Source: Candidatus Endomicrobiellum calonymphae
GTDB lineage: Bacteria; Elusimicrobiota; Endomicrobiia; Endomicrobiales; Endomicrobiaceae
Length of the DNA stretch: 64,000 nucleotides
Reading direction: 5' to 3'
Assembly (NCBI GenBank): GCA_031269945.1
Contig: JAISYK010000006.1
Coordinates: 1 to 64,000, forward strand
Shown: positions 1-64,000 of the stretch, in pieces
Numbering within the stretch: the first letter of the stretch is position 1
Layout of the letters: each line of letters starts with the position of its first letter
The notes under the pieces: generated by a model
Database searches by the model: none
What the model saw: the letters and a program-made list of their open reading frames with translations, nothing else
What the model was told of the DNA's origin: nothing
Made by a program: the position numbers and the translations under genes

Positions 1-85
1 AGCTATGGAGAAGCAGTTAAGATTTGCGATTAGAGAAGGTGGTAAAACAGTCGGTTCGGGTATAGTTACCGAAATATTAGATTGA
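1..85 (+). CDS. tuf: Elongation factor Tu, C-terminal end (partial)
   Basis: This is the last 27 codons of a reading frame that enters from outside the window and stops at TGA 83-85. The tail reads RFAIREGGKTVGSG followed by VTEILD, which is the end of the EF-Tu beta-barrel domain 3. EF-Tu delivers aminoacyl-tRNA to the ribosome. The gene lies 57 bases before rpsJ, the usual str-to-S10 junction in bacteria. Only the tail is visible, so nothing can be said about the G domain. Confidence 0.93.
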   Translation, partial: AMEKQLRFAIREGGKTVGSGIVTEILD

Positions 86-142
86 TCGGTTTTATCGATT
101 ATTTACTTTTAGGTTAAAATAAGTTATATAGGATTGAGATTT

Positions 143-469
143 ATGGCAAATGAAAGAGAAGTACCGGCTCAACGTATAAGAATTAAACTACGTGCATACG
201 ATCATAAAGTGTTAGATGACTCATTAGCAAAAATCGTGGAGTCAGCGAGGCGTACGGGAGCTGCTATAACAGGACCTGTGCTTTTACCTACTAAGATAAA
301 AAGGTATACTGTTAATAGATCCGTTCACGTTGATAAGAAATCGCGGGAACAATTTGAAATGAGAATACATAAAAGATTAGTGGATATTCGCGAGCCTTCT
401 TCAAAAACTGTCGATGAGCTTACGAAACTTGACTTGCCGGTAGGCGTCTATATTGAAATTAAAATGTAA
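143..469 (+). CDS. rpsJ: Ribosomal protein S10
   Basis: S10 is part of the 30S head and, as NusE, of transcription antitermination complexes. The product is 108 residues, close to the usual 100-105, with the core [15 protein letters not shown] near the N-terminus and [14 protein letters not shown] around residue 45. An in-frame TTG exists at 134, but ATG 143 gives the family-typical start MANER and sits about ten bases after the purine-rich AGGATTGAG. It opens the S10 operon after tuf. Confidence 0.97.
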
Positions 470-506
470 TTTTAAAAATGTCTGAATTGTAGAGAGAAAA
501 ATAAAT

Positions 507-1127
507 ATGTTAAAGTCTATAATAGGTGAAAAAGTAGGCATGACTCAAGTTTTTGACCCTAAAGGGAATCTCGTTCCGGTGACGGTAGTAAAAGCTGGTC
601 CGTGCGTGATTACGGAAGTGCGAACGATTGAAAAAGATGGATATCTAGCTGTTCAGCTTGGCTTTGAAGAAGCATTGGAAAAAAGTCTTGTTAAATCTAA
701 AGTAGGTTTTTTTAAGAAAAATAGTATTTCACCAAAAAAAATTGTCAAGGAATTTAGAGTTACTGATGTATCTGCTTTTTCTGTCGGGCAAGAAATAAAG
801 GCCAGTGTATTTAAGGTTGGCGATTACGTGAATGTTTCTGCACTTTCGAAAGGTAAGGGTTACGCAGGTGTTATTAAAAGGCATAATTTTGCCATGCAGC
901 CCGTTTCTCATGGGCAGTCCGATAGAACTCGTGCTAGGGGTTCAAGTGGTAGCGGCGGTCCTCAAAAAGTTTTTAAGGGAATGAAGATGTCTGGACATTT
1001 GGGTAATAAGTATGTTACAATACGGGGATTGCTTGTTGTGAATGTAGATGTCGAGAAAAATGTAATGCTTGTAAAAGGTTCTGTTCCGGCTGTTAAAAAT
1101 GGGACGTTGCTTATAAGTAAAGGGTAG
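507..1127 (+). CDS. rplC: Ribosomal protein L3
   Basis: L3 is an early 50S assembly protein whose long loop reaches the peptidyl-transferase centre. The product is 206 residues, normal length. It starts MLKSIIGEKVGMTQVF, the classic L3 opening, and has the conserved loop around residues 130-165 with SHGQSDRTRARGSSG and MSGHLGN. GAGAG precedes ATG 507. It follows rpsJ by 37 bases, and then 221 non-coding bases separate it from rplD, an unusually long spacer for this operon. Confidence 0.97.
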   Translation: MLKSIIGEKVGMTQVFDPKGNLVPVTVVKAGPCVITEVRTIEKDGYLAVQLGFEEALEKSLVKSKVGFFKKNSISPKKIVKEFRVTDVSAFSVGQEIKASVFKVGDYVNVSALSKGKGYAGVIKRHNFAMQPVSHGQSDRTRARGSSGSGGPQKVFKGMKMSGHLGNKYVTIRGLLVVNVDVEKNVMLVKGSVPAVKNGTLLISKG

Positions 1128-1348
1128 TATGTTGGTTGGTAGTACTCTTAAAAGGATTTCTGTTGTACAAGTTGTGTAACAAGATGTGAAGGAAAAGTCT
1201 AGAGTTAAAATTGAAAGAAAGTGTTGATGTTTATGTATAGATGCTGAGAGTTTGGATAGGGATGTTTTTTAGTGAATCTATTTATTAAAAACTGAGTGAT
1301 GGTTTTTGTGATTTATCTTGAGGTACGAAGTAAGGAAGAGAGAGTAAA

Positions 1349-1975
1349 ATGGAAACGATAATTTATAATTCGAAGGGACAGGAGATGGGTAAAGTAGAGC
1401 TTCCGGCTTTGTTTAATTCGGAGGTTCGTAGTGTTCTCTTGCACGAAATTACGACAGCATATTTAAGCAATCAAAGATCTGGCACGCATAAAACAAAAAC
1501 TAGGGGGGAAGTATCTTTTTCAGGTGCAAAACCGTGGAGACAAAAGGGCACCGGTAACGCTAGGGCGGGACAAAAAAATTCTCCATTGTGGAGAAAAGGG
1601 GGCATAGTTTTTGGGCCGCAGCCTAGGGATTATTATATTAAGATGTCAAAACGAAAAAAAAGACTTTCTTTAAGTATGGCGTTATCAGTTCAATTTAAAA
1701 ACGGAAACATAGTTGTTGTTGACTCTGTGAGCATTAACGAGGCAAAGACAAGGAAGGCTGTGGATTTGATGAGAGATCTTAAAATTGATGGGAGGAAAAC
1801 TATTTTTGTGTTTTCTAAGGATGCTGAGACAAATTTTAAACTTGCAGTGAGAAATATAGAGAATGCAGTATTAAAAAACGTTAAAAATATAAATGCTTAT
1901 GAAGTTCTTTGGGCTGATAAGTTGCTTTTTACTTTTGACGCCATTAATGCGATAAATAAAAGACAATCTTTGTAG
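1349..1975 (+). CDS. rplD: Ribosomal protein L4
   Basis: L4 lines the peptide exit tunnel. In some bacteria it also autoregulates the S10 operon, but no such leader was identified here. The product is 208 residues. The extended tunnel loop is visible near residues 45-85, with TKTRGEVSFSGAKPWRQKGTG and then a GGIVFGPQPRDY-type segment. AGGAAGAGAG lies just upstream of ATG 1349. rplW follows after 29 bases. Confidence 0.96.
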   Translation: METIIYNSKGQEMGKVELPALFNSEVRSVLLHEITTAYLSNQRSGTHKTKTRGEVSFSGAKPWRQKGTGNARAGQKNSPLWRKGGIVFGPQPRDYYIKMSKRKKRLSLSMALSVQFKNGNIVVVDSVSINEAKTRKAVDLMRDLKIDGRKTIFVFSKDAETNFKLAVRNIENAVLKNVKNINAYEVLWADKLLFTFDAINAINKRQSL

Positions 1976-2004
1976 TTTTTAGATTTTTATGATAGGTAAT
2001 AGAA

Positions 2005-2295
2005 ATGAACGTTAGAGATATTATTAAAAGGCCTGTGGTTACAGAAAAAGCAACGGTTTTAAAAGAAAAATGTAGAAATAAATATACTTTTGTAGTTGAT
2101 AGAGATGCAAATAAATTTCAAATAAAAGAGGCCGTTGAAACTTTGTTTAAAGTAAAAGTAGAAAATGTTCATACTGCAAATTATATAGGTAAGAGTAGAA
2201 GGATGGGTAAAAATATTGGTTACAGGAGTGACTGGAAAAAAGCAATAGTGAAGATTGGCGAGGGGCAAGAAATTCAGATGGTTGATGAAGTTTGA
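2005..2295 (+). CDS. rplW: Ribosomal protein L23
   Basis: L23 sits at the tunnel exit and docks trigger factor and SRP. The product is 96 residues, the normal size. Recognisable parts are the start RDIIKRPVVTEKAT, the central KYTFVVDRDANK, and the C-terminal GYRSDWKKAIVKI. It lies between rplD and rplB as in most bacteria. A spacer of 177 bases before rplB holds no gene that I can see. Confidence 0.95.
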   Translation: MNVRDIIKRPVVTEKATVLKEKCRNKYTFVVDRDANKFQIKEAVETLFKVKVENVHTANYIGKSRRMGKNIGYRSDWKKAIVKIGEGQEIQMVDEV

Positions 2296-2472
2296 AAAAA
2301 TTAAAAAGTTTTGTAAAAAAAAAATGCTGTTCTTGGAATTTAGTATTAGGTTTAGATGTAATCACGCATGTAGGTGTGGTGTTTGTGCTGTAATTATTTG
2401 GCTATGTAAAGAATAAAGCTCAATAATACATAATATACAATATAAACTAAACATGGGGATGAGTGTAGTGTA

Positions 2473-3309
2473 ATGTCAATTAAAACGTTTAGAGCGTATA
2501 CACATTCAAGAAGGCAGATGTCAGTTTCAGATTTTTCAGATATTACAAAAAAGAATCCTGAAAGATCGCTTATTAAAGTGATTAAAAGAAAAGGCGGCCG
2601 CAATAATACGGGACAAGTAATGGTTCGTTTTAAAGGTGGCGGTCATAAAAGATTTTGTAGAATTATTGATTTTAAAAGGAATAAATTTAATATTTTAGCA
2701 GAAGTGGTGGCGGTAGAGTACGATCCTAATCGCTCGAGTAGAATAGCTCTTTTGCGATATAAAGATGGCGAGAAAAGGTATATTATTCATCCGGTGGGCA
2801 TGAATGTGGGGGACTCTGTTATGTCTGGGCCAAATGCCGAGGTAAAGTCTGGGAATTCTTTGCCTCTTATGAACATACCCGTGGGTACCTTCATACATAA
2901 TTTGGAATTTATAGCTGGCAAAGGAGGCCAATTGGTTCGCTCCGCTGGAGTTGCGGCACAGCTTCTTGCCAAAAAAGGCAATTACGCTCATGTAAGAATG
3001 CCTTCTGGAGAGATAAGACTTATTGGAACTGCTTGTTACGCGACTGTTGGACGGGTGGGGAATTTAGATCATGAGAATATTGTGATAGGTTCTGCTGGGA
3101 GGAATCGACATCTAGGAAAAAAGCCTCACGTGCGCGGAACAGCAATGAATGCTGTTGACCACCCACACGGGGGTGGAAGAGGAAGATCTAAGGGTAATAA
3201 CCAACCCAGAAGCCCTTGGAACCAGTTCGCTAAGGGCTTTAAGACAAGAAGGCCTAAAAAGGTATGGGATTGGGTGATAGTAACCCGTCGCAATAAAGAT
3301 AGAAAATAA
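2473..3309 (+). CDS. rplB: Ribosomal protein L2
   Basis: L2 is needed for subunit joining and peptidyl-transferase activity. The product is 278 residues, typical of bacteria. Conserved stretches include the N-terminal [19 protein letters not shown], the central [17 protein letters not shown], and the near C-terminal [10 protein letters not shown], which carries the functionally important histidine. GATGAGTG precedes ATG 2473. rpsS starts 20 bases after the stop. Confidence 0.98.
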
Positions 3310-3329
3310 TCGATGGAGAGAAAAAATAT

Positions 3330-3614
3330 ATGAGTCGTTCGACAAAAAAGGGTCCTTATGTAGATGAGAAGCTTTTTAGAAAAGTGCAAAAGCTCAACGA
3401 AAGTAATGAGAAAAAAGTCATTAAAACGTGGGCAAGAGCGTGTGTTATAACTCCGGATTTTGTTGGGCATACTATGGCTGTACATAATGGTAAAAAGTTT
3501 TTACCAATATTTATATCTGAGCAAATGGTGGGGCACAGACTTGGGGAATTCGCTCCTACTAGGGTTTTTAGAGGCCATGGCGGAGTGACAAAGCAAGAAA
3601 CTTCTCCAACATAA
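3330..3614 (+). CDS. rpsS: Ribosomal protein S19
   Basis: S19 binds 16S rRNA in the 30S head beside S13. The product is 94 residues, with the family start [15 protein letters not shown], the core [17 protein letters not shown], and the tail [23 protein letters not shown] lies 9-16 bases before the ATG. A 136-base spacer with no apparent gene separates it from rplV. Confidence 0.97.
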
Positions 3615-3750
3615 AAAAAATGTGAAGACAAGTTATATATTTATGATGCTGTTTATAATAAATATGTGTTAGAAAGGGTTTTGTTTTGCGTCTACGTTTA
3701 TATATGGTATAAGCAGTATTTTCTATAGTTGAGTGAAAGAGGATGTTAAT

Positions 3751-4110
3751 ATGGAAGTAAAGGCGACGGCAAAATTTGTCAGATGTACTCCAAGAAAAGT
3801 AAACCAAGTTCTAGCACTTATTAGGAATAAGAAGGCGGAAAAGGCATTTGAAGTTCTTTCTTTCCTTCCAAAATCCGCTGCTGCGGTTGTCAAGAAAGTT
3901 TTAAAAAGTGCAATCGCAAATGCAGGTAAAATGAAAGATTGTTCTGATGTTAAAGTTAAGGAGGCATGGGTTGGGAGTGGTCCAATATTAAAAAGAATGA
4001 TGCCTGGATCGAGAGGGAAAAGCAGACCTATTAAAAGAAGAACTTCACATCTTACGATAGTTGTTTCAGATATGGATACGGTTACGAAAAAAGCAAGAAA
4101 AGCCAAATAA
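3751..4110 (+). CDS. rplV: Ribosomal protein L22
   Basis: L22 spans the exit tunnel wall. From ATG 3751 the product is 119 residues and begins MEVKATAKFVRCTPRK, the usual start; AAAGAGGA at 3736-3743 fits as ribosome binding site. An upstream in-frame TTG at 3733 would add six atypical residues and is disfavoured. The tunnel hairpin follows as MPGSRGKSRPIKRRTSHL around residues 88-105. It sits between rpsS and rpsC as expected. Confidence 0.96.
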   Translation: MEVKATAKFVRCTPRKVNQVLALIRNKKAEKAFEVLSFLPKSAAAVVKKVLKSAIANAGKMKDCSDVKVKEAWVGSGPILKRMMPGSRGKSRPIKRRTSHLTIVVSDMDTVTKKARKAK

Positions 4111-4161
4111 AATGGATTAAATTTGAATTTATGAGAAATTTTAGAAAAGGTAAAAGTTAAA

Positions 4162-4872
4162 ATGGGCAATAAAGTGCATCCAAAGGGTGTAAGGTTGGGT
4201 TATATTAAAGGTTGGGAATCTAGGTGGTTCGATTTGAAAGAAATGCCTAATTTTATTGAAGAAGACCGGAGAGTAAGGGTGTATCTTAAAAATAAGTTTA
4301 AGTTGGCTTTTGTATCAAGGATAGGTATTGAAAGGCAAGGGAAGCTCTTGTGTGTAAATATTCATACGGCTCGTCCGGGTGTTGTGATTGGGAAAGGTGG
4401 GCAAGGTATTGAAAACTTAAAAAAAGAACTTGAAATTATGACGGCGAAGGAAATTGTGATAAACATTATGGAAATTAAAAAGCCTGAGATTGATGCTCAA
4501 CTTGCCGCTGAAGGTATTGCATTTCAACTGGAAAGGAAGGTTGCTTTCAGAAGAGCAATGAAAAAAACTATTGAACGAGCAATGTCGGTGTCGGTAGGAG
4601 GAGCACAAGGGATAAAAGTTATGGTTTCAGGCAGAATTGGTGGAGCGGATATTGCGAGAACTGAATGGCTTAAAGAAGGAAGGATTCCTCTTCAAACTTT
4701 TAGGGCAGATATAGATTATGGTTTTGCGGAGGCTTACACGACCATGGGGCAGATAGGGGTAAAAGTTTGGATATTTAAAGAAGAGCTTTTTAAGAAGACA
4801 ACCCATAAATTGTTTAACGAAGTAAAGGTTGTTGATACTTCAAAAATAGTTGCGAAAAATATGCAAAAATGA
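4162..4872 (+). CDS. rpsC: Ribosomal protein S3
   Basis: S3 helps form the mRNA entry channel and its helicase activity. The product is 236 residues. It shows the start MGNKVHPKGVRLGYI, the KH domain motif RPGVVIGKGGQGIENL around residue 75, and the conserved GRIGGADIARTEWLKEGR near residue 160. It lies 51 bases after rplV and 95 bases before rplP, in canonical order. Confidence 0.98.
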   Translation: MGNKVHPKGVRLGYIKGWESRWFDLKEMPNFIEEDRRVRVYLKNKFKLAFVSRIGIERQGKLLCVNIHTARPGVVIGKGGQGIENLKKELEIMTAKEIVINIMEIKKPEIDAQLAAEGIAFQLERKVAFRRAMKKTIERAMSVSVGGAQGIKVMVSGRIGGADIARTEWLKEGRIPLQTFRADIDYGFAEAYTTMGQIGVKVWIFKEELFKKTTHKLFNEVKVVDTSKIVAKNMQK

Positions 4873-4967
4873 TTTGAATATTTGAATAAGGTCTAAATAA
4901 AGTTTTTGGTGCTGTGAAAAAGTGCTATACAGTGCGAAAATTATAATAGGGTGTAAGGATTTTGTGT

Positions 4968-5381
4968 ATGTTGATGCCAAAAAGGGTTAAGTATAGAAAG
5001 GTGCATAGAGGTAGAATGAGAGGTAAAGCTAAAGGTGGTGCTTGCTTGGTTTTTGGCAGGTACGGCCTTCAAGCTTTGGAACCTGTGTGGATAAACAGTA
5101 ATCAAATAGAAGCTGCTCGTATAACGCTTACGAGATTTATAAAAAAGGGTGGAAAAGTTTGGATTAGGATATTTCCTGATAAGTCGGTTACGAAAAAACC
5201 TGCCGAAACGAGAATGGGCAAGGGCAAGGGTGATCCGCAGTTTTGGGTTGCGGTTGTGAAACCTGGGAAAGTAATGTTTGAGATGGAGGGTATTTCAGAA
5301 GTAGAAGCAAAAAGGGCCCTTACGCTTGCTTCAAATAAACTTCCCATACATACAAAAATTTTAGTTAGAGCTGAAATTTGA
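4968..5381 (+). CDS. rplP: Ribosomal protein L16
   Basis: L16 organises the A-site side of the 50S subunit. The product is 137 residues from ATG 4968, giving [16 protein letters not shown], which matches the family N-terminus. A TTG at 4962 and an ATG at 4974 are alternatives, but only 4968 is both family-like and well spaced from GTAAGGA. The loop [14 protein letters not shown] is intact around residue 80. Confidence 0.96.
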
Positions 5382-5388
5382 GGAAAAA

Positions 5389-5592
5389 ATGAAAGATAAA
5401 AATCGAGATGAAATAAAAAATATGCCGTATGTTGCACTTGAAGCGAAACTTGAGGATCTTCAGGACAGAATTTTTAAATTAAAATTTCGTCACTCTGTAA
5501 CTCCTTTGAAAAATCCTCTCGAGATAAGAAAGGTGAGAAGAAATATAGCGAGAGTAAAAACGTTTATCACTCATGAAAGGAAATCTAAATGA
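5389..5592 (+). CDS. rpmC: Ribosomal protein L29
   Basis: L29 is a small helical protein at the tunnel exit. The product is 67 residues, begins seven bases after rplP, and has the conserved C-terminal NPLEIRKVRRNIARVKT. GAGGAAAA precedes the start. Its end overlaps the open frame upstream of rpsQ, but the true rpsQ start lies 34 bases downstream. Confidence 0.94.
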   Translation: MKDKNRDEIKNMPYVALEAKLEDLQDRIFKLKFRHSVTPLKNPLEIRKVRRNIARVKTFITHERKSK

Positions 5593-5626
5593 GACAAAAA
5601 AAATAATAGGGAATGGAAAAAGCATA

Positions 5627-5911
5627 ATGTCAGAACGTAATAAACGTAAGCGGCGTATAGGTGTGGTTGTAAATGATAAAAATGAAAAAACTAGGAAAGT
5701 GTCTGTTAAAAGAACGTATCGCCATCCTCTATATGGCCGCGTAATTCGCAGTAAGAGTAAAATTGCCGTACATGATGAAAAAAATATGTCTCGTGTTGGT
5801 GATATGGTGGAAATAATAGAATCTAGGCCACTCTCAAAAACTAAAAGATGGGTTTTAATTAAGATTTTAAGTCGAAATATAAATGTTGAAAGTATAAAAC
5901 AAAGTTTATAA
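5627..5911 (+). CDS. rpsQ: Ribosomal protein S17
   Basis: S17 is a primary 16S-binding protein with an OB fold. From ATG 5627 the product is 94 residues, beginning [15 protein letters not shown]. It has the conserved [18 protein letters not shown] near residue 24 and the tail segment PLSKTKRW. The reading frame is open back to 5573, but that extension overlaps rpmC and is not family-like. The ribosome binding site is weak (AATAGGGAATGG), suggesting partial coupling to rpmC. Confidence 0.94.
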
Positions 5912-5933
5912 TTATGTAATAAGGATAGGTTCG

Positions 5934-6302
5934 ATGATTCAAGAAAGAACTATTTTAAACGTTGCAGATAATTCTGGTGCGAAAAAAATTCGTTGTTTTA
6001 GAGTTACGAAAGGGTTTAAGCGTCGCTATGCAAGCATAGGCGACGTAATACACGCATCAGTGCAAAGCACATTACCTCATGCGAATATTAAGAAAGGGGA
6101 TGTTGTCAAAGCTGTAGTAGTTCGTACGGTCAAAGAGATCCGCCGAGCAGATGGAACTTATATTAAGTTTGATGATAATGCGGCTGTTATTATAAATGAT
6201 GAAGGCGAGCCTAAAGGGACTCGCATTTTGGGGCCGATTGCAAAAGAACTTAGAGAAAGAAATTATCTTAAAATAATTTCTTTGGCACCTGAGGTAATAT
6301 AG
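5934..6302 (+). CDS. rplN: Ribosomal protein L14
   Basis: L14 contacts the 30S subunit at an intersubunit bridge and binds the silencing factor RsfS. The product is 122 residues, exactly the usual length. It starts [18 protein letters not shown] and has GDVIHASVQ and [12 protein letters not shown] in the middle and [16 protein letters not shown] near the end. AAGGATAGG sits before ATG 5934. Confidence 0.97.
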
Positions 6303-6387
6303 ACTGAGATAGATTGCAAATAAACGTGTTTTAGCAAATGTTTAAAAAGTTAACTCAGGCAAAAAATTGAAATGGGAAATACGAAGA

Positions 6388-6699
6388 ATGCTTAATATTA
6401 AAAAAAAGGACAAGGTGTTAGTTTTATCTGGAAAAGACAAAGGGAAAAAAGGTGAAATTATTAAAGTTTTTCCTGATAAGTGTAAAGTTATTGTTGAAAA
6501 AGTTAATTTTGTAAAAAGGCATACAAAGTCTACTAAGAAAAATTCTGGAGGAATTTATGATAAGGAAGCTCCTATAGGTATGAGTAAAGTTATGCTTGTG
6601 TGTCCAAAATGTGATCGTGCTTCAAGACCTAAGTTTGATAAGCTGTCGGATGGGAAGAAGGTCAGAGTGTGTCGTAGATGCAGTGAAATTATAGTCTAA
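6388..6699 (+). CDS. rplX: Ribosomal protein L24
   Basis: L24 starts 50S assembly. From ATG 6388 the product is 103 residues, beginning MLNIKKKDKVLVLSGKDKGK, the KOW motif that defines the family. The C-terminal half keeps CPKCDR and CRRC, two cysteine pairs that may bind zinc. The upstream extension to 6367 is not family-like. rplE follows after 123 bases. Confidence 0.95.
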   Translation: MLNIKKKDKVLVLSGKDKGKKGEIIKVFPDKCKVIVEKVNFVKRHTKSTKKNSGGIYDKEAPIGMSKVMLVCPKCDRASRPKFDKLSDGKKVRVCRRCSEIIV

Positions 6700-6822
6700 A
6701 AGAGAAAGTGTAGAGAGAAATGGAAAGGTTTTGAGTTATATATAAATTAATTGCTAAGTGGTGAATTTATAATAGGTTTTGTGTTTATCATTTGCATGTT
6801 CTCAAATAAAAGGAAAAAGCCA

Positions 6823-7383
6823 ATGAGGCAGTCTCGTTTAAAAGAGTTTTACCAAAAAAGTGTGGTGATTAAATTGAAGGAGCGTTTTGGTTTTGAGAAT
6901 GTTCATCAGATTCCCAAAGTTGACAAAATTGTTGTGAATATTGGACTGGGCGAGGCAAAAGAAGACATTAAAGTTTTGGATATTTCCGCTGCGGAGCTTG
7001 CCGCTATTACTGGGCAGAAACCCGTGATTTGTCGTGCTAAGAAATCTATATCGAACTTTAAGTTGCGTCAAGGAATGCCTATAGGTGTCAAAGTAACACT
7101 TAGAAATGCTATGATGTACGAGTTTTTAGATAGGCTTATTAATATTGCAATACCTCGCATAAGAGATTTCAGGGGTATTGAGTCTGATGGTGGATTTGAT
7201 GGGAACGGAAATTTTAATTTAGGCCTTTCTGAGCAATATATTTTCCCAGAGATTGATGTTGAAAAATCAGATAAGGCCAGAGGTATGAATATTACAGTGA
7301 TAACGACGGCCGAAAAAGATGAATATGCTAAGGCGCTGCTTAGCTTTCTTGGTATGCCGTTTAGAAAAAGAGATAACAATTAA
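6823..7383 (+). CDS. rplE: Ribosomal protein L5
   Basis: L5 carries 5S rRNA and touches P-site tRNA. From ATG 6823 the product is 186 residues starting [24 protein letters not shown] just upstream is the ribosome binding site. The frame extends back to 6751, but the added 24 residues are hydrophobic and unlike any L5. Conserved parts are [26 protein letters not shown] and the C-terminal [19 protein letters not shown]. Confidence 0.96.
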
Positions 7384-7438
7384 ATTGACATATATATAAA
7401 ATATATATAAAGGTGAGGAGGGAGTAAAGGGATATTTT

Positions 7439-7624
7439 ATGGCAACAACTTCAGCAGAAGCAAAAATGTGTAAAAAGCAAAAGTTTGCAACTCGTCACAG
7501 GAATAGATGCCGTTTGTGTGGAAGGCCTCGCGGGTATTACAGGGATTTCGGTATTTGTAGAATATGTCTGCGGAAGCTGGCACATAACGGCGAGATACCT
7601 GGGTTGGCGAAATCTAGTTGGTAA
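7439..7624 (+). CDS. rpsN: Ribosomal protein S14, zinc-binding type
   Basis: This is the short, zinc-binding form of S14 (61 residues rather than about 100). It has two CxxC pairs, CRLCGRPRG and CRICLRK, around residues 25-45 and ends GLAKSSW. AGGAGGGAGTAAAGGG gives a very strong ribosome binding site before ATG 7439. The zinc form implies continuing dependence on zinc for ribosome assembly. rpsH starts 26 bases after the stop. Confidence 0.97.
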
Positions 7625-7650
7625 TATATAAAATAAAAGAGGTTGACTTG

Positions 7651-8046
7651 ATGCTTACAGATCCAGTATCAGATATGTTTACGCGCATTCGAAATGCAAA
7701 TGCTAAGTTACATGAAAAAGTTGATATTCCTTTTTCAAAATTGAAGTTAAGAATTGCAGAAATTTTGAGAGAGGAAGGATACATATCGAATTTTAAAAAT
7801 GTTGAGGGTAGTAAACATGGCATTTTGAGAATTTATCTTAAATATTCGACTAGAGGAGAGATGGTCCTCAAGGGAATAAAAAGAGTTTCAAAATCTAGCT
7901 TGAGAATATACAAAGGTTATGATGATATGCCCAGAACCCTTAACGGTTTGGGTGTTACAATTGTTTCTACATCTAAAGGGTTGATGACTGATAGACAAGT
8001 TAGGAAAGATAAAATAGGCGGTGAAGTAATAGGATACGTTTGGTAA
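7651..8046 (+). CDS. rpsH: Ribosomal protein S8
   Basis: S8 binds 16S helix 21 and in some bacteria represses the spc operon. From ATG 7651 the product is 131 residues, beginning [17 protein letters not shown], as in the family; AAAAGAGGT at 7635-7643 is the binding site. The C-terminus reads [17 protein letters not shown] then GGEVIGYVW, typical. 242 gene-free bases follow before rplF. Confidence 0.97.
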
Positions 8047-8288
8047 TAAAGTAGAAGTTGAAACAAATAAAAATGTAGAAATGTAAAAGAACTAAAATAA
8101 TAAATGTGATGTTCATTGTTTTAAAAGTAGTTTTATTGTGTGGATGGTTAGACGCTTTGTCTAAATTAAGTTGAAGGGTTTAATTTTGGTGGAATGACAT
8201 TTGTTGCGTGGTATATATGAAAATAATATATGGCAGATCATGTTTTTTTGAGGTTTTCAGTGGGTAAATTTTACGTTGAGGGCTAAAA

Positions 8289-8855
8289 ATGAGTCGCTTA
8301 GGAAAGAAACCTATTAGTATACCAGAAAAAGTAAAAGTTGAATTTAAAGATAAAGTACTGGAAGTGACAGGTTCTGGTGGGAAGCTTTTGCGGATGATAG
8401 TTAAAGGTGTAGGTATAAAAATTAATAAGGATAATTTGGTTGTTGAAGCTCTTGGTAATTTGCGCGAGCACAATATGCTACATGGTCTCATGAGAAAACT
8501 TATCGCAAATATGATTGAAGGAGTGGAAAGGGGTTTTAAGAAACAGCTTGAAATGATAGGACTTGGTTATAAAGCGAGTATAGAAGATGGGAAGAATCTT
8601 ATTTTAGCTGTTGGGTTTTCGCACTTAGTGACTGTTCCAATACCTAATACGGTGAAGGTTACTTCTGCCCTTACGCCAGATAAAAATACCTTGATTACCG
8701 TAGCTGGGATCGATAAATATAAAGTTGGAGCATTTGCTGCTAAGATAAGAGCCATAAAGCCACCTGAACCTTATAAAGGGTTTGGTATAAAGTATTTAGA
8801 AGAAGTGATAATAAGAAAAGCAGGAAAGGCTGCGACAGGATCGGGAAAAAAATAG
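8289..8855 (+). CDS. rplF: Ribosomal protein L6
   Basis: L6 lies near the factor-binding site of the 50S subunit. The product is 188 residues, starting MSRLGKKPISIPEKVKV, with GVERGFKKQLEMIGLGY in the middle and the C-terminal KPPEPYKGFGIKYLEE. TTGAGGGC precedes ATG 8289. rplR starts eight bases after the stop, so the two are translated together. Confidence 0.97.
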   Translation: MSRLGKKPISIPEKVKVEFKDKVLEVTGSGGKLLRMIVKGVGIKINKDNLVVEALGNLREHNMLHGLMRKLIANMIEGVERGFKKQLEMIGLGYKASIEDGKNLILAVGFSHLVTVPIPNTVKVTSALTPDKNTLITVAGIDKYKVGAFAAKIRAIKPPEPYKGFGIKYLEEVIIRKAGKAATGSGKK

Positions 8856-8863
8856 GGGATTAG

Positions 8864-9223
8864 ATGAAAAATTCGATGAAAAGATTTAATTATCGTGTGA
8901 AAAGAGTTAGGAATAAGATTAAGGGAACTCAAGATAGACCGCGTTTGAGTGTTTATCGCGGTCATAAACATATTTACGTGCAAATGATTGACGATGTTAA
9001 AGGTATTACTCTTGCGTCAGCGTCAACATTGTCTCCTGAGCTTAAGGGGAAATTAAGTTTTACTGACAATGTACTAGCCGCGAAGTCAGTTGGTGATTTA
9101 ATTGTTAAAAAAGCTATTGAAAAAGGTCTAAAATATGTTGTTTTTGACCGCAGAGGTTATAAGTATACGGGCAAAATTAAAGTACTTGCAGATGCCGCGA
9201 GAGAGAATGGTTTAAAGTTTTAA
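8864..9223 (+). CDS. rplR: Ribosomal protein L18
   Basis: L18 binds 5S rRNA with L5. The product is 119 residues, with [20 protein letters not shown] near residue 25 and [28 protein letters not shown] at the end, split here only for description. AGGGGATTAG precedes the start. 95 bases separate it from rpsE. Confidence 0.96.
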
Positions 9224-9318
9224 TGCGTTTTTTTTGTTATTGTATAAAAAGAAGTAAACCAAATAGGTTTGAATATTTACTTTTGGTTGTAGTATGCATT
9301 TTTGGAGGAGGATGAGTT

Positions 9319-9825
9319 GTGATTGAAAAAATGGCAAGACAACAACAAAACGATGGTGGTTTAAAGGAGACTGTTGTCGTTGTAAATAGAGTTGCAAAAG
9401 TTGTTAAAGGCGGGAAAAGATTTTCTATGAATGCTTTGGTAGTAGTAGGTGATAAAAATGGGAAGGTTGGATGTGGGATTGGTAAAGCTAAGGAAATACA
9501 GACTGCTATAAAAAAAGGCAGCGTACGCGCTTTTAAGCATATGGTCTCTGTTCAACTTAAAGGAAGTACTATTCCGCATGAGATAATTGGTGTTTCAGGA
9601 GCGGGTAAGGTTCTGTTGAAACCTGCTGTTCCTGGTACTGGTGTTATTGCGTGTGAAGCGGTAAGGGCTGTTCTTGAGGCTGTAGGTATAAGAGACATCC
9701 TTACTAAATCAATGCGTTCCTCTAATTCTTTTAATGTAGTTTATGCTACGATTGAAGCTCTTAAAGAACTTCGTTTAAGGGAAGAAATTGCTAAAATTCT
9801 AAAGAAAGAGGTAGTAGAAATATGA
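9319..9825 (+). CDS. rpsE: Ribosomal protein S5
   Basis: S5 helps set decoding accuracy and forms part of the mRNA entry site. The start GTG 9319 was chosen because GGAGGAGG at 9304-9311 is seven bases upstream; ATG 9331 would be too far away. The product is 168 residues, with [20 protein letters not shown] early and [18 protein letters not shown] near residue 110. It overlaps rplO by four bases (ATGA), which leaves no room for rpmD, the gene normally found here. Confidence 0.97.
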
Positions 9826-10280
9826 TAAATTTGAGTAATTTAAAACCTGAAAAAGGTTCAAGACATAGGAAAAAGATTGTGGGACGTGGGGTGGGCTCTG
9901 GGCATGGACGTACTTCTACTCGAGGTTGTAAGGGACAAAAATCACGTTCAGGTGACGGGTCAAAAAAAATAGGTTTTGAGGGTGGTCAAATGACTATTCT
10001 TAGAAGGATACCAAAAAGAGGTTTTAGTAATAGTAAATTTCGCAGAAAATACGAGATTGTCAACGTTGAGAAATTGGATAAATTTGATTCAGGGACAGAA
10101 GTTACTCCTTTGCTTTTGAAGAAAGAGGGTCTTGTCAACAGACCTAAGTTTATAAAAATTTTAGGAGGCGGTAAAATTACGAAATCCTTAATTGTAGACG
10201 CTTCTGCCTTTTCAAAATCAGCACTTGATAAGATTAAAGCTGTTGGCGGTAAGACTGAAATTGTTAAAAATGATAAATGA
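9822..10280 (+). CDS. rplO: Ribosomal protein L15
   Basis: L15 is a late 50S assembly protein. The product is 152 residues, with the N-terminal [17 protein letters not shown] and [14 protein letters not shown], then [18 protein letters not shown]. It is coupled to rpsE by an ATGA overlap. secY follows after 34 bases as in the typical spc operon. Confidence 0.97.
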
Positions 10281-10314
10281 TAAAATGTATTTGGATAGAA
10301 TGTAACGGAGATTC

Positions 10315-11670
10315 ATGGATATGTTAAAAAATTTTGTCGATATATTTAAAATACCGCAACTACAGAAAAAAATTTTCTTTACATTGCTTGTTGTTGTTGC
10401 TTATAGAGTCGGAACTATGATTCCGCTTCCGGGGATTAATATGGAGGCAGTAAAGTCAATGTTTGCGGTGCAAAAAAATGGTTTTCTAGATTTTTTAAAT
10501 ATGTTTTCAGGCGGAGCTCTTAATAGAATGTCCATTTTTTCTCTGGGTGTTATGCCGTATATCAATGCGTCTATTATAATGAGTTTAGTACAAGGTGCCC
10601 ACGTGCTTCCCTATTTAGACAAACTTGCAAACGAAGGCGACTATGGCAGAAAGAAACTCTCAAAAATTACGAAATTAGTGACACTAGTAATTGGTGCGAT
10701 GCATTCCTTCGGGTTGACAATGGCGTTGACTAAAATGTCTACGCCAGCGAAAATGTGCATAGTTATTGATCCGTCTTCATCATGGATTATGTTGACGATC
10801 ATTACTCTTGTTACGGGGACAGTTTTGGTTATGTGGCTTGGTGAGCAAATTACAGAAAGAGGAATAGGGAACGGTGTTTCTATTGTAATTTTTACAGGCA
10901 TTGTAGAGAGACTTCCACATGCAGTGATAAATATTGTAAAACTTGTAAATGTGGAAGAGCTTTCAGTTTTTTTTGTTTTAATATTGTTCTTTATTGTTGT
11001 CGGAGTTTTAGTTTTAGTTGTTTGGGTTGAGACTGCACAAAGAAAGATTCCTATTCATTATGCGAAAAAAATTGTCGGCAGAAAAATGTATGGAGGACAG
11101 ACGTCTTTTTTGCCCATAAAAGTTGATCAATCCGGAGTTATTGCAGTGATATTTTCAGTGTCTATTTTGTCTGCACCGTTGGCTTTGGCTCAATTTACTC
11201 CAAACTGGACGATATGGAATTTCCCCTTGACAAAAAAAATTGAACAGTTGTTTAGTGGTGGGGACTCTGTAATATACAATTTAGTTTATGTGTCTTTAAT
11301 TATTTTCTTTTGCTATTTTTATAATTCTATATCTTTTAATCCTAAAGAATTGTCAGAAAATATGAAGAAGTCGGCTGGATTCATTCCAGGCATAAGACCA
11401 GGAGAACCAACTTCTGTATATATACAGAAAGTTCTGGAAAGAATTACTCTTAGTGGAGCGTTATTCGTCGCTTCTTTGGCTGTTTTGCCGGACTATTTAA
11501 AATCGGTAGTGAAAGCTCCTTTTTTCTTTGGAGGGACATCATTACTTATCGTAGTAGGTGTTTCGTTGGATACTGTTGGTCAGATAGAATCGCATCTTAT
11601 TATGCGTCATTATGAAGGATTTGTTAAAGATGGTAGTAGAATAAAAGGAAGATGGTTTAATGTAAAATAA
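10315..11670 (+). CDS. secY: Protein translocase subunit SecY
   Basis: SecY is the pore of the Sec translocon in the inner membrane. The product is 451 residues with about ten predicted hydrophobic segments; the first begins near residue 17 (LLVVVAYRVGTMIPLPGI). FSGGALNRMSIFSLGVMPYI is the plug and second-helix region, and ITERGIGNGVSIVIF and FIPGIRPGEPT are further family signatures. AACGGAG precedes ATG 10315. adk begins three bases after the stop. Confidence 0.98.
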   Translation: MDMLKNFVDIFKIPQLQKKIFFTLLVVVAYRVGTMIPLPGINMEAVKSMFAVQKNGFLDFLNMFSGGALNRMSIFSLGVMPYINASIIMSLVQGAHVLPYLDKLANEGDYGRKKLSKITKLVTLVIGAMHSFGLTMALTKMSTPAKMCIVIDPSSSWIMLTIITLVTGTVLVMWLGEQITERGIGNGVSIVIFTGIVERLPHAVINIVKLVNVEELSVFFVLILFFIVVGVLVLVVWVETAQRKIPIHYAKKIVGRKMYGGQTSFLPIKVDQSGVIAVIFSVSILSAPLALAQFTPNWTIWNFPLTKKIEQLFSGGDSVIYNLVYVSLIIFFCYFYNSISFNPKELSENMKKSAGFIPGIRPGEPTSVYIQKVLERITLSGALFVASLAVLPDYLKSVVKAPFFFGGTSLLIVVGVSLDTVGQIESHLIMRHYEGFVKDGSRIKGRWFNVK

Positions 11671-11673
11671 GTT

Positions 11674-12309
11674 ATGAATTACATACTTTTAGGTCCGCCG
11701 GGTGCTGGTAAGGGAACTCAGGCAAAAAATATTGTCAAAAGTTTTAATGTATTGCATTTTTCTATGGGAGATATGCTGAGAAAAACAAAGGAATTTGACG
11801 AAGCTATAGGTAAGCTTCTTTCGGTTGGGCGATTTGTATCTGATAAAATAGTCATTGATGTTATAAAAAAAAGACTTGAAAAAGATGACATAAAAAAAGG
11901 ATTTCTTTTAGATGGGTTTCCAAGAAATTTGAAACAAGCGGAGCAATTGGATTTGATGTTAGGGAGTAAAAATTTGAAAATTGATAAAGTTTTTTTTATA
12001 GATATAGGTATTGAAGAAGCAATTAATAGAATATCTGGAAGAAGAGTTTGTGACTGTGGAGCTAGTTATCACATTGCAATGTTGCCTCCTAAAAAAATTG
12101 AAAAATGCGATTATTGCGGAGCTGGGTTGGTTCAGAGAAATGACGATAAAGAAAGTATTGTTAGAGATAGATTTATTGTCTATAAAAAGCAGACCGAGCC
12201 TTTAATTGAATACTACTACAAAAAAGAAGGTTTGCTTGCTACTGTAAATGGATTAAGAGACGAAAAGGATGTGTTTGAACAAATATGTGATTACATTTAT
12301 AGTAAATAA
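11674..12309 (+). CDS. adk: Adenylate kinase, zinc-lid form
   Basis: Adk interconverts ATP and AMP with two ADP in the cytoplasm. The product is 211 residues, with the P-loop [12 protein letters not shown] at residues 4-15, the AMP-binding [14 protein letters not shown] around residue 80, and a lid near residues 120-155 that carries cysteines in CDCG and CDYCG. Those cysteines suggest a zinc-stabilised lid like that of many Gram-positive and anaerobic bacteria. It lies between secY and map, in standard order, with translation probably coupled to secY. Confidence 0.97.
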
Positions 12310-12362
12310 AATAGTCGCCCGAAGCTTTAGAAAAGTTTTTGTTTTTTTATGAAGAAAAGAGG

Positions 12363-13154
12363 ATGAGATTGTTTCCTAAGGAACGAAATATAAAACTAAA
12401 AACAGCAAGAGAAATTGAGAAGATAAGGATTGCGAGTAAAGCTGTAGGGGAAATTCTCCAAAAACTTTGCGATGTAATAAAATCTGGGATAACAACTAAA
12501 GATGTGGATATTTTTGTGGAAAAATATATAAAGTCGTTGAAAATGATGCCAGCGTTTTTAGGGGTTAAAGGGGCGAGTTGTCCGTTCCCATCGTCAACAT
12601 GTGTGTCGATTAATGATGAGGTGGTGCACGGAATTCCGAGTGCTTTTCGTGTGCTTAAAGACGGGGATATAGTTTCTGTTGACGTAGGGGTGATTTACGA
12701 AGGTTATTATGGTGATGCGGCAAGGACGTATGCAGTTGGGAGTATCTCTAGTACGGCAAATAAGCTTATTAATATCACGGAGATGTCTTTAAATAAAGGG
12801 ATTGTAGAGATGTTGCCGGGGAAAAGACTTGGTGATGTTTCTTACATTATACAGAGGACTGTAGAAGATGTTGGATTTTCGGTTGTAAGAGATTTTGTTG
12901 GACATGGAATTGGGAGGTGTTTACATGAAGAGCCTCAAATTCCAAATTTTGGAAAACCTAATACAGGTATAAAATTGCTATCGGGTATGGTACTTGCGAT
13001 AGAGCCTATGGTTAATGCTGGAAGTCATGAGGTTTGCACAGCAGATGAAGATGACGGTTGGACTATTGTTACGAAAGACGGAAGTTTAAGTGCACATTTT
13101 GAACATACTATCGCAATAACAGAAGATGGTTGTGAAATTTTGACAAAGGTATAA
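12363..13154 (+). CDS. map: Methionine aminopeptidase, type I
   Basis: Map removes the initiator methionine from new proteins. The metal ligands expected in the family can be placed in [16 protein letters not shown] (two Asp), [16 protein letters not shown] (His), EPMVN (Glu) and the final SAHFEHT (Glu). The start is uncertain: ATG 12363 gives 263 residues but abuts AAAGAGG, while TTG 12369 is better spaced and would drop only two residues. It follows adk by 53 bases and is three bases from infA. Confidence 0.95.
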
Positions 13155-13156
13155 AA

Positions 13157-13375
13157 ATGCTTAAAGAAAACAAAATTATTGTGGAAGGGAAAATTATAGA
13201 ATCTCTACCAAATACTGTGTTTAGAGTGAAAATTGATGAAGAACGTATAATTTTAGCGCATATGTGTGGCAAAATGAGGATGAATTATATAAAAATTCTT
13301 CCAGGAGATAGAGTAAAGGTTGAGCTTTCGCCTTACGATTTGACAAGAGGTAGGATAACGTACAGAGAAAAATGA
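13157..13375 (+). CDS. infA: Translation initiation factor IF-1
   Basis: IF-1 occupies the 30S A site during initiation. The product is 72 residues, an OB fold of normal length. It contains [19 protein letters not shown], then [19 protein letters not shown], and ends [12 protein letters not shown]. It starts three bases after map, so the two are almost certainly co-translated. Confidence 0.97.
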
Positions 13376-13473
13376 AAATTATTTTGGAACTTTAGAAAGT
13401 AGGTGGATTTGAAGAGTATAGTGAGTATGATAAATTTAAAGATTTCATATATAGAAATATAGTGGGGTGTGAG

Positions 13474-13587
13474 ATGAAAGTCAGAGCATCGGTGAAACCG
13501 ATTTGCCAAAAATGTAGAATAATAAAACGCAGAGGCGTCTTAAGAGTGACCTGTTTAAACCCGAAACATAAACAGAGACAGGGATAG
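13474..13587 (+). CDS. rpmJ: Ribosomal protein L36, zinc type
   Basis: I found this 37-codon gene by reading the gap between infA and rpsM. It starts [15 protein letters not shown] and ends NPKHKQRQG. The pattern C-x2-C, then C-x4-H, is the zinc ribbon of the cysteine-containing form of L36. GGGGTGTGAG precedes ATG 13474. Position between infA and rpsM is the conserved one. Confidence 0.96.
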
Positions 13588-13685
13588 GTTGCAAGTCGTA
13601 AATGCAGTATCTTGATTTGTTATTTTTTGATATATTTGGTAGTGTGGACAGGAAAAATAAAGGTATGAATTTGGAGGACGGATAA

Positions 13686-14078
13686 ATGGCTCGTGTAGCT
13701 GGAGTGAATTTGCCAAAGAGCAAAAGGCTTGATATAGCGTTAAGATATATTTATGGTATCGGACCTGCCGTATCGAACGAAATTATTGCAGTGCTTTCAT
13801 TGGATCCTAGCAAAAGAGTTGAAGATTTAACGGAGGAAGAAGTTAATAGAATAAACAATCTTATATCAAGAAATCTAAAAATTGAAGGAGATCTCAGAAG
13901 AGAGATTCAATCAAATATCAAGCGGCTTATAGAGATAGGGAGTTATAGAGGGTCACGCCATAGAAAGAATCTTCCTGTAAGAGGACAAAGATCTAAAACT
14001 AATGCACGCACGAGGCGTGGAAAAAGAAAAACTGTGGGGTCTGGCAAGGCTTCGGTGCCAGGTAAGAGAAGAGGGTAG
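13686..14078 (+). CDS. rpsM: Ribosomal protein S13
   Basis: S13 forms intersubunit bridges in the 30S head. The product is 130 residues, a little longer than usual at the C-terminus. It starts [15 protein letters not shown] and contains [11 protein letters not shown] and the C-terminal [22 protein letters not shown]-type basic tail. GGAGGACG lies just upstream of ATG 13686. Confidence 0.97.
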
Positions 14079-14157
14079 TTAAGAACGAATATATTTAATT
14101 TTTGGAATATTGTGAAGTTTGAATTTAGAAAAATGTTTTGATATATACGGAGGAAGT

Positions 14158-14550
14158 ATGTCTGAAGGGAAAAGAGTCGGCGGGGCTAAAAGGAAAAAGT
14201 ATATTGGCGGAGTGGCAAAAGCTTATATATTGTCGACGTTTAATAATACTATCGTTAACATAGCAGATGAAAAAGGCAATACATTAACTTGGGCATCGGC
14301 TGGTGGTTATGGATTTAAAGGCACCAAAAAAGGGACTCCTTTTGCGGCACAGATGACTGCGGTTGCTGTGGGTAAAAAAGCTTTGGATATGGGCGTAAAA
14401 CAAGTTGCAGTTTTTGTGAATGGTCCGGGACCTGGTAGAGAAACGGCTATAAGAGGTTTGCAGGGTTCTGGTCTTGGCATAACTGCTATAAAAGATGTTA
14501 CTCCGGTTCCTCATGATGGATGTCGTCCGTCAAAACTGAGGAGAGTATAA
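14158..14550 (+). CDS. rpsK: Ribosomal protein S11
   Basis: S11 lines the mRNA exit site. From ATG 14158 the product is 130 residues, with GGAGGAAG directly upstream; the open frame back to 14119 is not S11-like. Conserved parts are [36 protein letters not shown] (the rRNA-binding loop) and the end [16 protein letters not shown]. Confidence 0.97.
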
Positions 14551-14759
14551 CATAACATAAATTTAAATATATAAGAGATGGTGTTATTGTATTTGTTCTT
14601 TCTTGTATGTGATGTCTGTTTACATCTTGATTGTTTCGCAGTTTTTACTGGTTTTTATATATTCGTTGCAGGATTGTCGAAAAAAGGGAAGATGCAGGGT
14701 ATAACAAAACGTATGCCAGTCAAAATTAATCGATCGTAAACCTTGGAGGGTTATGATAA

Positions 14760-15398
14760 ATGTCACGTTACTTAGGCTCAGCATGTAAGTTATGTCGTCG
14801 TGAAAAGGGAAAACTTTTTTTAAAAGGTGAGAAGTGTTCTGCAAATTGTACTCTTGATAAAAAAAGAGGTAAAAATAGTCCGGGCCAGCAGCAGCATGGT
14901 TCTGCAAGAATGAAAGTGTCTGATTACGCAAAGCGTTTGCGCGAAAAGCAGAAAGCAAGAAGGATATATGGCTTGACTGAAGAACAATTTAGTCACTACT
15001 ATAAAATAGCTGAGAAAATGAAAGGCTCCACTGGTGATAACTTGATTAAGCTTCTTGAGTTAAGGCTTGATAGTGTGGTCTATCGTTTGGGGCTTGCTTT
15101 ATCTAAAAGGATGGCAAGACAGGTCGTAAATCATGGTAATGTTTTAGTTAATGAAAGAAAGATAGATGTGCCTCGCTATCAGTTAAAAGTTGGCGATGTT
15201 GTAACGATTTCTGAAAAATATAAATCGTCAAATGCGATTATAAAAAAACTTTTTGAGAAAACAACGTCAAGTATTCCTATGTGGCTTAGTTTTGATAAAA
15301 ATAAAGCTATCGGAACGGTTTTAAGCGATCCTTCGCTTACCAGCGAGGGTTCTTGTCTTATAAATAGTCAACTTATTGTTGAGTACTATTCAAAATAA
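14760..15398 (+). CDS. rpsD: Ribosomal protein S4
   Basis: S4 nucleates 30S assembly and in many bacteria regulates the alpha operon. The product is 212 residues. The N-terminal 45 residues contain CKLCRREKG and two further cysteines, the zinc-finger form. The S4 RNA-binding domain follows with LRLDSVVYRLGLALSKRMAR near residue 100. TGGAGGG precedes ATG 14760. The 209-base gap after rpsK contains no gene that I can recognise. Confidence 0.97.
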   Translation: MSRYLGSACKLCRREKGKLFLKGEKCSANCTLDKKRGKNSPGQQQHGSARMKVSDYAKRLREKQKARRIYGLTEEQFSHYYKIAEKMKGSTGDNLIKLLELRLDSVVYRLGLALSKRMARQVVNHGNVLVNERKIDVPRYQLKVGDVVTISEKYKSSNAIIKKLFEKTTSSIPMWLSFDKNKAIGTVLSDPSLTSEGSCLINSQLIVEYYSK

Positions 15399-15440
15399 AC
15401 TAACAGCCAATAAGGCTTGTCAAATGAGGTTATAGATATA

Positions 15441-16415
15441 ATGAAAGAAGTTCAGGACTTGGAAAAATTACGGAAACTCGTTTTAGATGAAGAGACTGCT
15501 ACGAAATTTTATGGTCGTTTTGTTGTAGAACCTTTTGATCGCGGCTATGGCCATACGATAGGCAATTCATTAAGAAGAATTCTTCTTTCGGGTCTTGAGG
15601 GAGCGGCTATTACTTCTGTAAAGATTGCTGGAGTTTTTCACGAATTTGCGGTCTTAGAGGGCGTGAAAGAAGATGTTGCTAATATCATTTTAAATTTGAA
15701 AAAAATAAGAGTTAAACTTAGTTCCACAAAATCGGAAATACTTTATTTAAAAGTTAAAAAGAGCGGAAAAGTGATTGCGAAAGATATTGAACTTAAGGCA
15801 GGCGTTGAGATAGTGAATCCAGAACAGGAAATTGCGAATATTGATCCCGGAACATCACTTGAAATGGAGTTAAAAGTTTCTTTGGGAAAAGGGTATGTTC
15901 TTGCTGAAGAAATGGAGTCAAACGATAATTGTTCCGTTGGAACTATAGCAATTGACTCGTTGTTTTCTCCGGTGATAAAAGTTAATTACGAAGTCGAAAA
16001 TACACGTGTGGAACAATTCCTTAGCTACGATAGGCTTGTCATGGAGGTATGGACAGATGGTACTAAGTCTCCTCGTAATGTTTTGGCTCAGTCGGCAGAT
16101 ATATTAAAAAAAAGCCTTGCTACTTTTAGTGAAGGGACAGTTGGGCACGACGGTGTTACTGAAGAAGAAACTTATGGAAATAAAAATGAGGAAATTTTTA
16201 GTCGATCAATAAGTGTTATGAATCTTTCTACTAGAGTGTTGAATGGACTAAAAAACGCTGGTGTTGCGACTATAAGAGATATTGTTAAGCTAAATGAAGG
16301 AAATTTATTGGATTTTGACAATTTCGGAGAACGTTCACTTGAAGAGGTTAAGGACAGACTTGAAAAGTTAAATTTATCGCTTGGAATGGAAATTGATAAG
16401 GGAGTAGAAAAATGA
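15441..16415 (+). CDS. rpoA: RNA polymerase alpha subunit
   Basis: Alpha dimerises to start RNA polymerase assembly, and its C-terminal domain touches promoters and activators. From ATG 15441 the product is 324 residues; an in-frame TTG at 15417 is poorly spaced from any binding site. The N-terminal domain shows FVVEPFDRGYGHTIGNSLRR around residue 25 and the C-terminal domain (about 250-315) has LSTRVLNGLKNAGVATI and GERSLEEVKDRL. It overlaps rplQ by four bases. Confidence 0.97.
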   Translation: MKEVQDLEKLRKLVLDEETATKFYGRFVVEPFDRGYGHTIGNSLRRILLSGLEGAAITSVKIAGVFHEFAVLEGVKEDVANIILNLKKIRVKLSSTKSEILYLKVKKSGKVIAKDIELKAGVEIVNPEQEIANIDPGTSLEMELKVSLGKGYVLAEEMESNDNCSVGTIAIDSLFSPVIKVNYEVENTRVEQFLSYDRLVMEVWTDGTKSPRNVLAQSADILKKSLATFSEGTVGHDGVTEEETYGNKNEEIFSRSISVMNLSTRVLNGLKNAGVATIRDIVKLNEGNLLDFDNFGERSLEEVKDRLEKLNLSLGMEIDKGVEK

Positions 16416-16765
16416 TAAAAACTTATAATGGGAGCAAACTTGGCATTACAAGTTCGCACAAAAAGGCTTTACTTCGCAATTTGGCAACTAATTTGTTTCT
16501 TTATGAAAAAATAATAACTACGCTTTCTAAAGCAAAAGAGCTTGCGAGATATTCTGAGAAGCTTATAACGAAAGCGAGGAAGTCTAATTTAAGTGCTATA
16601 CGTGCGTTAAATGGCGAAATAAATAGTAAAAATGTTGTTAAAAAAATTTTTGACGTCTTAGTCCCAAGATATAAAGAAAGACGTGGTGGCTATACTCAGA
16701 TTTTTAAATTGGGATTTAGACGTGGTGATAGTTCGGAACTTACCGTGGTAAAACTAGTGAATTAA
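16412..16765 (+). CDS. rplQ: Ribosomal protein L17
   Basis: L17 lies at the tunnel exit. The product is 117 residues, with SSHKKALLRNLATNLFLYE, KIITTLSKAKELARYSEKLI and the tail YTQIFKLGFRRGDSSELTV-type. It overlaps rpoA by ATGA and closes the ribosomal cluster. 103 non-coding bases separate it from mreB; I see no clear terminator in them. Confidence 0.97.
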   Translation: MIKTYNGSKLGITSSHKKALLRNLATNLFLYEKIITTLSKAKELARYSEKLITKARKSNLSAIRALNGEINSKNVVKKIFDVLVPRYKERRGGYTQIFKLGFRRGDSSELTVVKLVN

Positions 16766-16868
16766 GTTTTATGTTGAATTTATTATAAAAATCGCATTGG
16801 TATGGGTTATTGCTTTTGGTTTAATTGCAATATGTTTTATTTTTTAAATTAGTTTTTTGAGGTGTCAG

Positions 16869-17894
16869 ATGTTCAACTATATTTTAGGCTTGTTTTCAAA
16901 CGATATGGGCATCGATTTAGGAACGGCTTCGGTGCTCGTTTTCATTAAGGGGCAAGATATTGTTTTGAGTGAACCTTCTGTTGTGGCTATGGAACGAGAT
17001 ACTAAGCACGTTTTAGCCATTGGCAAAGAAGCAAAAAAAATGCTGGGAAAAACCCCTACTAATATTATCGCCGTAAGACCTTTGAGGAACGGCGTTATTG
17101 CAGATTTTGAAGCTACCGAGAGGATGATAAGGTATTTTATAAAAAAAGTTCACAAAAAAAGAACATTGCTTCATCCTAGGGTAGTTATAGGGGTTCCTTC
17201 TGGGATTACTGAAGTTGAAAGAAGGGCTGTTAGAGAATCTGCGGAGCAAGCTGGGGCCAGGGAAGTTTATCTTATTGACGAACCTATGGCAGCGGCTATC
17301 GGAGCTGGTGTTTCTATTCAAGAACCTCAAGGAAGCATGATAGTTGATATAGGTGGAGGCACGACTGAAATTGCCGTTATATCTTTAGGGGGTATGGTCG
17401 TTGCAAAGTCGCTTGAGGTTGCGGGTGATAATATGGACGAAGCTTTAGTTCAATATTTTAGGCGCAAAAGTAATCTTACAATAGGCGAAAATACGGCTGA
17501 AGAAGTTAAAATTAGAATAGGTTCTGCATTCCCTCTTGAAAAAGAAATATCAATTGACGTTAAAGGTAGAAACCTTCTTACAGGTCTTCCCAAAACGGTT
17601 AGTATTAACTCAGGAGAAGTTAGAACTGCTTTATCAGATCCTATCAAGAAGATAGTAGAAGTTATAAGAAATGTTCTTGAAGAAACTCCAGCAGAGCTTG
17701 CCGCTGACCTTGTTGACCGTGGAATAATATTAAGCGGAGGAGGTTCTCTTATAAAAGGACTTCCGGAACTTTTGGCACAGGAAACTGAACTTCCCGTAAA
17801 ACGAGCAGATGATCCGCTTACGTGCGTGGTAAGAGGAACGGGTTCATATTTGGAAGAATTAGACAATATAAAAAAATCTAAAAAAAATATATAA
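16869..17894 (+). CDS. mreB: Rod shape-determining protein MreB
   Basis: MreB is the bacterial actin that steers side-wall synthesis. From ATG 16869, six bases after the binding site TGAGGTG, the product is 341 residues. It has the phosphate-1 motif [12 protein letters not shown] near residue 13, [13 protein letters not shown] near residue 138, [18 protein letters not shown] (phosphate 2) near residue 160, and [16 protein letters not shown] (adenosine motif) near residue 288. It heads a compact mreB-mreC-mreD-PBP2-rodA set, which implies a rod-shaped cell at some stage. Confidence 0.97.
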
Positions 17895-17983
17895 GTTAAT
17901 TAATTGATTTCAGGTTATTGAAATTTTCTGGAAGTTGTTTGGCGAAAGTAATGGGAATTAGTTTATAAGGGTGTTTATACTTT

Positions 17984-18838
17984 GTGCTGAATTTTTATAA
18001 AATGTGCCGTCGCCGAAAAAAAAAATATGAAAATATAACGTTTTTGATTCTTCTCTCGATTAGTTTTTCTTTTATAATTTGGAGATTTACTCCTACCGTA
18101 AAACTTATAAAAAATCTTGTCTATTGTTTCTCTTATTCAAGTCTCAGTTTGGTAGACTATGTTTTTTACTCTTCTGAAAATCTTACAAAAGGCATTAAAT
18201 CTATCATTTGTACGAGTCGTGAAAATGTCGCGTATAAGCAAAAAAATCTGGAACTGACTGATAAACTTCGCAATTATGATGCTATGGTTAGAAAGTATGA
18301 TGATTTGTTAAAACTTTTTAAATTAACAAAAGTAAAAAATACTATATCTGTGTTTGCTAGGATTTCTATTAGAGATCCAAATAAATGGTATAGATGGTTT
18401 ATAATAAATAAGGGGGAAAAAGATGGTTTGTATAATGAGCTTCCAGTATTAGTGTTTAGTAAAAAAAAGGGGGCACTCTGTGCAGTTGGTAGGATAGTAG
18501 AAACATATGGTTCTTCATCTAAAGTAGCTTTGATAACAAATGCAGCTTATGCTTTTCCTGTAGAGATTAAAGGTAAAGGCGTTAATTGTCTTGCTGAAGG
18601 ACTTGATTTAAATTTATTGAGAATTACTTATATTCCTTGTGATGCGGATGTTAAAGCGGGTGATGAAGTTGTTGTAAGCGAATTAAGTTCTGTTTTTCAT
18701 AAAGATACCCCCGTAGGTGTTATTACTAATGTATCGAAAGAACCATCTGTGGATTTTAAAACTGCTATGGCTAAAGTTTTTTTTGAAACTGATATTATTT
18801 ATGAGGCAGTTATTCTCATTCCTGAAATAAAAATATGA
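17984..18838 (+). CDS. mreC: Rod shape-determining protein MreC
   Basis: MreC links MreB to the periplasmic wall synthases. The product is 284 residues: a short basic N-terminus, one membrane helix around residues 20-36 (ITFLILLSISFSFIIWRF), a coiled-coil stretch near 70-110, and a beta-rich C-terminal domain with the typical DGLYNELPVLVF, ALITNAAYAFPVEI and AGDEVVVSELSSVF. GTG 17984 is the start assumed; ATG 18002 is possible. It overlaps mreD by four bases. Confidence 0.92.
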   Translation: MLNFYKMCRRRKKKYENITFLILLSISFSFIIWRFTPTVKLIKNLVYCFSYSSLSLVDYVFYSSENLTKGIKSIICTSRENVAYKQKNLELTDKLRNYDAMVRKYDDLLKLFKLTKVKNTISVFARISIRDPNKWYRWFIINKGEKDGLYNELPVLVFSKKKGALCAVGRIVETYGSSSKVALITNAAYAFPVEIKGKGVNCLAEGLDLNLLRITYIPCDADVKAGDEVVVSELSSVFHKDTPVGVITNVSKEPSVDFKTAMAKVFFETDIIYEAVILIPEIKI

Positions 18839-19332
18839 AAAAAATAGTTTATTATCTCTTTCTTTATGTTTTTTTTTCTATGTTTCAATTTATTTTTGGC
18901 AGATATGTAAACGTTTTTGGAATTTTTCCGAATCTTATATTGATTGTTGTCGTATACCTCGGTGGCTTAGGAAGAATAATATACGTAGAATTAATAGGCT
19001 TTTTATTTGGTTTAATGTGGGATGTTTTTTCAGTTGATATTTTCGGTGTAAGAGCGTTAATGTTTACAGTTATAGGATATCTTGTTGGTAAATTTTGCGG
19101 AGATTTCAATTTTGACAAAATTTTCGCTCAATTTGTAGTTGTCCTTTTTGCGAACGTAGTTTATTGGTTTTGTTTTGAGTTAATTCACTTTATTATTATA
19201 GGGAAAGTGAATTACATGCTTTTTTTTGTCGATGTATTATGTTGTATGAAAATTATCGTGACAGTTTTAGCTACTCCTATAGTGTTTTATGTTTTAGGAT
19301 TGACAGATGACAAACGGTGCGTAGCAAAATAG
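18835..19332 (+). CDS. mreD: Rod shape-determining protein MreD
   Basis: MreD is a small integral membrane protein of the elongasome. The product is 165 residues, strongly hydrophobic with about five membrane segments, and contains FGIFPNLILIVVVYLG and GLMWDVFSVDIFGVRAL, which matches the family pattern. The assignment rests on this and on position, with an ATGA overlap to mreC. 155 bases separate it from the PBP2 gene. Confidence 0.88.
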   Translation: MKKIVYYLFLYVFFSMFQFIFGRYVNVFGIFPNLILIVVVYLGGLGRIIYVELIGFLFGLMWDVFSVDIFGVRALMFTVIGYLVGKFCGDFNFDKIFAQFVVVLFANVVYWFCFELIHFIIIGKVNYMLFFVDVLCCMKIIVTVLATPIVFYVLGLTDDKRCVAK

Positions 19333-19487
19333 CACATAAAATTAATAGTTAAGGCAAAAAATATATAGTTGTCAGAAAACAGTAAAGGTTGTATTCAAAT
19401 TGACGATGTTTGCGTTTCTTTTTTTTTGATTATAAATGAATTTTATAGGAAATTTAAGCATTACTTAAATTGAGTGGCAATTATAAA

Positions 19488-21272
19488 ATGGTGTGGCAAA
19501 AAGAAGATAAATTTTCTTATGAAATTTTTATTGAAAAACATAAGACGGTCTTTATATTTTTTGTGACGCTGTTTGTTTGTCTTTTTGTACGTCTTTTTTA
19601 TTTGCAAATTGTCAAAGGCGATAGGTATAGAAAAATTTCCGATCGACAGAGAATGCACAATACATATGAACGTGCGGCGAGAGGTATAATTTACTCTAAG
19701 GATAATAATACCGTACTTGTGGGTAATAAATTTGTCTTTATCGTTTTATTTTATCCTTTTAAACAAAGTCGTTTCCCATCAGATAAAAGCATAAAAGATC
19801 TGAATAAAATCCTGGGTAAAGATGTGAAGTTTATGATAGATATGAGTTATAAATGTGGCAAAATTATAAAGCTTGCAGATAATCTTACTTTAGAAGAAAT
19901 GTTTAAAATAAGGGAAAAGAAATTAAATTTGAATGGTATTTCAGTTTTGAAAAAATCGCGTAGGGTTTATTATTATCCAGAAGCCACAAGTCATATAACT
20001 GGCTATGCTGGTGAGATAGGGCCAAATGAAATTAAAAAATCACTAAAACATGACTATAAAATAGGTGATTATATTGGTAAAGCGGGAATTGAGAAAGTTT
20101 ATGATAAGTATCTGCGTGGAAAAGATGGTGGATGGCAGATTGAAATGAATGTGAGGGGGCGTCAGTTAAAGGGATATAAATATGTTCAACCAAAAATTGG
20201 TGCGAATGTATACTCGACAATAAACTTAAAATTGCAGAAAGTTGCCTACGAAGCATTAAGAAACAGTAGTACGGGCAGAGGAGCTGTAGTGGTGCTTGAT
20301 GTGAAAACAGGTGCCGTGAAGGCGTTAGTTTCATGTCCTGGATTTGATGCGAACAAAGTAGGCACCAGAGATTTTAATAAATATTTGAAAGATAAAAAAT
20401 TATCGCTTTTTAATAGGACTATTCAAGCTTTTTATCCTCCTGGATCTATATTTAAAATAATAACTTTTGTGGCGGCTGTAGAGCTGTTAAATATTAATCC
20501 TGAGAAAACTATTCAATGCGAAGGTAGTTTTAAGCTTGGCAATAGGAGGTATTCTTGCTGGTGTAAACAGGGGCATAATAAAATAAGTCTTTTTTCTGCA
20601 ATGGTGCACTCGTGTAATGTTTACTTCTATAAACTTGGCCTTAGAGTTGGAGCAGCTAATCTCAAAAAGTATGCGAGAAAATTTCATCTTGGACAAAAGA
20701 TGGAAATAGATTTGCCAAATGAAAAAAAAGGATTTATTCCCACTCCTGAATGGAAAAAAACAAAATTAAAAGCACGATGGCTTCATGGTGATACAGTTAT
20801 ATTTTCAATAGGACAGGGAGCACTTTGGGTGACGCCTCTTCAGATGGCGTGCATGATGTCTGCTGTTGCGAACAAAGGAATTTGTCACAAGCCTTATGTA
20901 GTCGATAAAATTGTAAGTTTAAGTGGAGACAAAATATACTCACATAAATTAAATTACGAAGAAAAAATAGATTTATCTGACGGGACTTGGGATTTGCTTC
21001 ACAAATCGCTTTTAGAAGTTGTCGAAAGCGGTACAGGAATTAGAAGTAAAATTCCCGGTATTAAAATTGCCGGGAAAACGGGGACAGCTCAAAATTTACA
21101 TGGATATGACCACGCTTGGTTTGTCTCTTATGCTCCTGCGGAGAATCCTGAAATAGCGATGGCGGTTATCATTGAAAATGGCGGTGGCGGCGGATACAAT
21201 GCCGTTCCAGTAGGTAAAAAAATTTATGAATCTTATTTTAATATGAAGTCTGAAGAGATTGTAAAGCGGTGA
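19488..21272 (+). CDS. mrdA: Penicillin-binding protein 2 (elongasome transpeptidase)
   Basis: This class B PBP cross-links peptidoglycan during elongation, working with RodA. From ATG 19488 the product is 594 residues (TTG 19470 is an alternative). One membrane helix lies near residues 19-39, then the PBP dimer domain. The transpeptidase domain has the active-site SxxK as GSIFK (about residue 318), SxN as SCN (about 374), and KTG in AGKTGTAQ (about 528). Its stop overlaps the start of rodA, so the pair is translationally coupled. Confidence 0.95.
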   Translation: MVWQKEDKFSYEIFIEKHKTVFIFFVTLFVCLFVRLFYLQIVKGDRYRKISDRQRMHNTYERAARGIIYSKDNNTVLVGNKFVFIVLFYPFKQSRFPSDKSIKDLNKILGKDVKFMIDMSYKCGKIIKLADNLTLEEMFKIREKKLNLNGISVLKKSRRVYYYPEATSHITGYAGEIGPNEIKKSLKHDYKIGDYIGKAGIEKVYDKYLRGKDGGWQIEMNVRGRQLKGYKYVQPKIGANVYSTINLKLQKVAYEALRNSSTGRGAVVVLDVKTGAVKALVSCPGFDANKVGTRDFNKYLKDKKLSLFNRTIQAFYPPGSIFKIITFVAAVELLNINPEKTIQCEGSFKLGNRRYSCWCKQGHNKISLFSAMVHSCNVYFYKLGLRVGAANLKKYARKFHLGQKMEIDLPNEKKGFIPTPEWKKTKLKARWLHGDTVIFSIGQGALWVTPLQMACMMSAVANKGICHKPYVVDKIVSLSGDKIYSHKLNYEEKIDLSDGTWDLLHKSLLEVVESGTGIRSKIPGIKIAGKTGTAQNLHGYDHAWFVSYAPAENPEIAMAVIIENGGGGGYNAVPVGKKIYESYFNMKSEEIVKR

Positions 21273-22615
21273 TTCAAATTAAAAATTTTTATCATCGTTT
21301 AGTTTCAATCATGGATTTTCAGCTTATTTTTTCAGTTATAGCTCTGGTCTTTATAAGTTTTGCTGCAATATATTCAGCAGGAAATAACTATGGCATGTCG
21401 TTTAAATATCTTTCAGTCCAGCTATTAGCTTTTAGTGTAGGATTTTTGGGATTTGTTCTCGTAGCAAGTTTTAATTATCAATATTATAAATATCTGGATA
21501 AAATTATTTATGTTTTGTCTTTTGTGCTTTTATTTTCTGTTTTGATCTTTGGTTCAGTAAAAAGAGGGACAAGAGGCTGGTTTGATTTTGGTTTTATTTC
21601 TTTTCAACCTGTTGAAATTGCAAAGGTAATGTTTATTTTGTCGCTTGCTTCTTTTATTGATAAAAAATCAAAAGAAACTGGTAAAGTTTCTTTTTTAATT
21701 TCTGTATTTTTGATGCTTGCAGGCCATATTATTCTTATAATGATGCAGCCTGATTTTTCTTCTACACTATCTTATTTCCCAGTAACTTTAATTCTTCTTT
21801 TTGTTATAGGAGTTAGACCTTTTTATCTGTTTTGCATAGTAATTTTTAGCGGTCTCGCTGTAGGGATACCATTTTTGGAGACATTTTTAAATATGCAATT
21901 ACAGTTTTTAAAGAGCAAAGTGTTTTTGACTAATTTTTCGATTTCTTTGAAAACTGGGTGGATATGTGTTTGTATTATTGGAATGATATTATTTTTAATA
22001 ATTTGTGGTTGGTGTTTTTTATGGGAATTGAAAATTAGAGTTGCGTTTATATATCCAATTATTCTATGTGCTTCAATATTACTTGGATATTTGTCTTCTT
22101 TTGTGGTAGAAAACTCCTTAAAAGATTATCAAAGAAAAAGATTTGTAGTATTTTTAAATCCGAGATTCGATCCACGAGGCTCTGGATATAATATAATACA
22201 GTCTAAAATAACCATAGGTTCAGGAAAGTTTATAGGAAAAGGGTTTAAAAAAGGAACTCAAACTCAGTTAGGTTTTTTGCCTGAACAGCATACGGACTTT
22301 ATTTTTTCGGTTATAGCTGAAGAAGGAGGATGGGTTGGTGCACAAATTACACTTTTCTTTTATTTCTTTTTTGTTTGGCGTGCTTTTGTGATAGCCAAAC
22401 ACGCTCGTGATAGGTACGGATCGCTCGTGGCGATAGGATTGACTAGTATGTTTATGTTTTGTATAATGTCCAACGTTGGTATGGTTATGGGTATGATGCC
22501 TGCTGTGGGTGTGCCATTGCCCTTTCTTTCTTATGGAGGCTCATCGATTTTTTCGTCATTGTGTGCTGTTGGTATTTTGTGTTCTATAAGTATGAGGAAG
22601 CATACTCACTGTTAG
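21269..22615 (+). CDS. rodA: Rod shape-determining protein RodA (SEDS glycosyltransferase)
   Basis: RodA polymerises lipid II into glycan strands and pairs with PBP2. The product is 448 residues, starting GTG 21269 inside the PBP2 stop. Typical SEDS motifs are present: RGTRGWFDFGFISFQPVEIAK near residue 95, MMQPDFSST near residue 160, and GVPLPFLSYGGSS near residue 412. It is longer than E. coli RodA (370), the surplus lying between residues 200 and 280, where extra membrane segments appear. The stop codon lies inside a terminator hairpin. Confidence 0.95.
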   Translation: MIQIKNFYHRLVSIMDFQLIFSVIALVFISFAAIYSAGNNYGMSFKYLSVQLLAFSVGFLGFVLVASFNYQYYKYLDKIIYVLSFVLLFSVLIFGSVKRGTRGWFDFGFISFQPVEIAKVMFILSLASFIDKKSKETGKVSFLISVFLMLAGHIILIMMQPDFSSTLSYFPVTLILLFVIGVRPFYLFCIVIFSGLAVGIPFLETFLNMQLQFLKSKVFLTNFSISLKTGWICVCIIGMILFLIICGWCFLWELKIRVAFIYPIILCASILLGYLSSFVVENSLKDYQRKRFVVFLNPRFDPRGSGYNIIQSKITIGSGKFIGKGFKKGTQTQLGFLPEQHTDFIFSVIAEEGGWVGAQITLFFYFFFVWRAFVIAKHARDRYGSLVAIGLTSMFMFCIMSNVGMVMGMMPAVGVPLPFLSYGGSSIFSSLCAVGILCSISMRKHTHC

Positions 22616-22626
22616 TATGCTTTTTT
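22600..22626 (+). terminator. Rho-independent terminator after rodA
   Basis: GCATACT at 22600-22606 pairs perfectly with AGTATGC at 22614-22620 around a seven-base loop, followed by six T. The rodA stop codon TAG (22613-22615) forms part of the loop and stem. It would end the mreBCD-PBP2-rodA transcript. Confidence 0.85.
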
Positions 22627-22815
22627 AAATTAATTTGGGATGGGTTTAAAAGTTTTTGAAATTGTTTGATGGAGTGCGGTGTAGTAAGAATTGTTTTAGA
22701 TAAGTTAGAATGGGGGGTAATAGGTGGTGGTGTTATGATGGGTTTGCGAAAGTATGTTTGAAGGTATGGGATCATGTAAAAAAGGTTGTTGATTATAGAA
22801 CAAGGAGAAGTGAAT

Positions 22816-22998
22816 ATGAAAAAGTTTGTGTTGTTGGCGATGTTTATGGCAATGTTTAGTTTATCGTTGTCGGCTTGTGGAGGTGAAAAGAAAAAGGTGG
22901 AAGTTCCTGATGAATCTGCTACTGCGGAGCAAGAAGCGGATGTGTCGTCGCAAGATGGAGCATCTCAGTCCTCTGAAGCAGTTTCCTCTGAAACATAA
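22816..22998 (+). CDS. Small lipoprotein, 60 residues, function unknown
   Basis: From ATG 22816, with AAGGAG nine bases upstream, the product is MKKFVLLAMFMAMFSLSLSAC followed by GGEKKK. The first 18 residues form a signal peptide and LSAC is a lipobox, so Cys 21 would be lipidated. The rest (about 40 residues) is acidic and rich in Ser, Glu, Ala and Gln, without predicted fold; it is probably disordered. It sits alone between two terminators. The strong binding site and clean signal favour a real gene. The family is not recognised; a small membrane anchor or spacer protein is possible. Confidence 0.7.
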   Translation: MKKFVLLAMFMAMFSLSLSACGGEKKKVEVPDESATAEQEADVSSQDGASQSSEAVSSET

Positions 22999-23509
22999 GC
23001 TTGGTGCAACAACAAGGTGAAAGGATGTAATATTCCACAGTTGTGGGTAGGTCGTTTAGTTTATGGTGTGGGTTCTTTGTTTCTTTTGAAATTGAGAGAT
23101 GACAGGAAACAACAGTCCTTGCTGGATATGATGGTGGGATTGTTGTTTTTGTCTATCGTGGGTTGGGAGGCATAATACGGTGGTGTGTGGTGCTATAAGA
23201 TGTAGTGCTAATTTAGTTGAGTTTTCAAAGTTGACGGCATGAGTGGAGAGTCAGTTCTTTTTTTTTTTGCTTTTGTGTCAGTGTAATGTTCTTCTTACAT
23301 TCTATGAGTTCGGTTTAGATTATTTTGGTTTTTTCTTGCAGTTGTATGGTTTTGTTATATTTAAGAACTTGCAACTATAAAACTCCTGATTGATTGACAT
23401 GAAAATATTGGTTGTGCAGTGGGGTTGGTTTATAGGTGCAGTTCGTACATAATACGATTTGGAATTATGCCTGTTGTAGCTTAGTTTAATTTGAGAAGTG
23501 GAATTAATT
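22999..23509. other. Gene-free interval before argF
   Basis: No coding frame of note can be read in these 511 bases. They contain the hairpin described at 23107-23150 and a run of eleven T near 23259. The DNA just before argF is locally rich in stop codons in all forward frames. It may be the eroded remains of a gene, but nothing identifiable is left. Confidence 0.5.
23107..23150 (+). terminator. Probable terminator after the small lipoprotein gene
   Basis: AAACAACAGTCC (23107-23118) pairs with GGATTGTTGTTT (23137-23148) over twelve positions, one of them a G-T pair, around an 18-base loop. Five T's close it. The large loop lowers certainty. The only gene it could serve is the lipoprotein gene ending at 22998. 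Confidence 0.5.
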
Positions 23510-24436
23510 ATGTCAAAAAGAGATTTGTTATCAATCTATGATTTAAGGTCAGAAGAAATAGGTGATTTATTAGGAAAAGCTTTTAAACTTAAAAGTGAAA
23601 GGAAGTATTTAGATATTTTTAAAGGCAAAGCGTTAGGTATGATATTTGAAAAACCTTCGACGCGAACTAGAGTTTCTTTCTCTACGGCAATAATGCAATT
23701 AGGTGGTCTGGCTATTTCGCTTGAGCCAGAAAATCTTCAGCGAAGAAGAGGAGAGTCTATACATGATACTGCTGTGGTTTTGTCTAGCTATTTGAGCGGC
23801 CTTGTCATAAGAACTTTTAAACATTGTGATACAGAAGAATTTGCAAAGTGTTCCACAATTCCAGTTATAAACGCCCTTTCAGATAGAGAGCATCCTTGCC
23901 AAAGTTTAGCCGATATTATGACTATTATGGAACTTCATAAGGTGAAAACGACTGAACGTCTAAAAGAAGAGATTAAAATTGTTTATATAGGCGATGGCAA
24001 CAATGTCGCAAATTCGTTGCTTGCTATTTCTGCTGTTTTAGGGCTCAGTTTTACTCTTATATCTCCTCAGAAGTATTTGCCTAAAAAAGATATGTTAGAT
24101 AGAGCTTTTAAATACGCTTCATCGAGTGGGGCGGAAATTAAAATTACAAGTGATGTTAATGAAGTAAAAAATGCGGATGTAGTATATACTGACGTATGGA
24201 TCTCAATGGGTTACGAAAGTGAAAAAGAAGATAGAAGAAAGGTTTTCATGCCTTACCAAGTGAATGAAGAGTTATTGAAAAAAGCTTCTGCGAGATGTAT
24301 TGTCCTTCATTGTCTTCCAGCAGTTAGAGGGAATGAACTTACTGCAGAGGTTATGGATAAATATGGGTATTCAATATTTACGCAATCCGAAAATAGACTT
24401 CATAGTCAAAAAGCTGTTTTGATGCACTTTTTATAA
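23510..24436 (+). CDS. argF: Ornithine carbamoyltransferase
   Basis: The enzyme makes citrulline from ornithine and carbamoyl phosphate, a step of arginine synthesis. From ATG 23510 the product is 308 residues (an upstream GTG at 23498 is less likely). Carbamoyl-phosphate-binding KPSTRTRVSF lies near residue 49, HPCQSLADIM near residue 129 and the catalytic HCLPAVRG near residue 265. No other arginine gene is in the window, so whether it serves synthesis or the reverse catabolic reaction cannot be told. A spacer of only 31 bases separates it from the convergent gene that follows. Confidence 0.95.
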   Translation: MSKRDLLSIYDLRSEEIGDLLGKAFKLKSERKYLDIFKGKALGMIFEKPSTRTRVSFSTAIMQLGGLAISLEPENLQRRRGESIHDTAVVLSSYLSGLVIRTFKHCDTEEFAKCSTIPVINALSDREHPCQSLADIMTIMELHKVKTTERLKEEIKIVYIGDGNNVANSLLAISAVLGLSFTLISPQKYLPKKDMLDRAFKYASSSGAEIKITSDVNEVKNADVVYTDVWISMGYESEKEDRRKVFMPYQVNEELLKKASARCIVLHCLPAVRGNELTAEVMDKYGYSIFTQSENRLHSQKAVLMHFL

Positions 24437-24467
24437 AATATTAAGAAGTTGCAGGCTATTCCATGAT

Positions 24468-25112
24468 TCATAAATCCAGTCGAGGGCGAGTTAACTCTTC
24501 GTTTACTATTCTTATTTTGCAATTCTTAAGAATATTTGAGTACCAGTCGTCTAGGATAAGGTGTGCTTTTTTTCTTGCGAGATTGTTTTTCATCGCTGGA
24601 AAGTTTTGTTTGGGAGAGTTTGTAAGCTCGTAGTTCCATAATTTTATGGAATTTAATATTATGATTTTTAGCTTGTCTTTGCAAATTTGTTTTCTGGTAA
24701 AGACTTCGTATTCTTTGGGAGTCAGTTGTATGTATTTTAAGAATGAGTGATATTTTTGCTTATCAAAAATATTGTTATTTTTAAATATTTCTGAGTTATG
24801 CAAATAGGTTTTCAGTTCTTTATCAGTGACTATAATACCGTAGGATTTCGACTGTTGGTAAAAGATTTCGTTCTCTACTAATAAGTTAATTGCTCTAGTT
24901 TGTATTTCGTTTAAATCTTTTTCTGTTAGTTTTTTGTTTGTTTCTGTTTTTATAGATTTTGTAATCGAGTTGAGAATTTTTAGAGGTATCTTTACACCAT
25001 TTACTTTGGCGACATAGTTCTTAGGATAAAATAAGTTAGGTAAAAAGCTGCTTATAAAAGCGGCTATTGTTATAACAAAAATTATGTTCTTATGTTTTCT
25101 TAGAAAGTTCAT
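24468..25112 (-). CDS. SurA/PpiD-type N-terminal domain protein, no isomerase domain
   Basis: The product is 214 residues from ATG 25112, with AAAGGA upstream (ATG 25115 is too close to it). It has a basic N-terminus, one membrane helix near residues 9-28, then VAKVNGVKIPLKIL and AINLLVENEIFYQQSKSYGI, the pattern of the SurA_N/PpiD chaperone domain. Such proteins are membrane-anchored periplasmic chaperones. The parvulin isomerase domain that normally follows is absent: the chain ends about 30 residues after the helical domain. It may be a reduced chaperone or a truncated gene. It points away from the tRNA gene and converges on argF. Confidence 0.7.
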   Translation of the reverse strand: MNFLRKHKNIIFVITIAAFISSFLPNLFYPKNYVAKVNGVKIPLKILNSITKSIKTETNKKLTEKDLNEIQTRAINLLVENEIFYQQSKSYGIIVTDKELKTYLHNSEIFKNNNIFDKQKYHSFLKYIQLTPKEYEVFTRKQICKDKLKIIILNSIKLWNYELTNSPKQNFPAMKNNLARKKAHLILDDWYSNILKNCKIRIVNEELTRPRLDL

Positions 25113-25265
25113 CATTCCTTTTGTATTTGGCTCTCAATAAATTATATTTATATTGTGAAAGTTAGCCGAGTTCGTACAAGTTTTTAATATCATAGTCAGG
25201 AAAACTGCACGTCGATTTTGTTTGGTGGCATTGTAAGCTTTCTCAGGCAATTATAGCACAAAAAT

Positions 25266-25338
25266 GCCGATGTAGCTCAGCTGGTAGAGCAGCGGTTTTG
25301 TAAACCGCAGGTCGTAGGTTCAAATCCTATCGTCGGCT
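25266..25338 (+). tRNA. tRNA-Thr (anticodon TGT)
   Basis: All four stems fold. The acceptor GCCGATG pairs with CGTCGGC, the D-arm is GCTC-AGCTGGTAGA-GC, the anticodon arm GCGGT-TTTGTAA-ACCGC places TGT as anticodon (reads ACA), and the T-arm is GTAGG-TTCAAAT-CCTAT. The discriminator is T and no CCA is encoded, so CCA must be added by the nucleotidyltransferase. Confidence 0.97.
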
Positions 25339-25481
25339 GTTTAATTATTTAATTGTAGTATTTGTTAAATGCATAGATAATTAAGGATTTTCTATTATTA
25401 ATTTTAAAACTAAGTTTTTAGGTGTATGATGAAATGCCTTTGCGATATTAAAACGGGAAATTAGAATTTCTAAATATTGGA

Positions 25482-25943
25482 ATGAAAAAAAGAACTCTAT
25501 CGTCAAATAAGAAAGCTTATTATAATTATGAAATTTTTGAAAAACTGGAAGCTGGTGTTGTGTTGTATGGGTATGAAGTTAAATCTTTGAAACAGTTTAA
25601 AGTAAGTCTTGTCGACAGCATTGTAAAGTTTTCTAATGGTGAGGCATTTGTTGAAAATATGTTTATAGCTCCTTACGAGCGTATATCTACCCATATTTCT
25701 GATTACGATTCTAAAAGAAAAAGGAAACTTTTAATGCATAAATCTGAGATGATCAAAATTTATGGGAGAGTTAGAGAAAAAGGATTTACGGCTATACCTT
25801 TGGAGATTTATATTGGCGTTAGAGGTAAGATTAAAATTCTCATAGGACTTGCGAGAGGTAAAAATATACACGATAAAAGGGAAGCCATAAAGAAGAGAGA
25901 TATTGCCAGAGAAATAGCTAGAGGATATTATATTGATACATGA
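25482..25943 (+). CDS. smpB: SsrA-binding protein SmpB
   Basis: SmpB delivers tmRNA to stalled ribosomes. The product is 153 residues, with the OB-barrel motifs NKKAYYNYEIFEKLEAGVVL and GYEVKSLKQFKVSL, then EMIKIYGRVREKGFTAIPLE, and a basic C-terminal tail KRDIAREIARG. No tmRNA gene was seen nearby. It overlaps the helicase-nuclease gene by four bases (ATGA). Confidence 0.96.
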   Translation: MKKRTLSSNKKAYYNYEIFEKLEAGVVLYGYEVKSLKQFKVSLVDSIVKFSNGEAFVENMFIAPYERISTHISDYDSKRKRKLLMHKSEMIKIYGRVREKGFTAIPLEIYIGVRGKIKILIGLARGKNIHDKREAIKKRDIAREIARGYYIDT

Positions 25944-28900
25944 ATAAGTCTCAAATAATTTCTGTTCAGGCATCCGCAGGATCTGGTAAAACTTATAGCC
26001 TTGCGAATAGGTATCTTTGTCTTTTACTTGGCAGTGATGAAAATATTGGAATAAAAAATATAATAGCCGTAACTTTTACTAATAAAGCGGTTGTTGAGAT
26101 GAAGTACAGAGTTATAAGTTATCTAAAAAAAGCGGCTTTATGTTTAAATACAGGTGTTTTTTTTGATAACTTAAAGCTTACAAAGGCTAAGTTGGCGGAA
26201 AAAAGCGGTGTTATTTTAAAAGATATATTTGAATCTTACGATAATTTTAACATAAGTACTATAGATAGTTTTAAAAATCATATCTTGAAGTCTTGTGCTA
26301 TGAATGTTGATATTTCTCCAAATTTTACTATAGAGAAAGATTACTCAGATAGTCTTTTATTTTCTTTAGAAATTTTTTTTCAAAAAACTCAAATCTCAGA
26401 GGATTTAAAAGGTGTTGTATTAGAATATTTATCGCAATATTTGGCAAAAAATTTAGACTGGTTTCCCAAGGATAATATATATAGTGAAATTAAAAAAGTA
26501 TTTGAAAAATCTGGGAATATTGGAAAAGATATTCTATACGATAAGAAAATTTCTTTAAAAAAAGAGATGTCTTTGAGAAGCAAGGTAATTATTAGTAAAG
26601 TAAAAGAGCTTGCCAATCTTGTATCAAATCTTCAAATAAAAAAAAGCTATTTAGTTGCTATTGAAAAAGTTTTAAATTCTGGTCAGAAAATTTTTTTTTC
26701 AATGAATATTCCAGAAAAATTTTCGTATAAGATTATCGAGTACAAAAAAAATGCTGAGGTTAGCTCTGAGGTGAATTTGATTTGGGAAGATGTAAGTAAC
26801 GAAATTGAATCTTTGTGTGATTTTTATATGGAAAGCTATTACAATATTTATTCTGATATATATTCGAAAGTTTTATTTGAGTTTGATAAACGAGCTAAGA
26901 GAGAAGGTATCGTGTTTTTAAATGAAATTAATAAAAAAACAGTTGACTTTTTTAAAAAAAATGATGCTGTTATGCCTGAGGTGTACTACAGATTATCTGG
27001 GAAATATAAACATTTTTTAATTGATGAATTTCAAGATATAAATCTTGTACAGTGGTTGGGGATTAGGAGATTTTTAGAAGAGAGTCTATCTGAAGGAGGA
27101 ACATTTTTTTACGTCGGCGACGTAAAACAAGCAATATATTCTTTCAGAGGTGGAAATCCTGAAATTTTTAATATGATGTCTAAAGAATTCTCTGTTTTTG
27201 ATATTGATAAAAAATATTTAAAACAAAATTTTAGAAGCTGTAAGGCAATAGTAGATTTTAACAATGATATTTTTTCAAGGAAAAATATTGAGAGATTTTT
27301 AAATGAAATTTATAAAGATAAATATTTTGAGTGCGATTTTTCGAGATTCATTGAAACTTATTCTTTTTCTAAGCAAGATGTGACTAAGAAACATGACTAT
27401 GGTCACGTTGAAATACATATAGTAGATAAAACGTGCGAAAATGCTAAAGAAGAAATAAAGCGAAAATTTGTGAAATGTATTCTTCACTGTTTGGAAAGAT
27501 TTAATGCTCAAAACATAACTGTCTTATGTAGGACACATTGTGAAATTCTTTCTGTGAGCTCATGGCTTTTTGAGAACAGAATCGAGGTTGAGTCTCAGCA
27601 GACGTTGATCATAAAAAATAATGAATGTATAAAGCAAATTGTATCGTTGCTTATGTTTATTGGGTCCCCTCTGGATGTTCTATCGTTTTCTTCTTTTATC
27701 ATCGGAGATATTTTCAGTAAAATCTCAGGCTTTGGTAATTATGAATTTGAAAAGTTTATTTTTAAATACAACAAACAAAATAGAACTGAGACTTTTTACA
27801 AGATTTTTAGAGATGAATATGAGGGTTTATGGGATGAGTATTTTGAAAGTTTTTTTGTTCAGGCAGGATTCATCCCTGTTTATGAATTAACGATTGCGAT
27901 ACTTTCAAAATTTAAAATTGTTGAGAATTTTCCTGAAAGTAAAGCCTTTGTGATGTGTTTTCTAGAACTTATTAAAGATTTTGAAATGCAAGACTCTGGG
28001 ATTAAAAATTTTTTGGAGTATTTTGACAGCTTAAAAAATGATAGTGAGTCCTTATACATAAAAAGTGCTTTTGGGAATGGCGTAAAAGTTATGACGATAC
28101 ATAAGGCTAAAGGACTCCAATTCCCTGTGGTAATAATACCTTTTCTCAGTCTTTCTGATAAATCTTTAGAAAAACCTTACTTTGATGATTCTGGTGAAAA
28201 AATAAAGTTGTTGAATGTATCGAAAAATATTGTGAAATTTTCAAAGAAAGCTAGGGAAATATATGGAAAAGAGAAAATAAATTTATTGTTGTCAGAACTC
28301 AATGTGCTTTACGTTTCAATGACAAGGGCTGAGTATGAATTTTATGCTATAGTTCCTTTTAAGTCTGGGTCTTCAAATAATATGGTCCCGACGCTTCTTG
28401 GAAATAAGGATCTTGTTGTAGGCGATAAACAAATATATAATCTGGAAGACATTGAAGAAAATAAAATTATTTTAGACGTTTTTTCGAGTGACTATAAAGA
28501 TATGCAAAAATATTTTAAAAATGCGAGTAAAACTAGATTTGAGATAGGGAACGTAAAGGAAAAAGGTTCAATTATACATTACGCTTTATCAAAAATAATA
28601 TCGCTAAAAAATAGGAATATAGATAATAGCGTTAACCGTGTTCTTAGATTTACACGAAGAAAATTTCCTTTTGATGATGTTGAGTTTGTAAGAGAAAAAA
28701 TTTATAGATTGTTTGCATCAAAAGAAATTTTAAATCTGTTTATGCATGATAGCGACATTATTTATAATGAGAAGGAAATTGTGGATGTCAATGGAGAAGT
28801 TTTTAGAATTGATAAGTTAATAGTAGATAATAACGAGGTTACAATAGTAGATTTTAAAAGCTCAAGCTATGCCAAAAAGAGCAATGAAAAGCAACTACAA

Positions 28901-28996
28901 GGATATATCAATCTTATTTCTGAAATTTATCCCGATAAGAAAATATCGGCTTATATTGTAGATATTGAAAAAATAGCAACTGTAAAATATAACTGA
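25940..28996 (+). CDS. addA: AddA/RecB-like UvrD-family helicase-nuclease
   Basis: This enzyme would unwind and trim double-strand DNA ends for recombination. The product is 1018 residues, shorter than B. subtilis AddA (about 1230). The helicase core shows Walker A ASAGSGKT (residues 11-18), AVTFTNKAVVEMKYR (Ia), LIDEFQD (about 360), VGDVKQAIYSFRGG (about 393), TIHKAKGLQFPVVIIP (about 718) and NVLYVSMTRAE (about 788). The C-terminal RecB-type nuclease has IVDFKSS at 969 and QLQGY after it. It starts inside smpB. Its expected partner addB lies 1.27 kb downstream rather than adjacent. Confidence 0.9.
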   Translation: MNKSQIISVQASAGSGKTYSLANRYLCLLLGSDENIGIKNIIAVTFTNKAVVEMKYRVISYLKKAALCLNTGVFFDNLKLTKAKLAEKSGVILKDIFESYDNFNISTIDSFKNHILKSCAMNVDISPNFTIEKDYSDSLLFSLEIFFQKTQISEDLKGVVLEYLSQYLAKNLDWFPKDNIYSEIKKVFEKSGNIGKDILYDKKISLKKEMSLRSKVIISKVKELANLVSNLQIKKSYLVAIEKVLNSGQKIFFSMNIPEKFSYKIIEYKKNAEVSSEVNLIWEDVSNEIESLCDFYMESYYNIYSDIYSKVLFEFDKRAKREGIVFLNEINKKTVDFFKKNDAVMPEVYYRLSGKYKHFLIDEFQDINLVQWLGIRRFLEESLSEGGTFFYVGDVKQAIYSFRGGNPEIFNMMSKEFSVFDIDKKYLKQNFRSCKAIVDFNNDIFSRKNIERFLNEIYKDKYFECDFSRFIETYSFSKQDVTKKHDYGHVEIHIVDKTCENAKEEIKRKFVKCILHCLERFNAQNITVLCRTHCEILSVSSWLFENRIEVESQQTLIIKNNECIKQIVSLLMFIGSPLDVLSFSSFIIGDIFSKISGFGNYEFEKFIFKYNKQNRTETFYKIFRDEYEGLWDEYFESFFVQAGFIPVYELTIAILSKFKIVENFPESKAFVMCFLELIKDFEMQDSGIKNFLEYFDSLKNDSESLYIKSAFGNGVKVMTIHKAKGLQFPVVIIPFLSLSDKSLEKPYFDDSGEKIKLLNVSKNIVKFSKKAREIYGKEKINLLLSELNVLYVSMTRAEYEFYAIVPFKSGSSNNMVPTLLGNKDLVVGDKQIYNLEDIEENKIILDVFSSDYKDMQKYFKNASKTRFEIGNVKEKGSIIHYALSKIISLKNRNIDNSVNRVLRFTRRKFPFDDVEFVREKIYRLFASKEILNLFMHDSDIIYNEKEIVDVNGEVFRIDKLIVDNNEVTIVDFKSSSYAKKSNEKQLQGYINLISEIYPDKKISAYIVDIEKIATVKYN

Positions 28997-30047
28997 TGAT
29001 TGTAATTATGTGTAAATAGGTATGTTATTAAATATTGCGAGTTGAGTTAAAAGAAGTAGGATTGATATGGGAGGGAAAGTATCCAGTTTTAAAAAAAAAG
29101 AGTGCGAGTTTTAATGAAAGTGTTAAATATTAGAATTTACAAGGGGGGTATTGTAATTGATTTTAGTGATTTCAAGCATATGGAAGTTCTCTATTAAATT
29201 TGTTTATAGTTAATGAAAAAGCAAGCTCTATTATAGAGCATAATAGAGAATGTATAGAAAGAAGAAGCTAAAAGGCGATGTTTAAAAGTAGTGGTGAAAC
29301 TAGAAATTGCACGAAATAATGTTCTTAATACTATTAACGTGCTTGGAAGTTTTAGAAAAAAAATCGAAGTGTGCAGATTATTAAGGTTTTTCTTCCTATT
29401 TGGGACAATCTTTATGTTTATGGGGGTAATAATGTGCTAATGTGCGTATTATTAATTTGAGATATGAAATGGATATTATTTGTAATTATTCGATATAAGT
29501 ATGTTCAAAAATAATAATAAAATTGTGAGAGTAGCGAAGTCTCTAATGTCAATAGTTAAAAAAGAAAAATAGGGAAAGTGTAATGGAGTTTATACTAAGA
29601 GTGATTTGAGCAAAAAAATGAAGATAGTTATTATGTCGACACATTGTTTGTAAGTTGGGTTAACTTGTATTCTTCTTAAGTTGGTAGGAGGGTAGCTAGT
29701 TAAGTTAGGAGTGTGGGAAGAAAATAAAGTGCCACAGCAATGAAGTGTGCCACGGGGGGGGTATGGGAAAGAGAGAGCATGGGAACACAACACGCAGTTC
29801 GCTGTTTTTATTTTGTTGTAGGTAAAGTAGATAAAGAGATGTGCCCAGAGAGTCGCCCCGGCATTAGCTATAAGAGAGATATAAGAGGGATGTGTAAGTA
29901 GGGGTGTGAGGTGAGTTCTGGTTGCTAGTTGATGTAATAATATTAATTGGCGTTGGTTTTTAAGCTCGTTTGTTATTATCACTTTTAAATTATTAACAAA
30001 ACGAATTGATAATGAAATTGATGTTGAATTCTGTAAAATGAGGAAAC
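28997..30047. other. Decayed interval between addA and addB
   Basis: These 1.05 kb hold no convincing gene. Reading the plus strand, a stretch of 60 codons without a stop (29258-29440) gives VVVKLEIARNNVLNTINVLG and then a hydrophobic tail; another frame gives FLPIWDNLYVYGGNN near 29390-29420. Many stops surround them. This looks like a gene destroyed by frameshifts, of a family I cannot name. A run of eight G (29754-29761) lies in a locally GC-richer patch. The minus-strand open frame at 29590-29982 has no family features. The strong terminator at 30048 supports a former plus-strand gene here. Confidence 0.55.
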
Positions 30048-30085
30048 GCCAACTGATTGATTTTCAATGGGTTGGCATTTTTTTT
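30048..30085 (+). terminator. Strong rho-independent terminator
   Basis: GCCAACTGATTGA (30048-30060) pairs with TCAATGGGTTGGC (30064-30076) at 12 of 13 positions around a three-base loop, and an A plus eight T follow. The T run is only on the plus-strand side, so it terminates rightward transcription. There is no intact gene upstream for 1 kb, so it either ends the addA transcript late or belonged to the lost gene. It would also insulate addB. Confidence 0.85.
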
Positions 30086-30271
30086 TGTTTTTGTCAGAAT
30101 TCCTCTTTTGTTGTATTAAGTGACTTTATTTTAATGTGATACATTCGCTGTGTTTCGTAGTATGTGAAAATGATGCAGTACTGTTTTTTGTTTTAGTGGT
30201 TGAGTCATATTGTTGGGAATTCTCTGTCAATGTGTAGAAACATAATGTTTAAATAGTTTTTAAAAGTGACG

Positions 30272-33067
30272 ATGGGAATAATAAATTTAGATATTCATGA
30301 AAATATAATAGATTTCACGGCTGATTATGTTCTTAAATCTGATAAGAATACGGCTTTGATAAGCGAGAGTGATAGGCCTTTTTTGTTTATTAAAAAAGAG
30401 CTTGCGTTTAGACAAAAAAAATCTTTTTTTTCTCCAAAATTTTTTACTAATGATGAGTTTATTGAAAGAGTTGTTTTTGACAACATGGAACTTGTAAAGA
30501 TTTCAGATTTTGAGTCAGCGTTTGTAATATTTGAGATTGTCAAGAAAGAAGTGCCGTCACTGTTGAATGGTAAAATTTCTTTTGCGTCATTTATAGACTG
30601 GTCTTTTGAAATCTCGTCTTTTATAGAACAGTTGGATATGGAAAATGTAGATGAGGAAAAACTAAAAACTATAAAGACAAATGCTGAAATGGGATACGAC
30701 GTTCCTGAAAGTATTAACGATTTATTGAAAAACGTTTTTAGAATAAGAAAAAGTTTTCACAACACTTTGGATGACGCTTTAAAAACTACAAAGGGATATA
30801 ATTTTTTAAAAGCTGCACTTATGGATGCGGAATTGTTATCTGGCAACTTTGACGAGATTATATTAATGGTTCCTTTTTATCTTCACAAGACAGAAATTGA
30901 AATTTTTAGAAAAATATATAAAATTGGAAAACTTGTTGTATTTATTCAAGGTAATCCCAGAAATTATGAACCATTAGCACGTATATATTCCGCACTTGGC
31001 GAACCTTTTCCAAATCTGGGAAGTATAAAGGATAATTACAAATTAAACGTATATTCCGCATTCGATGACCAATCTCAAGCCTCTTTGTTGAAAAATCTTA
31101 TAAAAAATTATTCTGAAAAAGAAATAGATAAGACTGTTATTGTCATTTCAGACCCAAAAATGCTACAGCCTGTGATGTCTGAGGTATCAATAGTTACGAG
31201 TTGTTATAATGTTTCCATTGGCTATTCTGCTAAAAAGACGTCTGTTTTTTCTTTGTTAAATGCAGTTATAGAAGCACAATTTTCGAGAAGATGTCAATAT
31301 TACTACTCAAAAGACGTCATGAAGGTTTTGACAAATCCGCTTTTTAAAAATATGAGATTTTTTGGAGAAAGTTCAGTATCGAGAATTGTTGCTCACAAGA
31401 TTGAAGAACTTTTGGATAGAAATTCAAAAAGTAGTTTAAGCGGTAGAATATTTGTTTCTTTTGAAGAAATTGTCAGAGAGAAACAAGTTCTTGATGAAAT
31501 GAGTTTTGCGATAACTCAAGCTTGGAAATATATATCTCCTAAAAAAATAAAGAATATATTAAAAGAGATTTTTTGCAATTTTTTTATATTATGGGAAAAC
31601 ATTGATACTTTTAATGATTTGTCGAGTATTTTGTTTAATTTTTTAGAAAAAATACATTCTTTTAGCATTGCTAGTAGCTATCCTTTTAATATTGAAGCTA
31701 TGGAGTTGTTGTTACATTTGGCGAAAGAATTTGAATTTGGCAGAATGTCTAATGTCAAATTTCACGATGAAGAGGTTTTAGATATTTTTAAGAAGTTAAT
31801 AAAAAATGAGAGGGTAGCTTTGCTTGGCTCGCCCTTGAAAGGAATGCAGATATTAGGATTTTTAGAGTCAAGAAATCTTTTTTTTGAAAACGTGTTTGTT
31901 GTTGGTATGACAGATTCGGCAATGCCTACTGTTAAAAAAGAATATTCTCTCATACCGAAAGACATAATGTTTGCTTTGGGAATTGAGATAGCTAAAAGAG
32001 AGTTTGAAATACAAAAATATCATTTTGATAGACTTATTGCAGGTGCGAAAAATTTAAATCTTATTTACCCTGATAATGGGAAAGATGAAAGGAGCAGATT
32101 TATTGAATCTATTATTTGGGACAAGCAGTTGGAAAGTAAGGATATTAATGCTGTAAAAATAAATAGATTCATTTTGCCTAAATTTTCTATAAAACAACAT
32201 GAGAAGCGAAAATACGTAAAAACTAAAGAGATTAAAGGGTATCTCAGAGATATGTCTTATACGTATAGTAAAATTGACACTTATTTAAATTGTAAACTTA
32301 AATTTTATTTTACGTACGTATTGTTGCTTGATGATAGCATGAAGGTGGGTTTGGAACTTTCTAGTAGTGATATAGGAAATTTTGTTCATAATTTTTTAAA
32401 GGATGCTTTATATGAAAACCTCAGTTTTGAAAGGCTGCAATCTTTAGAATTTGAAAAAGAATATTTAAAAAAACTTGAAAATAATTTTGACGATTCCTCT
32501 CATTTTAAATTTAGAGAAGATGCTTTTATGATAAAGGAAGTTTTGATGTATAAAATGAAAGAGGTTTTATACTATGAAAGAAAAAGATCTTACAAAACTA
32601 TTTACGCTTGCGAAAAAAAATACGTTTCAAGTATTGAAACTGATTCTGGTATTGTTTATAATTTAAATTGCAGGATTGACAGAATAGATAATGATGATGA
32701 AAACTATATGATATTTGATTATAAAACCGGGACTGTCGTAGATTCTATTATTTTAAAGAAATATTTTGATTTACTGTCGGATGGCTTTGATAGGCAAAAT
32801 ATAAAAAAAGCTGTAAAATCTTTGCAGTTGCCACTGTATAAATATATATTTGAAAAAGAAACTGGACTTGTGGTTTCAGAATGTGCAGTTTATGACGTAA
32901 AAAAGGCCAGACTTGTTGAATTTCCGAAAGGAAGAGAGGTATATGATAGATGTATTGGCATGGTTAAGGCAGTTCTGGATGATATAAATGCTTGGGGAAG
33001 TTTTGAATTTGACAAGGAAGATAAAGTTAATTGTAAAACGTGTAAGTATTTTTATATATGCAGGTGA
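30272..33067 (+). CDS. addB: AddB-like PD-(D/E)XK nuclease, helicase motif degenerate
   Basis: This is the likely partner of AddA in the end-processing complex. From ATG 30272 the product is 931 residues (GTG 30266 is possible; neither has a clear binding site). The C-terminal nuclease shows RIDRIDNDDENYMIFDYKTG near residue 805-820, followed by SLQLPLYKYIF. The iron-sulphur staple typical of AddB is visible: one Cys in YLNCKLKF (about 672) and three in NCKTCKYFYIC at the very end. Where B. subtilis AddB has a P-loop near the N-terminus, this protein has ALISESDRPFLF, without GxGK[ST], so it is probably not an ATPase. Confidence 0.85.
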   Translation: MGIINLDIHENIIDFTADYVLKSDKNTALISESDRPFLFIKKELAFRQKKSFFSPKFFTNDEFIERVVFDNMELVKISDFESAFVIFEIVKKEVPSLLNGKISFASFIDWSFEISSFIEQLDMENVDEEKLKTIKTNAEMGYDVPESINDLLKNVFRIRKSFHNTLDDALKTTKGYNFLKAALMDAELLSGNFDEIILMVPFYLHKTEIEIFRKIYKIGKLVVFIQGNPRNYEPLARIYSALGEPFPNLGSIKDNYKLNVYSAFDDQSQASLLKNLIKNYSEKEIDKTVIVISDPKMLQPVMSEVSIVTSCYNVSIGYSAKKTSVFSLLNAVIEAQFSRRCQYYYSKDVMKVLTNPLFKNMRFFGESSVSRIVAHKIEELLDRNSKSSLSGRIFVSFEEIVREKQVLDEMSFAITQAWKYISPKKIKNILKEIFCNFFILWENIDTFNDLSSILFNFLEKIHSFSIASSYPFNIEAMELLLHLAKEFEFGRMSNVKFHDEEVLDIFKKLIKNERVALLGSPLKGMQILGFLESRNLFFENVFVVGMTDSAMPTVKKEYSLIPKDIMFALGIEIAKREFEIQKYHFDRLIAGAKNLNLIYPDNGKDERSRFIESIIWDKQLESKDINAVKINRFILPKFSIKQHEKRKYVKTKEIKGYLRDMSYTYSKIDTYLNCKLKFYFTYVLLLDDSMKVGLELSSSDIGNFVHNFLKDALYENLSFERLQSLEFEKEYLKKLENNFDDSSHFKFREDAFMIKEVLMYKMKEVLYYERKRSYKTIYACEKKYVSSIETDSGIVYNLNCRIDRIDNDDENYMIFDYKTGTVVDSIILKKYFDLLSDGFDRQNIKKAVKSLQLPLYKYIFEKETGLVVSECAVYDVKKARLVEFPKGREVYDRCIGMVKAVLDDINAWGSFEFDKEDKVNCKTCKYFYICR

Positions 33068-33440
33068 AGGAATACTTTTTTAAAGAACTTCGTAATGCCT
33101 TTAAAGCGATCGTTTTCAAAATTAGATCTTTCCGTTTCGACGTGTGTTTGTTTTTATTGTCAGGTATTGTTGTGGATATTCATGAGGGTGGTGGGGGGGG
33201 GGGCTGATTGGCATTTTTAAAAGCAATGTTTTTTATTAGTCAGTGAAATTTTATCTAATATGTATTTAGTGTTTTCTGAAGTATCATGAGGTATATTAAT
33301 AGTAATGATGGGTGACATATTTTAATGATCTGTTCTACGCTATTAGATGCGTTTTTTGTTTTTACTTGAAGAGATTTGTATAGGTTCTATTTTTCTGTTT
33401 TTTTTAAAAGATTGACCGCGTCGTATTTTAATAGTTTGTA
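33068..33440. other. Gene-free interval after addB with poly-G tract
   Basis: No gene is seen. A run of eleven G at 33193-33203 interrupts otherwise AT-rich DNA. A 33-codon minus-strand open frame at 33217-33318 (start MSPIITINIPHDTSENTKY) has no recognisable family and may be a fragment of a neighbour of the ATPase relic that follows. No terminator was recognised after addB. Confidence 0.4.
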
Positions 33441-34480
33441 AAATTTATCTTCAAAATTGCGAATTCAGACGACGTTCATAATCTGTACAGTAATAGTATG
33501 TTTGTTTTTTAATTTTAATATGTTTATGACTATTGTTTCGTTTTTTATTTGTTGTCATGTATATATTTTTATCTGACCTGCACGTTATCGTTATTGGCTA
33601 TGGCACTATTTAATTCATTTGCTGTGTATGATCTTCATTGTCCATTTTATCTATAGTCTTGTTAGAACAATATTCTTGTTATTTTATTATATTAGATAGA
33701 GGGTTATTATATTTAGCTGACAAGTTTTTAGAACTTCTTTTCATGACATTCCCTGAAGATTAATAATTCAAACTGTTCCCGTTCTCTATTTCGTCAATCA
33801 ACGAAATGCCACTTTTGACCGCAGTGGTATTAGTTTATTTTTCTCAATATTTATATAGACTTTGTTATGGGTAGTTTTTGTTTCTGTAATGTTTCCATAA
33901 ATTTTTAATACGTATATTAGATCTGCTTCAGATTTATTAACGATAATGTAATCAATATATTTTATATAGATATTGTATGAATATTATTTGTTGTATACAA
34001 TAAATCGATAGTTAGGATTTTAATATGGTGATAGTTTTTGAATTTGGGGGAATATAGAGGAGTATAAATATCTTTTTAAATTGTACACTACTCTGTTTAA
34101 TCTATTATTTTGACTAGTTTCTGCAATATTGTTTGTATGTTAGGATGTCAACATTTGATACGCTAAACAGATCTAATTGTTGGTTTTATCTCTAACTTTA
34201 CTTTTTATTGTTATACGTTTCCGCGTTAAGCTTTTAAAAATTATTAGTTTAAAAATAAAATCATTAAATAAATATACAGAATCATCATTTGTATAGATGT
34301 TTAAATACCTTATATTTTGTGCATCGTTCAAGATAAAGTAAAGAGATCAGTGCCCATCGCACTCACCGGACACTAGATTAGATCAATAAAAATAGATCTT
34401 CCAGTAGCACTAGGATTTCGAGTTGGAATTTTTTTTCAACAAATTTATTTTTAAAAAAAATAAAACTCATTATTTCATTT
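33440..34480 (-). pseudogene. Remains of an AAA-family (OLD/AAA_15-like) ATPase
   Basis: The plus strand is T-rich here, and reading the minus strand across frames gives ATPase-like pieces in the right order. Near 34370-34300 a degenerate P-loop is followed by SLYFILNDAQNIRYLN. At about 33975-33812 there is a 60-codon open stretch ending YINIEKNKLIPLRSKVAFR. Immediately after a stop and frame change comes LIDEIENG (about 33805-33785), the Walker B signature of AAA ATPases of this group, then NLSAKYNN. No start or continuous frame remains, so the gene is dead. Related intact proteins often act with a TOPRIM or nuclease partner, but no such partner can be recognised. Endpoints are approximate. 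Confidence 0.5.
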
Positions 34481-35335
34481 AATTGGTTTTATATGCTACG
34501 ACATTTTTTAAAGTTATAAGCTTTTTAAGCATTTAGTTTTTACGATTTAAATACTGAAGTAGCCAATTTGTTTAAGAATGGGATATAGAGTAATGATCAA
34601 TAAAGTTTTAAATATGCACAAGAATATACATTTTGAATATGTTAAAAATAGTAAAAGTGTGCAAGAAGGTGATAAATTGGGAAGGATTTTGAAGTTGAAT
34701 GGCAATGGTTTCAACAGTATGTAAAAATTTCATGATTAAGAATGTAATATTTAAAATATAGCAATTATTTTTTCAAAGTTGTAATTCTTTTGTGCTAGAA
34801 AAAAGGAGTAATACCTGGAACCAATAATATTAAAAATACAAGAACAATATGATGAACTACAACCATAACAACAAATAAAACAAACAATTATATAATGAAG
34901 TAACTGGAAAAATAGTAATAACCATGACTGGGTGCTAGCACAAATAAAAAAAATGTTTGAGAAATGACTTTCTCTTCATACAACTAACGCATGTATAAAA
35001 AGAAAATATGTAAAGACGTTAACACAAAAATAAAAATGGTATAACAACCCCGCTTGTGTTCGTTGTTGTTAATATTAAAAAAAGTATTAGAGAGAGACTT
35101 GGACTGAGGAGAGTGCAAGGATAATTAAATTTAAAAGAGTGGAATTGTTTTATATAACGTGATGAAAATACGAATATGATTAGTAGTAGAAACGCACAGT
35201 CAAAAAGAGCGAAAGCGAAAAACTGTGATGAATAAAAAAGATAGGTTCTGCGAAAATAACAATTAACTGTAATTTTTTATTTTGCAACGTAAGAGTAGTA
35301 TATGTAAGAGGTTTTTATCTCAGGGAGAATGCGGA
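34480..35335. other. Decayed, A-rich interval before the DUF4833 gene
   Basis: The plus strand becomes A-rich, as if it once coded. A 43-codon frame at 34593-34724 (start MINKVLNMHKNIHFEY) and interrupted pieces such as ILKIQEQYDELQP and DWVLAQIKKMFEK (near 34830-34970) can be read. All are broken by stops and none is recognisable. I annotate no gene here. Confidence 0.45.
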
Positions 35336-35854
35336 ATGAAAAAGTCAAAAATTATTTTGTTTCTTATTTTAGTGTTGGAGGTTTTTACTGTTACTGATGT
35401 TCCAATTGTTTACGGGCAAATAACAAATAAAAATCTTTTTAATATTAAAAGAAATAAAAATGCTAATGTTGTTATGTATGATATCAGATTAGATCCCAAC
35501 GATGATATCAATAAATTAGATCCGATAGACGTTTATTGGATTTTATATGATAAACAAGGGCAACGCAGCGAAATAAAAGCGTTTGAAAAAAAAGTTTATG
35601 GAGTTAAAGTAAAATACAATACTGAAGGATATTATAATTTGATTTTAAAGGCAGTTCCTGATAAAAATATGAAAGTTGTCTTGTTAAATGGTCAACCAAA
35701 AGTTTTAATTAAAATAAACAATAAAGACGCATATCTTTCATCAGTATTTGTTTATGCAAGAGATAAAGTATTCCCTAAAATTTTGTACTATACCCTTACG
35801 GGTATTGATGTTGAAAATGGATTGCGGGTTATGGAAAAAGTGATTTTGCATTAA
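35336..35854 (+). CDS. Secreted DUF4833-family protein
   Basis: From ATG 35336 the product is 172 residues. An upstream TTG (35282) would prepend a sequence unlike a signal peptide. Residues 1-28 form a cleavable signal (KKSKIILFLILVLEVF, then VYGQ). The mature part contains NIKRNKNANVVMYDIRLDP, DPIDVYWILYDKQGQRSEI and YGVKVKY, which I recognise as the DUF4833 pattern found in secreted proteins of Bacteroidetes and others. Function is unknown; a periplasmic or outer-membrane-associated location follows from the signal. It is intact while everything around it has decayed, which suggests it is still under selection. Confidence 0.75.
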   Translation: MKKSKIILFLILVLEVFTVTDVPIVYGQITNKNLFNIKRNKNANVVMYDIRLDPNDDINKLDPIDVYWILYDKQGQRSEIKAFEKKVYGVKVKYNTEGYYNLILKAVPDKNMKVVLLNGQPKVLIKINNKDAYLSSVFVYARDKVFPKILYYTLTGIDVENGLRVMEKVILH

Positions 35855-35915
35855 AAATATAATTTTGTATATCTTATCTACTTGTGGAGTGCGGCTGTTC
35901 TATGATGGTTGAGCT

Positions 35916-37717
35916 TTATGATTGAGAAATGACTTCTGCTGATGCAGCCGTGGGTATGATTTGTTCCTCCAAGTCATCAAGTAGTAAAGAGGTTAAAGTA
36001 TTTGAAACTTCCTCTTCTTCAAAAGCTATTCCTGGAACACCTGCTTGTTTTAAAGAATATCCGTCGTCGATAAAGCGGGCTCTTACGAGTGTACGTATTT
36101 TTGGGTTTAGTACAGGCGCTGTTGAAGCTGTTTCTAGTGTTGTGTTAAAATGAGGAGTTGTAATAATTAAATAATCTGCACTTTTTATGCCTGCTGCAAG
36201 TAAGACATCTTTTTTTGTAGAATTCCCATAAATTATGGCTTGTTTTTGTAAACTTACACTGTTGACTGTATCAATATTTGTTTCGATAATAATTGGTTTT
36301 ATATCGTGATCTTTTAGAGTTTGCGTGATTTTTTTTCCGATAGGTCCATAACCTACGACTATGGCTACTTTTTGCAAAGTATATTCTTTTGTTGGAAGTA
36401 GATTTTTTGTGATGTTTTTACTTTTGTTACCTTTTATGTCTGCTACAAAATTTAAAATAACCCATAGTTTTTTTTCTAGATTGTAATAGTTTTTCTATTT
36501 TTGGAATTTTTTTAAATACTGAAGGATTTAAAGTTATTGAGATTATGGAACATATGACTATTGTGTTGTAAATGGTGTCATTGTCATTCCCTTTGGAAAA
36601 GCCTAATCGTCTTGCTTCTTGTGCAAGTATAAGGGAAAATTCGCCTATCTGAAATAATCCCACGGCGATTGTAAGAGCTGTTTTTGCGGAATATCCTAAT
36701 ATTGAAACTGTAAATATCGCAGTTAAAGGCTTAATAAGTAAAATTATTGCAAGGCATGTACATATCAACGTTGCATTTTCAAATGCAAATTTTAAATTGA
36801 GAAGCATTTCAACTGATAAAAAGAATAAAATACTAAATGCGTCTTTTAGTGGCAAAATATCAGCTCCTGCCTGATGGCTTACTTTGCTTTTACCTACAAT
36901 CATGCCATCTAAAAATGCACCTAAGGCGAAGAGCGATGTCTTGAAAACAAAAGCGGCGAGAATTGCTGTTGTAAAGGCTATTACTAAAATTGTGAGTGTA
37001 AAAAGTTCTTGAGAGTGCGTTTTTATAATTTTTGATAAGAACCATGGGACAAGCCGTCCTCCGAATTTCATAATTAGAAGCGATAATATGCTGAGGCGGA
37101 GTAAGGTGTGGTTCCTATTGGCTTAAATATTTCTACAACAGTAGAATTTGAATTAAATAATATTGCTGGAAGATATTTGGTAGGATGACAAGTATAAATA
37201 TTGTCAAGTATAAATATTGTTAAAATATCTTCTACAACAAGCCACCCAATAGCGGCGTGTCTCTGTAGAGTATTAAAAATATTGTTGTCGCTTAAAGTTT
37301 TTGAGAGTACAACCGTACTCGCTACGGAAAGACTCAGTCCGAGTATAAATCCAGAAACTAAATCCAAACCTAATGCTATACCTGCTGATATTCCGCAAAT
37401 AGTTGCGGTTGTGCTTTGTATTATTGCTCCTGGTATGGGCTTTTACATCTTTGACAGTTATAAGGTCATCTACTTTGAAACGCAGCCCCACTCCGAACAT
37501 TAAGAGAATAATACCAGTTTCGGAAAGTTGCAATGCCAAATCAGAATTCGCTACAAAGCTCATGGGAAGCGGGGAAAAAGGACCTATCAAAAAACCTGCT
37601 ATATAAGAGATATCCAACAATGGAAGAGAGACCCACCATTTGCGTTACGAAGCCGAATATAAGTGCAAAAGTAAGCCCTATCGCAATAATAATTTCTAGT
37701 AACTGATATTCTTGCAT
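35916..37717 (-). pseudogene. Kef-type (CPA2) cation/proton antiporter, frameshifted
   Basis: Reading leftward from ATG 37717 (MQEYQLLEIIIAIGLTFALI), the protein continues in several frames. It shifts near 37610 to AGFLIGPFSPLPMSFVANSD, near 37440 to LGLSLSVASTVVLSKTL, near 37075 to FGGRLVPWFLSKIIKT, and near 36400 to VAIVVGYGPIGKKIT. The order is that of a complete antiporter: about a dozen membrane segments followed by a TrkA-N (Rossmann NAD-binding) domain. Four open pieces separated by at least three frameshifts or stops mean no full protein can be made. The family moves K+ or Na+ against protons. Decay is recent, since pieces still read cleanly. Confidence 0.85.
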
Positions 37718-37992
37718 CCAAATCCGTTAATATTTATTTTCAATTTTTACTTATTGAAAGCTTTATATAATTTGCCTCAGAAGTTTTTAAAGACTACGCA
37801 TACGTCAATTTTATAATTTATTTGCTATATGAGCGACTTTTCTTTTTTATGTCCACTTTTTTTTACTTCTAGAAACTTAATAATTCAGTAAAAACACAAT
37901 TAGTTTTGAAATTTTTAATTACACTGGTGCCAATGCTAGCAAAATAAAATAAAAACACAAAATATTAACAGCTTAGTTTTGTATTAGAATTG
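37718..37992. other. Intergenic region between divergent genes
   Basis: No gene is seen. AACACAATT (near 37893) and AATTGTGTT (37988-37996) form an imperfectly spaced inverted pair about 100 bases apart, the second overlapping the promoter of the radical SAM gene. This may be chance in AT-rich DNA. Confidence 0.4.
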
Positions 37993-38001
37993 TGTTATAA
38001 T
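37993..38001 (+). promoter_or_regulatory. Extended -10 promoter of the radical SAM gene
   Basis: TGTTATAAT at 37993-38001 is a perfect extended -10 element (TGn plus TATAAT). The -35 candidate 17 bases upstream, TTAGTT, is weak, as is common with extended -10 promoters. It would start transcription near 38008, about 15 bases before the ATG. Confidence 0.55.
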
Positions 38002-38022
38002 ACAAACCATATATAAAAGTTT

Positions 38023-40554
38023 ATGTTTATGGAAAAATTATCTCAACTTGATGAAATATTGAGCTGTGTGCGAAAGCCTGCGAGATATATCGGCTGCGAA
38101 CTAAATTCTCATCCTGCTGATATGTCTGCGGATTTTTCTGTAGTTTTGTGCTTCCCAGATATTTATGAAGTAGGTGCTTCTAATCTTGGACTCGAAATTC
38201 TTTATCATTTAATTAACGAAAAAAAACTTGCCCGTTGCGAGAGAGTATTTGCTCCCGATGATGATTTAGAATTACTTTTAAGAAAGTATAAAGTAGATTT
38301 ATTTTCGTTGGAATCTAAAAGTGCTTTAAAAAGTTTTGATATTTTAGGTTTTACAATTCAGTGCGAACTTGTTGCCACTAATATCGTCAATGTTTTGGAT
38401 TTATCAGGTATATCTATATTTTCAAGAAAAAGAAAAGACGATGAACCTTTGGTAATAGGAGGAGGACCTGTGTTAACTAACCCTGAGCCTTTTTGTGATT
38501 TTTTTGATTTATTCGTTTTGGGCGATGGGGAAGAGGCGATGGAAGAGATAGTAAATGTGTGTAGAAGGTTAAAGAGTGTTAAATTTACTAAATTTGAAAT
38601 CTTAAAAGAGTTATCAAATATAGACGGCGTATATGTGCCAATGTTTTATAATATTGAATATAACGAAGATAATACGATAAAGTGCGTAGTCCCAGTGCAC
38701 AAAAATGTAAAAACGATTATTAAGAAAAATGTTGTGAATATTGAGGATGCATACTTCCCTTTAAAAAAAATAATTCCTTTTGTAAAAATTATACATGATA
38801 GACTAAATATTGAAGTCGCAAGAGGTTGTCCAGGTCGTTGCCGTTTTTGCCAAGCGTCAAAATATTATGGACCGTGGAGGCATAGGACATATGAAAAGTT
38901 ACTGCATATTTTGAGAGAAGGGTTGCAAGCTACGGGTTTTAAAGAAGTTACCTTTTCATCTCTTTCATGTAGCGATTATAAATATTTAGATAAGTTGTTA
39001 ATTGAGACGAATGATTTGTATGGTGATTCTAATCTTAATATTTCTTTGCCTTCTTTGAGATGTGAAAAATATTCTGTAAAAATAGCTCAATACATTAATA
39101 GAATTAAAAGGCCTACGCTTACTTTTGCACCTGAAGCGGGAACTGATAGAATGCGTAATGTGATAGGTAAATATCTTTCTGAAAAGCAGATAATAGAAAC
39201 TCTTCTTATTGCGAATGCTATGGGGTGGAAAGTTGTAAAGCTTTATTTTATGATTGGTCTTCCTACGGAGACGGATGATGATATATCCGAGATAGGACGT
39301 CTTGTTAGGTTTGTTAAAGGGAAGGCAAAAGCTTTGAATTTTAATGTTTCGGTTTCGCCTTTTGTTCCGAAAGCACAGACACCTTTTCAATGGTCGCCAA
39401 TGGCTGATATTGATGATATAAAACGAAAAACTGATATTTTAAATAATCTGCTTCCAGCTAATATAAAAGTTCATAATTGCAAAACAAGTATACTAGAAGC
39501 TTTACTTGCGAAAGGAGACAGACGTCTTTCGTCATTGATTTATAAAGCTTGGCAGAAAGGTGCAAAATTTGACCAGTGGACTGAGAAATTTAACAGCTAT
39601 ATATGGGATGAAGCTATAGCTGAGACTAATATAGATTTAAATTTTTATATTTATAGGAATATAAAATTTGAAGAAATTCTACCATGGGATCATTTAGATT
39701 TTGGCGTACCCAAGGACGCTTTATATAGAGAATACATTAAGGGCATAAACGAAACTGTTGAGGACAACAAATCGGATAGTGCTGATCTTCAAGCTAAAGA
39801 TACATGTGGAGGTTGTATTTCTAGTGTAGCTCAGTCTGATATGCAACAAATCTTATTACCTGAAAATTATGTAGAGCCTAAAGTTTTAGTTAATAAGCCT
39901 GTTGTGCGTTTAAGATTTCGTTTTTCAAAAAAAGGTATTCTCAGATTCATATCTCATTTAGAGCAAATAAGATTATTTAGAAAACTAGCAAGGCGTTCGG
40001 GACTCCCGATAGCATTTACTGCAGGGTTTAGTCCTAAAGTTAAGTCGTCTTATGGACCACCTCTTTCTGTGGGTCATGAGAGTTCAAGCGAGTACATAGA
40101 ACTGTATTTTACTAAGAAAGTATATATTGAAGATGTTAGATCGAGTTTTTTAGAGCTTTTACCTGTCGACTTTAAGTTACTTAGTATAAAAAGAGTACCT
40201 TTGATTTTTCCCAATATAGACGTTTTATCTAATGTCGCAGAATACGAAATAAAAAATGTAAATATTTCACAAAAAAAACTGGATGAGTTTTTATCTCAAA
40301 GTTTGATTATGGTAGAAAAAGCAAAAAAAGACAAAGTTATTGAAATTGATGTCAAACCTTTAATAAGATCATTTAAAAATGAAGATAACGTTTTAAAATT
40401 ACAGCTTCGTTTTGGCAACATAGGACATATTAAGCCTGAGTCGGTTTTAAAAAAATTACTAGAAGGAAATCAAAAAAGTTATAGCAAAACATACGCGATT
40501 GAAAGAACTAATTTATATGTTGAAACGAAAAACGGGAAAATACATGAACTTTGA
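38023..40554 (+). CDS. Radical SAM protein fused to a DUF2344 domain
   Basis: The product is 843 residues. Residues about 40-200 form a B12-binding-like domain (VVLCFPDIYEVGASNLGLEI). The radical SAM core carries the iron-sulphur motif CPGRCRFC near residue 270 and APEAGTDRMR near residue 370. From about 628 a DUF2344 domain follows (RFRFSKKGILRFISHLEQ, and TAGFSPKVKSSYGPPLSVG). This two-domain fusion usually stands next to rng, rplU, rpmA and obgE, and here rng follows by 53 bases. The reaction is not known; the neighbourhood suggests an RNA or ribosome-related modification. Confidence 0.88.
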   Translation: MFMEKLSQLDEILSCVRKPARYIGCELNSHPADMSADFSVVLCFPDIYEVGASNLGLEILYHLINEKKLARCERVFAPDDDLELLLRKYKVDLFSLESKSALKSFDILGFTIQCELVATNIVNVLDLSGISIFSRKRKDDEPLVIGGGPVLTNPEPFCDFFDLFVLGDGEEAMEEIVNVCRRLKSVKFTKFEILKELSNIDGVYVPMFYNIEYNEDNTIKCVVPVHKNVKTIIKKNVVNIEDAYFPLKKIIPFVKIIHDRLNIEVARGCPGRCRFCQASKYYGPWRHRTYEKLLHILREGLQATGFKEVTFSSLSCSDYKYLDKLLIETNDLYGDSNLNISLPSLRCEKYSVKIAQYINRIKRPTLTFAPEAGTDRMRNVIGKYLSEKQIIETLLIANAMGWKVVKLYFMIGLPTETDDDISEIGRLVRFVKGKAKALNFNVSVSPFVPKAQTPFQWSPMADIDDIKRKTDILNNLLPANIKVHNCKTSILEALLAKGDRRLSSLIYKAWQKGAKFDQWTEKFNSYIWDEAIAETNIDLNFYIYRNIKFEEILPWDHLDFGVPKDALYREYIKGINETVEDNKSDSADLQAKDTCGGCISSVAQSDMQQILLPENYVEPKVLVNKPVVRLRFRFSKKGILRFISHLEQIRLFRKLARRSGLPIAFTAGFSPKVKSSYGPPLSVGHESSSEYIELYFTKKVYIEDVRSSFLELLPVDFKLLSIKRVPLIFPNIDVLSNVAEYEIKNVNISQKKLDEFLSQSLIMVEKAKKDKVIEIDVKPLIRSFKNEDNVLKLQLRFGNIGHIKPESVLKKLLEGNQKSYSKTYAIERTNLYVETKNGKIHEL

Positions 40555-40607
40555 GCATTGATAAAATATGCATATGTAAAATGTAGGTTACTGATAGAGA
40601 AAAAAAT

Positions 40608-41882
40608 GTGGAGAATAGAGTGGTAATTGTAGTTAATAAATCAGTTGAAGAGACAAAAGTTGCTATACTTGAAAATGGTAAACTTTCTGATTTGTTTATT
40701 GAAAGAAAAAAGTCTGAAAAGATATTGAACAACATTTATAAGGGAAGAGTGCAAAACATTGTTCCAGCGTTAGGTTTGGTGTTTGTGGATATTGGATTCA
40801 GTAAAAGCGCATATCTTAATGTTGATGATGTAGTAGTGCAATGTGATAAAAAAAACATTGAAAATATGATTAAACCAGGACAGGATATAATAGTGCAGGT
40901 TTATAAAGAACCGATAAGTAGTAAAGGGCCTAAGGTGACAATGAATATTTCGCTTCCAGGGAGATTTTTAGTATATGTGCCTTTTGGCGATAACGTAGGC
41001 ATATCTAAAAGAATTAAGAATAAACAAGAATGTGAAAGATTAAAAGGTATAGTCAATGAAATAAAAAAAAAAATTGTTGGTGGCATAATAATAAGAACTG
41101 AAGCTAAAAAAGTTAAAGAAACAGAAATCAAAAATGAATCCAACTATTTAATAAAACTTTGGATGTCTATAGTTGAAAAATTTAAAAATATGGAACCAAC
41201 TGATCTTATTCATAAAGATTTAGGTACAGTGTTTCAGGTAGTTAGGGATTATTTTTCAGATAATATTGCACTCATGTGTATAGATTCTCGAAAGGAGTTT
41301 AATGAGGTTGTTAATTTTGTAAAGATTATGTTCCCTGAATTCATTGATAAAATTGTGTTTTACGATTCTGAAACACCTATATTTCAAGCATACGGCATTG
41401 AAGAAGAGATAAATGAGCTGTGCTCAAGTAAAGTGAATCTTAACTTTGGCGGCTATATTATTATTCAAGAGATGGAATCTCTTTGTGCGATAGACGTCAA
41501 TAGTGGAAAATTTACGTCAAAATTTGATCAAGAAGAGACTGCTGTTCTTACTAATCTTGAGGCTTCAAAAGAAATTGCGAGACAATTAAGACTTAGAAAT
41601 ATAGGTGGCATAATTGTTATTGATTTTATAGACATGAAAAAACCTTCAAATAGGCGAGAAGTTTTTAATAGACTTCGCAAAGCCACTATGAACGATAAAG
41701 CTAAAATAAAAATATGGCCTATGACTAAGCTTGGTCTTATAGAAATGACAAGAGAAAGAAAAAAAAAGTCATTATTTTTTCTTCTCGGCGATGCTTGTCC
41801 TGTTTGTCAGGGATTAGGTTTTGTGTTTTCAAAAAAAAGCTCCAACTTTTATTATGGAAACAAAATTGAATCTAAATACTAA
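40608..41882 (+). CDS. rng: Ribonuclease G/E family endoribonuclease, short C-terminus
   Basis: This enzyme would process rRNA and decay mRNA. GTG 40608 is the start, since the overlapping ATG 40606 runs into a stop. The product is 424 residues against about 490-510 for most RNase G. It shows the S1 domain (YKGRVQNIVPALGLVFVDIG, near residue 45), the catalytic metal-binding Asp in CAIDVNSGKF (about 295) and VIDFIDM (about 340), and the zinc link CPVCQGLG near 400. Only about 20 residues follow the zinc link; the small dimer-supporting domain is missing. It may be still active or partly eroded. Confidence 0.87.
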   Translation: MENRVVIVVNKSVEETKVAILENGKLSDLFIERKKSEKILNNIYKGRVQNIVPALGLVFVDIGFSKSAYLNVDDVVVQCDKKNIENMIKPGQDIIVQVYKEPISSKGPKVTMNISLPGRFLVYVPFGDNVGISKRIKNKQECERLKGIVNEIKKKIVGGIIIRTEAKKVKETEIKNESNYLIKLWMSIVEKFKNMEPTDLIHKDLGTVFQVVRDYFSDNIALMCIDSRKEFNEVVNFVKIMFPEFIDKIVFYDSETPIFQAYGIEEEINELCSSKVNLNFGGYIIIQEMESLCAIDVNSGKFTSKFDQEETAVLTNLEASKEIARQLRLRNIGGIIVIDFIDMKKPSNRREVFNRLRKATMNDKAKIKIWPMTKLGLIEMTRERKKKSLFFLLGDACPVCQGLGFVFSKKSSNFYYGNKIESKY

Positions 41883-41901
41883 ATAGCTTAAAAATTTTAA
41901 A

Positions 41902-41931
41902 TTTAAAAGCGATGTGGAAGCATCTTTTTTT
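41902..41931 (+). terminator. Possible terminator after rng
   Basis: GATG (41911-41914) pairs with CATC (41921-41924) around a six-base loop. The flanking A-rich and T-rich runs extend the stem after one mismatch, and seven T follow. The stem core is short, so this is a moderate call. Confidence 0.45.
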
Positions 41932-42046
41932 GATAATATAAACACAAAGTCATGAACCCACTTTTCTAGTCAGCATCAAGTAAAGCTAGGCCGCACAGAA
42001 ACATTTAAAAAAAAATGTCAAGAAAAAAAACGCGACTAATAAAGCT

Positions 42047-43672
42047 TCATGATCTCAAATATTTTCTTAAAGTTTTGCGAACTGCACCACTTCCTGCGAG
42101 CATTTCTTTAAAGTACTTTTCTATTTTCTTACCAAGATTTGCCTTATAAAGATTCACGCTGAATATTTTTTCATTTGATAAAATCGTTGTCAATTTCCCA
42201 TCTGATGAACTTGGCTGTCCTATTTTTACATCTTTTAAAAAATTTTGCAGGTATGGCATAATAGGGTCAGGACTTAGAGTTAGAGGATTATTATTATCGT
42301 CTCTGGCCACAAGGTACCTACACCAACCGGCTATTGTTAATGGTATGAATATAAGCGAATTTATATCTAAGTCTGTACGCTTTAAATAGAGTTTGATCGT
42401 TTCTCCAAAACGTATGCCAAGTTTTTGAGATGTGTCTGTCGCGATGCGCTGTGGAGTATCTGGTATGTTGGGATTTGGAAACCGTACATTAATAACTTCG
42501 TTTATAAAGTTGGAAGGTTTTATGATACCCGGATCAACTACTACTGGCATACCTTCGTCGTAGCCTATTTTTGAGATTAATTTAACAAGATCTTTATCTT
42601 TCATTTCGTCAGAAATGGAGGTAAACCCCAATATGCAACCGAATATTGCAAGTGCAGAATGCAAAGGATTTAAACAAGTACACACCTTCATCTTTTCTAC
42701 TTTATCTACAGTACTTTTATCACAAAAATAGACTCCTGCTTTCTCAAGTGCTGGACGTCCGTTCGGAAAGACATCTTCAACAACAAGATATTGTGCTTCT
42801 TCCGTATTGACAAAAGGGGCAATAACTGAATTTTTAGACGTTTTTATGATTTGAGTGCTACCAAAACCTATTTTATCGAGTCTCTGTTTTACTTTTTGTG
42901 AAGGATATGGTGTAATTTTATCAATCATGCTCCATGGGAAAGAGACTTTTTTGTCATCTGATAGATAGTCAATAAATTCTTGATTTACATGTTTACGCAA
43001 TTTCCATTCATTTGCAACGGTTAACACTGCGACTTTTAATCTGTCGCCATTGTGAGAGAAATTGTCAGTGCTTACGAGTGCCACTGGAAGTTTGTTGTTT
43101 TTGTAGCGTTCATACATTAAAGCAGTTAATTTAGTCATGGCACTTTCTGGTCTGGCGATCCCTTCATCAAATTCTTTTAATATATCTGTCTTGAACGAGC
43201 CATTTATTGTTTTGAGATCATAACCTTTTTCTGTAATAGACAACGTTACTATCTGAAGAGAAGGTGCGGTAAATATAGTTTTTAGCCGTTTCCATGAAAT
43301 TTTATCTGCACTGTTAGCTGCTATACTCTCAGTAATGCTTGAAATTATGCGCAGTTTCATATCTCCATTTGCACACGTAATGACCTGTAAGCTGAGATTA
43401 TCATAAGGTTTATATGCTTTTTCAATGATTTCGTAATCAAAAGATTCAACGACAATTATGCCTTTGTCAGATAATTTTTGTTCAATGAGTTCTTGAGCTA
43501 TGGCACAGTGAAAGCCTTTAAAAAGATTTCCCGCTCCAAAATGAATCCAAGTGGGTGCATCAAAAGTTTTTTTGTAAATCTCTGAATCGTCGCCATCTGT
43601 GACATGAATATTATTTTTTTCGAAGCTTATTTTATTTTCTCTTACATATTTTTTACTTTTTAGCTCTAACAT
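42047..43672 (-). CDS. uxuB: Fructuronate reductase / mannitol dehydrogenase family
   Basis: The product is 541 residues, an NAD-dependent polyol dehydrogenase of the mannitol dehydrogenase family, with the N-terminal nucleotide-binding start THIHFGAGN-like (WIHFGAGNLFKGFH near residue 42) and the substrate-side VSTDNFSHNGDRLK near residue 200 and KVCTCLNPLHSALA near residue 340, where the catalytic Lys region is expected. Its placement after uxuA, with a seven-base overlap, indicates fructuronate to mannonate reduction rather than mannitol oxidation. It is the last gene of the hexuronate cluster. The role of this longer subtype is inferred from context. Confidence 0.88.
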   Translation of the reverse strand: MLELKSKKYVRENKISFEKNNIHVTDGDDSEIYKKTFDAPTWIHFGAGNLFKGFHCAIAQELIEQKLSDKGIIVVESFDYEIIEKAYKPYDNLSLQVITCANGDMKLRIISSITESIAANSADKISWKRLKTIFTAPSLQIVTLSITEKGYDLKTINGSFKTDILKEFDEGIARPESAMTKLTALMYERYKNNKLPVALVSTDNFSHNGDRLKVAVLTVANEWKLRKHVNQEFIDYLSDDKKVSFPWSMIDKITPYPSQKVKQRLDKIGFGSTQIIKTSKNSVIAPFVNTEEAQYLVVEDVFPNGRPALEKAGVYFCDKSTVDKVEKMKVCTCLNPLHSALAIFGCILGFTSISDEMKDKDLVKLISKIGYDEGMPVVVDPGIIKPSNFINEVINVRFPNPNIPDTPQRIATDTSQKLGIRFGETIKLYLKRTDLDINSLIFIPLTIAGWCRYLVARDDNNNPLTLSPDPIMPYLQNFLKDVKIGQPSSSDGKLTTILSNEKIFSVNLYKANLGKKIEKYFKEMLAGSGAVRKTLRKYLRS

Positions 43673-44772
43673 AAAAGAACACCTTTAGTTATTTTTTTAT
43701 TTTGTTTTTCTAACGTATCCCAAATGCCAAGAATATACATGATGCCTAAAGCTCTGTCATAAAGGCCGTAACCGGGACGCAATCCGGGACGGGACTCTTC
43801 GTTCCAAATATGTCTTCCATGATCTGGACGGACATAATACTTAAATCCTAATTTGTGAAATGTGTGCACGATTTCTACAATGTCTAAAGAACCGTCACAA
43901 GAACGATGCGAGCTTTCTATGAAATCGCCGTTTTCAAAACGTTTTACGTTTCTGATATGTGCAAAAAATATTTTGTCATGATAAGTTTTTATCAAATCAA
44001 CAATATCATTTTTATCCGATGAGCCTAGTGATCCTGTGCACAGCGTAAGACCGTTTGCTGGACTATCGACAAGATTTAAGTATCTTTGAATATTTTCTTT
44101 AGAAATAATGAGTCTTGGAAGGCCAAATATGCTCCATGGTGGATCATCAGGGTGAATAGCCATTTTTATACCATTTTCTTCTGCAACTGGAACAATTTCT
44201 TTTAAAAAATATTTTGCGTTTTCAAAAAGATTTTCTATAGTAAACCCTTCGTAAGCCTTAAATAATTCTCTTATTTTTGAAAGCCGTTCAGGTTCCCATC
44301 CTGGCATTGACAATAGCCCTTTTTGTTTTGACAGATTGTCCAAAAATTCATAGGGATTGAGACTGTCGATTTTTGCCTTTTCATAAAAAAGTGCTGTTGA
44401 GCCGTCAGAAAGAGCTTTATATAAATCTGTTCTTGTCCAGTCGAAAACAGGCATGAAGTTATAGCATACAACTTTTACGCCGGCTTTGCCTAAATTACGT
44501 AGAGTGTTTTTATAGTTTTCAATATACTTACTTCGCGAAGGGAGTCCAAGTTTTATATCTTCATGTACGTTTACGCTTTCAACCACTTCATTGTTAAAAC
44601 CCTCTTTAGAAAAGCAAATTTTAATTTGATTGATTTTGTCCATTTCCCAATATTCACCTGCTGGTACATCGTGAAGTGCCCACACTATTCCTTTAACTCC
44701 AGGTATCTGTTTAATGAAGTTTAATGGAATTGTGTCAAATTTTTCTCCATACCATCTGAAAGTAATTTGCAT
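43666..44772 (-). CDS. uxuA: Mannonate dehydratase
   Basis: UxuA converts D-mannonate into 2-keto-3-deoxygluconate. The product is 368 residues, with TFRWYGEKFDTIPL at the start, PGVKGIVWALHDVPAGE near residue 25, MAIHPDDPPWSIFGLPRL near residue 205 and the metal site region CTGSLGSS, FAHIRNVKRFENGDF and YVRPDHGRHIW. AGGAGG is eleven bases upstream of ATG 44772. It overlaps uxuB by seven bases; the 230-base gap to kdgK contains no gene. Confidence 0.95.
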   Translation of the reverse strand: MQITFRWYGEKFDTIPLNFIKQIPGVKGIVWALHDVPAGEYWEMDKINQIKICFSKEGFNNEVVESVNVHEDIKLGLPSRSKYIENYKNTLRNLGKAGVKVVCYNFMPVFDWTRTDLYKALSDGSTALFYEKAKIDSLNPYEFLDNLSKQKGLLSMPGWEPERLSKIRELFKAYEGFTIENLFENAKYFLKEIVPVAEENGIKMAIHPDDPPWSIFGLPRLIISKENIQRYLNLVDSPANGLTLCTGSLGSSDKNDIVDLIKTYHDKIFFAHIRNVKRFENGDFIESSHRSCDGSLDIVEIVHTFHKLGFKYYVRPDHGRHIWNEESRPGLRPGYGLYDRALGIMYILGIWDTLEKQNKKITKGVLLC

Positions 44773-45002
44773 ATAGGTGATTCCTCCTCAGAGATAGCTT
44801 TGACAGTAAATCAAAAATTACTAACTCTTCTTAAAGCAACACAGACTAAATGGCTAAGTCCAATTTAAAAACTTCAATCGCCTTAAAAACTCTTCTTTTA
44901 AGACCTGTATAAATTATTACGATCTACACGTACCTAATATGGAAACAGTTACTTATTGATAAGCAGATTTTAATTTTGAGACAAAAAAAAACTAAAACTA
45001 AA

Positions 45003-46028
45003 TTATCTTTGAACTCGTCCAGAGGCGTCTCCGCTTACCAATCTTAATACTTCATCTACTGACATTTGGTTGAAATCTCCTTCTACACTGTGTTTTAAGC
45101 AACTTGCGGCAACAGCAAATTCTAATGCATCTCTAGATGAAAAGTCGTTGATAAGGGAATAAATTAGTCCGGCTCCAAAAGAATCTCCTCCGCCTACTCT
45201 GTCAATTATATGTATTAAATATTCTTTACTGAAATAAAACTTTTCTCCATCGTAGATCATAGCAGACCAACGATTATCGTTTGCCGAAATTGAACTTCGT
45301 AAAGTTATTGCGACTTTTGAGAACTTGAATCTGTCCGTTACTACTTTAGCAACTTCTTTGTAATCTTCGTGGTTAACTTTTCCTGATGTTATATCGCTGT
45401 GCTTTGCTTTAATTCCAAATACATCGTCTATGTCTTCTTCATTCGCTATACAAACGTCAACAGATTTACAAATCTCCCCCATGATTTTTCTGGCTTTTTC
45501 TTTAGCCCAAAGCTTTTTTCTGAAATTTAAATCGCAACTTATAGTGATTCCTTTTTTTTTTGCAATTTTACAAGCTTGAAGGCAAATTTCCGCAGTTTCA
45601 TCACTTAATGCTGGAGTTATTCCTGTGAAGTGAAACCACTGAGTTTTTTCAAAAATTTTATTCCAGTCAAAATCTGCATCTTTTGCTTCTGCCATGGCGG
45701 AATATTTTCTATCGTATATTACCTTTGACGGTCTTTGACTGGCACCTTTTTCAAGAAAATATATCCCTATTCTTTCGCCACCTCTCGTAATAAATGAAGT
45801 ATCTACGCCGCGTTCCCTTAAAGAATTTACTCCGGATTGTCCTATTTCATGTTCAGGTATTCTGCTTACAAAACGCACGTTTAATCCAAAGTTTGCCAAT
45901 GACACTGCAACATTTGCTTCTCCTCCACCATACGTTGCCCCGTAATTTTTTGCCTGCAAGAAGCGATAGTATCCATCAGGGGCAAGTCTCAGCATAAGCT
46001 CTCCGAAAGTTACGACACTTTTTGACAT
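45003..46028 (-). CDS. kdgK: 2-keto-3-deoxygluconate kinase (PfkB family)
   Basis: KdgK phosphorylates KDG to KDPG with ATP. The product is 341 residues. The PfkB N-terminal signature is YGGGEANVAVSLANFG near residue 34, the substrate-side patch is GIYFLEKGASQRPSKVIYDR near residue 88, and the C-terminal anion hole and base are DRVGGGDSFGAG near residue 290. GGAGGATATCGCT precedes ATG 46028. It lies 39 bases after the transporter gene in the same direction, so co-transcription is likely. Confidence 0.94.
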   Translation of the reverse strand: MSKSVVTFGELMLRLAPDGYYRFLQAKNYGATYGGGEANVAVSLANFGLNVRFVSRIPEHEIGQSGVNSLRERGVDTSFITRGGERIGIYFLEKGASQRPSKVIYDRKYSAMAEAKDADFDWNKIFEKTQWFHFTGITPALSDETAEICLQACKIAKKKGITISCDLNFRKKLWAKEKARKIMGEICKSVDVCIANEEDIDDVFGIKAKHSDITSGKVNHEDYKEVAKVVTDRFKFSKVAITLRSSISANDNRWSAMIYDGEKFYFSKEYLIHIIDRVGGGDSFGAGLIYSLINDFSSRDALEFAVAASCLKHSVEGDFNQMSVDEVLRLVSGDASGRVQR

Positions 46029-46067
46029 AGCGATATCCTCCTTTACTTCATTATTTACACACGAAAC

Positions 46068-47459
46068 TTATAAATCTGTTATAGGGTTAAACTTAGGAAC
46101 AAGTGATTTCATTATGCGCCATGCTAAGACATAAGAAATAGAGCAAAAAGTAAACATTATAGTATATCCCGTTTCGGTATGTCCAAGAGATTGGTAATAA
46201 TCAAATAACCAACCAGCACTTTTTGAAGTGACAAGACCACCAAAGCCACCTGCCATACCGCCAATTCCAGTAACGGAAGCCACAACTTTTTTAGGAAACA
46301 TATCGGATACTGTAGTGAATATATTTGCTGACCATGCTTGATGTGCAGATGCTCCGATTCCTATTAGAATGATTGGAAACCAATAACTTACTGAGCCTAA
46401 TGGCTGTGCTAGAAGAATTACGAGAGGGAAAAGTGCTATGACGATCATAGCTGTCATACGTGCGGAGTAAATATTCATGCCCTTGTTGATAAAGTAAGTA
46501 GGGAACCATCCTCCGCTTATACTGCCTATCATAGTCATACTATACAAAACTGCCAATGGTAACATTACTTCTGTACCTGTCATGTTATACTTGGTTTTAA
46601 GGTAAGCTGGCAACCAAAATAGAAAAAACCACCAAACTCCGTCAGTCAAAAACTTGCCTATTGCAAAAGACCACGTCTGTTTGTATCCTAGAAGACGAAT
46701 CCATTTGATCCCATTTTTGCTGTTTCCCGCATCATTTTTTTTTTCAAAAGTTTGCTCTTCTCCGTCGCTTAGTATATGTTTGTATTCAATTTCTCTTATT
46801 CTTCCTTTTTCTAAGAAATTTTTAGGAGTATCGTAATAACGTTTCCAAAATATCAGCCACAAAAAACCCGCAGAACCTACTGTTATAAATGCACTTTCCC
46901 AACCGAGGTACCTCGCTAGCCATGGGACGCTAAGCGGAGCGGCAATTGCTCCTATATTAGATCCAGAGTTAAAAATACCGGTTGCAAAAGAACGTTCTTT
47001 TTTTGGGAACCATTCCGCCGTGGTCTTAATGGCCGCGGGGAAATTTCCAGCCTCTCCCACGCCAAGTATAAAGCGAGCGAATATAAAGCCTATCACGGAT
47101 ATAGGTATAAAAATCCCGAGCTTGGAAAGTAAAGGCGAAATTGTACTTCCTATCTGAATGGCAAAAGCGTGTATTATGGCACCTAATGACCATAGCACTA
47201 ACGACCATGCGTACCCTTTTTTAGTGCCTAGCCAATCTATAAATCTTCCTGCAAAAAGTAATGCTATTGCATAAGAAATTTGAAATACCGACGTGATATT
47301 AGCATAATCGGTATTAGTCCATTGAAATTGTTCAGATAAGGACGGCTGCAACAAGCTTAATACTTGTCTGTCCAAATAGTTTACGGTAGTGGCGAAGAAA
47401 AGCAATGCACATATGGTCCATCTGTAATTGCCTATCTTTTGACTATCTTTTTGTGTCAT
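46068..47459 (-). CDS. exuT: Hexuronate transporter, MFS
   Basis: The product is 463 residues with about twelve membrane segments and belongs to the anion:cation symporter branch of the major facilitator superfamily. Family features are NYLDRQVLSLLQPSLSEQF near residue 24 and GVGEAGNFPAAIKTTAEWFP near residue 133, and a middle loop of about 45 residues after segment 6. It would take up glucuronate or galacturonate with protons in the inner membrane. Substrate is inferred from its place between uxaC and kdgK. AAGGAG precedes ATG 47459. Confidence 0.9.
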   Translation of the reverse strand: MTQKDSQKIGNYRWTICALLFFATTVNYLDRQVLSLLQPSLSEQFQWTNTDYANITSVFQISYAIALLFAGRFIDWLGTKKGYAWSLVLWSLGAIIHAFAIQIGSTISPLLSKLGIFIPISVIGFIFARFILGVGEAGNFPAAIKTTAEWFPKKERSFATGIFNSGSNIGAIAAPLSVPWLARYLGWESAFITVGSAGFLWLIFWKRYYDTPKNFLEKGRIREIEYKHILSDGEEQTFEKKNDAGNSKNGIKWIRLLGYKQTWSFAIGKFLTDGVWWFFLFWLPAYLKTKYNMTGTEVMLPLAVLYSMTMIGSISGGWFPTYFINKGMNIYSARMTAMIVIALFPLVILLAQPLGSVSYWFPIILIGIGASAHQAWSANIFTTVSDMFPKKVVASVTGIGGMAGGFGGLVTSKSAGWLFDYYQSLGHTETGYTIMFTFCSISYVLAWRIMKSLVPKFNPITDL

Positions 47460-47500
47460 ATAAAACTCCTTATCTTAGTTTTTTTTGAAAAATTCTCACG

Positions 47501-48907
47501 CTAAAGATCAAATTTAAAATAACGAACGGCGTTGTCGTAAGATATATCTTCAATTATTCTAGACAATATTTTAATATCATATGGATATTCGCCGTTTTCA
47601 ACCCATTTGCCTATTAGGTTGCATAGTATGCGTCTGAAGTATTCATGTCTCGCATAGGATAAGAGGCTGCGCGAATCGGTGAGCATGCCAACAAAATTGC
47701 TTAAAATTCCTAAATTTGCAAGAGTAGTGAGTTGGTCTATCATTCCAGCTTTATGATCATTGAACCACCAAGCTGATCCTTGTTGTATTTTACTTAACAC
47801 AGGTGCAATTTGAAAACACCCCAATATTGTTCCTATTGCAGAATTGTCGTTAGGATTTAAGCTAAATATTATTGTTTTGGGAAGCTGTTCAGTTGAATTG
47901 AGAGCATTAAGTAAATCTGCAATTTGGGAACTAGAGGAAAAATTATTTATACAGTCATATCCCATATCTGGACCGAACTTTTCAAATACTAGTGTGTTAT
48001 TATTGCGTTTGCAGCCGTAATGCAGCTCCATAACTAGGTCATTCTTGTGATATTCCTGTCCGGCAAATATCATAAAAGCGGTCTTATATTTTAATTCTTC
48101 CTCTTTGCTGAGGGTATTTCCATTTAATTTTTTTTCAAATATCGTTTCTACTTCTTTCTCAGAAGCGGGAACATATGCAATATATTCCACGGCGTGATCC
48201 GTTGCACGACAACCTAAGGATATAAAAAATTCGAGTCTTTTCTTAAAGGCTTTTTTTAAGTTCGCAAAGGAAATTATATCAATACCGCTCACTTCTGAAA
48301 GTTGATCTATGTAGTCCGCGAAAATAGGTTGTTCTATGTTGAGTGCTTTATCAGGACGCCAGGCTGGAATAATTTTTACGTCAAACGCCTTATCTTTTTT
48401 AATTTTTTGGTGCCACTCAAGAGCATCTATCGGGTCGTCTGTGGTGCATATTGCTTTAACTCCTGATTGCTTTATTATTTCGCGAGCGGACATGGCCTTT
48501 TCTTTTAATTTTCTATTGCACAGTTCCCACACCTCTTGTGCAGTTTCACTGTTTAAGACGCCTTCGTAATCAAAGTACCTTCTGAGTTCAAGATGACTCC
48601 AATGGTAAAGAGGATTCCCAATTGCCCTTTCAAGAGTTTCAGCCCATTTTTGAAATTTCTCTCTGGCTGGTGCGTCACCTGTAATGTATTTTTCTTCTAT
48701 CCCGTTAGAACGCATCTGACGCCATTTATAGTGATCACCCTCTAGCCATATTTGGTTTATGTTTTCGTATTGCATATCTTGAGCTATTTCTTTAGGACTT
48801 AGGTGGCAGTGGTAATCTACTATGGGTTTTTTAGATGCGTATTTGTGGAAAAGCTCTTTTGCCGTCTCTGTGAAAAGTAAAAAATCCTCATCAAGAAATT
48901 CTTTCAT
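47501..48907 (-). CDS. uxaC: Glucuronate (uronate) isomerase
   Basis: UxaC isomerises glucuronate to fructuronate (and galacturonate to tagaturonate). The start is ATG 48907, with GAGGAGA just upstream; the TTG at 48919 is part of that binding site. The product is 468 residues, the usual size. It has the amidohydrolase-like metal motif IVDYHCHLSPKEIA near residue 27, ICTTDDPIDALEWH near residue 165 and the C-terminal GMLTDSRSLLSYARHEYFRR near residue 410. It sits between the aldolase and transporter genes. Confidence 0.95.
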   Translation of the reverse strand: MKEFLDEDFLLFTETAKELFHKYASKKPIVDYHCHLSPKEIAQDMQYENINQIWLEGDHYKWRQMRSNGIEEKYITGDAPAREKFQKWAETLERAIGNPLYHWSHLELRRYFDYEGVLNSETAQEVWELCNRKLKEKAMSAREIIKQSGVKAICTTDDPIDALEWHQKIKKDKAFDVKIIPAWRPDKALNIEQPIFADYIDQLSEVSGIDIISFANLKKAFKKRLEFFISLGCRATDHAVEYIAYVPASEKEVETIFEKKLNGNTLSKEEELKYKTAFMIFAGQEYHKNDLVMELHYGCKRNNNTLVFEKFGPDMGYDCINNFSSSSQIADLLNALNSTEQLPKTIIFSLNPNDNSAIGTILGCFQIAPVLSKIQQGSAWWFNDHKAGMIDQLTTLANLGILSNFVGMLTDSRSLLSYARHEYFRRILCNLIGKWVENGEYPYDIKILSRIIEDISYDNAVRYFKFDL

Positions 48908-48983
48908 AACTCTCCTCAACCAATTGAATTATAAACATGCTAAACAAAATAATAATGTAATAACAGAACTGCAAATATTTGTT

Positions 48984-49952
48984 TTAGTTGTTTTTTTGCA
49001 ATAGATGGACAGCGAAACCATTTATTTCCTTTTTTAAATATATAAATTTCAGATTATTATTTGCATCATATTTAGTGGTCGTATAGTCAAAGTTGACTCC
49101 AATTCTTGTTAATTGATATATAGCTCTTTCTATGCTGTTAGTGGCTATTGCAAGATGTCCGTTTTTGCCGTAACAAGGCTGTTTCATAATTTCTATGCGT
49201 TCACTTGCAAATACAGAAGAAGAAGTTTCTTTTTTTACAAAACCGAAAATATTTTCAAATAAATCGGCTGTTTCATTTACTTGTGACTCATTTTTTGAAT
49301 TGATACATATATGAATTAATTCAAACCCCAAAATTACTGATATAACCTCTTTTGAGAATTTTGTGATACTTGCAAACTCTTCTTTATTAATTAGCTCTTT
49401 GTTTGCTATCCAACTTCCTCCACAAGCAATCACTTTTTTGAAGTTCAAGTATGAACTTATATTTTTTAAATTAACGCCACCTGTTGGTATAAAATTTATG
49501 CTAGGATATGGTGCAGATAGTGATTTTATCGTATTTATTCCACCTATGTTTTCGGCTGGAAAAAACTTTACAGTATCAAGACCTAGTTCTAAAGCTGTTT
49601 CTATATCGCTTGCGGTTGAACACCCTGGGATTATGGTTACGTTCTTTTCAATGCAATATTTCACTATTTTAGGATTTAGTCCTGGGCTTACTATGAATTT
49701 CGCTCCTGCATGAATCGCTTCGTCAACCTGCTGCGTTGTTAAGACTGTTCCGGCTCCGACTAACATTCTAGGAAACTCTTTAGAAATGGCTTTAATGGAT
49801 CCTTTCGCTGCTTTTGTTCTAAACGTTATTTCAACGCAGTTAATCCCGGCTGCTTCAAACGACTTTGCAAGTGCTATAGCGTGGGCTGCGTCATCTAAAA
49901 CAATAACAGGAACAATGCCGATCTTGAAAATCTCTTCTAATAATCCACTCAC
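48984..49952 (-). CDS. eda: KDPG/KHG aldolase fused to a VOC (glyoxalase-like) domain
   Basis: Eda splits KDPG into pyruvate and glyceraldehyde-3-phosphate. The start is GTG 49952, seven bases from the GGAGG core of AGGAGGGAG; the open frame back to 49982 crosses that binding site. Residues 1-205 are a full aldolase with VEITFRTKAAKGSI (Glu) near 35, VSPGLNPKIVKYC near 90, and GLDTVKFFPAENIGG, which holds the Schiff-base Lys near 125. Residues about 210-322 form a second, VOC-like domain (HICINSKNESQVNETADLF, then GHLAIATNSIERAIYQL and FIYLKKEINGFAVHLL). What this domain does is unknown. First gene of the hexuronate cluster. Confidence 0.9.
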   Translation of the reverse strand: MSGLLEEIFKIGIVPVIVLDDAAHAIALAKSFEAAGINCVEITFRTKAAKGSIKAISKEFPRMLVGAGTVLTTQQVDEAIHAGAKFIVSPGLNPKIVKYCIEKNVTIIPGCSTASDIETALELGLDTVKFFPAENIGGINTIKSLSAPYPSINFIPTGGVNLKNISSYLNFKKVIACGGSWIANKELINKEEFASITKFSKEVISVILGFELIHICINSKNESQVNETADLFENIFGFVKKETSSSVFASERIEIMKQPCYGKNGHLAIATNSIERAIYQLTRIGVNFDYTTTKYDANNNLKFIYLKKEINGFAVHLLQKNN

Positions 49953-49969
49953 TATTCTCCCTCCTTGTT

Positions 49970-49983
49970 TGTGCCCGGGCACA
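49970..49983. promoter_or_regulatory. Perfect 14-bp palindrome, candidate operator of the hexuronate cluster
   Basis: TGTGCCCGGGCACA is an exact inverted repeat with centre CCGG, sitting five bases upstream of the aldolase ribosome binding site. It is strikingly GC-rich in very AT-rich surroundings. Perfect palindromes with a central CG are typical of LacI-family operators. I did not see another copy near the other genes of the cluster, and no regulator gene lies in the window. A binding role is inferred; a transcript hairpin is the alternative. Confidence 0.55.
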
Positions 49984-50060
49984 TTTTTCTAAATTTTTAG
50001 CACTGATCTAAATGACGAGAGCATGAACTGGTTTCACATAAATGATGCACGATCACGAGA

Positions 50061-52193
50061 TCAGAAACCTTCTTCCATTTCTACTGCATCCCTTTTTTCA
50101 AGATTCAACAAAGCGGGTTTATCGCTATGTTTTTGCGGAGCGGTTCCATATATAAATGCATCTAAAAGCGCGTCAGTGGTTTTGTTTGGAGCGAGAAGCC
50201 CCGTCTTTTGGTCAATTAGTGCCCACTCAATGTTTTCAGGTTGTGAGAAACCTATCACAGGTTCTCCTTCAAGAGCTTTTTTCATAAATTGTGTCCATAT
50301 TGGGCATGCGATTGCTCCTCCGGTGGCTCTTTCGCCGAGAGATATCGAATTGTCGTCGTACCCTACCCATACCCCGCTAACAAGTTGCGGTGTATATCCT
50401 ATAAACCATGCGTCGCTTGAATTGTTTGTCGTACCAGTTTTCCCGGCACAAGGCCTTCCTAAATTTTTTGCATTCCAACCACTTCCTTTTTCGACAACGG
50501 ATTTCAGCATGTTAGTTATGATAAAACAGTTTTGGGCGGAAAGGACTTCTTTTTGCTGAGGAATGGTTTGCTCTAAAATTTTTCCGTTTCTGTCTGTTAT
50601 TTTTGTAATGATGTAAGGGATTGTTTTAACGCCGCCTGAAGCGAAAGTTGCAAACGCTGAAACCATTTCTTGTAAAGTTACTTCGCTTGATCCTAAAGCA
50701 ATAGAAAAAGAATTTGCGAGCGGTGTTGTTATACCTAACTTCCTTGCGGTTTGTATAACTTTTACCGGGGTTATCTTCATAATTGTTTCAACCGCACAAG
50801 TGTTGATAGACAAGGTGAGTGCTGTTCTTAAAGTTATCGGTCCTCTGTATTTTTTGCCATAATTTGTAGGCGTCCAAATTTTGTTTGTGCTAATTAAATC
50901 TTTTTCGGATACGGTTTCCGCTATATTTTCAAGTGTTATTAAGTCTCTTGACACCAAATTCCATGAATTCCCTTTATTAATAAAAATCATTGGTTTATCA
51001 CTAAGAATGGTTGCAGGAGTAAACCCCGCTTCAATCGCTGCTGTATATACGAAAGGTTTAAATGATGAACCTGGCTGCCGTTTTGCTTGAGTTGCTCTAT
51101 TAAACTGCGATTCTTTGAAGCTGCGCCCGCCTACTATCGCCCTTATAGCCCCATTTTTAGGGTCTATAGCTACCAAGGCTCCTTGTACTTTTGGATATTT
51201 TCGCTTCGTTTTTTTGAAAACGTTCAATCTGCTTTCATCAAATTTTGTAAGTGCTTCTTCAATTGCCTTTTCCGCTGCCATCTGGGCATTTATATCAAGT
51301 GTCGTATAAATTGATAGCCCTTGTCCAAACAAAGTGTCTGTGCCATACTTTGGTTCAAGCATTGTTCTTAATAGTTCTAGAAAATATTTAAGAGAATCTT
51401 TCCTTAAAGCATTTTCTTTTGAAGGTAATGCAGCCACACGTGCTTCCTGTTCTTGCTTTCTTGTAATGTAATTCAGTTTTCTCATATTTGATAAAACCAG
51501 ATTTCTTCTCGCAAGAGCTGCTTTTTCATTTTTAAAAGGATTGTAATAGTTTGGAGATTTTGGAATTGCAGCAAGCATTGCACACTCCGCAAGACTTAAA
51601 TCTTGTACATTCTTATTAAAATACGTCTGTGCTGCAGATTGAATTCCGTAAGCACCGCAGCCAAAATATATTTGGTTTATATAAAACTGTAGTATTTCAT
51701 ATTTTGAATAATTTTTTTCAAGCTGTATCGTCAATAATAATTCTTTAATTTTTCTGATCAGTGTTTTGTCGTTAGATAAAAATATAGTTTTCGCGAGCTG
51801 TTGTGTTATTGTTGACCCGCCCTCTACAATTTTGCCTTTTAACAATATCTTTAAGAAGGCACGCGTAATTCCCTTTATTGATATTCCCCAATGTTTGAAA
51901 AAATCATTATCTTCAATAGCTATAAAAGCATTTTGAAGATTAATTGGCACTTTTTTTATTGATGTAAAAACACGTCTCTCAGTGAACAATTCCGCTATTA
52001 AATTGTTATCCTTATCGTAAACTTTGCTTGACAGTTTAGGGACATAATCGTTGAGTTGCTGTATAGATTGAAGGCTGTCCGTTAAATCTGCTATGACTTT
52101 GCCTGTTGTAATTACAAACACAAACAACAAAGCTATAATTGTAAAAGTCGAAAAACTCAAGAAAAACTTCCTTTTTAGTTTTCTTCGTTTCAT
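50061..52193 (-). CDS. mrcA: Penicillin-binding protein 1A (bifunctional)
   Basis: PBP1A both polymerises and cross-links peptidoglycan. The product is 710 residues with one N-terminal membrane helix (residues about 10-30). The glycosyltransferase domain has AIEDNDFFKHWGIS (catalytic Glu, about residue 92) and EGGSTITQQLAK (about 121). The transpeptidase has SxxK as GSSFK (about 373), SxN as SINTC (about 475) and KTG in AGKTGTTNNSSDAW (about 583). It is the second wall synthase in the window besides PBP2. 108 bases separate it from the hexuronate cluster on the same strand. Confidence 0.95.
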   Translation of the reverse strand: MKRRKLKRKFFLSFSTFTIIALLFVFVITTGKVIADLTDSLQSIQQLNDYVPKLSSKVYDKDNNLIAELFTERRVFTSIKKVPINLQNAFIAIEDNDFFKHWGISIKGITRAFLKILLKGKIVEGGSTITQQLAKTIFLSNDKTLIRKIKELLLTIQLEKNYSKYEILQFYINQIYFGCGAYGIQSAAQTYFNKNVQDLSLAECAMLAAIPKSPNYYNPFKNEKAALARRNLVLSNMRKLNYITRKQEQEARVAALPSKENALRKDSLKYFLELLRTMLEPKYGTDTLFGQGLSIYTTLDINAQMAAEKAIEEALTKFDESRLNVFKKTKRKYPKVQGALVAIDPKNGAIRAIVGGRSFKESQFNRATQAKRQPGSSFKPFVYTAAIEAGFTPATILSDKPMIFINKGNSWNLVSRDLITLENIAETVSEKDLISTNKIWTPTNYGKKYRGPITLRTALTLSINTCAVETIMKITPVKVIQTARKLGITTPLANSFSIALGSSEVTLQEMVSAFATFASGGVKTIPYIITKITDRNGKILEQTIPQQKEVLSAQNCFIITNMLKSVVEKGSGWNAKNLGRPCAGKTGTTNNSSDAWFIGYTPQLVSGVWVGYDDNSISLGERATGGAIACPIWTQFMKKALEGEPVIGFSQPENIEWALIDQKTGLLAPNKTTDALLDAFIYGTAPQKHSDKPALLNLEKRDAVEMEEGF

Positions 52194-53154
52194 AACTACG
52201 AAGATTATATTTTAAAAGGAAGTTTATGTCAAAAAGACAGATAATAGATAGGGATTTTATCGTGTTTGAAGCTTTCCAAGACTCTTTGTCGTAAGTGTAA
52301 CCCATACTATTGATCGCTATATTATTTTTATCTTTATCTTTAATCACGGCGATTTTTTTTATCTCTTTTGTTACGATTTTTACCATAGGCGTAGTTGCTG
52401 TACATGGAATAAAGCGTATGCTCATTTTTAGTATAAAAAAAATGGTTTTGATAAAATCTTCAAATCGTCAATCATGTTTATCACTGCTTTCAAAATATGT
52501 TTTACGTTTATCTTATTTTCTTCCAGAATTCTTAAAAACCTCCCGTTGTCACCATAGAAGAAAGCATGTAATATCCCATTGGTTATTAGAATATACTTTT
52601 GACTTTAACTTTAACTTTAACTTTAATAAGAGACTTGATAGAAACTTTCAGGCTTTCTAGTCATATTCTCTGCGATCTATTACACTCGTTTATTGCTATT
52701 TATTAGATTTTCTATATGTTTAGTCTGCCAAATCATGAGCGATCGTGCTCTCAGTCTTCTTTATTTACATGATGTGTATCACAACAAAGTTATCTGCTAC
52801 GTTTTTGTAAGTGTTAAAATTTTCGATCTACTTCCTTGCTCGGCCACGTTCTATTACGATTAATCCCTCAGAATGAAGAAAACTTGCTTTTACGCAGAAA
52901 TAAGGAGAAAAATACTTTGTTTTTTTATCGTATACAAAAAAGTTAATTGTTAAGGACAAATCAATAAAATATAGTAAAGAATTTTTTAAGCCTTTTTATG
53001 AATTATATTTAATTATTTTTTTTGCTTTCTAATATTAATTTTAGTAAAATCCTTGGGGTCTTGCGTCCTTATCTTTATGGAAAATGTTGGAGATTTAAAA
53101 ATTATTAGATGAACGGTGTGGGCTGTTTTCATTCGTGGGATGGGAAGGTGAAAT
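52194..53154. other. Gene-free interval with minus-strand relics
   Basis: No intact gene is seen in 961 bases. On the minus strand, at about 52590-52450, a 45-codon open stretch reads HAFFYGDNGRFLRILEEN then INVKHILKAVINMIDDLKIL. Further up, near 52840-52740, NTYKNVADNFVVIHIM and TESTIAHDLAD can be read in one frame with stops between. These may be remains of one gene, whose family I do not recognise. The plus-strand frame at 52310-52660 is probably an antisense artefact. Confidence 0.45.
52603..52626. repeat. Hexanucleotide tandem repeat (CTTTAA)x4
   Basis: Four perfect copies of CTTTAA in a row lie in the decayed interval. It is a microsatellite in non-coding DNA, with no coding role seen. 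Confidence 0.95.
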
Positions 53155-53823
53155 ATGGCAGATTCTAAAGATGAAAGGCAAGTTAAAAAAAACTTAAAAG
53201 GAAAAAGTGGCATCCTAATTAGAACATATTTTATCACAGGTTTAATTGTCATTATACCTCTTTGGCTTACGTTTTTTGTGGTAACCGTTATTTTTAAGTG
53301 GATAAGTAGTTTTGCTCTGCCTGTCATCAACTATTTTGTTGCTGATACGTTGTTGGCTCATGCTATAGCAAGGACTTCGAGTTTTTTTATTTCAATTATA
53401 AGCGTAATTGTTTTAGGATTTATCACGAATAGGGTTTTTGGAAAAAATGCTTTAAATTCAATAGAAAAACTTATTGAGAAATTACCTATTTTGAGGACGA
53501 TTCATTTTATTGCGAAGCAATTTGTCAATTTTATATTTGGGAAAGATAGTGCTAAAAATTTCAATAAAGTTGTCTTTGTACCTTATCCAAGCAAAGAAAT
53601 TTACAGCGTAGCTTTTTTAACAAGTGAACAGGTGATTGGTGGTGAGAAGTATCTTTGCTCTTTTATGCCTACGTCTCCCAATCCTACCACGGGTTTTTTG
53701 TTGTTGGTTAAAGAAAAAGAAGTAATTCATACTGACTATACTATTGAACAGGCGTTCCAGTTTATTATTTCAATAGGAGTAATAAATATGGACGTAAAAA
53801 CAACAGTAAAAAAGAGTACTTAA
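53155..53823 (+). CDS. DUF502-family inner-membrane protein
   Basis: The product is 222 residues. Two membrane segments are clear: LIVIIPLWLTFFVVTVIF near residues 30-47 and FFISIISVIVLGFITNRVFG near 78-97. The conserved part ELIEKLPILRTIHFIAKQ-like (LIEKLPILRTIHFIAKQF, about residue 106) and FMPTSPNPTTGFLLLV (about 167) identify the DUF502 family. Members are widespread, often next to aminoacyl-tRNA synthetase or wall genes, and have no settled function. GGGAAGGTG precedes ATG 53155, and hisS starts 24 bases after its stop. Confidence 0.88.
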   Translation: MADSKDERQVKKNLKGKSGILIRTYFITGLIVIIPLWLTFFVVTVIFKWISSFALPVINYFVADTLLAHAIARTSSFFISIISVIVLGFITNRVFGKNALNSIEKLIEKLPILRTIHFIAKQFVNFIFGKDSAKNFNKVVFVPYPSKEIYSVAFLTSEQVIGGEKYLCSFMPTSPNPTTGFLLLVKEKEVIHTDYTIEQAFQFIISIGVINMDVKTTVKKST

Positions 53824-53847
53824 TTATAAAATAAGAGAGATTGGGAA

Positions 53848-55242
53848 ATGAATTATAGAGCTCCACGCGGCACTCATGACATTTTTGGAGAGGATGCTGC
53901 AAAAATGAGTTGGCTGGAACAAAAAGCAAGGGATATTTTCAAAAAACATGGATTTGAAGAAGTGAGAACTCCGATATTCGAAGAATCTTCTCTTTTTATA
54001 CGCTCAGTTGGGCAACCGACTGATATCGTAGAAAAAGAGATGTACACTTTTGAGGATAAAAAAGGTAGAAAACTTGCTTTGCGCCCCGAGGGTACCACAT
54101 CATTAGTAAGAGCTTTTATTGAACATAAGATGGACGTTTTAATGCCTGTGAGTAAATTTTTTTATGCAGGAGAAATGTTTCGCTATGAAAGACCGCAATC
54201 GGGTAGATATAGACAATTTCATCAAATAGGAGCTGAGTTTTTTTGCGTTTCATCTCCTGTTGCAGATGCTGAAATTATTTTGCTTGCATGTGATTTACTT
54301 GATTTTGTTGGTATAAATGAAATGGAAGCACGTTTTGATAATGGACATTTTTTTGAAATGAAAGTGCATTTGAATTCTTTAGGTTGTCGAAAATGTAGGC
54401 ATGTTCTTAGAGAAAAATTAGTTGAATATTTAATTTCCTTGAGTAATTTGTGTGAAAATTGTCTAAGAAGACTTGTGAAGAATCCTTTGAGAATTCTCGA
54501 TTGTAAGACAGATTCATACAAATTTACTGAAATTCCTCAGTTGTCAAGTTATTTGTGCGATGAATGTAAGCATGATTTTGACCTATTGAAGTCTTTGCTT
54601 GAGGTTGCAAAGTGTGATTATGTCGTTGATAATAAGCTTGTTAGGGGATTGGATTACTATACAAAGACTGTTTTTGAAATTTGTTGTTCTGATATTCTTT
54701 CTTCCATAAATTCATCTACTCCCATTAAAGATGCAGTAAACTGTTATGATCAGAACTTCAAACCTTATTATATTAAGGCAAGAAGGATGAATAAAGATTT
54801 AAATCGCCGAATTACACTTGCTGCAGGGGGAAGATACGATAATCTTGTTAAAGATCTGAGTGGACAAGACACTCCAGCTGTCGGATTTGCTCTTGGGTCT
54901 GAAAGAGTTTTAATTGTTGCAGAAAAATTCGGGAGTCCGGAGTTTTATAAGAGTTTTCGAAAATTTGAAAAAGTTTATGTAGCGATCGCCGATCAAGAAC
55001 TTTTTAAAGAGGCTTTTTCTTTTGCGGTAAAAATTGCGAGAAATGGGTTAAAGAATAGTAAAGATATCTCTGTTTTTGGACCCATTAATGACAAAAGTTT
55101 AACATGGCAACTAAAATTTGCAGATAAGATAGGGGCTAGAAAGACTATAATTTTTGTCAAGACTGAATTTAAAAAAGGAAAAGTTTTAGTGAAAAACATG
55201 GAAAACAAGGTACAAACAGAAGCTTCCATTTGTGAACTTTGA
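53848..55242 (+). CDS. hisS: Histidyl-tRNA synthetase
   Basis: This class II synthetase charges tRNA-His. The product is 464 residues, somewhat longer than the usual 420-430. Motif 2 is GEMFRYERPQSGRYRQFHQ (about residue 110), the histidine-specific motifs are LVRGLDYYTKTVFE (about 267) and AAGGRYDNLV (about 328), and motif 3 is PAVGFALGSERVLI (about 347). Extra residues 285-315 form an insertion (SINSSTPIKDAVNC). A cysteine-rich stretch around 175-250 (CRKCR, CENC, CDEC) could bind zinc. GAGAGATTGGG precedes ATG 53848. Confidence 0.95.
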   Translation: MNYRAPRGTHDIFGEDAAKMSWLEQKARDIFKKHGFEEVRTPIFEESSLFIRSVGQPTDIVEKEMYTFEDKKGRKLALRPEGTTSLVRAFIEHKMDVLMPVSKFFYAGEMFRYERPQSGRYRQFHQIGAEFFCVSSPVADAEIILLACDLLDFVGINEMEARFDNGHFFEMKVHLNSLGCRKCRHVLREKLVEYLISLSNLCENCLRRLVKNPLRILDCKTDSYKFTEIPQLSSYLCDECKHDFDLLKSLLEVAKCDYVVDNKLVRGLDYYTKTVFEICCSDILSSINSSTPIKDAVNCYDQNFKPYYIKARRMNKDLNRRITLAAGGRYDNLVKDLSGQDTPAVGFALGSERVLIVAEKFGSPEFYKSFRKFEKVYVAIADQELFKEAFSFAVKIARNGLKNSKDISVFGPINDKSLTWQLKFADKIGARKTIIFVKTEFKKGKVLVKNMENKVQTEASICEL

Positions 55243-55745
55243 AAGCCTGAGGCTGCGCGATTATAAAAGTAAGTTGTTTCTCATACATATTATCCGTTGT
55301 AGTAGCTTGAAAAACTACTCAAAGATGGCACCACGATACGCACATCCTATGTGAAAAAAGTACACTGGTAACTGCTGCGTGCTTCCAGTTGGTTTCTTGT
55401 TGTATTTATTACTTTTATTTCAAGATGTCTTTCTGTGTATATCTTATTTTGAAATACAATTTTTGACATCGTATAACGTTAACATCAATATGGTAACTTT
55501 TAAAATCTGTTTTATGAAGGAACTTTCCGCATATGTACAAACACATTTTATCGAAATTATTTCTGTTTCTCCTATTATTCTCTTTTTTCTAAAGTAATGA
55601 ACAAAAAAAACATCCTATTTCTAAAAAGCTCATACAAAAAATATTAAAAATAAAACCTATAAGATTTTCTAAGTATTTTTGTATACTGTAACCATGAATA
55701 ATGGTGGCAATTTAAGTGGTTTGAGATCATTCAAACATACTTAGA
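55243..55745. other. Gene-free interval between hisS and the convergent synthase gene
   Basis: No gene is seen. A 72-codon plus-strand open frame (55379-55597) is composed of hydrophobic residues from T-rich DNA and has no ribosome binding site. The minus strand has an interrupted purine-rich tract but nothing recognisable. GTTTGA/TCAAAC (55719-55736) can form a hairpin without a T run. Terminators for hisS and for the minus-strand gene were not identified. Confidence 0.45.
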
Positions 55746-57119
55746 TTAAACATATTTAGGTAAATATTTTTTTGCAAACCTTAATAATTCTTCATGCGAT
55801 AAGCAATTGCTTCTCCCATCTTTATAAAGCATATCTATCTCTTCTTTAATTTTCATTATAGATGGATCATTTTTGTCTAGTTTTATCTGCGAATTTCTGA
55901 GTTTTGTAAGCTGCGTATTATACCAATATGTTATTCCCGCCAGTCCGGACCTATCTGTAATGGCAACTTCTGGTGGTCTATTTAAAATAGCGTGAGTATC
56001 AAATATGCTGTATATTTCCTGCTCTTTTAACAATCCGTCAGCGTGTATTCCAGCTTTCGTTATATTGAAGTTTGATCCTACAAAAGGTTGATTTGGCGGA
56101 ATATCGTATTTGAGTTCGTCTTTGAAAAACTGTGCTATTTCGGTGATAATGGATAAATCCATTCCGTTTGTCGTTCCTCTTAAAGCGACATATTCTATGG
56201 CGAGTGCTTCAACTGGAGTGTTGCCTGTTCTTTCGCCTATGCCTAAAAGCGTTCCGTTAATTCCGGAACATCCGTAAAGCCACGCACTCGTAGAGTTTGA
56301 TAAAGCTCTATAAAAATCATTATGACCATGCCATTCAATATATTTTGACGGAACCCCAGCATGATGAGTCAACCCGTATATTATTCCGTTTATATTTCTC
56401 GGCATCGAAACTCCTGGATAACTTACGGCGAATCCTAGGGTATCGCAGGCTCTTATTTTTATTGGAATTTCAGCTTCTCGAGAAAGATTCATAAGTTCAA
56501 CTGCAAACGGAACGACGAAACCATAAAAATCTGCTCTTGTTATATCTTCAAAGTGACAGCGTGGTATGATACCTCTGGATAGAGCGTCTTTAACTATATC
56601 CAAATACATATTCATAGCTTCTTTACGCGTTTTCTTCAACTTTAAAAAGATATGATAATCTGAGCATGATGTTAAAATGCCTGTTTCTTTAAGTCTAATC
56701 TCTTTTACGAGTTTAAAATCACTTTTTGTGGCTCTTATCCACGCGGTGATCTGCGGAAAATCATAGCCCAGTTCTTTACATTTATCCACAGCTTTTCTAT
56801 CTTTTTCAGAATAGAGAAAAAACTCAGATTGCTTTATCATTCCATTTGGGCCACCAAGTTTATGAAGATATTTATACAGTTGGACTATTTGCTTTACTGT
56901 AAAAGGAGGCATCGCCTGCTGGCCATCGCGAAATGTAGTGTCTGTAATCCATATTTGATCAGGAGGATTCATGGGAACGACTTCATTATTAAAAGAAATT
57001 TTTGGAATTTCGGTATATGGGAACATTTCTCTAAAAAGATTAGGTTTACTTACATCTTGAAGCTCAAAATGATATTCCTCAGACTCAAGTCGATTTGTGC
57101 GTTTATTGAGAGTAAGCAT
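55746..57119 (-). CDS. Probable Re-citrate synthase (isopropylmalate/homocitrate synthase family)
   Basis: The protein is a DRE-TIM metallolyase of 457 residues from ATG 57119, with AGGAGA as binding site; the upstream extension to 57200 is not family-like. The signature is WITDTTFRDGQQAMPPF near residue 50, where isopropylmalate synthases usually have LRDGEQ. Further motifs are IKQSEFFLYSEKDRKAV, PRCHFEDITRADFYGFVVPF, EWHGHNDF and KAGIHADGLLKEQEIY. This pattern matches, from memory, the Re-citrate synthase of Clostridium kluyveri, which makes citrate from acetyl-CoA and oxaloacetate, and not leucine synthesis. No leuCD genes are near. It would feed glutamate synthesis in an anaerobe. Confidence 0.75.
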   Translation of the reverse strand: MLTLNKRTNRLESEEYHFELQDVSKPNLFREMFPYTEIPKISFNNEVVPMNPPDQIWITDTTFRDGQQAMPPFTVKQIVQLYKYLHKLGGPNGMIKQSEFFLYSEKDRKAVDKCKELGYDFPQITAWIRATKSDFKLVKEIRLKETGILTSCSDYHIFLKLKKTRKEAMNMYLDIVKDALSRGIIPRCHFEDITRADFYGFVVPFAVELMNLSREAEIPIKIRACDTLGFAVSYPGVSMPRNINGIIYGLTHHAGVPSKYIEWHGHNDFYRALSNSTSAWLYGCSGINGTLLGIGERTGNTPVEALAIEYVALRGTTNGMDLSIITEIAQFFKDELKYDIPPNQPFVGSNFNITKAGIHADGLLKEQEIYSIFDTHAILNRPPEVAITDRSGLAGITYWYNTQLTKLRNSQIKLDKNDPSIMKIKEEIDMLYKDGRSNCLSHEELLRFAKKYLPKYV

Positions 57120-57372
57120 TTTAAATATCTCCTGTAATCTAGTACCACTATTTGTTTTGCCATGATTAATTTTACATCCTAACCGAGATCTTAATAACAA
57201 TATAAAACCTAACTAACAGAGACAACAACAATACTCACCTCACATCTTTTTATACCGCACATATTTCATAAAAAAAAGCTTCAAAAGTACACAAGTAAGC
57301 GAAATCTTATATGCTTACAATCATTTTTTTATCTAGTAAAGCAAAGGTTAAAGGTTAAACTTACTTATGTTT

Positions 57373-58554
57373 TTATAAGATTGCCATTAATCTATCTATC
57401 CCTTTTTTTATGTTTTCAATAGAAATTGCGTAAGAGAGTCTGACATACCCCTCGGCTCCAAAAGCTGAGCCTGGAACAACTGCGACCTTAGCTACGTCTA
57501 GTAAGTGATCTGCAAATTCTATGTCTGTATTAATGATCTTATCTTTAAAAGTTTTTCCTAAAAGACCCTTAATGTTTGGAAAAACGTAAAACGTTCCTTC
57601 AGGTTTTCTACATGTTATGCCTTTTATTTCCTTAAGTCTTTTCACTATGTAATTTCTTCTTCTTTCAAATTCTTGTCTCATATATTCACTATATTCTTGA
57701 GTGCCGTTCAATGCCTCTACGGAAGCTTTAATTGATATTGACGAAGCGTTTGAAGTTGATTGACTTTGTACTTTTGCCATTGCGGAAATAATATTTTTTG
57801 GGCCCGCAGCGTAACCTATTCTCCAACCCGTCATTGAATAAGCTTTTGAAACCCCATTTACTACAATAGTAAGTTCTCTTACTTCTGGACAAACTTCTAC
57901 AATAGATGTAAATTTAAAATTGTCATATATAAGTTTTTCGTATATGTCGTCTGAAATTATAAGAATTTTATTCTTTACGCATATCCCGGCTATCGCTTTT
58001 AATTCATCAGCAGTGTAGGTAGTGCCTGTGGGATTAGAGGGAGAATTAATTATTATGGCTTTTGTTTTTGAAGTTAAAGCTTTTTTTATTTGTTCTGATG
58101 TTACTTTAAAATCAGTTTTGTCATTTGTTTGAATTATTACAGGAGTTGCACCTGCAAGTATGACCATGTCTGTATAAGAAGTCCAGAAAGGTGCTGGAAT
58201 TATGACTTCGTCTCCGTCATCAATTATTGATTGAAAAATGTTGTAAATAGAGTGTTTAGCCCCACAAGAAACTATGATTTCTTCTAGAGAATATGTAAGA
58301 TTATTGTCTCTTTTTAGTTTATTCATGATTGCATCTTTTAACTCTGAAGTACCGTCAACTGGACAATATTTTGTAAAACCTGAGTTTATTGCCGAGATGG
58401 CCGCTTCTTTTATGTTTATAGGTGTGTCGAAGTCAGGCTCTCCCACGCCGAGATTTACAACATCTACTCCTTGTTGTTCAAGAGCTTTTACTATTGCGTC
58501 TATTGCTAGCGTTGGAGATGGTTTAATTGATCGTACTCTTTTTGAAATTTTCAT
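57373..58554 (-). CDS. aspC: Aspartate aminotransferase (class I, PLP)
   Basis: The enzyme swaps amino groups between aspartate/oxaloacetate and glutamate/2-oxoglutarate. From ATG 58554, with GGAAGAGGG as binding site, the product is 393 residues. It has VNLGVGEPDFDTP near residue 33, IINSPSNPTGTTY near residue 168, the PLP Lys in VNGVSKAYSMTGWRIGYAAG near residue 230, and YVRLSYA at the end. The neighbouring citrate synthase gene on the same strand, 253 bases away, would supply the same metabolites (oxaloacetate and glutamate). Substrate is inferred within the I-gamma group. Confidence 0.88.
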   Translation of the reverse strand: MKISKRVRSIKPSPTLAIDAIVKALEQQGVDVVNLGVGEPDFDTPINIKEAAISAINSGFTKYCPVDGTSELKDAIMNKLKRDNNLTYSLEEIIVSCGAKHSIYNIFQSIIDDGDEVIIPAPFWTSYTDMVILAGATPVIIQTNDKTDFKVTSEQIKKALTSKTKAIIINSPSNPTGTTYTADELKAIAGICVKNKILIISDDIYEKLIYDNFKFTSIVEVCPEVRELTIVVNGVSKAYSMTGWRIGYAAGPKNIISAMAKVQSQSTSNASSISIKASVEALNGTQEYSEYMRQEFERRRNYIVKRLKEIKGITCRKPEGTFYVFPNIKGLLGKTFKDKIINTDIEFADHLLDVAKVAVVPGSAFGAEGYVRLSYAISIENIKKGIDRLMAIL

Positions 58555-58645
58555 CTTATTCCCTCTTCCTGCATCTTTATTTGCAAAAAAAGCAGTATCG
58601 TTATTGGGGGTAGGGTAATTGCTCATAAGCTTCGAAGTGCTCTAT

Positions 58646-58673
58646 TTGACAAAACTTTTTGAATTGTTATACT
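58646..58673 (+). promoter_or_regulatory. Sigma-70-type promoter of rplU-rpmA-obgE
   Basis: TTGACA (58646-58651), a 16-base spacer and TATACT (58668-58673), preceded by TG, form a strong promoter; transcription would start near 58680, 19 bases before the ATG. A minus-strand candidate, TTGACA at 58698-58693 with TAGTAT at 58674-58669 (18-base spacer), overlaps it and could serve aspC. Confidence 0.75.
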
Positions 58674-58698
58674 ACTATAGATCAAAGGGGTATGTCAA

Positions 58699-59013
58699 AT
58701 GTATGCGATTATCAAATCAGGTGGAAAGCAGTACAAAGTGGAGAGAGGTTCTAGCTTGATAGTGGATAAGATTGATGAGGCACAAAAAAATCAAGAAATT
58801 ATTATTAAAGAAGTTTTGTTGCTTTCTGATGGGAAAAAGGCACTAATTGGGAGACCTATAGTTGAGGGTGCAAGCGTGGTGGCAAAGGTTATCTCACATA
58901 AGAGGGCTCCTAAGATTTTAGTATTTAAAAAGAAACCTAAGAAGGGATATAAAAAACTCCAAGGACATCGTCAATATTTAACGAAATTGGAAATTACGGA
59001 AATTAGTGTTTAA
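58699..59013 (+). CDS. rplU: Ribosomal protein L21
   Basis: L21 binds 23S rRNA beside L20. The product is 104 residues, starting MYAIIKSGGKQYKVERG and ending with KGYKKLQGHRQYLTKLEI, both typical. AAAGGGG precedes ATG 58699. It heads an rplU-rpmA-obgE operon, the conserved order, with rpmA 25 bases downstream. In many bacteria rng lies just upstream; here rng is 17 kb away. Confidence 0.97.
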   Translation: MYAIIKSGGKQYKVERGSSLIVDKIDEAQKNQEIIIKEVLLLSDGKKALIGRPIVEGASVVAKVISHKRAPKILVFKKKPKKGYKKLQGHRQYLTKLEITEISV

Positions 59014-59038
59014 AAAAGCTTATTAGGAGATACTGAAA

Positions 59039-59290
59039 ATGGCACATGTCAAAGCACAAGGTGCATCTGCTAACGGTCGAGACTCGCACGGCCAGAGGTT
59101 GGGAGTGAAAATCTATGGGGATCAAATAGCCTCTGCAGGTGCGATCATAGTTCGACAAAGAGGGACAAAATACCGTCCTGGCGTAAACGTGGGAATTGGT
59201 AGAGATGACACTATTTTTGCGAAGATTGCCGGTGTCGTTAGATTCGTTAGAAGATCTGGCGGTAAATGTTACGTAAATGTAGAGCGATAA
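59039..59290 (+). CDS. rpmA: Ribosomal protein L27
   Basis: L27's N-terminus reaches the peptidyl-transferase centre. The product is 83 residues, starting [19 protein letters not shown] and containing [21 protein letters not shown]. The start lacks the Firmicutes-type leader peptide that must be cleaved. TTAGGAGA precedes ATG 59039. Confidence 0.97.
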
Positions 59291-59312
59291 AATTCAAAAT
59301 TATTTCGCATAA

Positions 59313-60575
59313 ATGTTTATAGATAAGGTCACTGTTTTTCTTAAGGCTGGTCGTGGCGGCGATGGGTGTACTTCGTTTAAAAGAGGGAGATATGTCTCTT
59401 GTGGGAGACCTGACGGTGGTAATGGCGGTAGGGGTGGTGATGTTTATTTTGAGTATGACGTACATATGGCTACTTTATTAGATTTATCTTGTACGCCAAG
59501 ATTGAAAGCGGAAGATGGACAAAAAGGCTCATCTAACAATAAGTTCGGTAAATCTGGGAAAGATTTAATACTAAAAATTCCTGTTGGAACTTTAGTCTTT
59601 AAGAGTGGTAAATTTTATGCCGATTATTCGGGAACAGCGAATGAGAGGATTTTGGTTGTTAAAGGTGGCAGGGGTGGTAGAGGGAATGCTTCCTTTAAAA
59701 CAGCAAGATATACGGCCCCTAGGATATCTGAAAAAGGTGAACCAGGGGAAGCTGCAGAGGTAAATCTGGAGCTTCTTTTGATTGCAGAAGTTGGTCTTGT
59801 AGGTTTCCCCAATTCTGGGAAATCTACTCTTTTATCACAAATTTCAGCTGCAAAGCCTAAGATAGCGGATTATCCTTTCACAACTTTAATTCCCAATTTA
59901 GGTGTTGTCAATTATAGGGGTAAGAGCTTTGTAGTCGCTGACATTCCTGGAATAATTGAGGGAGCTCATAAAGGTAGAGGACTTGGATTTGAATTTTTAA
60001 GGCATATAAGGCGTACCAATATTCTCGTATTTATTATAGATGTAAGTGCTACTGATGGGAAGGATCCTTATTTAAGTTACAAAGTACTTAATGATGAATT
60101 AAGAAAGTATTCAAAATATCTTGTAAAAAAACACATCATAACAGTCTTGAACAAGATTGATTTGCCGAATTGTCGAGAACATATCAAGAAATTCATGAAA
60201 CATTTGAAAAATAAAAAAATATTTAAAATTTCTGCTGCAACTGGAAGCGGGGTTAACGAATTAATTGTGGAAATGATAAAAATGCTTAAAGACCCGCCCG
60301 TTCTTAAATTTGAAGAAGAAGTGGAAAATGTTTTTGTGAAGAAATATATTTATCAACCTAAATTTCAAGTTAATTTTGAAAATGGTGTTTTTGTAGTTAC
60401 TGGAACTAAGATTGAGGCACTTACTAAAATGACGAAATTTAGTGAGGATGAAGCATTGAGACGTTACCAAAACATAATTAAAAAAATCGGATTAGAAGTC
60501 GAGCTTGAAAGGATGGGTGCTAAACCTGGAGATACAGTTAAAATTGGGAATTTTGAATTTGTTTTCGAGAGGTAG
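59313..60575 (+). CDS. obgE: GTPase Obg/CgtA
   Basis: Obg is a ribosome assembly and stress GTPase. The product is 420 residues in three parts. The glycine-rich Obg fold comes first (residues 1-155: FLKAGRGGDGCTSFKRGR and GGNGGRGGDVYF). The G domain has GFPNSGKSTLLSQ (about 165), DIPGIIEGAH (about 211) and NKID (about 281). A C-terminal OCT domain (about 340-420: QVNFENGVFVVTGTKIE, and GAKPGDTVKIG) closes it. It closes the rplU-rpmA operon, 22 bases after rpmA. Confidence 0.97.
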   Translation: MFIDKVTVFLKAGRGGDGCTSFKRGRYVSCGRPDGGNGGRGGDVYFEYDVHMATLLDLSCTPRLKAEDGQKGSSNNKFGKSGKDLILKIPVGTLVFKSGKFYADYSGTANERILVVKGGRGGRGNASFKTARYTAPRISEKGEPGEAAEVNLELLLIAEVGLVGFPNSGKSTLLSQISAAKPKIADYPFTTLIPNLGVVNYRGKSFVVADIPGIIEGAHKGRGLGFEFLRHIRRTNILVFIIDVSATDGKDPYLSYKVLNDELRKYSKYLVKKHIITVLNKIDLPNCREHIKKFMKHLKNKKIFKISAATGSGVNELIVEMIKMLKDPPVLKFEEEVENVFVKKYIYQPKFQVNFENGVFVVTGTKIEALTKMTKFSEDEALRRYQNIIKKIGLEVELERMGAKPGDTVKIGNFEFVFER

Positions 60576-60642
60576 ATAGTACAGCAACCTGAGTTCCATG
60601 CTCTCATTATTTAAAAATCTGCACGAACTCAAAGTAAAAATT

Positions 60643-60927
60643 CTATACTTTATTTGAGAATCTGTATTCTATTTCTTCGGGTGCTATGACATTCAACTCG
60701 CTACGTACCATTCTTTCTAAATAGGACGGTTCGTTTTCGAGGAAGCGTATTCGTTCTTTTATTAATTTATTTTGTCTTTTCGCGTTTTTAATTTTTTCAT
60801 TTAATTTTTTCTGTTCAAAAAAACGCCTCATAAGGGTCCTGTTGCCTTCATTAAAAATTAAAAGTAGTAAGACTGCAATAAAAACTATATAGCGAACTCT
60901 AATCTTTCTTTTAGTTGTTTGTCTCAT
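60643..60927 (-). CDS. ftsB: FtsB/DivIC-like septum protein
   Basis: The product is 94 residues: a basic cytoplasmic tail, one membrane helix (residues about 12-25, YIVFIAVLLLLIF) and a coiled coil of about 40 residues rich in Lys, Glu and Leu, then ENEPSYLERMVRSELNVI, the pattern that follows the coiled coil in FtsB/DivIC proteins. These form the FtsQLB complex that activates septal wall synthesis. No convincing ribosome binding site precedes ATG 60927. It converges on obgE. Confidence 0.8.
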   Translation of the reverse strand: MRQTTKRKIRVRYIVFIAVLLLLIFNEGNRTLMRRFFEQKKLNEKIKNAKRQNKLIKERIRFLENEPSYLERMVRSELNVIAPEEIEYRFSNKV

Positions 60928-61043
60928 TGTTCGTACGCTAACGAAAAAGTAAAATTTCTTTACTATTTTATGTTAGGATTTAGTCGTTATTGGGCTTATA
61001 TTACCATTTTTGAGCAAAAGGGTGAAGATTTGTAAAAAATTAC

Positions 61044-61457
61044 TTAGTCAGTAAGCATTTCAAAAAATTTAACAGAAAGTTTCTTTGCGAGTAGACTGTT
61101 ATTCGATACTATTTCAATTTTTACATCCCCATTTTCTACATCAGTCATGAAAATGCCTGCCTCTGTTGATGGCAGACAACAATCGAAATTTTCTGAAAAA
61201 TTAAAGGCAACAATATATCCATTTTCAAAGCTTTTGTGCACTATGATCGCTTTGAGCTTTTCCAATATATATATGCTCTTAATAAAACAAGCTCCCCTAG
61301 TTGTTGTAAAAACCGCACTAAATTTTCCAACTTTTTCATTTTTAAATTTTTCAAGAGAGAATCCTAATACTCGGTTTGAGTAGTTTAAAATTGAACACGA
61401 TGTTAAGAATGGGACCGACACAGTCAAAGTTAATATAAAAAAAAACAATATCCTCAC
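61044..61457 (-). CDS. Putative lipoprotein, 137 residues, function unknown
   Basis: A signal peptide (RILFFFILTLTVSVPFLTSC) ends in the lipobox LTSC, so Cys 21 should be lipidated. The mature part (about 115 residues) has no domain I recognise. It is mixed in charge, with FSAVFTTTRGACFIKSIYIL and EAGIFMTDVENGDVKIEIVSNNSLLAKKL, and a second cysteine pair (FDCCLPST) near residue 93. It starts at GTG 61457; AAGG touches that codon, so a later TTG (61448) is possible, but it would lose the basic N-terminus. The next gene leftward is ftsB-like, 117 bases away, and may share its transcript. Confidence 0.7.
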   Translation of the reverse strand: MRILFFFILTLTVSVPFLTSCSILNYSNRVLGFSLEKFKNEKVGKFSAVFTTTRGACFIKSIYILEKLKAIIVHKSFENGYIVAFNFSENFDCCLPSTEAGIFMTDVENGDVKIEIVSNNSLLAKKLSVKFFEMLTD

Positions 61458-61765
61458 CCTTGGGATTATAAGAAATTATTTTTATTAAGTAAACTATAGA
61501 TCATCATGCAAGTAGAGGTTTTATTTGTTTAAAGTAAAATATTTAATTATAATACGCGATGTGTTAGTAACGTGAAAAAATATCCGGTTTTTTTAAAAGT
61601 GTTTTGTTCTGTGTGATTATCTAAAACTTGTTAAAGCGTTTAGGTATTAATATTTGCGTTTATCATACGTTAAAATAAAAAGAAGTTTCTAACTAATAAT
61701 ATTGGTGATATGATAGATTGTGGTACGTGTTATTTTTTGATCTTAAAGTAAATGATAGGATATTT
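61458..61765. other. Divergent intergenic region before nadA
   Basis: Apart from the promoter listed separately, this AT-rich stretch shows no gene or clear structure. Confidence 0.5.
61525..61553 (+). promoter_or_regulatory. Candidate promoter of nadA
   Basis: TTGTTT (61525-61530), a 17-base spacer and a perfect TATAAT (61548-61553) make a plausible sigma-70 promoter. It would give a leader of about 200 bases before nadA. No riboswitch-like fold was recognised in that leader. Confidence 0.5.
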
Positions 61766-62722
61766 TTGAAAGAAAAAAAATACATAACGATGAGTGGGAT
61801 TGTAGAGGAACTGGATAAGTTAAAGAAAGAAAGAAAAGCTGTAATTTTAGCTCATGTTTATCAGCCGCCCGAAATTTATGATATAGCGGATTTTGTGGGT
61901 GACTCTTTAGATTTGAGTAGAAAAGCTTTTCAAGTAGAAGCTGACATAATTGTTTTTTGCGGCGTTTATTTTATGGCGGAGATCGCATCCATATTAAATC
62001 CCAAGAAGAAAGTTCTAATTCCAGATATAAATGCCGATTGTCCTATGGCGGATATGATAACCACCGAAAAGTTAAAAGAATTTAAGTCGCAGTGTAAAGA
62101 TCCGGTAGTGGTAGCTTATGTGAATACTTCCGCTGCTGTGAAAGCTGAAAGCGATATATGCTGCACGTCTTCGAATGCGGTAGATGTTGTAAAAAGTATT
62201 AAAGGTGATGGTGAAATAATTTTTGTCCCTGATAGAAATTTGGGTAATTATATTCAAAAAAAGTTAGGTAGAGGAATGAAAATATGGAATGGCTTTTGTC
62301 CTACACATAATAATTTTATTTTGCCGGAATATATTTTAAAAGCTAGGAAAGAACATCCACATGCTGAAATTTTAGTACATCCAGAGTGTCGTCCTGAGGT
62401 TATATCTCTGGCAGATCATATCATGTCAACTGGTAATATGTGCAGATATGTTAAAAGAAGTGCTATAAAAGAATTCATCATTGGAACGGAGAGTGGAATT
62501 TTATACAAACTTGAAAAGGAAAATCCGAATAAAAATTTTTATTTGGCATCATCTCTTGCGATCTGTCCTAATATGAAAAAAATTACCTTGGCTAAAGTCA
62601 AGGATGTGCTTGCAAATATGAAGAATTTAATTTCTGTGCCGGAAGCCATAAGAGAAAGAGCCTGCTACCCAGTTTTAAAGATGTTGAAAGTTACGCAAAA
62701 TAAAACAATTTTTAAGAAATAG
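61766..62722 (+). CDS. nadA: Quinolinate synthase A
   Basis: NadA condenses iminoaspartate with dihydroxyacetone phosphate to quinolinate, the first committed NAD precursor, using a 4Fe-4S cluster. Three cluster cysteines can be placed in FCGVYFMAE, HPECRPEV and AICPNMK. Other signatures are ILAHVYQPPEIYDIADFVGDS near the start and PDRNLGNYIQKKLGR in the middle. TTG 61766 is favoured because TAGGA lies just upstream; ATG 61790 is an alternative, giving 318 versus 310 residues. nadB and nadC are not in the window. Confidence 0.92.
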   Translation: MKEKKYITMSGIVEELDKLKKERKAVILAHVYQPPEIYDIADFVGDSLDLSRKAFQVEADIIVFCGVYFMAEIASILNPKKKVLIPDINADCPMADMITTEKLKEFKSQCKDPVVVAYVNTSAAVKAESDICCTSSNAVDVVKSIKGDGEIIFVPDRNLGNYIQKKLGRGMKIWNGFCPTHNNFILPEYILKARKEHPHAEILVHPECRPEVISLADHIMSTGNMCRYVKRSAIKEFIIGTESGILYKLEKENPNKNFYLASSLAICPNMKKITLAKVKDVLANMKNLISVPEAIRERACYPVLKMLKVTQNKTIFKK

Positions 62723-62945
62723 AATACACGAAAGTTAGCGATACTTTATCAGACCCAAAGATTAGGATTAGGTACCGAGATTGTGGAACTTAATAGTAGA
62801 AGTTGATCTTAAGTTGTACAAAGTAAGTGACTGACGATATTAAAATTGTAGAATGTTTTGCGGAAAGTAATGCTTTGCTGTTTACGTTGATTTGCATATA
62901 AAAAGCTAGGAGGTGGGGTGCGGCAGCAACAAGGACCACCTTTTG
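62723..62945. other. Gene-free interval after nadA
   Basis: No gene is seen. A good binding-site-like GGAGGTGGG at 62909-62917 precedes a GTG frame of only 14 codons; this may be the original start region of the pseudogene that follows. Confidence 0.4.
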
Positions 62946-64000
62946 ATGAAGACACTGGGTGACAAAAATGTAAATTCAGCTTCCCTAAAAAATGAAGATG
63001 TAGGAGATAAAGAAAAAAAGATTTATGAAAATAGTGAAAAGCTTTTTATAAATGGTTCGTCAATGTGTGTTGTTTTTTTAGGATTGTTGTAGCAAATGAC
63101 GAATTTAAATCTATTAAGTTGGCCAATACAACGAAATTGGAGTTGTTGTTAATTAAGAAGGCTTTTGATGAGGGAAATAAGATCAGATTAAAAATATAAA
63201 AAATGACACGTGGTAGGGGGAAACAGGGGTAATAGATAAAATTGAAAAAAAGTATGATTTTAGGTAATGTAAGAAAACTATGAAAGGTGTACTTTGAAAT
63301 TTTGAGAGCTTTAACGAGTTTTGTCATCGCACAGATATAAATGAGGATCACATGTTGAAGGTATAGAGTGTTAAGTGTCAAGTGGGAGATATGGAAGAAA
63401 AAAATTTAGAACATCGTATGGGGATTTTATGCGGAGCAGATAACTTAACTGTTAATTGGAAGTAAATCTTAAATATTGTGATTTTTGTTGTGTGAGGTGA
63501 GACAAGATAAAAAGATTTTTAATGTGGTAATAAGGAGTAAGAATAAAAATGAAATTGAAGGAGCTTAAAAAATTACGAATATGATGTGGAAGTTGCTAAA
63601 AATAATGCAGCGTTTTGTAGGTAAAAAATTAATCTGATGAAAATTATATTATTTCATGAGCTGGGGCCTGTGATGATGATGTGTATATGTTTAAGAGAAA
63701 AGTGTTTGCCTAAATGAATTCGTGTTGCTTTGAGAAGAGAAGTATACTTGGAGTTATAGACGTTTTAGTTGTTGATAAAACAAAAAAAATGGGAGATCTT
63801 GTAAAAATGAAATTAAGAAACTATGGTATAATAAGGGAAGAGAGTAAGAATCTCGTAATTGAATGAGTTATATTTCTAGGTTTTTGTTAACGATTTTTGG
63901 AAAATTTTATTCTGCTGTGAATGCTAATAAGGTTAAGGCGTATGAAGGTAAAGATTATAAAAAAATATTCAGGATGAAGTTGGTTTGGATTTAAGATATG
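62946..64000 (+). pseudogene. Heavily decayed P-type Ca2+-ATPase-like pump (runs off the window)
   Basis: Pieces of a P-type ATPase appear in the right order across frames. An N-terminal cation-ATPase domain-like stretch begins at ATG 62946 (MKTLGDKNVNSASLKNED, then KKIYENSEKL). The actuator-domain patch is VGDMEEKNLEHR followed by CGADNLTVN (about 63390-63460). The helix-4 patch HELGPVMMMCICL (63657-63700) matches the EGLP-type ion-binding region. The phosphorylation loop SILGVIDVLVVDKTKKMG (63714-63866 frame) has the aspartate of DKTGTLT but has lost GTLT. Stops and frameshifts separate all parts and the catalytic motif is broken, so it is not functional. Similarity is by eye and endpoints are approximate. 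Confidence 0.6.

What the first reader, a model, noticed from the sequence alone, without database searches (positions are those of the whole stretch)
55746..57119. Re-citrate synthase-like enzyme in place of a leucine gene
The sequence belongs to the isopropylmalate/homocitrate synthase family, but its DTTFRDGQQ core and long shared stretches match the oxygen-sensitive Re-citrate synthase rather than LeuA. There are no leu genes beside it, and an aspartate aminotransferase gene lies next to it. This would give an anaerobic route to citrate and glutamate without Si-citrate synthase.
Basis: partly seen in the sequence, partly recalled or inferred. Interest (0 to 1): 0.5.

Follow-up and report, generated by a model that had tools for sequence, protein, structure and literature searches.

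The report
Re-type citrate synthase in Endomicrobiellum symbiont
A reduced bacterial symbiont of the kind that lives in termite-gut protists carries an unusual, unrelated type of citrate synthase together with genes for the two further enzymes needed to make 2-oxoglutarate for glutamate; the enzyme itself was already reported in this bacterial family.

Summary
Window 55746-57119 (-) is an intact 457-aa HMGL-like protein. It is not LeuA, CimA or NifV: scores lie far below their curated cut-offs, no LeuA_dimer domain is found, and a 100/100 branch parts it from them. The genome has a separate leuA-leuC-leuD-leuB operon, no detected Si-citrate synthase, and an aconitase, an isocitrate-dehydrogenase-like gene and glutamate synthase. 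Clostridial homologs are often followed by aconitase and isocitrate dehydrogenase. The Kuenenia ortholog has the sucCD neighbours published for a gene 55.1% identical to the C. kluyveri enzyme. Best reading: a kluyveri-type Re-citrate synthase starting an oxidative half-TCA route to glutamate.

It is not new: mBio 2024 (PMC11257099) reports it for Endomicrobiaceae. What I did not find in print is a refinement. In this genus (very probably Endomicrobiellum) 4 of 41 genomes keep all three branch genes, under purifying selection; G105 has all three decayed in place on three contigs; 34 show none. That paper's text calls the branch missing in all Endomicrobiellum. Stereochemistry is untested.

The parts
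55746..57119 (-). CDS, Re-citrate-synthase-type enzyme, 457 aa, ATG start
   Evidence: ORF; HMGL-like PF00682; tree; dN/dS; fold of homocitrate/isopropylmalate synthases
56916..56942 (-). residues 60-68, DTTFRDGQQ core (R64, D65: catalytic Arg and metal-binding Asp of the family; roles recalled)
   Evidence: R64, D65, G66, Q68 invariant over 11 of 11 aligned ReCS-type, LeuA, CimA, NifV and NifV-like rows
56316..56333 (-). residues 263-268, WHGHND; H264 and H266 are the HxH metal ligands of the family (role recalled)
   Evidence: H264, H266, D268 invariant over 11 of 11 rows; EWHGHND was one of the two search motifs
56043..56051 (-). residues 357-359, GIH with H359 (catalytic His position of isopropylmalate synthases; role recalled)
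   Evidence: G357 and H359 invariant over 11 of 11 rows
57373..58626 (-). CDS, aspartate aminotransferase-like (PF00155); the likely start is the MKISKR Met at about 58554, as the ORFs of 3 of 3 same-genus orthologs begin there
   Evidence: best NCBIfam model aspartate transaminase NF004769 at 468.2 of 617 bits, under its cut-off; same-strand upstream neighbour in the same order in 9 of the 80 named loci
53848..55242 (+). flanking hisS (convergent, not part of the unit)
   Evidence: TIGR00442 over cut-off; hisS - ReCS - aat - rplU order kept in G091, G111, G182 and in G105 around the decayed copy, (the name rplU is recalled, from no call)

Best explanation
The gene encodes a Re-type (Clostridium kluyveri-type) citrate synthase, a member of the homocitrate/isopropylmalate synthase superfamily that condenses acetyl-CoA with oxaloacetate to citrate in an anaerobe lacking a Si-citrate synthase. 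Citrate then goes through aconitase and isocitrate dehydrogenase (both encoded elsewhere in the genome) to 2-oxoglutarate, which glutamate synthase converts to glutamate; the neighbouring aspartate aminotransferase links oxaloacetate/aspartate with 2-oxoglutarate/glutamate. Shown: an intact conserved gene, separation from LeuA/CimA/NifV, presence of genes for the other enzymes, co-retention and co-decay of the three branch genes. Inferred: the reaction, its Re stereochemistry and the direction of flux.
For: Scores far below every LeuA, NifV and CimA curated cut-off (best 139.1 of 517 bits). Tree of 78 rows (76 different): all 57 ReCS-type rows plus one Deinococcus row are parted from LeuA 10, CimA 2, NifV 3 and NifV-like 5 by a 100/100 branch of length 4.24. 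No PF00285 in the genome while 13 of 14 control genomes ring. Aconitase over its curated cut-off; a separate leuA-C-D-B operon, with leuA, leuC and leuB over curated cut-offs. Glutamate synthase domain PF01645 matched over positions 4-369 of 369 in G000. In the 80 named relatives an aconitase lies within 1 kb downstream on the same strand in 28 of the 70 loci with at least 1.8 kb downstream; of 64 loci with at least 4 kb downstream, 20 have aconitase and isocitrate dehydrogenase, 6 aconitase only, 4 isocitrate dehydrogenase only, 34 neither. Kuenenia and Brocadia orthologs are followed by sucC-sucD, as published for a K. stuttgartiensis gene 55.1% identical to the C. kluyveri Re-citrate synthase (PMC8027424); C. 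thermocellum's gene at 61% identity to C. kluyveri also neighbours aconitase (PMC6115520). Within the genus, ReCS, aconitase and isocitrate dehydrogenase are all intact in G000, G091, G111, G182 and all broken in G105. dN/dS 0.04-0.07.
Against: No proven Re-citrate synthase sequence was in reach, so the clade test against characterised enzymes is indirect. The ReCS-type group without the Deinococcus row has only 88/54 support, and the program warns of long branches. The isocitrate dehydrogenase candidate is below its curated cut-off (397.4 of 510 bits). The three branch genes are unlinked in this genome; all 30 named loci with an aconitase are Clostridia/Bacillota, none of the nine planctomycete loci has it, and within Elusimicrobiota aconitase adjoins the gene only in G159 and G167. 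34 of 64 long-enough relative loci have neither partner gene downstream. In K. stuttgartiensis, acetate tracing looked like a Si-type enzyme, which its authors ascribe to a side population. Three of the 59 phylum genomes with this gene also carry PF00285, and C. thermocellum is reported to have both types.
Confidence: 0.88

Rival explanations
1. It is a homocitrate synthase (NifV-like, or of an alpha-aminoadipate lysine route), using 2-oxoglutarate instead of oxaloacetate.
For: The nearest solved structures by sequence and fold are homocitrate synthases (6ktq, Z 31.5), and aconitase/isocitrate-dehydrogenase-like genes could in principle be homoaconitase and homoisocitrate dehydrogenase.
Against: TIGR02660 nifV 136 of 462.9 bits and TIGR02146 110.5 of 413.55; outside three nif-cluster NifVs and five NifV-like rows in the tree (those five are themselves under the NifV cut-off); the aconitase scores 948.2 bits on an aconitate hydratase model (cut-off 612) and stays under the homoaconitase cut-offs. 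PMC11257099 says lysine synthesis is kept in almost all endosymbionts but does not name the route in the passages I saw.
Confidence: 0.04
2. It is a second isopropylmalate or citramalate synthase.
For: Best NCBIfam hit by score is a LeuA subfamily model (139.1 bits); genes of this kind have been annotated as isopropylmalate or homocitrate synthase in several genomes (PMC12016533).
Against: A complete leu operon with its own leuA exists; no LeuA_dimer domain found, which the genome's own LeuA has; leuC/leuD-like genes near 1 of 80 relatives and leuA/leuB near 0 of 80.
Confidence: 0.03
3. It makes citrate but with Si or mixed stereochemistry, so it is a citrate synthase of this fold that is not Re-specific.
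For: Stereochemistry cannot be read from sequence; labelling in the anammox reactor looked Si-like.
Against: The characterised C. kluyveri enzyme is Re-specific according to passages of papers seen here, and the authors of the anammox study ascribe the Si signal to another organism.
Confidence: 0.04
4. The gene is a relic on its way out, with no present role, as in G105.
For: G105, in the same genus, has the gene in pieces at the same place, and 35 of 41 genomes of the genus have no match to it.
Against: Intact frame, superfamily-invariant residues present, dN/dS 0.055-0.062 against three same-genus orthologs, lower than for the neighbouring aminotransferase in the same genomes (0.081-0.101).
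Confidence: 0.01

Closest known systems
Re-citrate synthase of Clostridium kluyveri (Li et al. 2007; paper not held, known here through passages)
   Same: Same superfamily, same sequence type by the Kuenenia link (published 55.1% identity and shared sucCD neighbours); relatives are likewise annotated as isopropylmalate/homocitrate synthase; no homology to Si-citrate synthase.
Putative Re-type citrate synthase of Endomicrobiaceae (PMC11257099, mBio 2024, passages)
   Same: Same family of bacteria and very probably the same gene; that paper already places it in the clade of characterised enzymes and notes that several Endomicrobiellum lineages have it.
   Different: That paper's text says the oxidative branch to 2-oxoglutarate is missing in all Endomicrobiellum; here four genomes of the genus carry all three genes.
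LeuA 2-isopropylmalate synthase (own copy, L061:6059-7612 on contig C4)
   Same: Same HMGL-like barrel and the same invariant R/D, HxH, GIH positions.
   Different: 27.8-29% identity; LeuA_dimer and HCS_D2 domains present in LeuA and not detected in the window protein; leu operon context.
Re-citrate synthases of the Clostridioides difficile / Heliomicrobium / Thermoanaerobacter type (PMC12016533, passages)
   Same: Same reaction claimed, same superfamily.
   Different: Published to be only about 28% identical to the C. kluyveri/Syntrophus type; the window gene goes with the kluyveri type by inference.

Membership tests
Re-citrate synthase (kluyveri type) | HMGL-like barrel of the isopropylmalate/homocitrate synthase superfamily with its catalytic and metal residues | tested here: met
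   PF00682 113.8 bits; R64, D65, H264, H266, H359 invariant across 11 superfamily rows (their roles are recalled); fold match Z 31.5, rmsd 3.0, 369 residues to 6ktq
Re-citrate synthase (kluyveri type) | Separate from LeuA, CimA, NifV clades | tested here: met
   Tree of 78 rows, branch 100/100, length 4.24; a Deinococcus plasmid row stays on the ReCS side, and without it the group has 88/54
Re-citrate synthase (kluyveri type) | In one clade with biochemically proven Re-citrate synthases | tested here: inconclusive
   No proven sequence obtained; linked through L078 (Kuenenia, 63% to the window gene, sucCD neighbours) and published identity; PMC11257099 states it for the family
Re-citrate synthase (kluyveri type) | Genomic association with aconitase / isocitrate dehydrogenase | tested here: met
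   Aconitase in 30 of 80 and isocitrate dehydrogenase in 25 of 80 named relative loci, the aconitases all in Clostridia/Bacillota; co-retention and co-decay in the window's genus. Not met as physical linkage in this genome.
Re-citrate synthase (kluyveri type) | Citrate from acetyl-CoA + oxaloacetate with Re-face stereospecificity, oxygen sensitivity | not testable with these tools
   Needs enzyme assay
LeuA 2-isopropylmalate synthase | Score over curated LeuA models and LeuA_dimer domain | tested here: not met
   105.5 of 598.7 bits on TIGR00973; only HMGL-like found in Pfam, whereas the genome's LeuA has PF08502
NifV / homocitrate synthase | Score over TIGR02660 / TIGR02146 and placement with NifV | tested here: not met
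   136 of 462.9 and 110.5 of 413.55 bits; outside NifV in the tree
CimA citramalate synthase | Score over TIGR00977 and placement with CimA | tested here: not met
   75 of 450 bits; outside the two CimA rows in the tree
Si-citrate synthase | PF00285 domain | tested here: not met
   No PF00285 in the protein nor in the genome (assembly 83.44% complete)

The most novel reading that the evidence does not exclude
A subclade of the flagellate-endosymbiont genus Endomicrobiellum keeps a complete, selected Re-citrate synthase - aconitase - isocitrate dehydrogenase - glutamate synthase route, against the printed statement that the branch is missing throughout the genus. A related genome (G105) is caught losing all three branch genes while keeping glutamate synthase, giving a natural co-decay experiment that ties this Re-citrate synthase to 2-oxoglutarate supply.
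Probability: 0.75. Interest if true: 0.45.

Novelty: already known. Interest (0 to 1): 0.3.

Why it matters
Re-citrate synthases have been annotated as LeuA or homocitrate synthase in several genomes, so glutamate autonomy of anaerobes can be misread. In this symbiont lineage the three-gene branch is kept or lost nearly as a unit, which gives independent, non-biochemical support for the function and would mark where dependence on host glutamate or 2-oxoglutarate begins. It also refines a general statement about Endomicrobiellum metabolism.

Tried and rejected
Curated family models: NCBIfam and Pfam gave no match to a Re-citrate synthase model; all NCBIfam hits of the window protein are LeuA, NifV, CimA, homocitrate synthase or aldolase models below cut-off.

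Plasmid records by tblastn: 221 records, of which the 15 best were listed; the best two are Deinococcus plasmids at 37-38%. One (L163) was kept as an outlier in the tree, where its very long branch lowers support of the ReCS-type group to 88/54.

Promoter and terminator scan: counts equal to shuffles (15 found, mean 14.5; 2 found, mean 1.7), so no operon claim is made for aminotransferase and citrate synthase, which are 253 bp apart.

Uptake-for-synthesis swap: GltS is in 13 of 41 genomes of the genus (one of them broken, G169) and in none of the six with any trace of this gene. This fits replacement of synthesis by uptake, but 22 genomes have neither, and with these numbers no overlap has about 8% probability by chance (my own hypergeometric estimate, from no call), so I do not claim it.

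Exceptions to co-occurrence: G153 has aconitase on two short contigs (73-74% identity, the level seen between genera, so possibly contamination) without the other two genes; G198 (34% complete) has only a ReCS fragment at a contig end. Of the 34 genus members without any of the three, 14 are at least 90% complete. Outside the genus six of 35 genomes lack the gene (G099, G127, G141, G165, G174, G184; 63-87% complete), and five of these six still have aconitase and/or isocitrate dehydrogenase; G107, G115 and G186 have the gene but no true aconitase hit (G115 is 99% complete in 280 contigs), G139 has the gene but no true isocitrate dehydrogenase hit. 'True' means by identity: 64-100% for aconitase and 69-100% for isocitrate dehydrogenase, against about 33-39% for LeuC and LeuB.

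Fold search: no solved Re-citrate synthase among the 50 listed rows of each search; this is no evidence against one.

Print searches behind the novelty statements: 'Re-citrate synthase' (27 papers), citrate synthase + Endomicrobi (5 papers), citrate synthase/Elusimicrobi/homocitrate (82 papers, 15 listed), Endomicrobium proavitum + glutamate (10 papers), Endomicrobiellum (4 papers), TCA enzymes + endosymbiont + termite (47 papers, 12 listed). Only open-licence papers are held. I read passages of eight (PMC11257099, PMC12016533, PMC8542988, PMC11964587, PMC8027424, PMC6115520, PMC8809381, PMC12483993) and one section of PMC12483993; all others only as listings with the start of the abstract. 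No whole text, and not the supplementary Fig. S11 of PMC11257099.

Full report
What is there. The minus-strand ORF 55746-57119 encodes 457 aa. Its only Pfam match is HMGL-like. NCBIfam places it near LeuA, NifV and archaeal isopropylmalate/homocitrate synthases but always far under the curated cut-offs, the best being 139.1 of 517 bits. Sequence search in the PDB gives Sulfolobus homocitrate synthase 6ktq first (7.2e-26). An AlphaFold model (mean pLDDT 81.9, from 26 aligned sequences) matches the same structure first (Z 31.5, rmsd 3.0, 369 aligned; Foldseek E 1.3e-22). The residues shared by 11 aligned ReCS-type, LeuA, CimA, NifV and NifV-like rows include R64, D65, H264, H266 and H359. Their roles (catalytic Arg, metal ligands, catalytic His) are recalled, not from a call.

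Where it comes from. The window lies in an 808,055-base, 13-contig assembly, 83.44% complete. Named relatives from the genome-contig scan include Endomicrobia and Endomicrobiaceae of Elusimicrobiota (L063, L066, L067). L067 comes from a 64,156-base contig, the length of the contig of G163, which is in the window's family. The window's own genus has genomes of 0.2-1.4 Mb. It is the only genus of the 14 sampled in the family with the glutamate symporter GltS (13 of 41 genomes against 0 of 35), which PMC11257099 gives as exclusive to Endomicrobiellum. The genus is therefore very probably Endomicrobiellum, the endosymbionts of termite-gut flagellates.

Not LeuA, CimA or NifV. The genome has a complete leuA-leuC-leuD-leuB operon on contig C4 (ORFs), with leuA, leuC and leuB over curated cut-offs. 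Its LeuA has the LeuA_dimer domain, which was not found in the window protein. A tree of 78 rows (76 different) used the window gene, 24 of the Elusimicrobiota loci and 32 of the 80 named loci (57 ReCS-type rows), plus 10 LeuA, 2 CimA, 3 NifV from nif clusters, 5 NifV-like proteins and one Deinococcus plasmid protein. It parts the ReCS-type rows plus the Deinococcus row from everything else at 100/100 on a branch of length 4.24. The ReCS-type rows alone get 88/54, lowered by the long Deinococcus branch. Within the group the window gene is nearest its own genus, then other genera of the family, which fits vertical descent. The program warns about long branches in this tree.

Link to characterised Re-citrate synthases. 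I could not obtain a proven sequence. Two published bridges stand in. PMC8027424 reports that a K. stuttgartiensis gene 55.1% identical to the C. kluyveri Re-citrate synthase lies next to succinate-CoA ligase. The Candidatus Kuenenia hertensis ortholog (L078, 63% to the window gene) is followed by two genes with ATP-grasp_2/Ligase_CoA and CoA_binding/Ligase_CoA domains, that is sucC-sucD, and Brocadia (L070) shows ORFs with like N-termini in the same order. PMC6115520 reports a C. thermocellum gene 61% identical to the C. kluyveri enzyme and next to aconitase; that organism also has a Si-type enzyme. In many named clostridial loci here the gene is likewise followed by aconitase and isocitrate dehydrogenase. 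PMC8027424 also reports acetate labelling that looked like a Si-type enzyme and ascribes it to another organism. PMC12016533 reports two Re-citrate synthase types only about 28% identical; the bridges put the window gene with the kluyveri type.

Neighbours in relatives. In the 80 named loci (the best 80 of 560 confirmed hits: mostly Clostridia, also nine Planctomycetota, one Chloroflexi, one Firestonebacteria, four Elusimicrobiota, one unclassified), an aconitase homolog is present in 30, all Clostridia/Bacillota, an isocitrate dehydrogenase homolog in 25, an aspartate aminotransferase homolog in 9, leuC/leuD homologs in 1 (L133, opposite strand) and leuA or leuB in none. Two of the 30 aconitase hits are only 26% identical (L099, L119). 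On the same strand within 1 kb downstream, aconitase is found in 28 of the 70 loci with at least 1.8 kb downstream. Of 64 loci with at least 4 kb downstream, 20 have both, 6 aconitase only, 4 isocitrate dehydrogenase only and 34 neither. The aminotransferase, where present, is directly upstream on the same strand in all nine (9 of the 72 loci with at least 1.4 kb upstream), as in the window. In Elusimicrobiota it adjoins the gene in the four intact same-genus genomes, the decayed copy in G105, G008 and G066, and not in the other loci; aconitase adjoins it only in G159 and G167. L065 (Firestonebacteria) has isocitrate dehydrogenase and malate dehydrogenase beside the gene. These loci are related to each other, so the counts are not independent.

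The pathway in this genome. Aconitase (L062:3067-4998) scores 948.2 bits against a cut-off of 612. The isocitrate dehydrogenase candidate (L060:2270-3328) has isocitrate dehydrogenase as its best model but at 397.4 of 510 bits, and LeuB is a separate gene. The glutamate synthase domain is matched over positions 4-369 of 369 in a 505-aa frame. Si-citrate synthase PF00285 is not found, while 13 of 14 control genomes give a match. In the phylum sample 69 of 247 genomes have PF00285, none of them in the window's genus; 59 have this gene or pieces of it (hand count); three have both (G048, G163, G041).

Kept or lost nearly as a unit. Among 41 genomes of the genus, this gene is intact in G000, G091, G111 and G182, broken in G105, and a contig-end fragment in G198. 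True aconitase is intact in the same four plus G153, and broken in G105. Isocitrate dehydrogenase is intact in the same four and broken in G105. The remaining 34 genomes show none of the three; 14 of these 34 are at least 90% complete. In G105 the three genes lie on three different contigs (C2, C4, C3). The citrate synthase is in four pieces with three stops and frame changes; aconitase is alignable only to residue 352 of 644, in four pieces; isocitrate dehydrogenase is in three pieces with a gap. The flanking hisS, aat, rplU, ackA-like and ychF-like ORFs are open (the last three names are recalled), and glutamate synthase is intact there. The four retaining genomes form one clade in the tree, so this is few events, not 41 independent ones; the three-fold decay in G105 is the most telling. 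Assembly indels in G105 cannot be excluded without reads, although open neighbours make them unlikely. dN/dS (Nei-Gojobori) is 0.04-0.07 for this gene, 0.07-0.10 for aconitase, 0.08-0.14 for isocitrate dehydrogenase and 0.06-0.10 for the aminotransferase.

What is known. The four complete branches refine or contradict the last of those statements; I could not see its Fig. S11. [quoted passage not shown] I did not see the joint decay reported in the passages of the eight papers I opened; the other papers of the six searches I saw only as listings.

Verdict. Observation confirmed, interpretation supported, family and lineage already in print; modest interest, from the intact branch in this subclade and the co-decay in G105.

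Noticed in passing
L163 (Deinococcus wulumuqiensis pDrdI) 4712-7290 and L169 (Deinococcus sp. QL22 plasmid) 1756-4077: A Re-citrate-synthase-like gene (37-38% to the window gene, annotated pyruvate carboxyltransferase) lies divergent to a gene annotated citrate/2-methylcitrate synthase on two plasmids of Deinococcus (aerobes, recalled); the L163 protein branches outside the other ReCS-type rows on a very long branch.
   Followed up: partly
L057, L170, L171 (genome G105): Citrate synthase, aconitase and isocitrate dehydrogenase are all decayed in place on different contigs while flanking genes and glutamate synthase stay open.
   Followed up: yes
genome G169, C12:48655-49470: The glutamate symporter GltS is in pieces in one genome of the genus that also lacks the citrate synthase.
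   Followed up: no
genomes G171 (0.2 Mb, 66% complete), G149, G157, G129: Same-genus assemblies of 0.2-0.5 Mb with 66-80% estimated completeness; if not binning artefacts, these are far smaller than the 1.13 Mbp average printed for Endomicrobiellum.
   Followed up: no
window 42047-48919: Uronate-use cluster on the minus strand: glucuronate isomerase, MFS transporter, KDG-kinase-like, mannonate dehydratase, fructuronate-reductase-like.
   Followed up: no
window around 40000: GC skew falls from 0.19-0.34 to about 0 near 40 kb (0.17 again in the last 8 kb), near where a long run of minus-strand genes begins.
   Followed up: no
L133 4156-5569: The ReCS-type row drawn deepest apart from Deinococcus is the only one of 80 with leuC/leuD-like genes nearby, on the opposite strand; the leuC-like ORF scores best on a general aconitase/isopropylmalate dehydratase model, under its cut-off.
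   Followed up: partly
L082 7356-8024: In the clostridial locus examined, a GntR/FCD regulator lies between the citrate synthase and aconitase; several other loci have a gap of like size at this place.
   Followed up: partly
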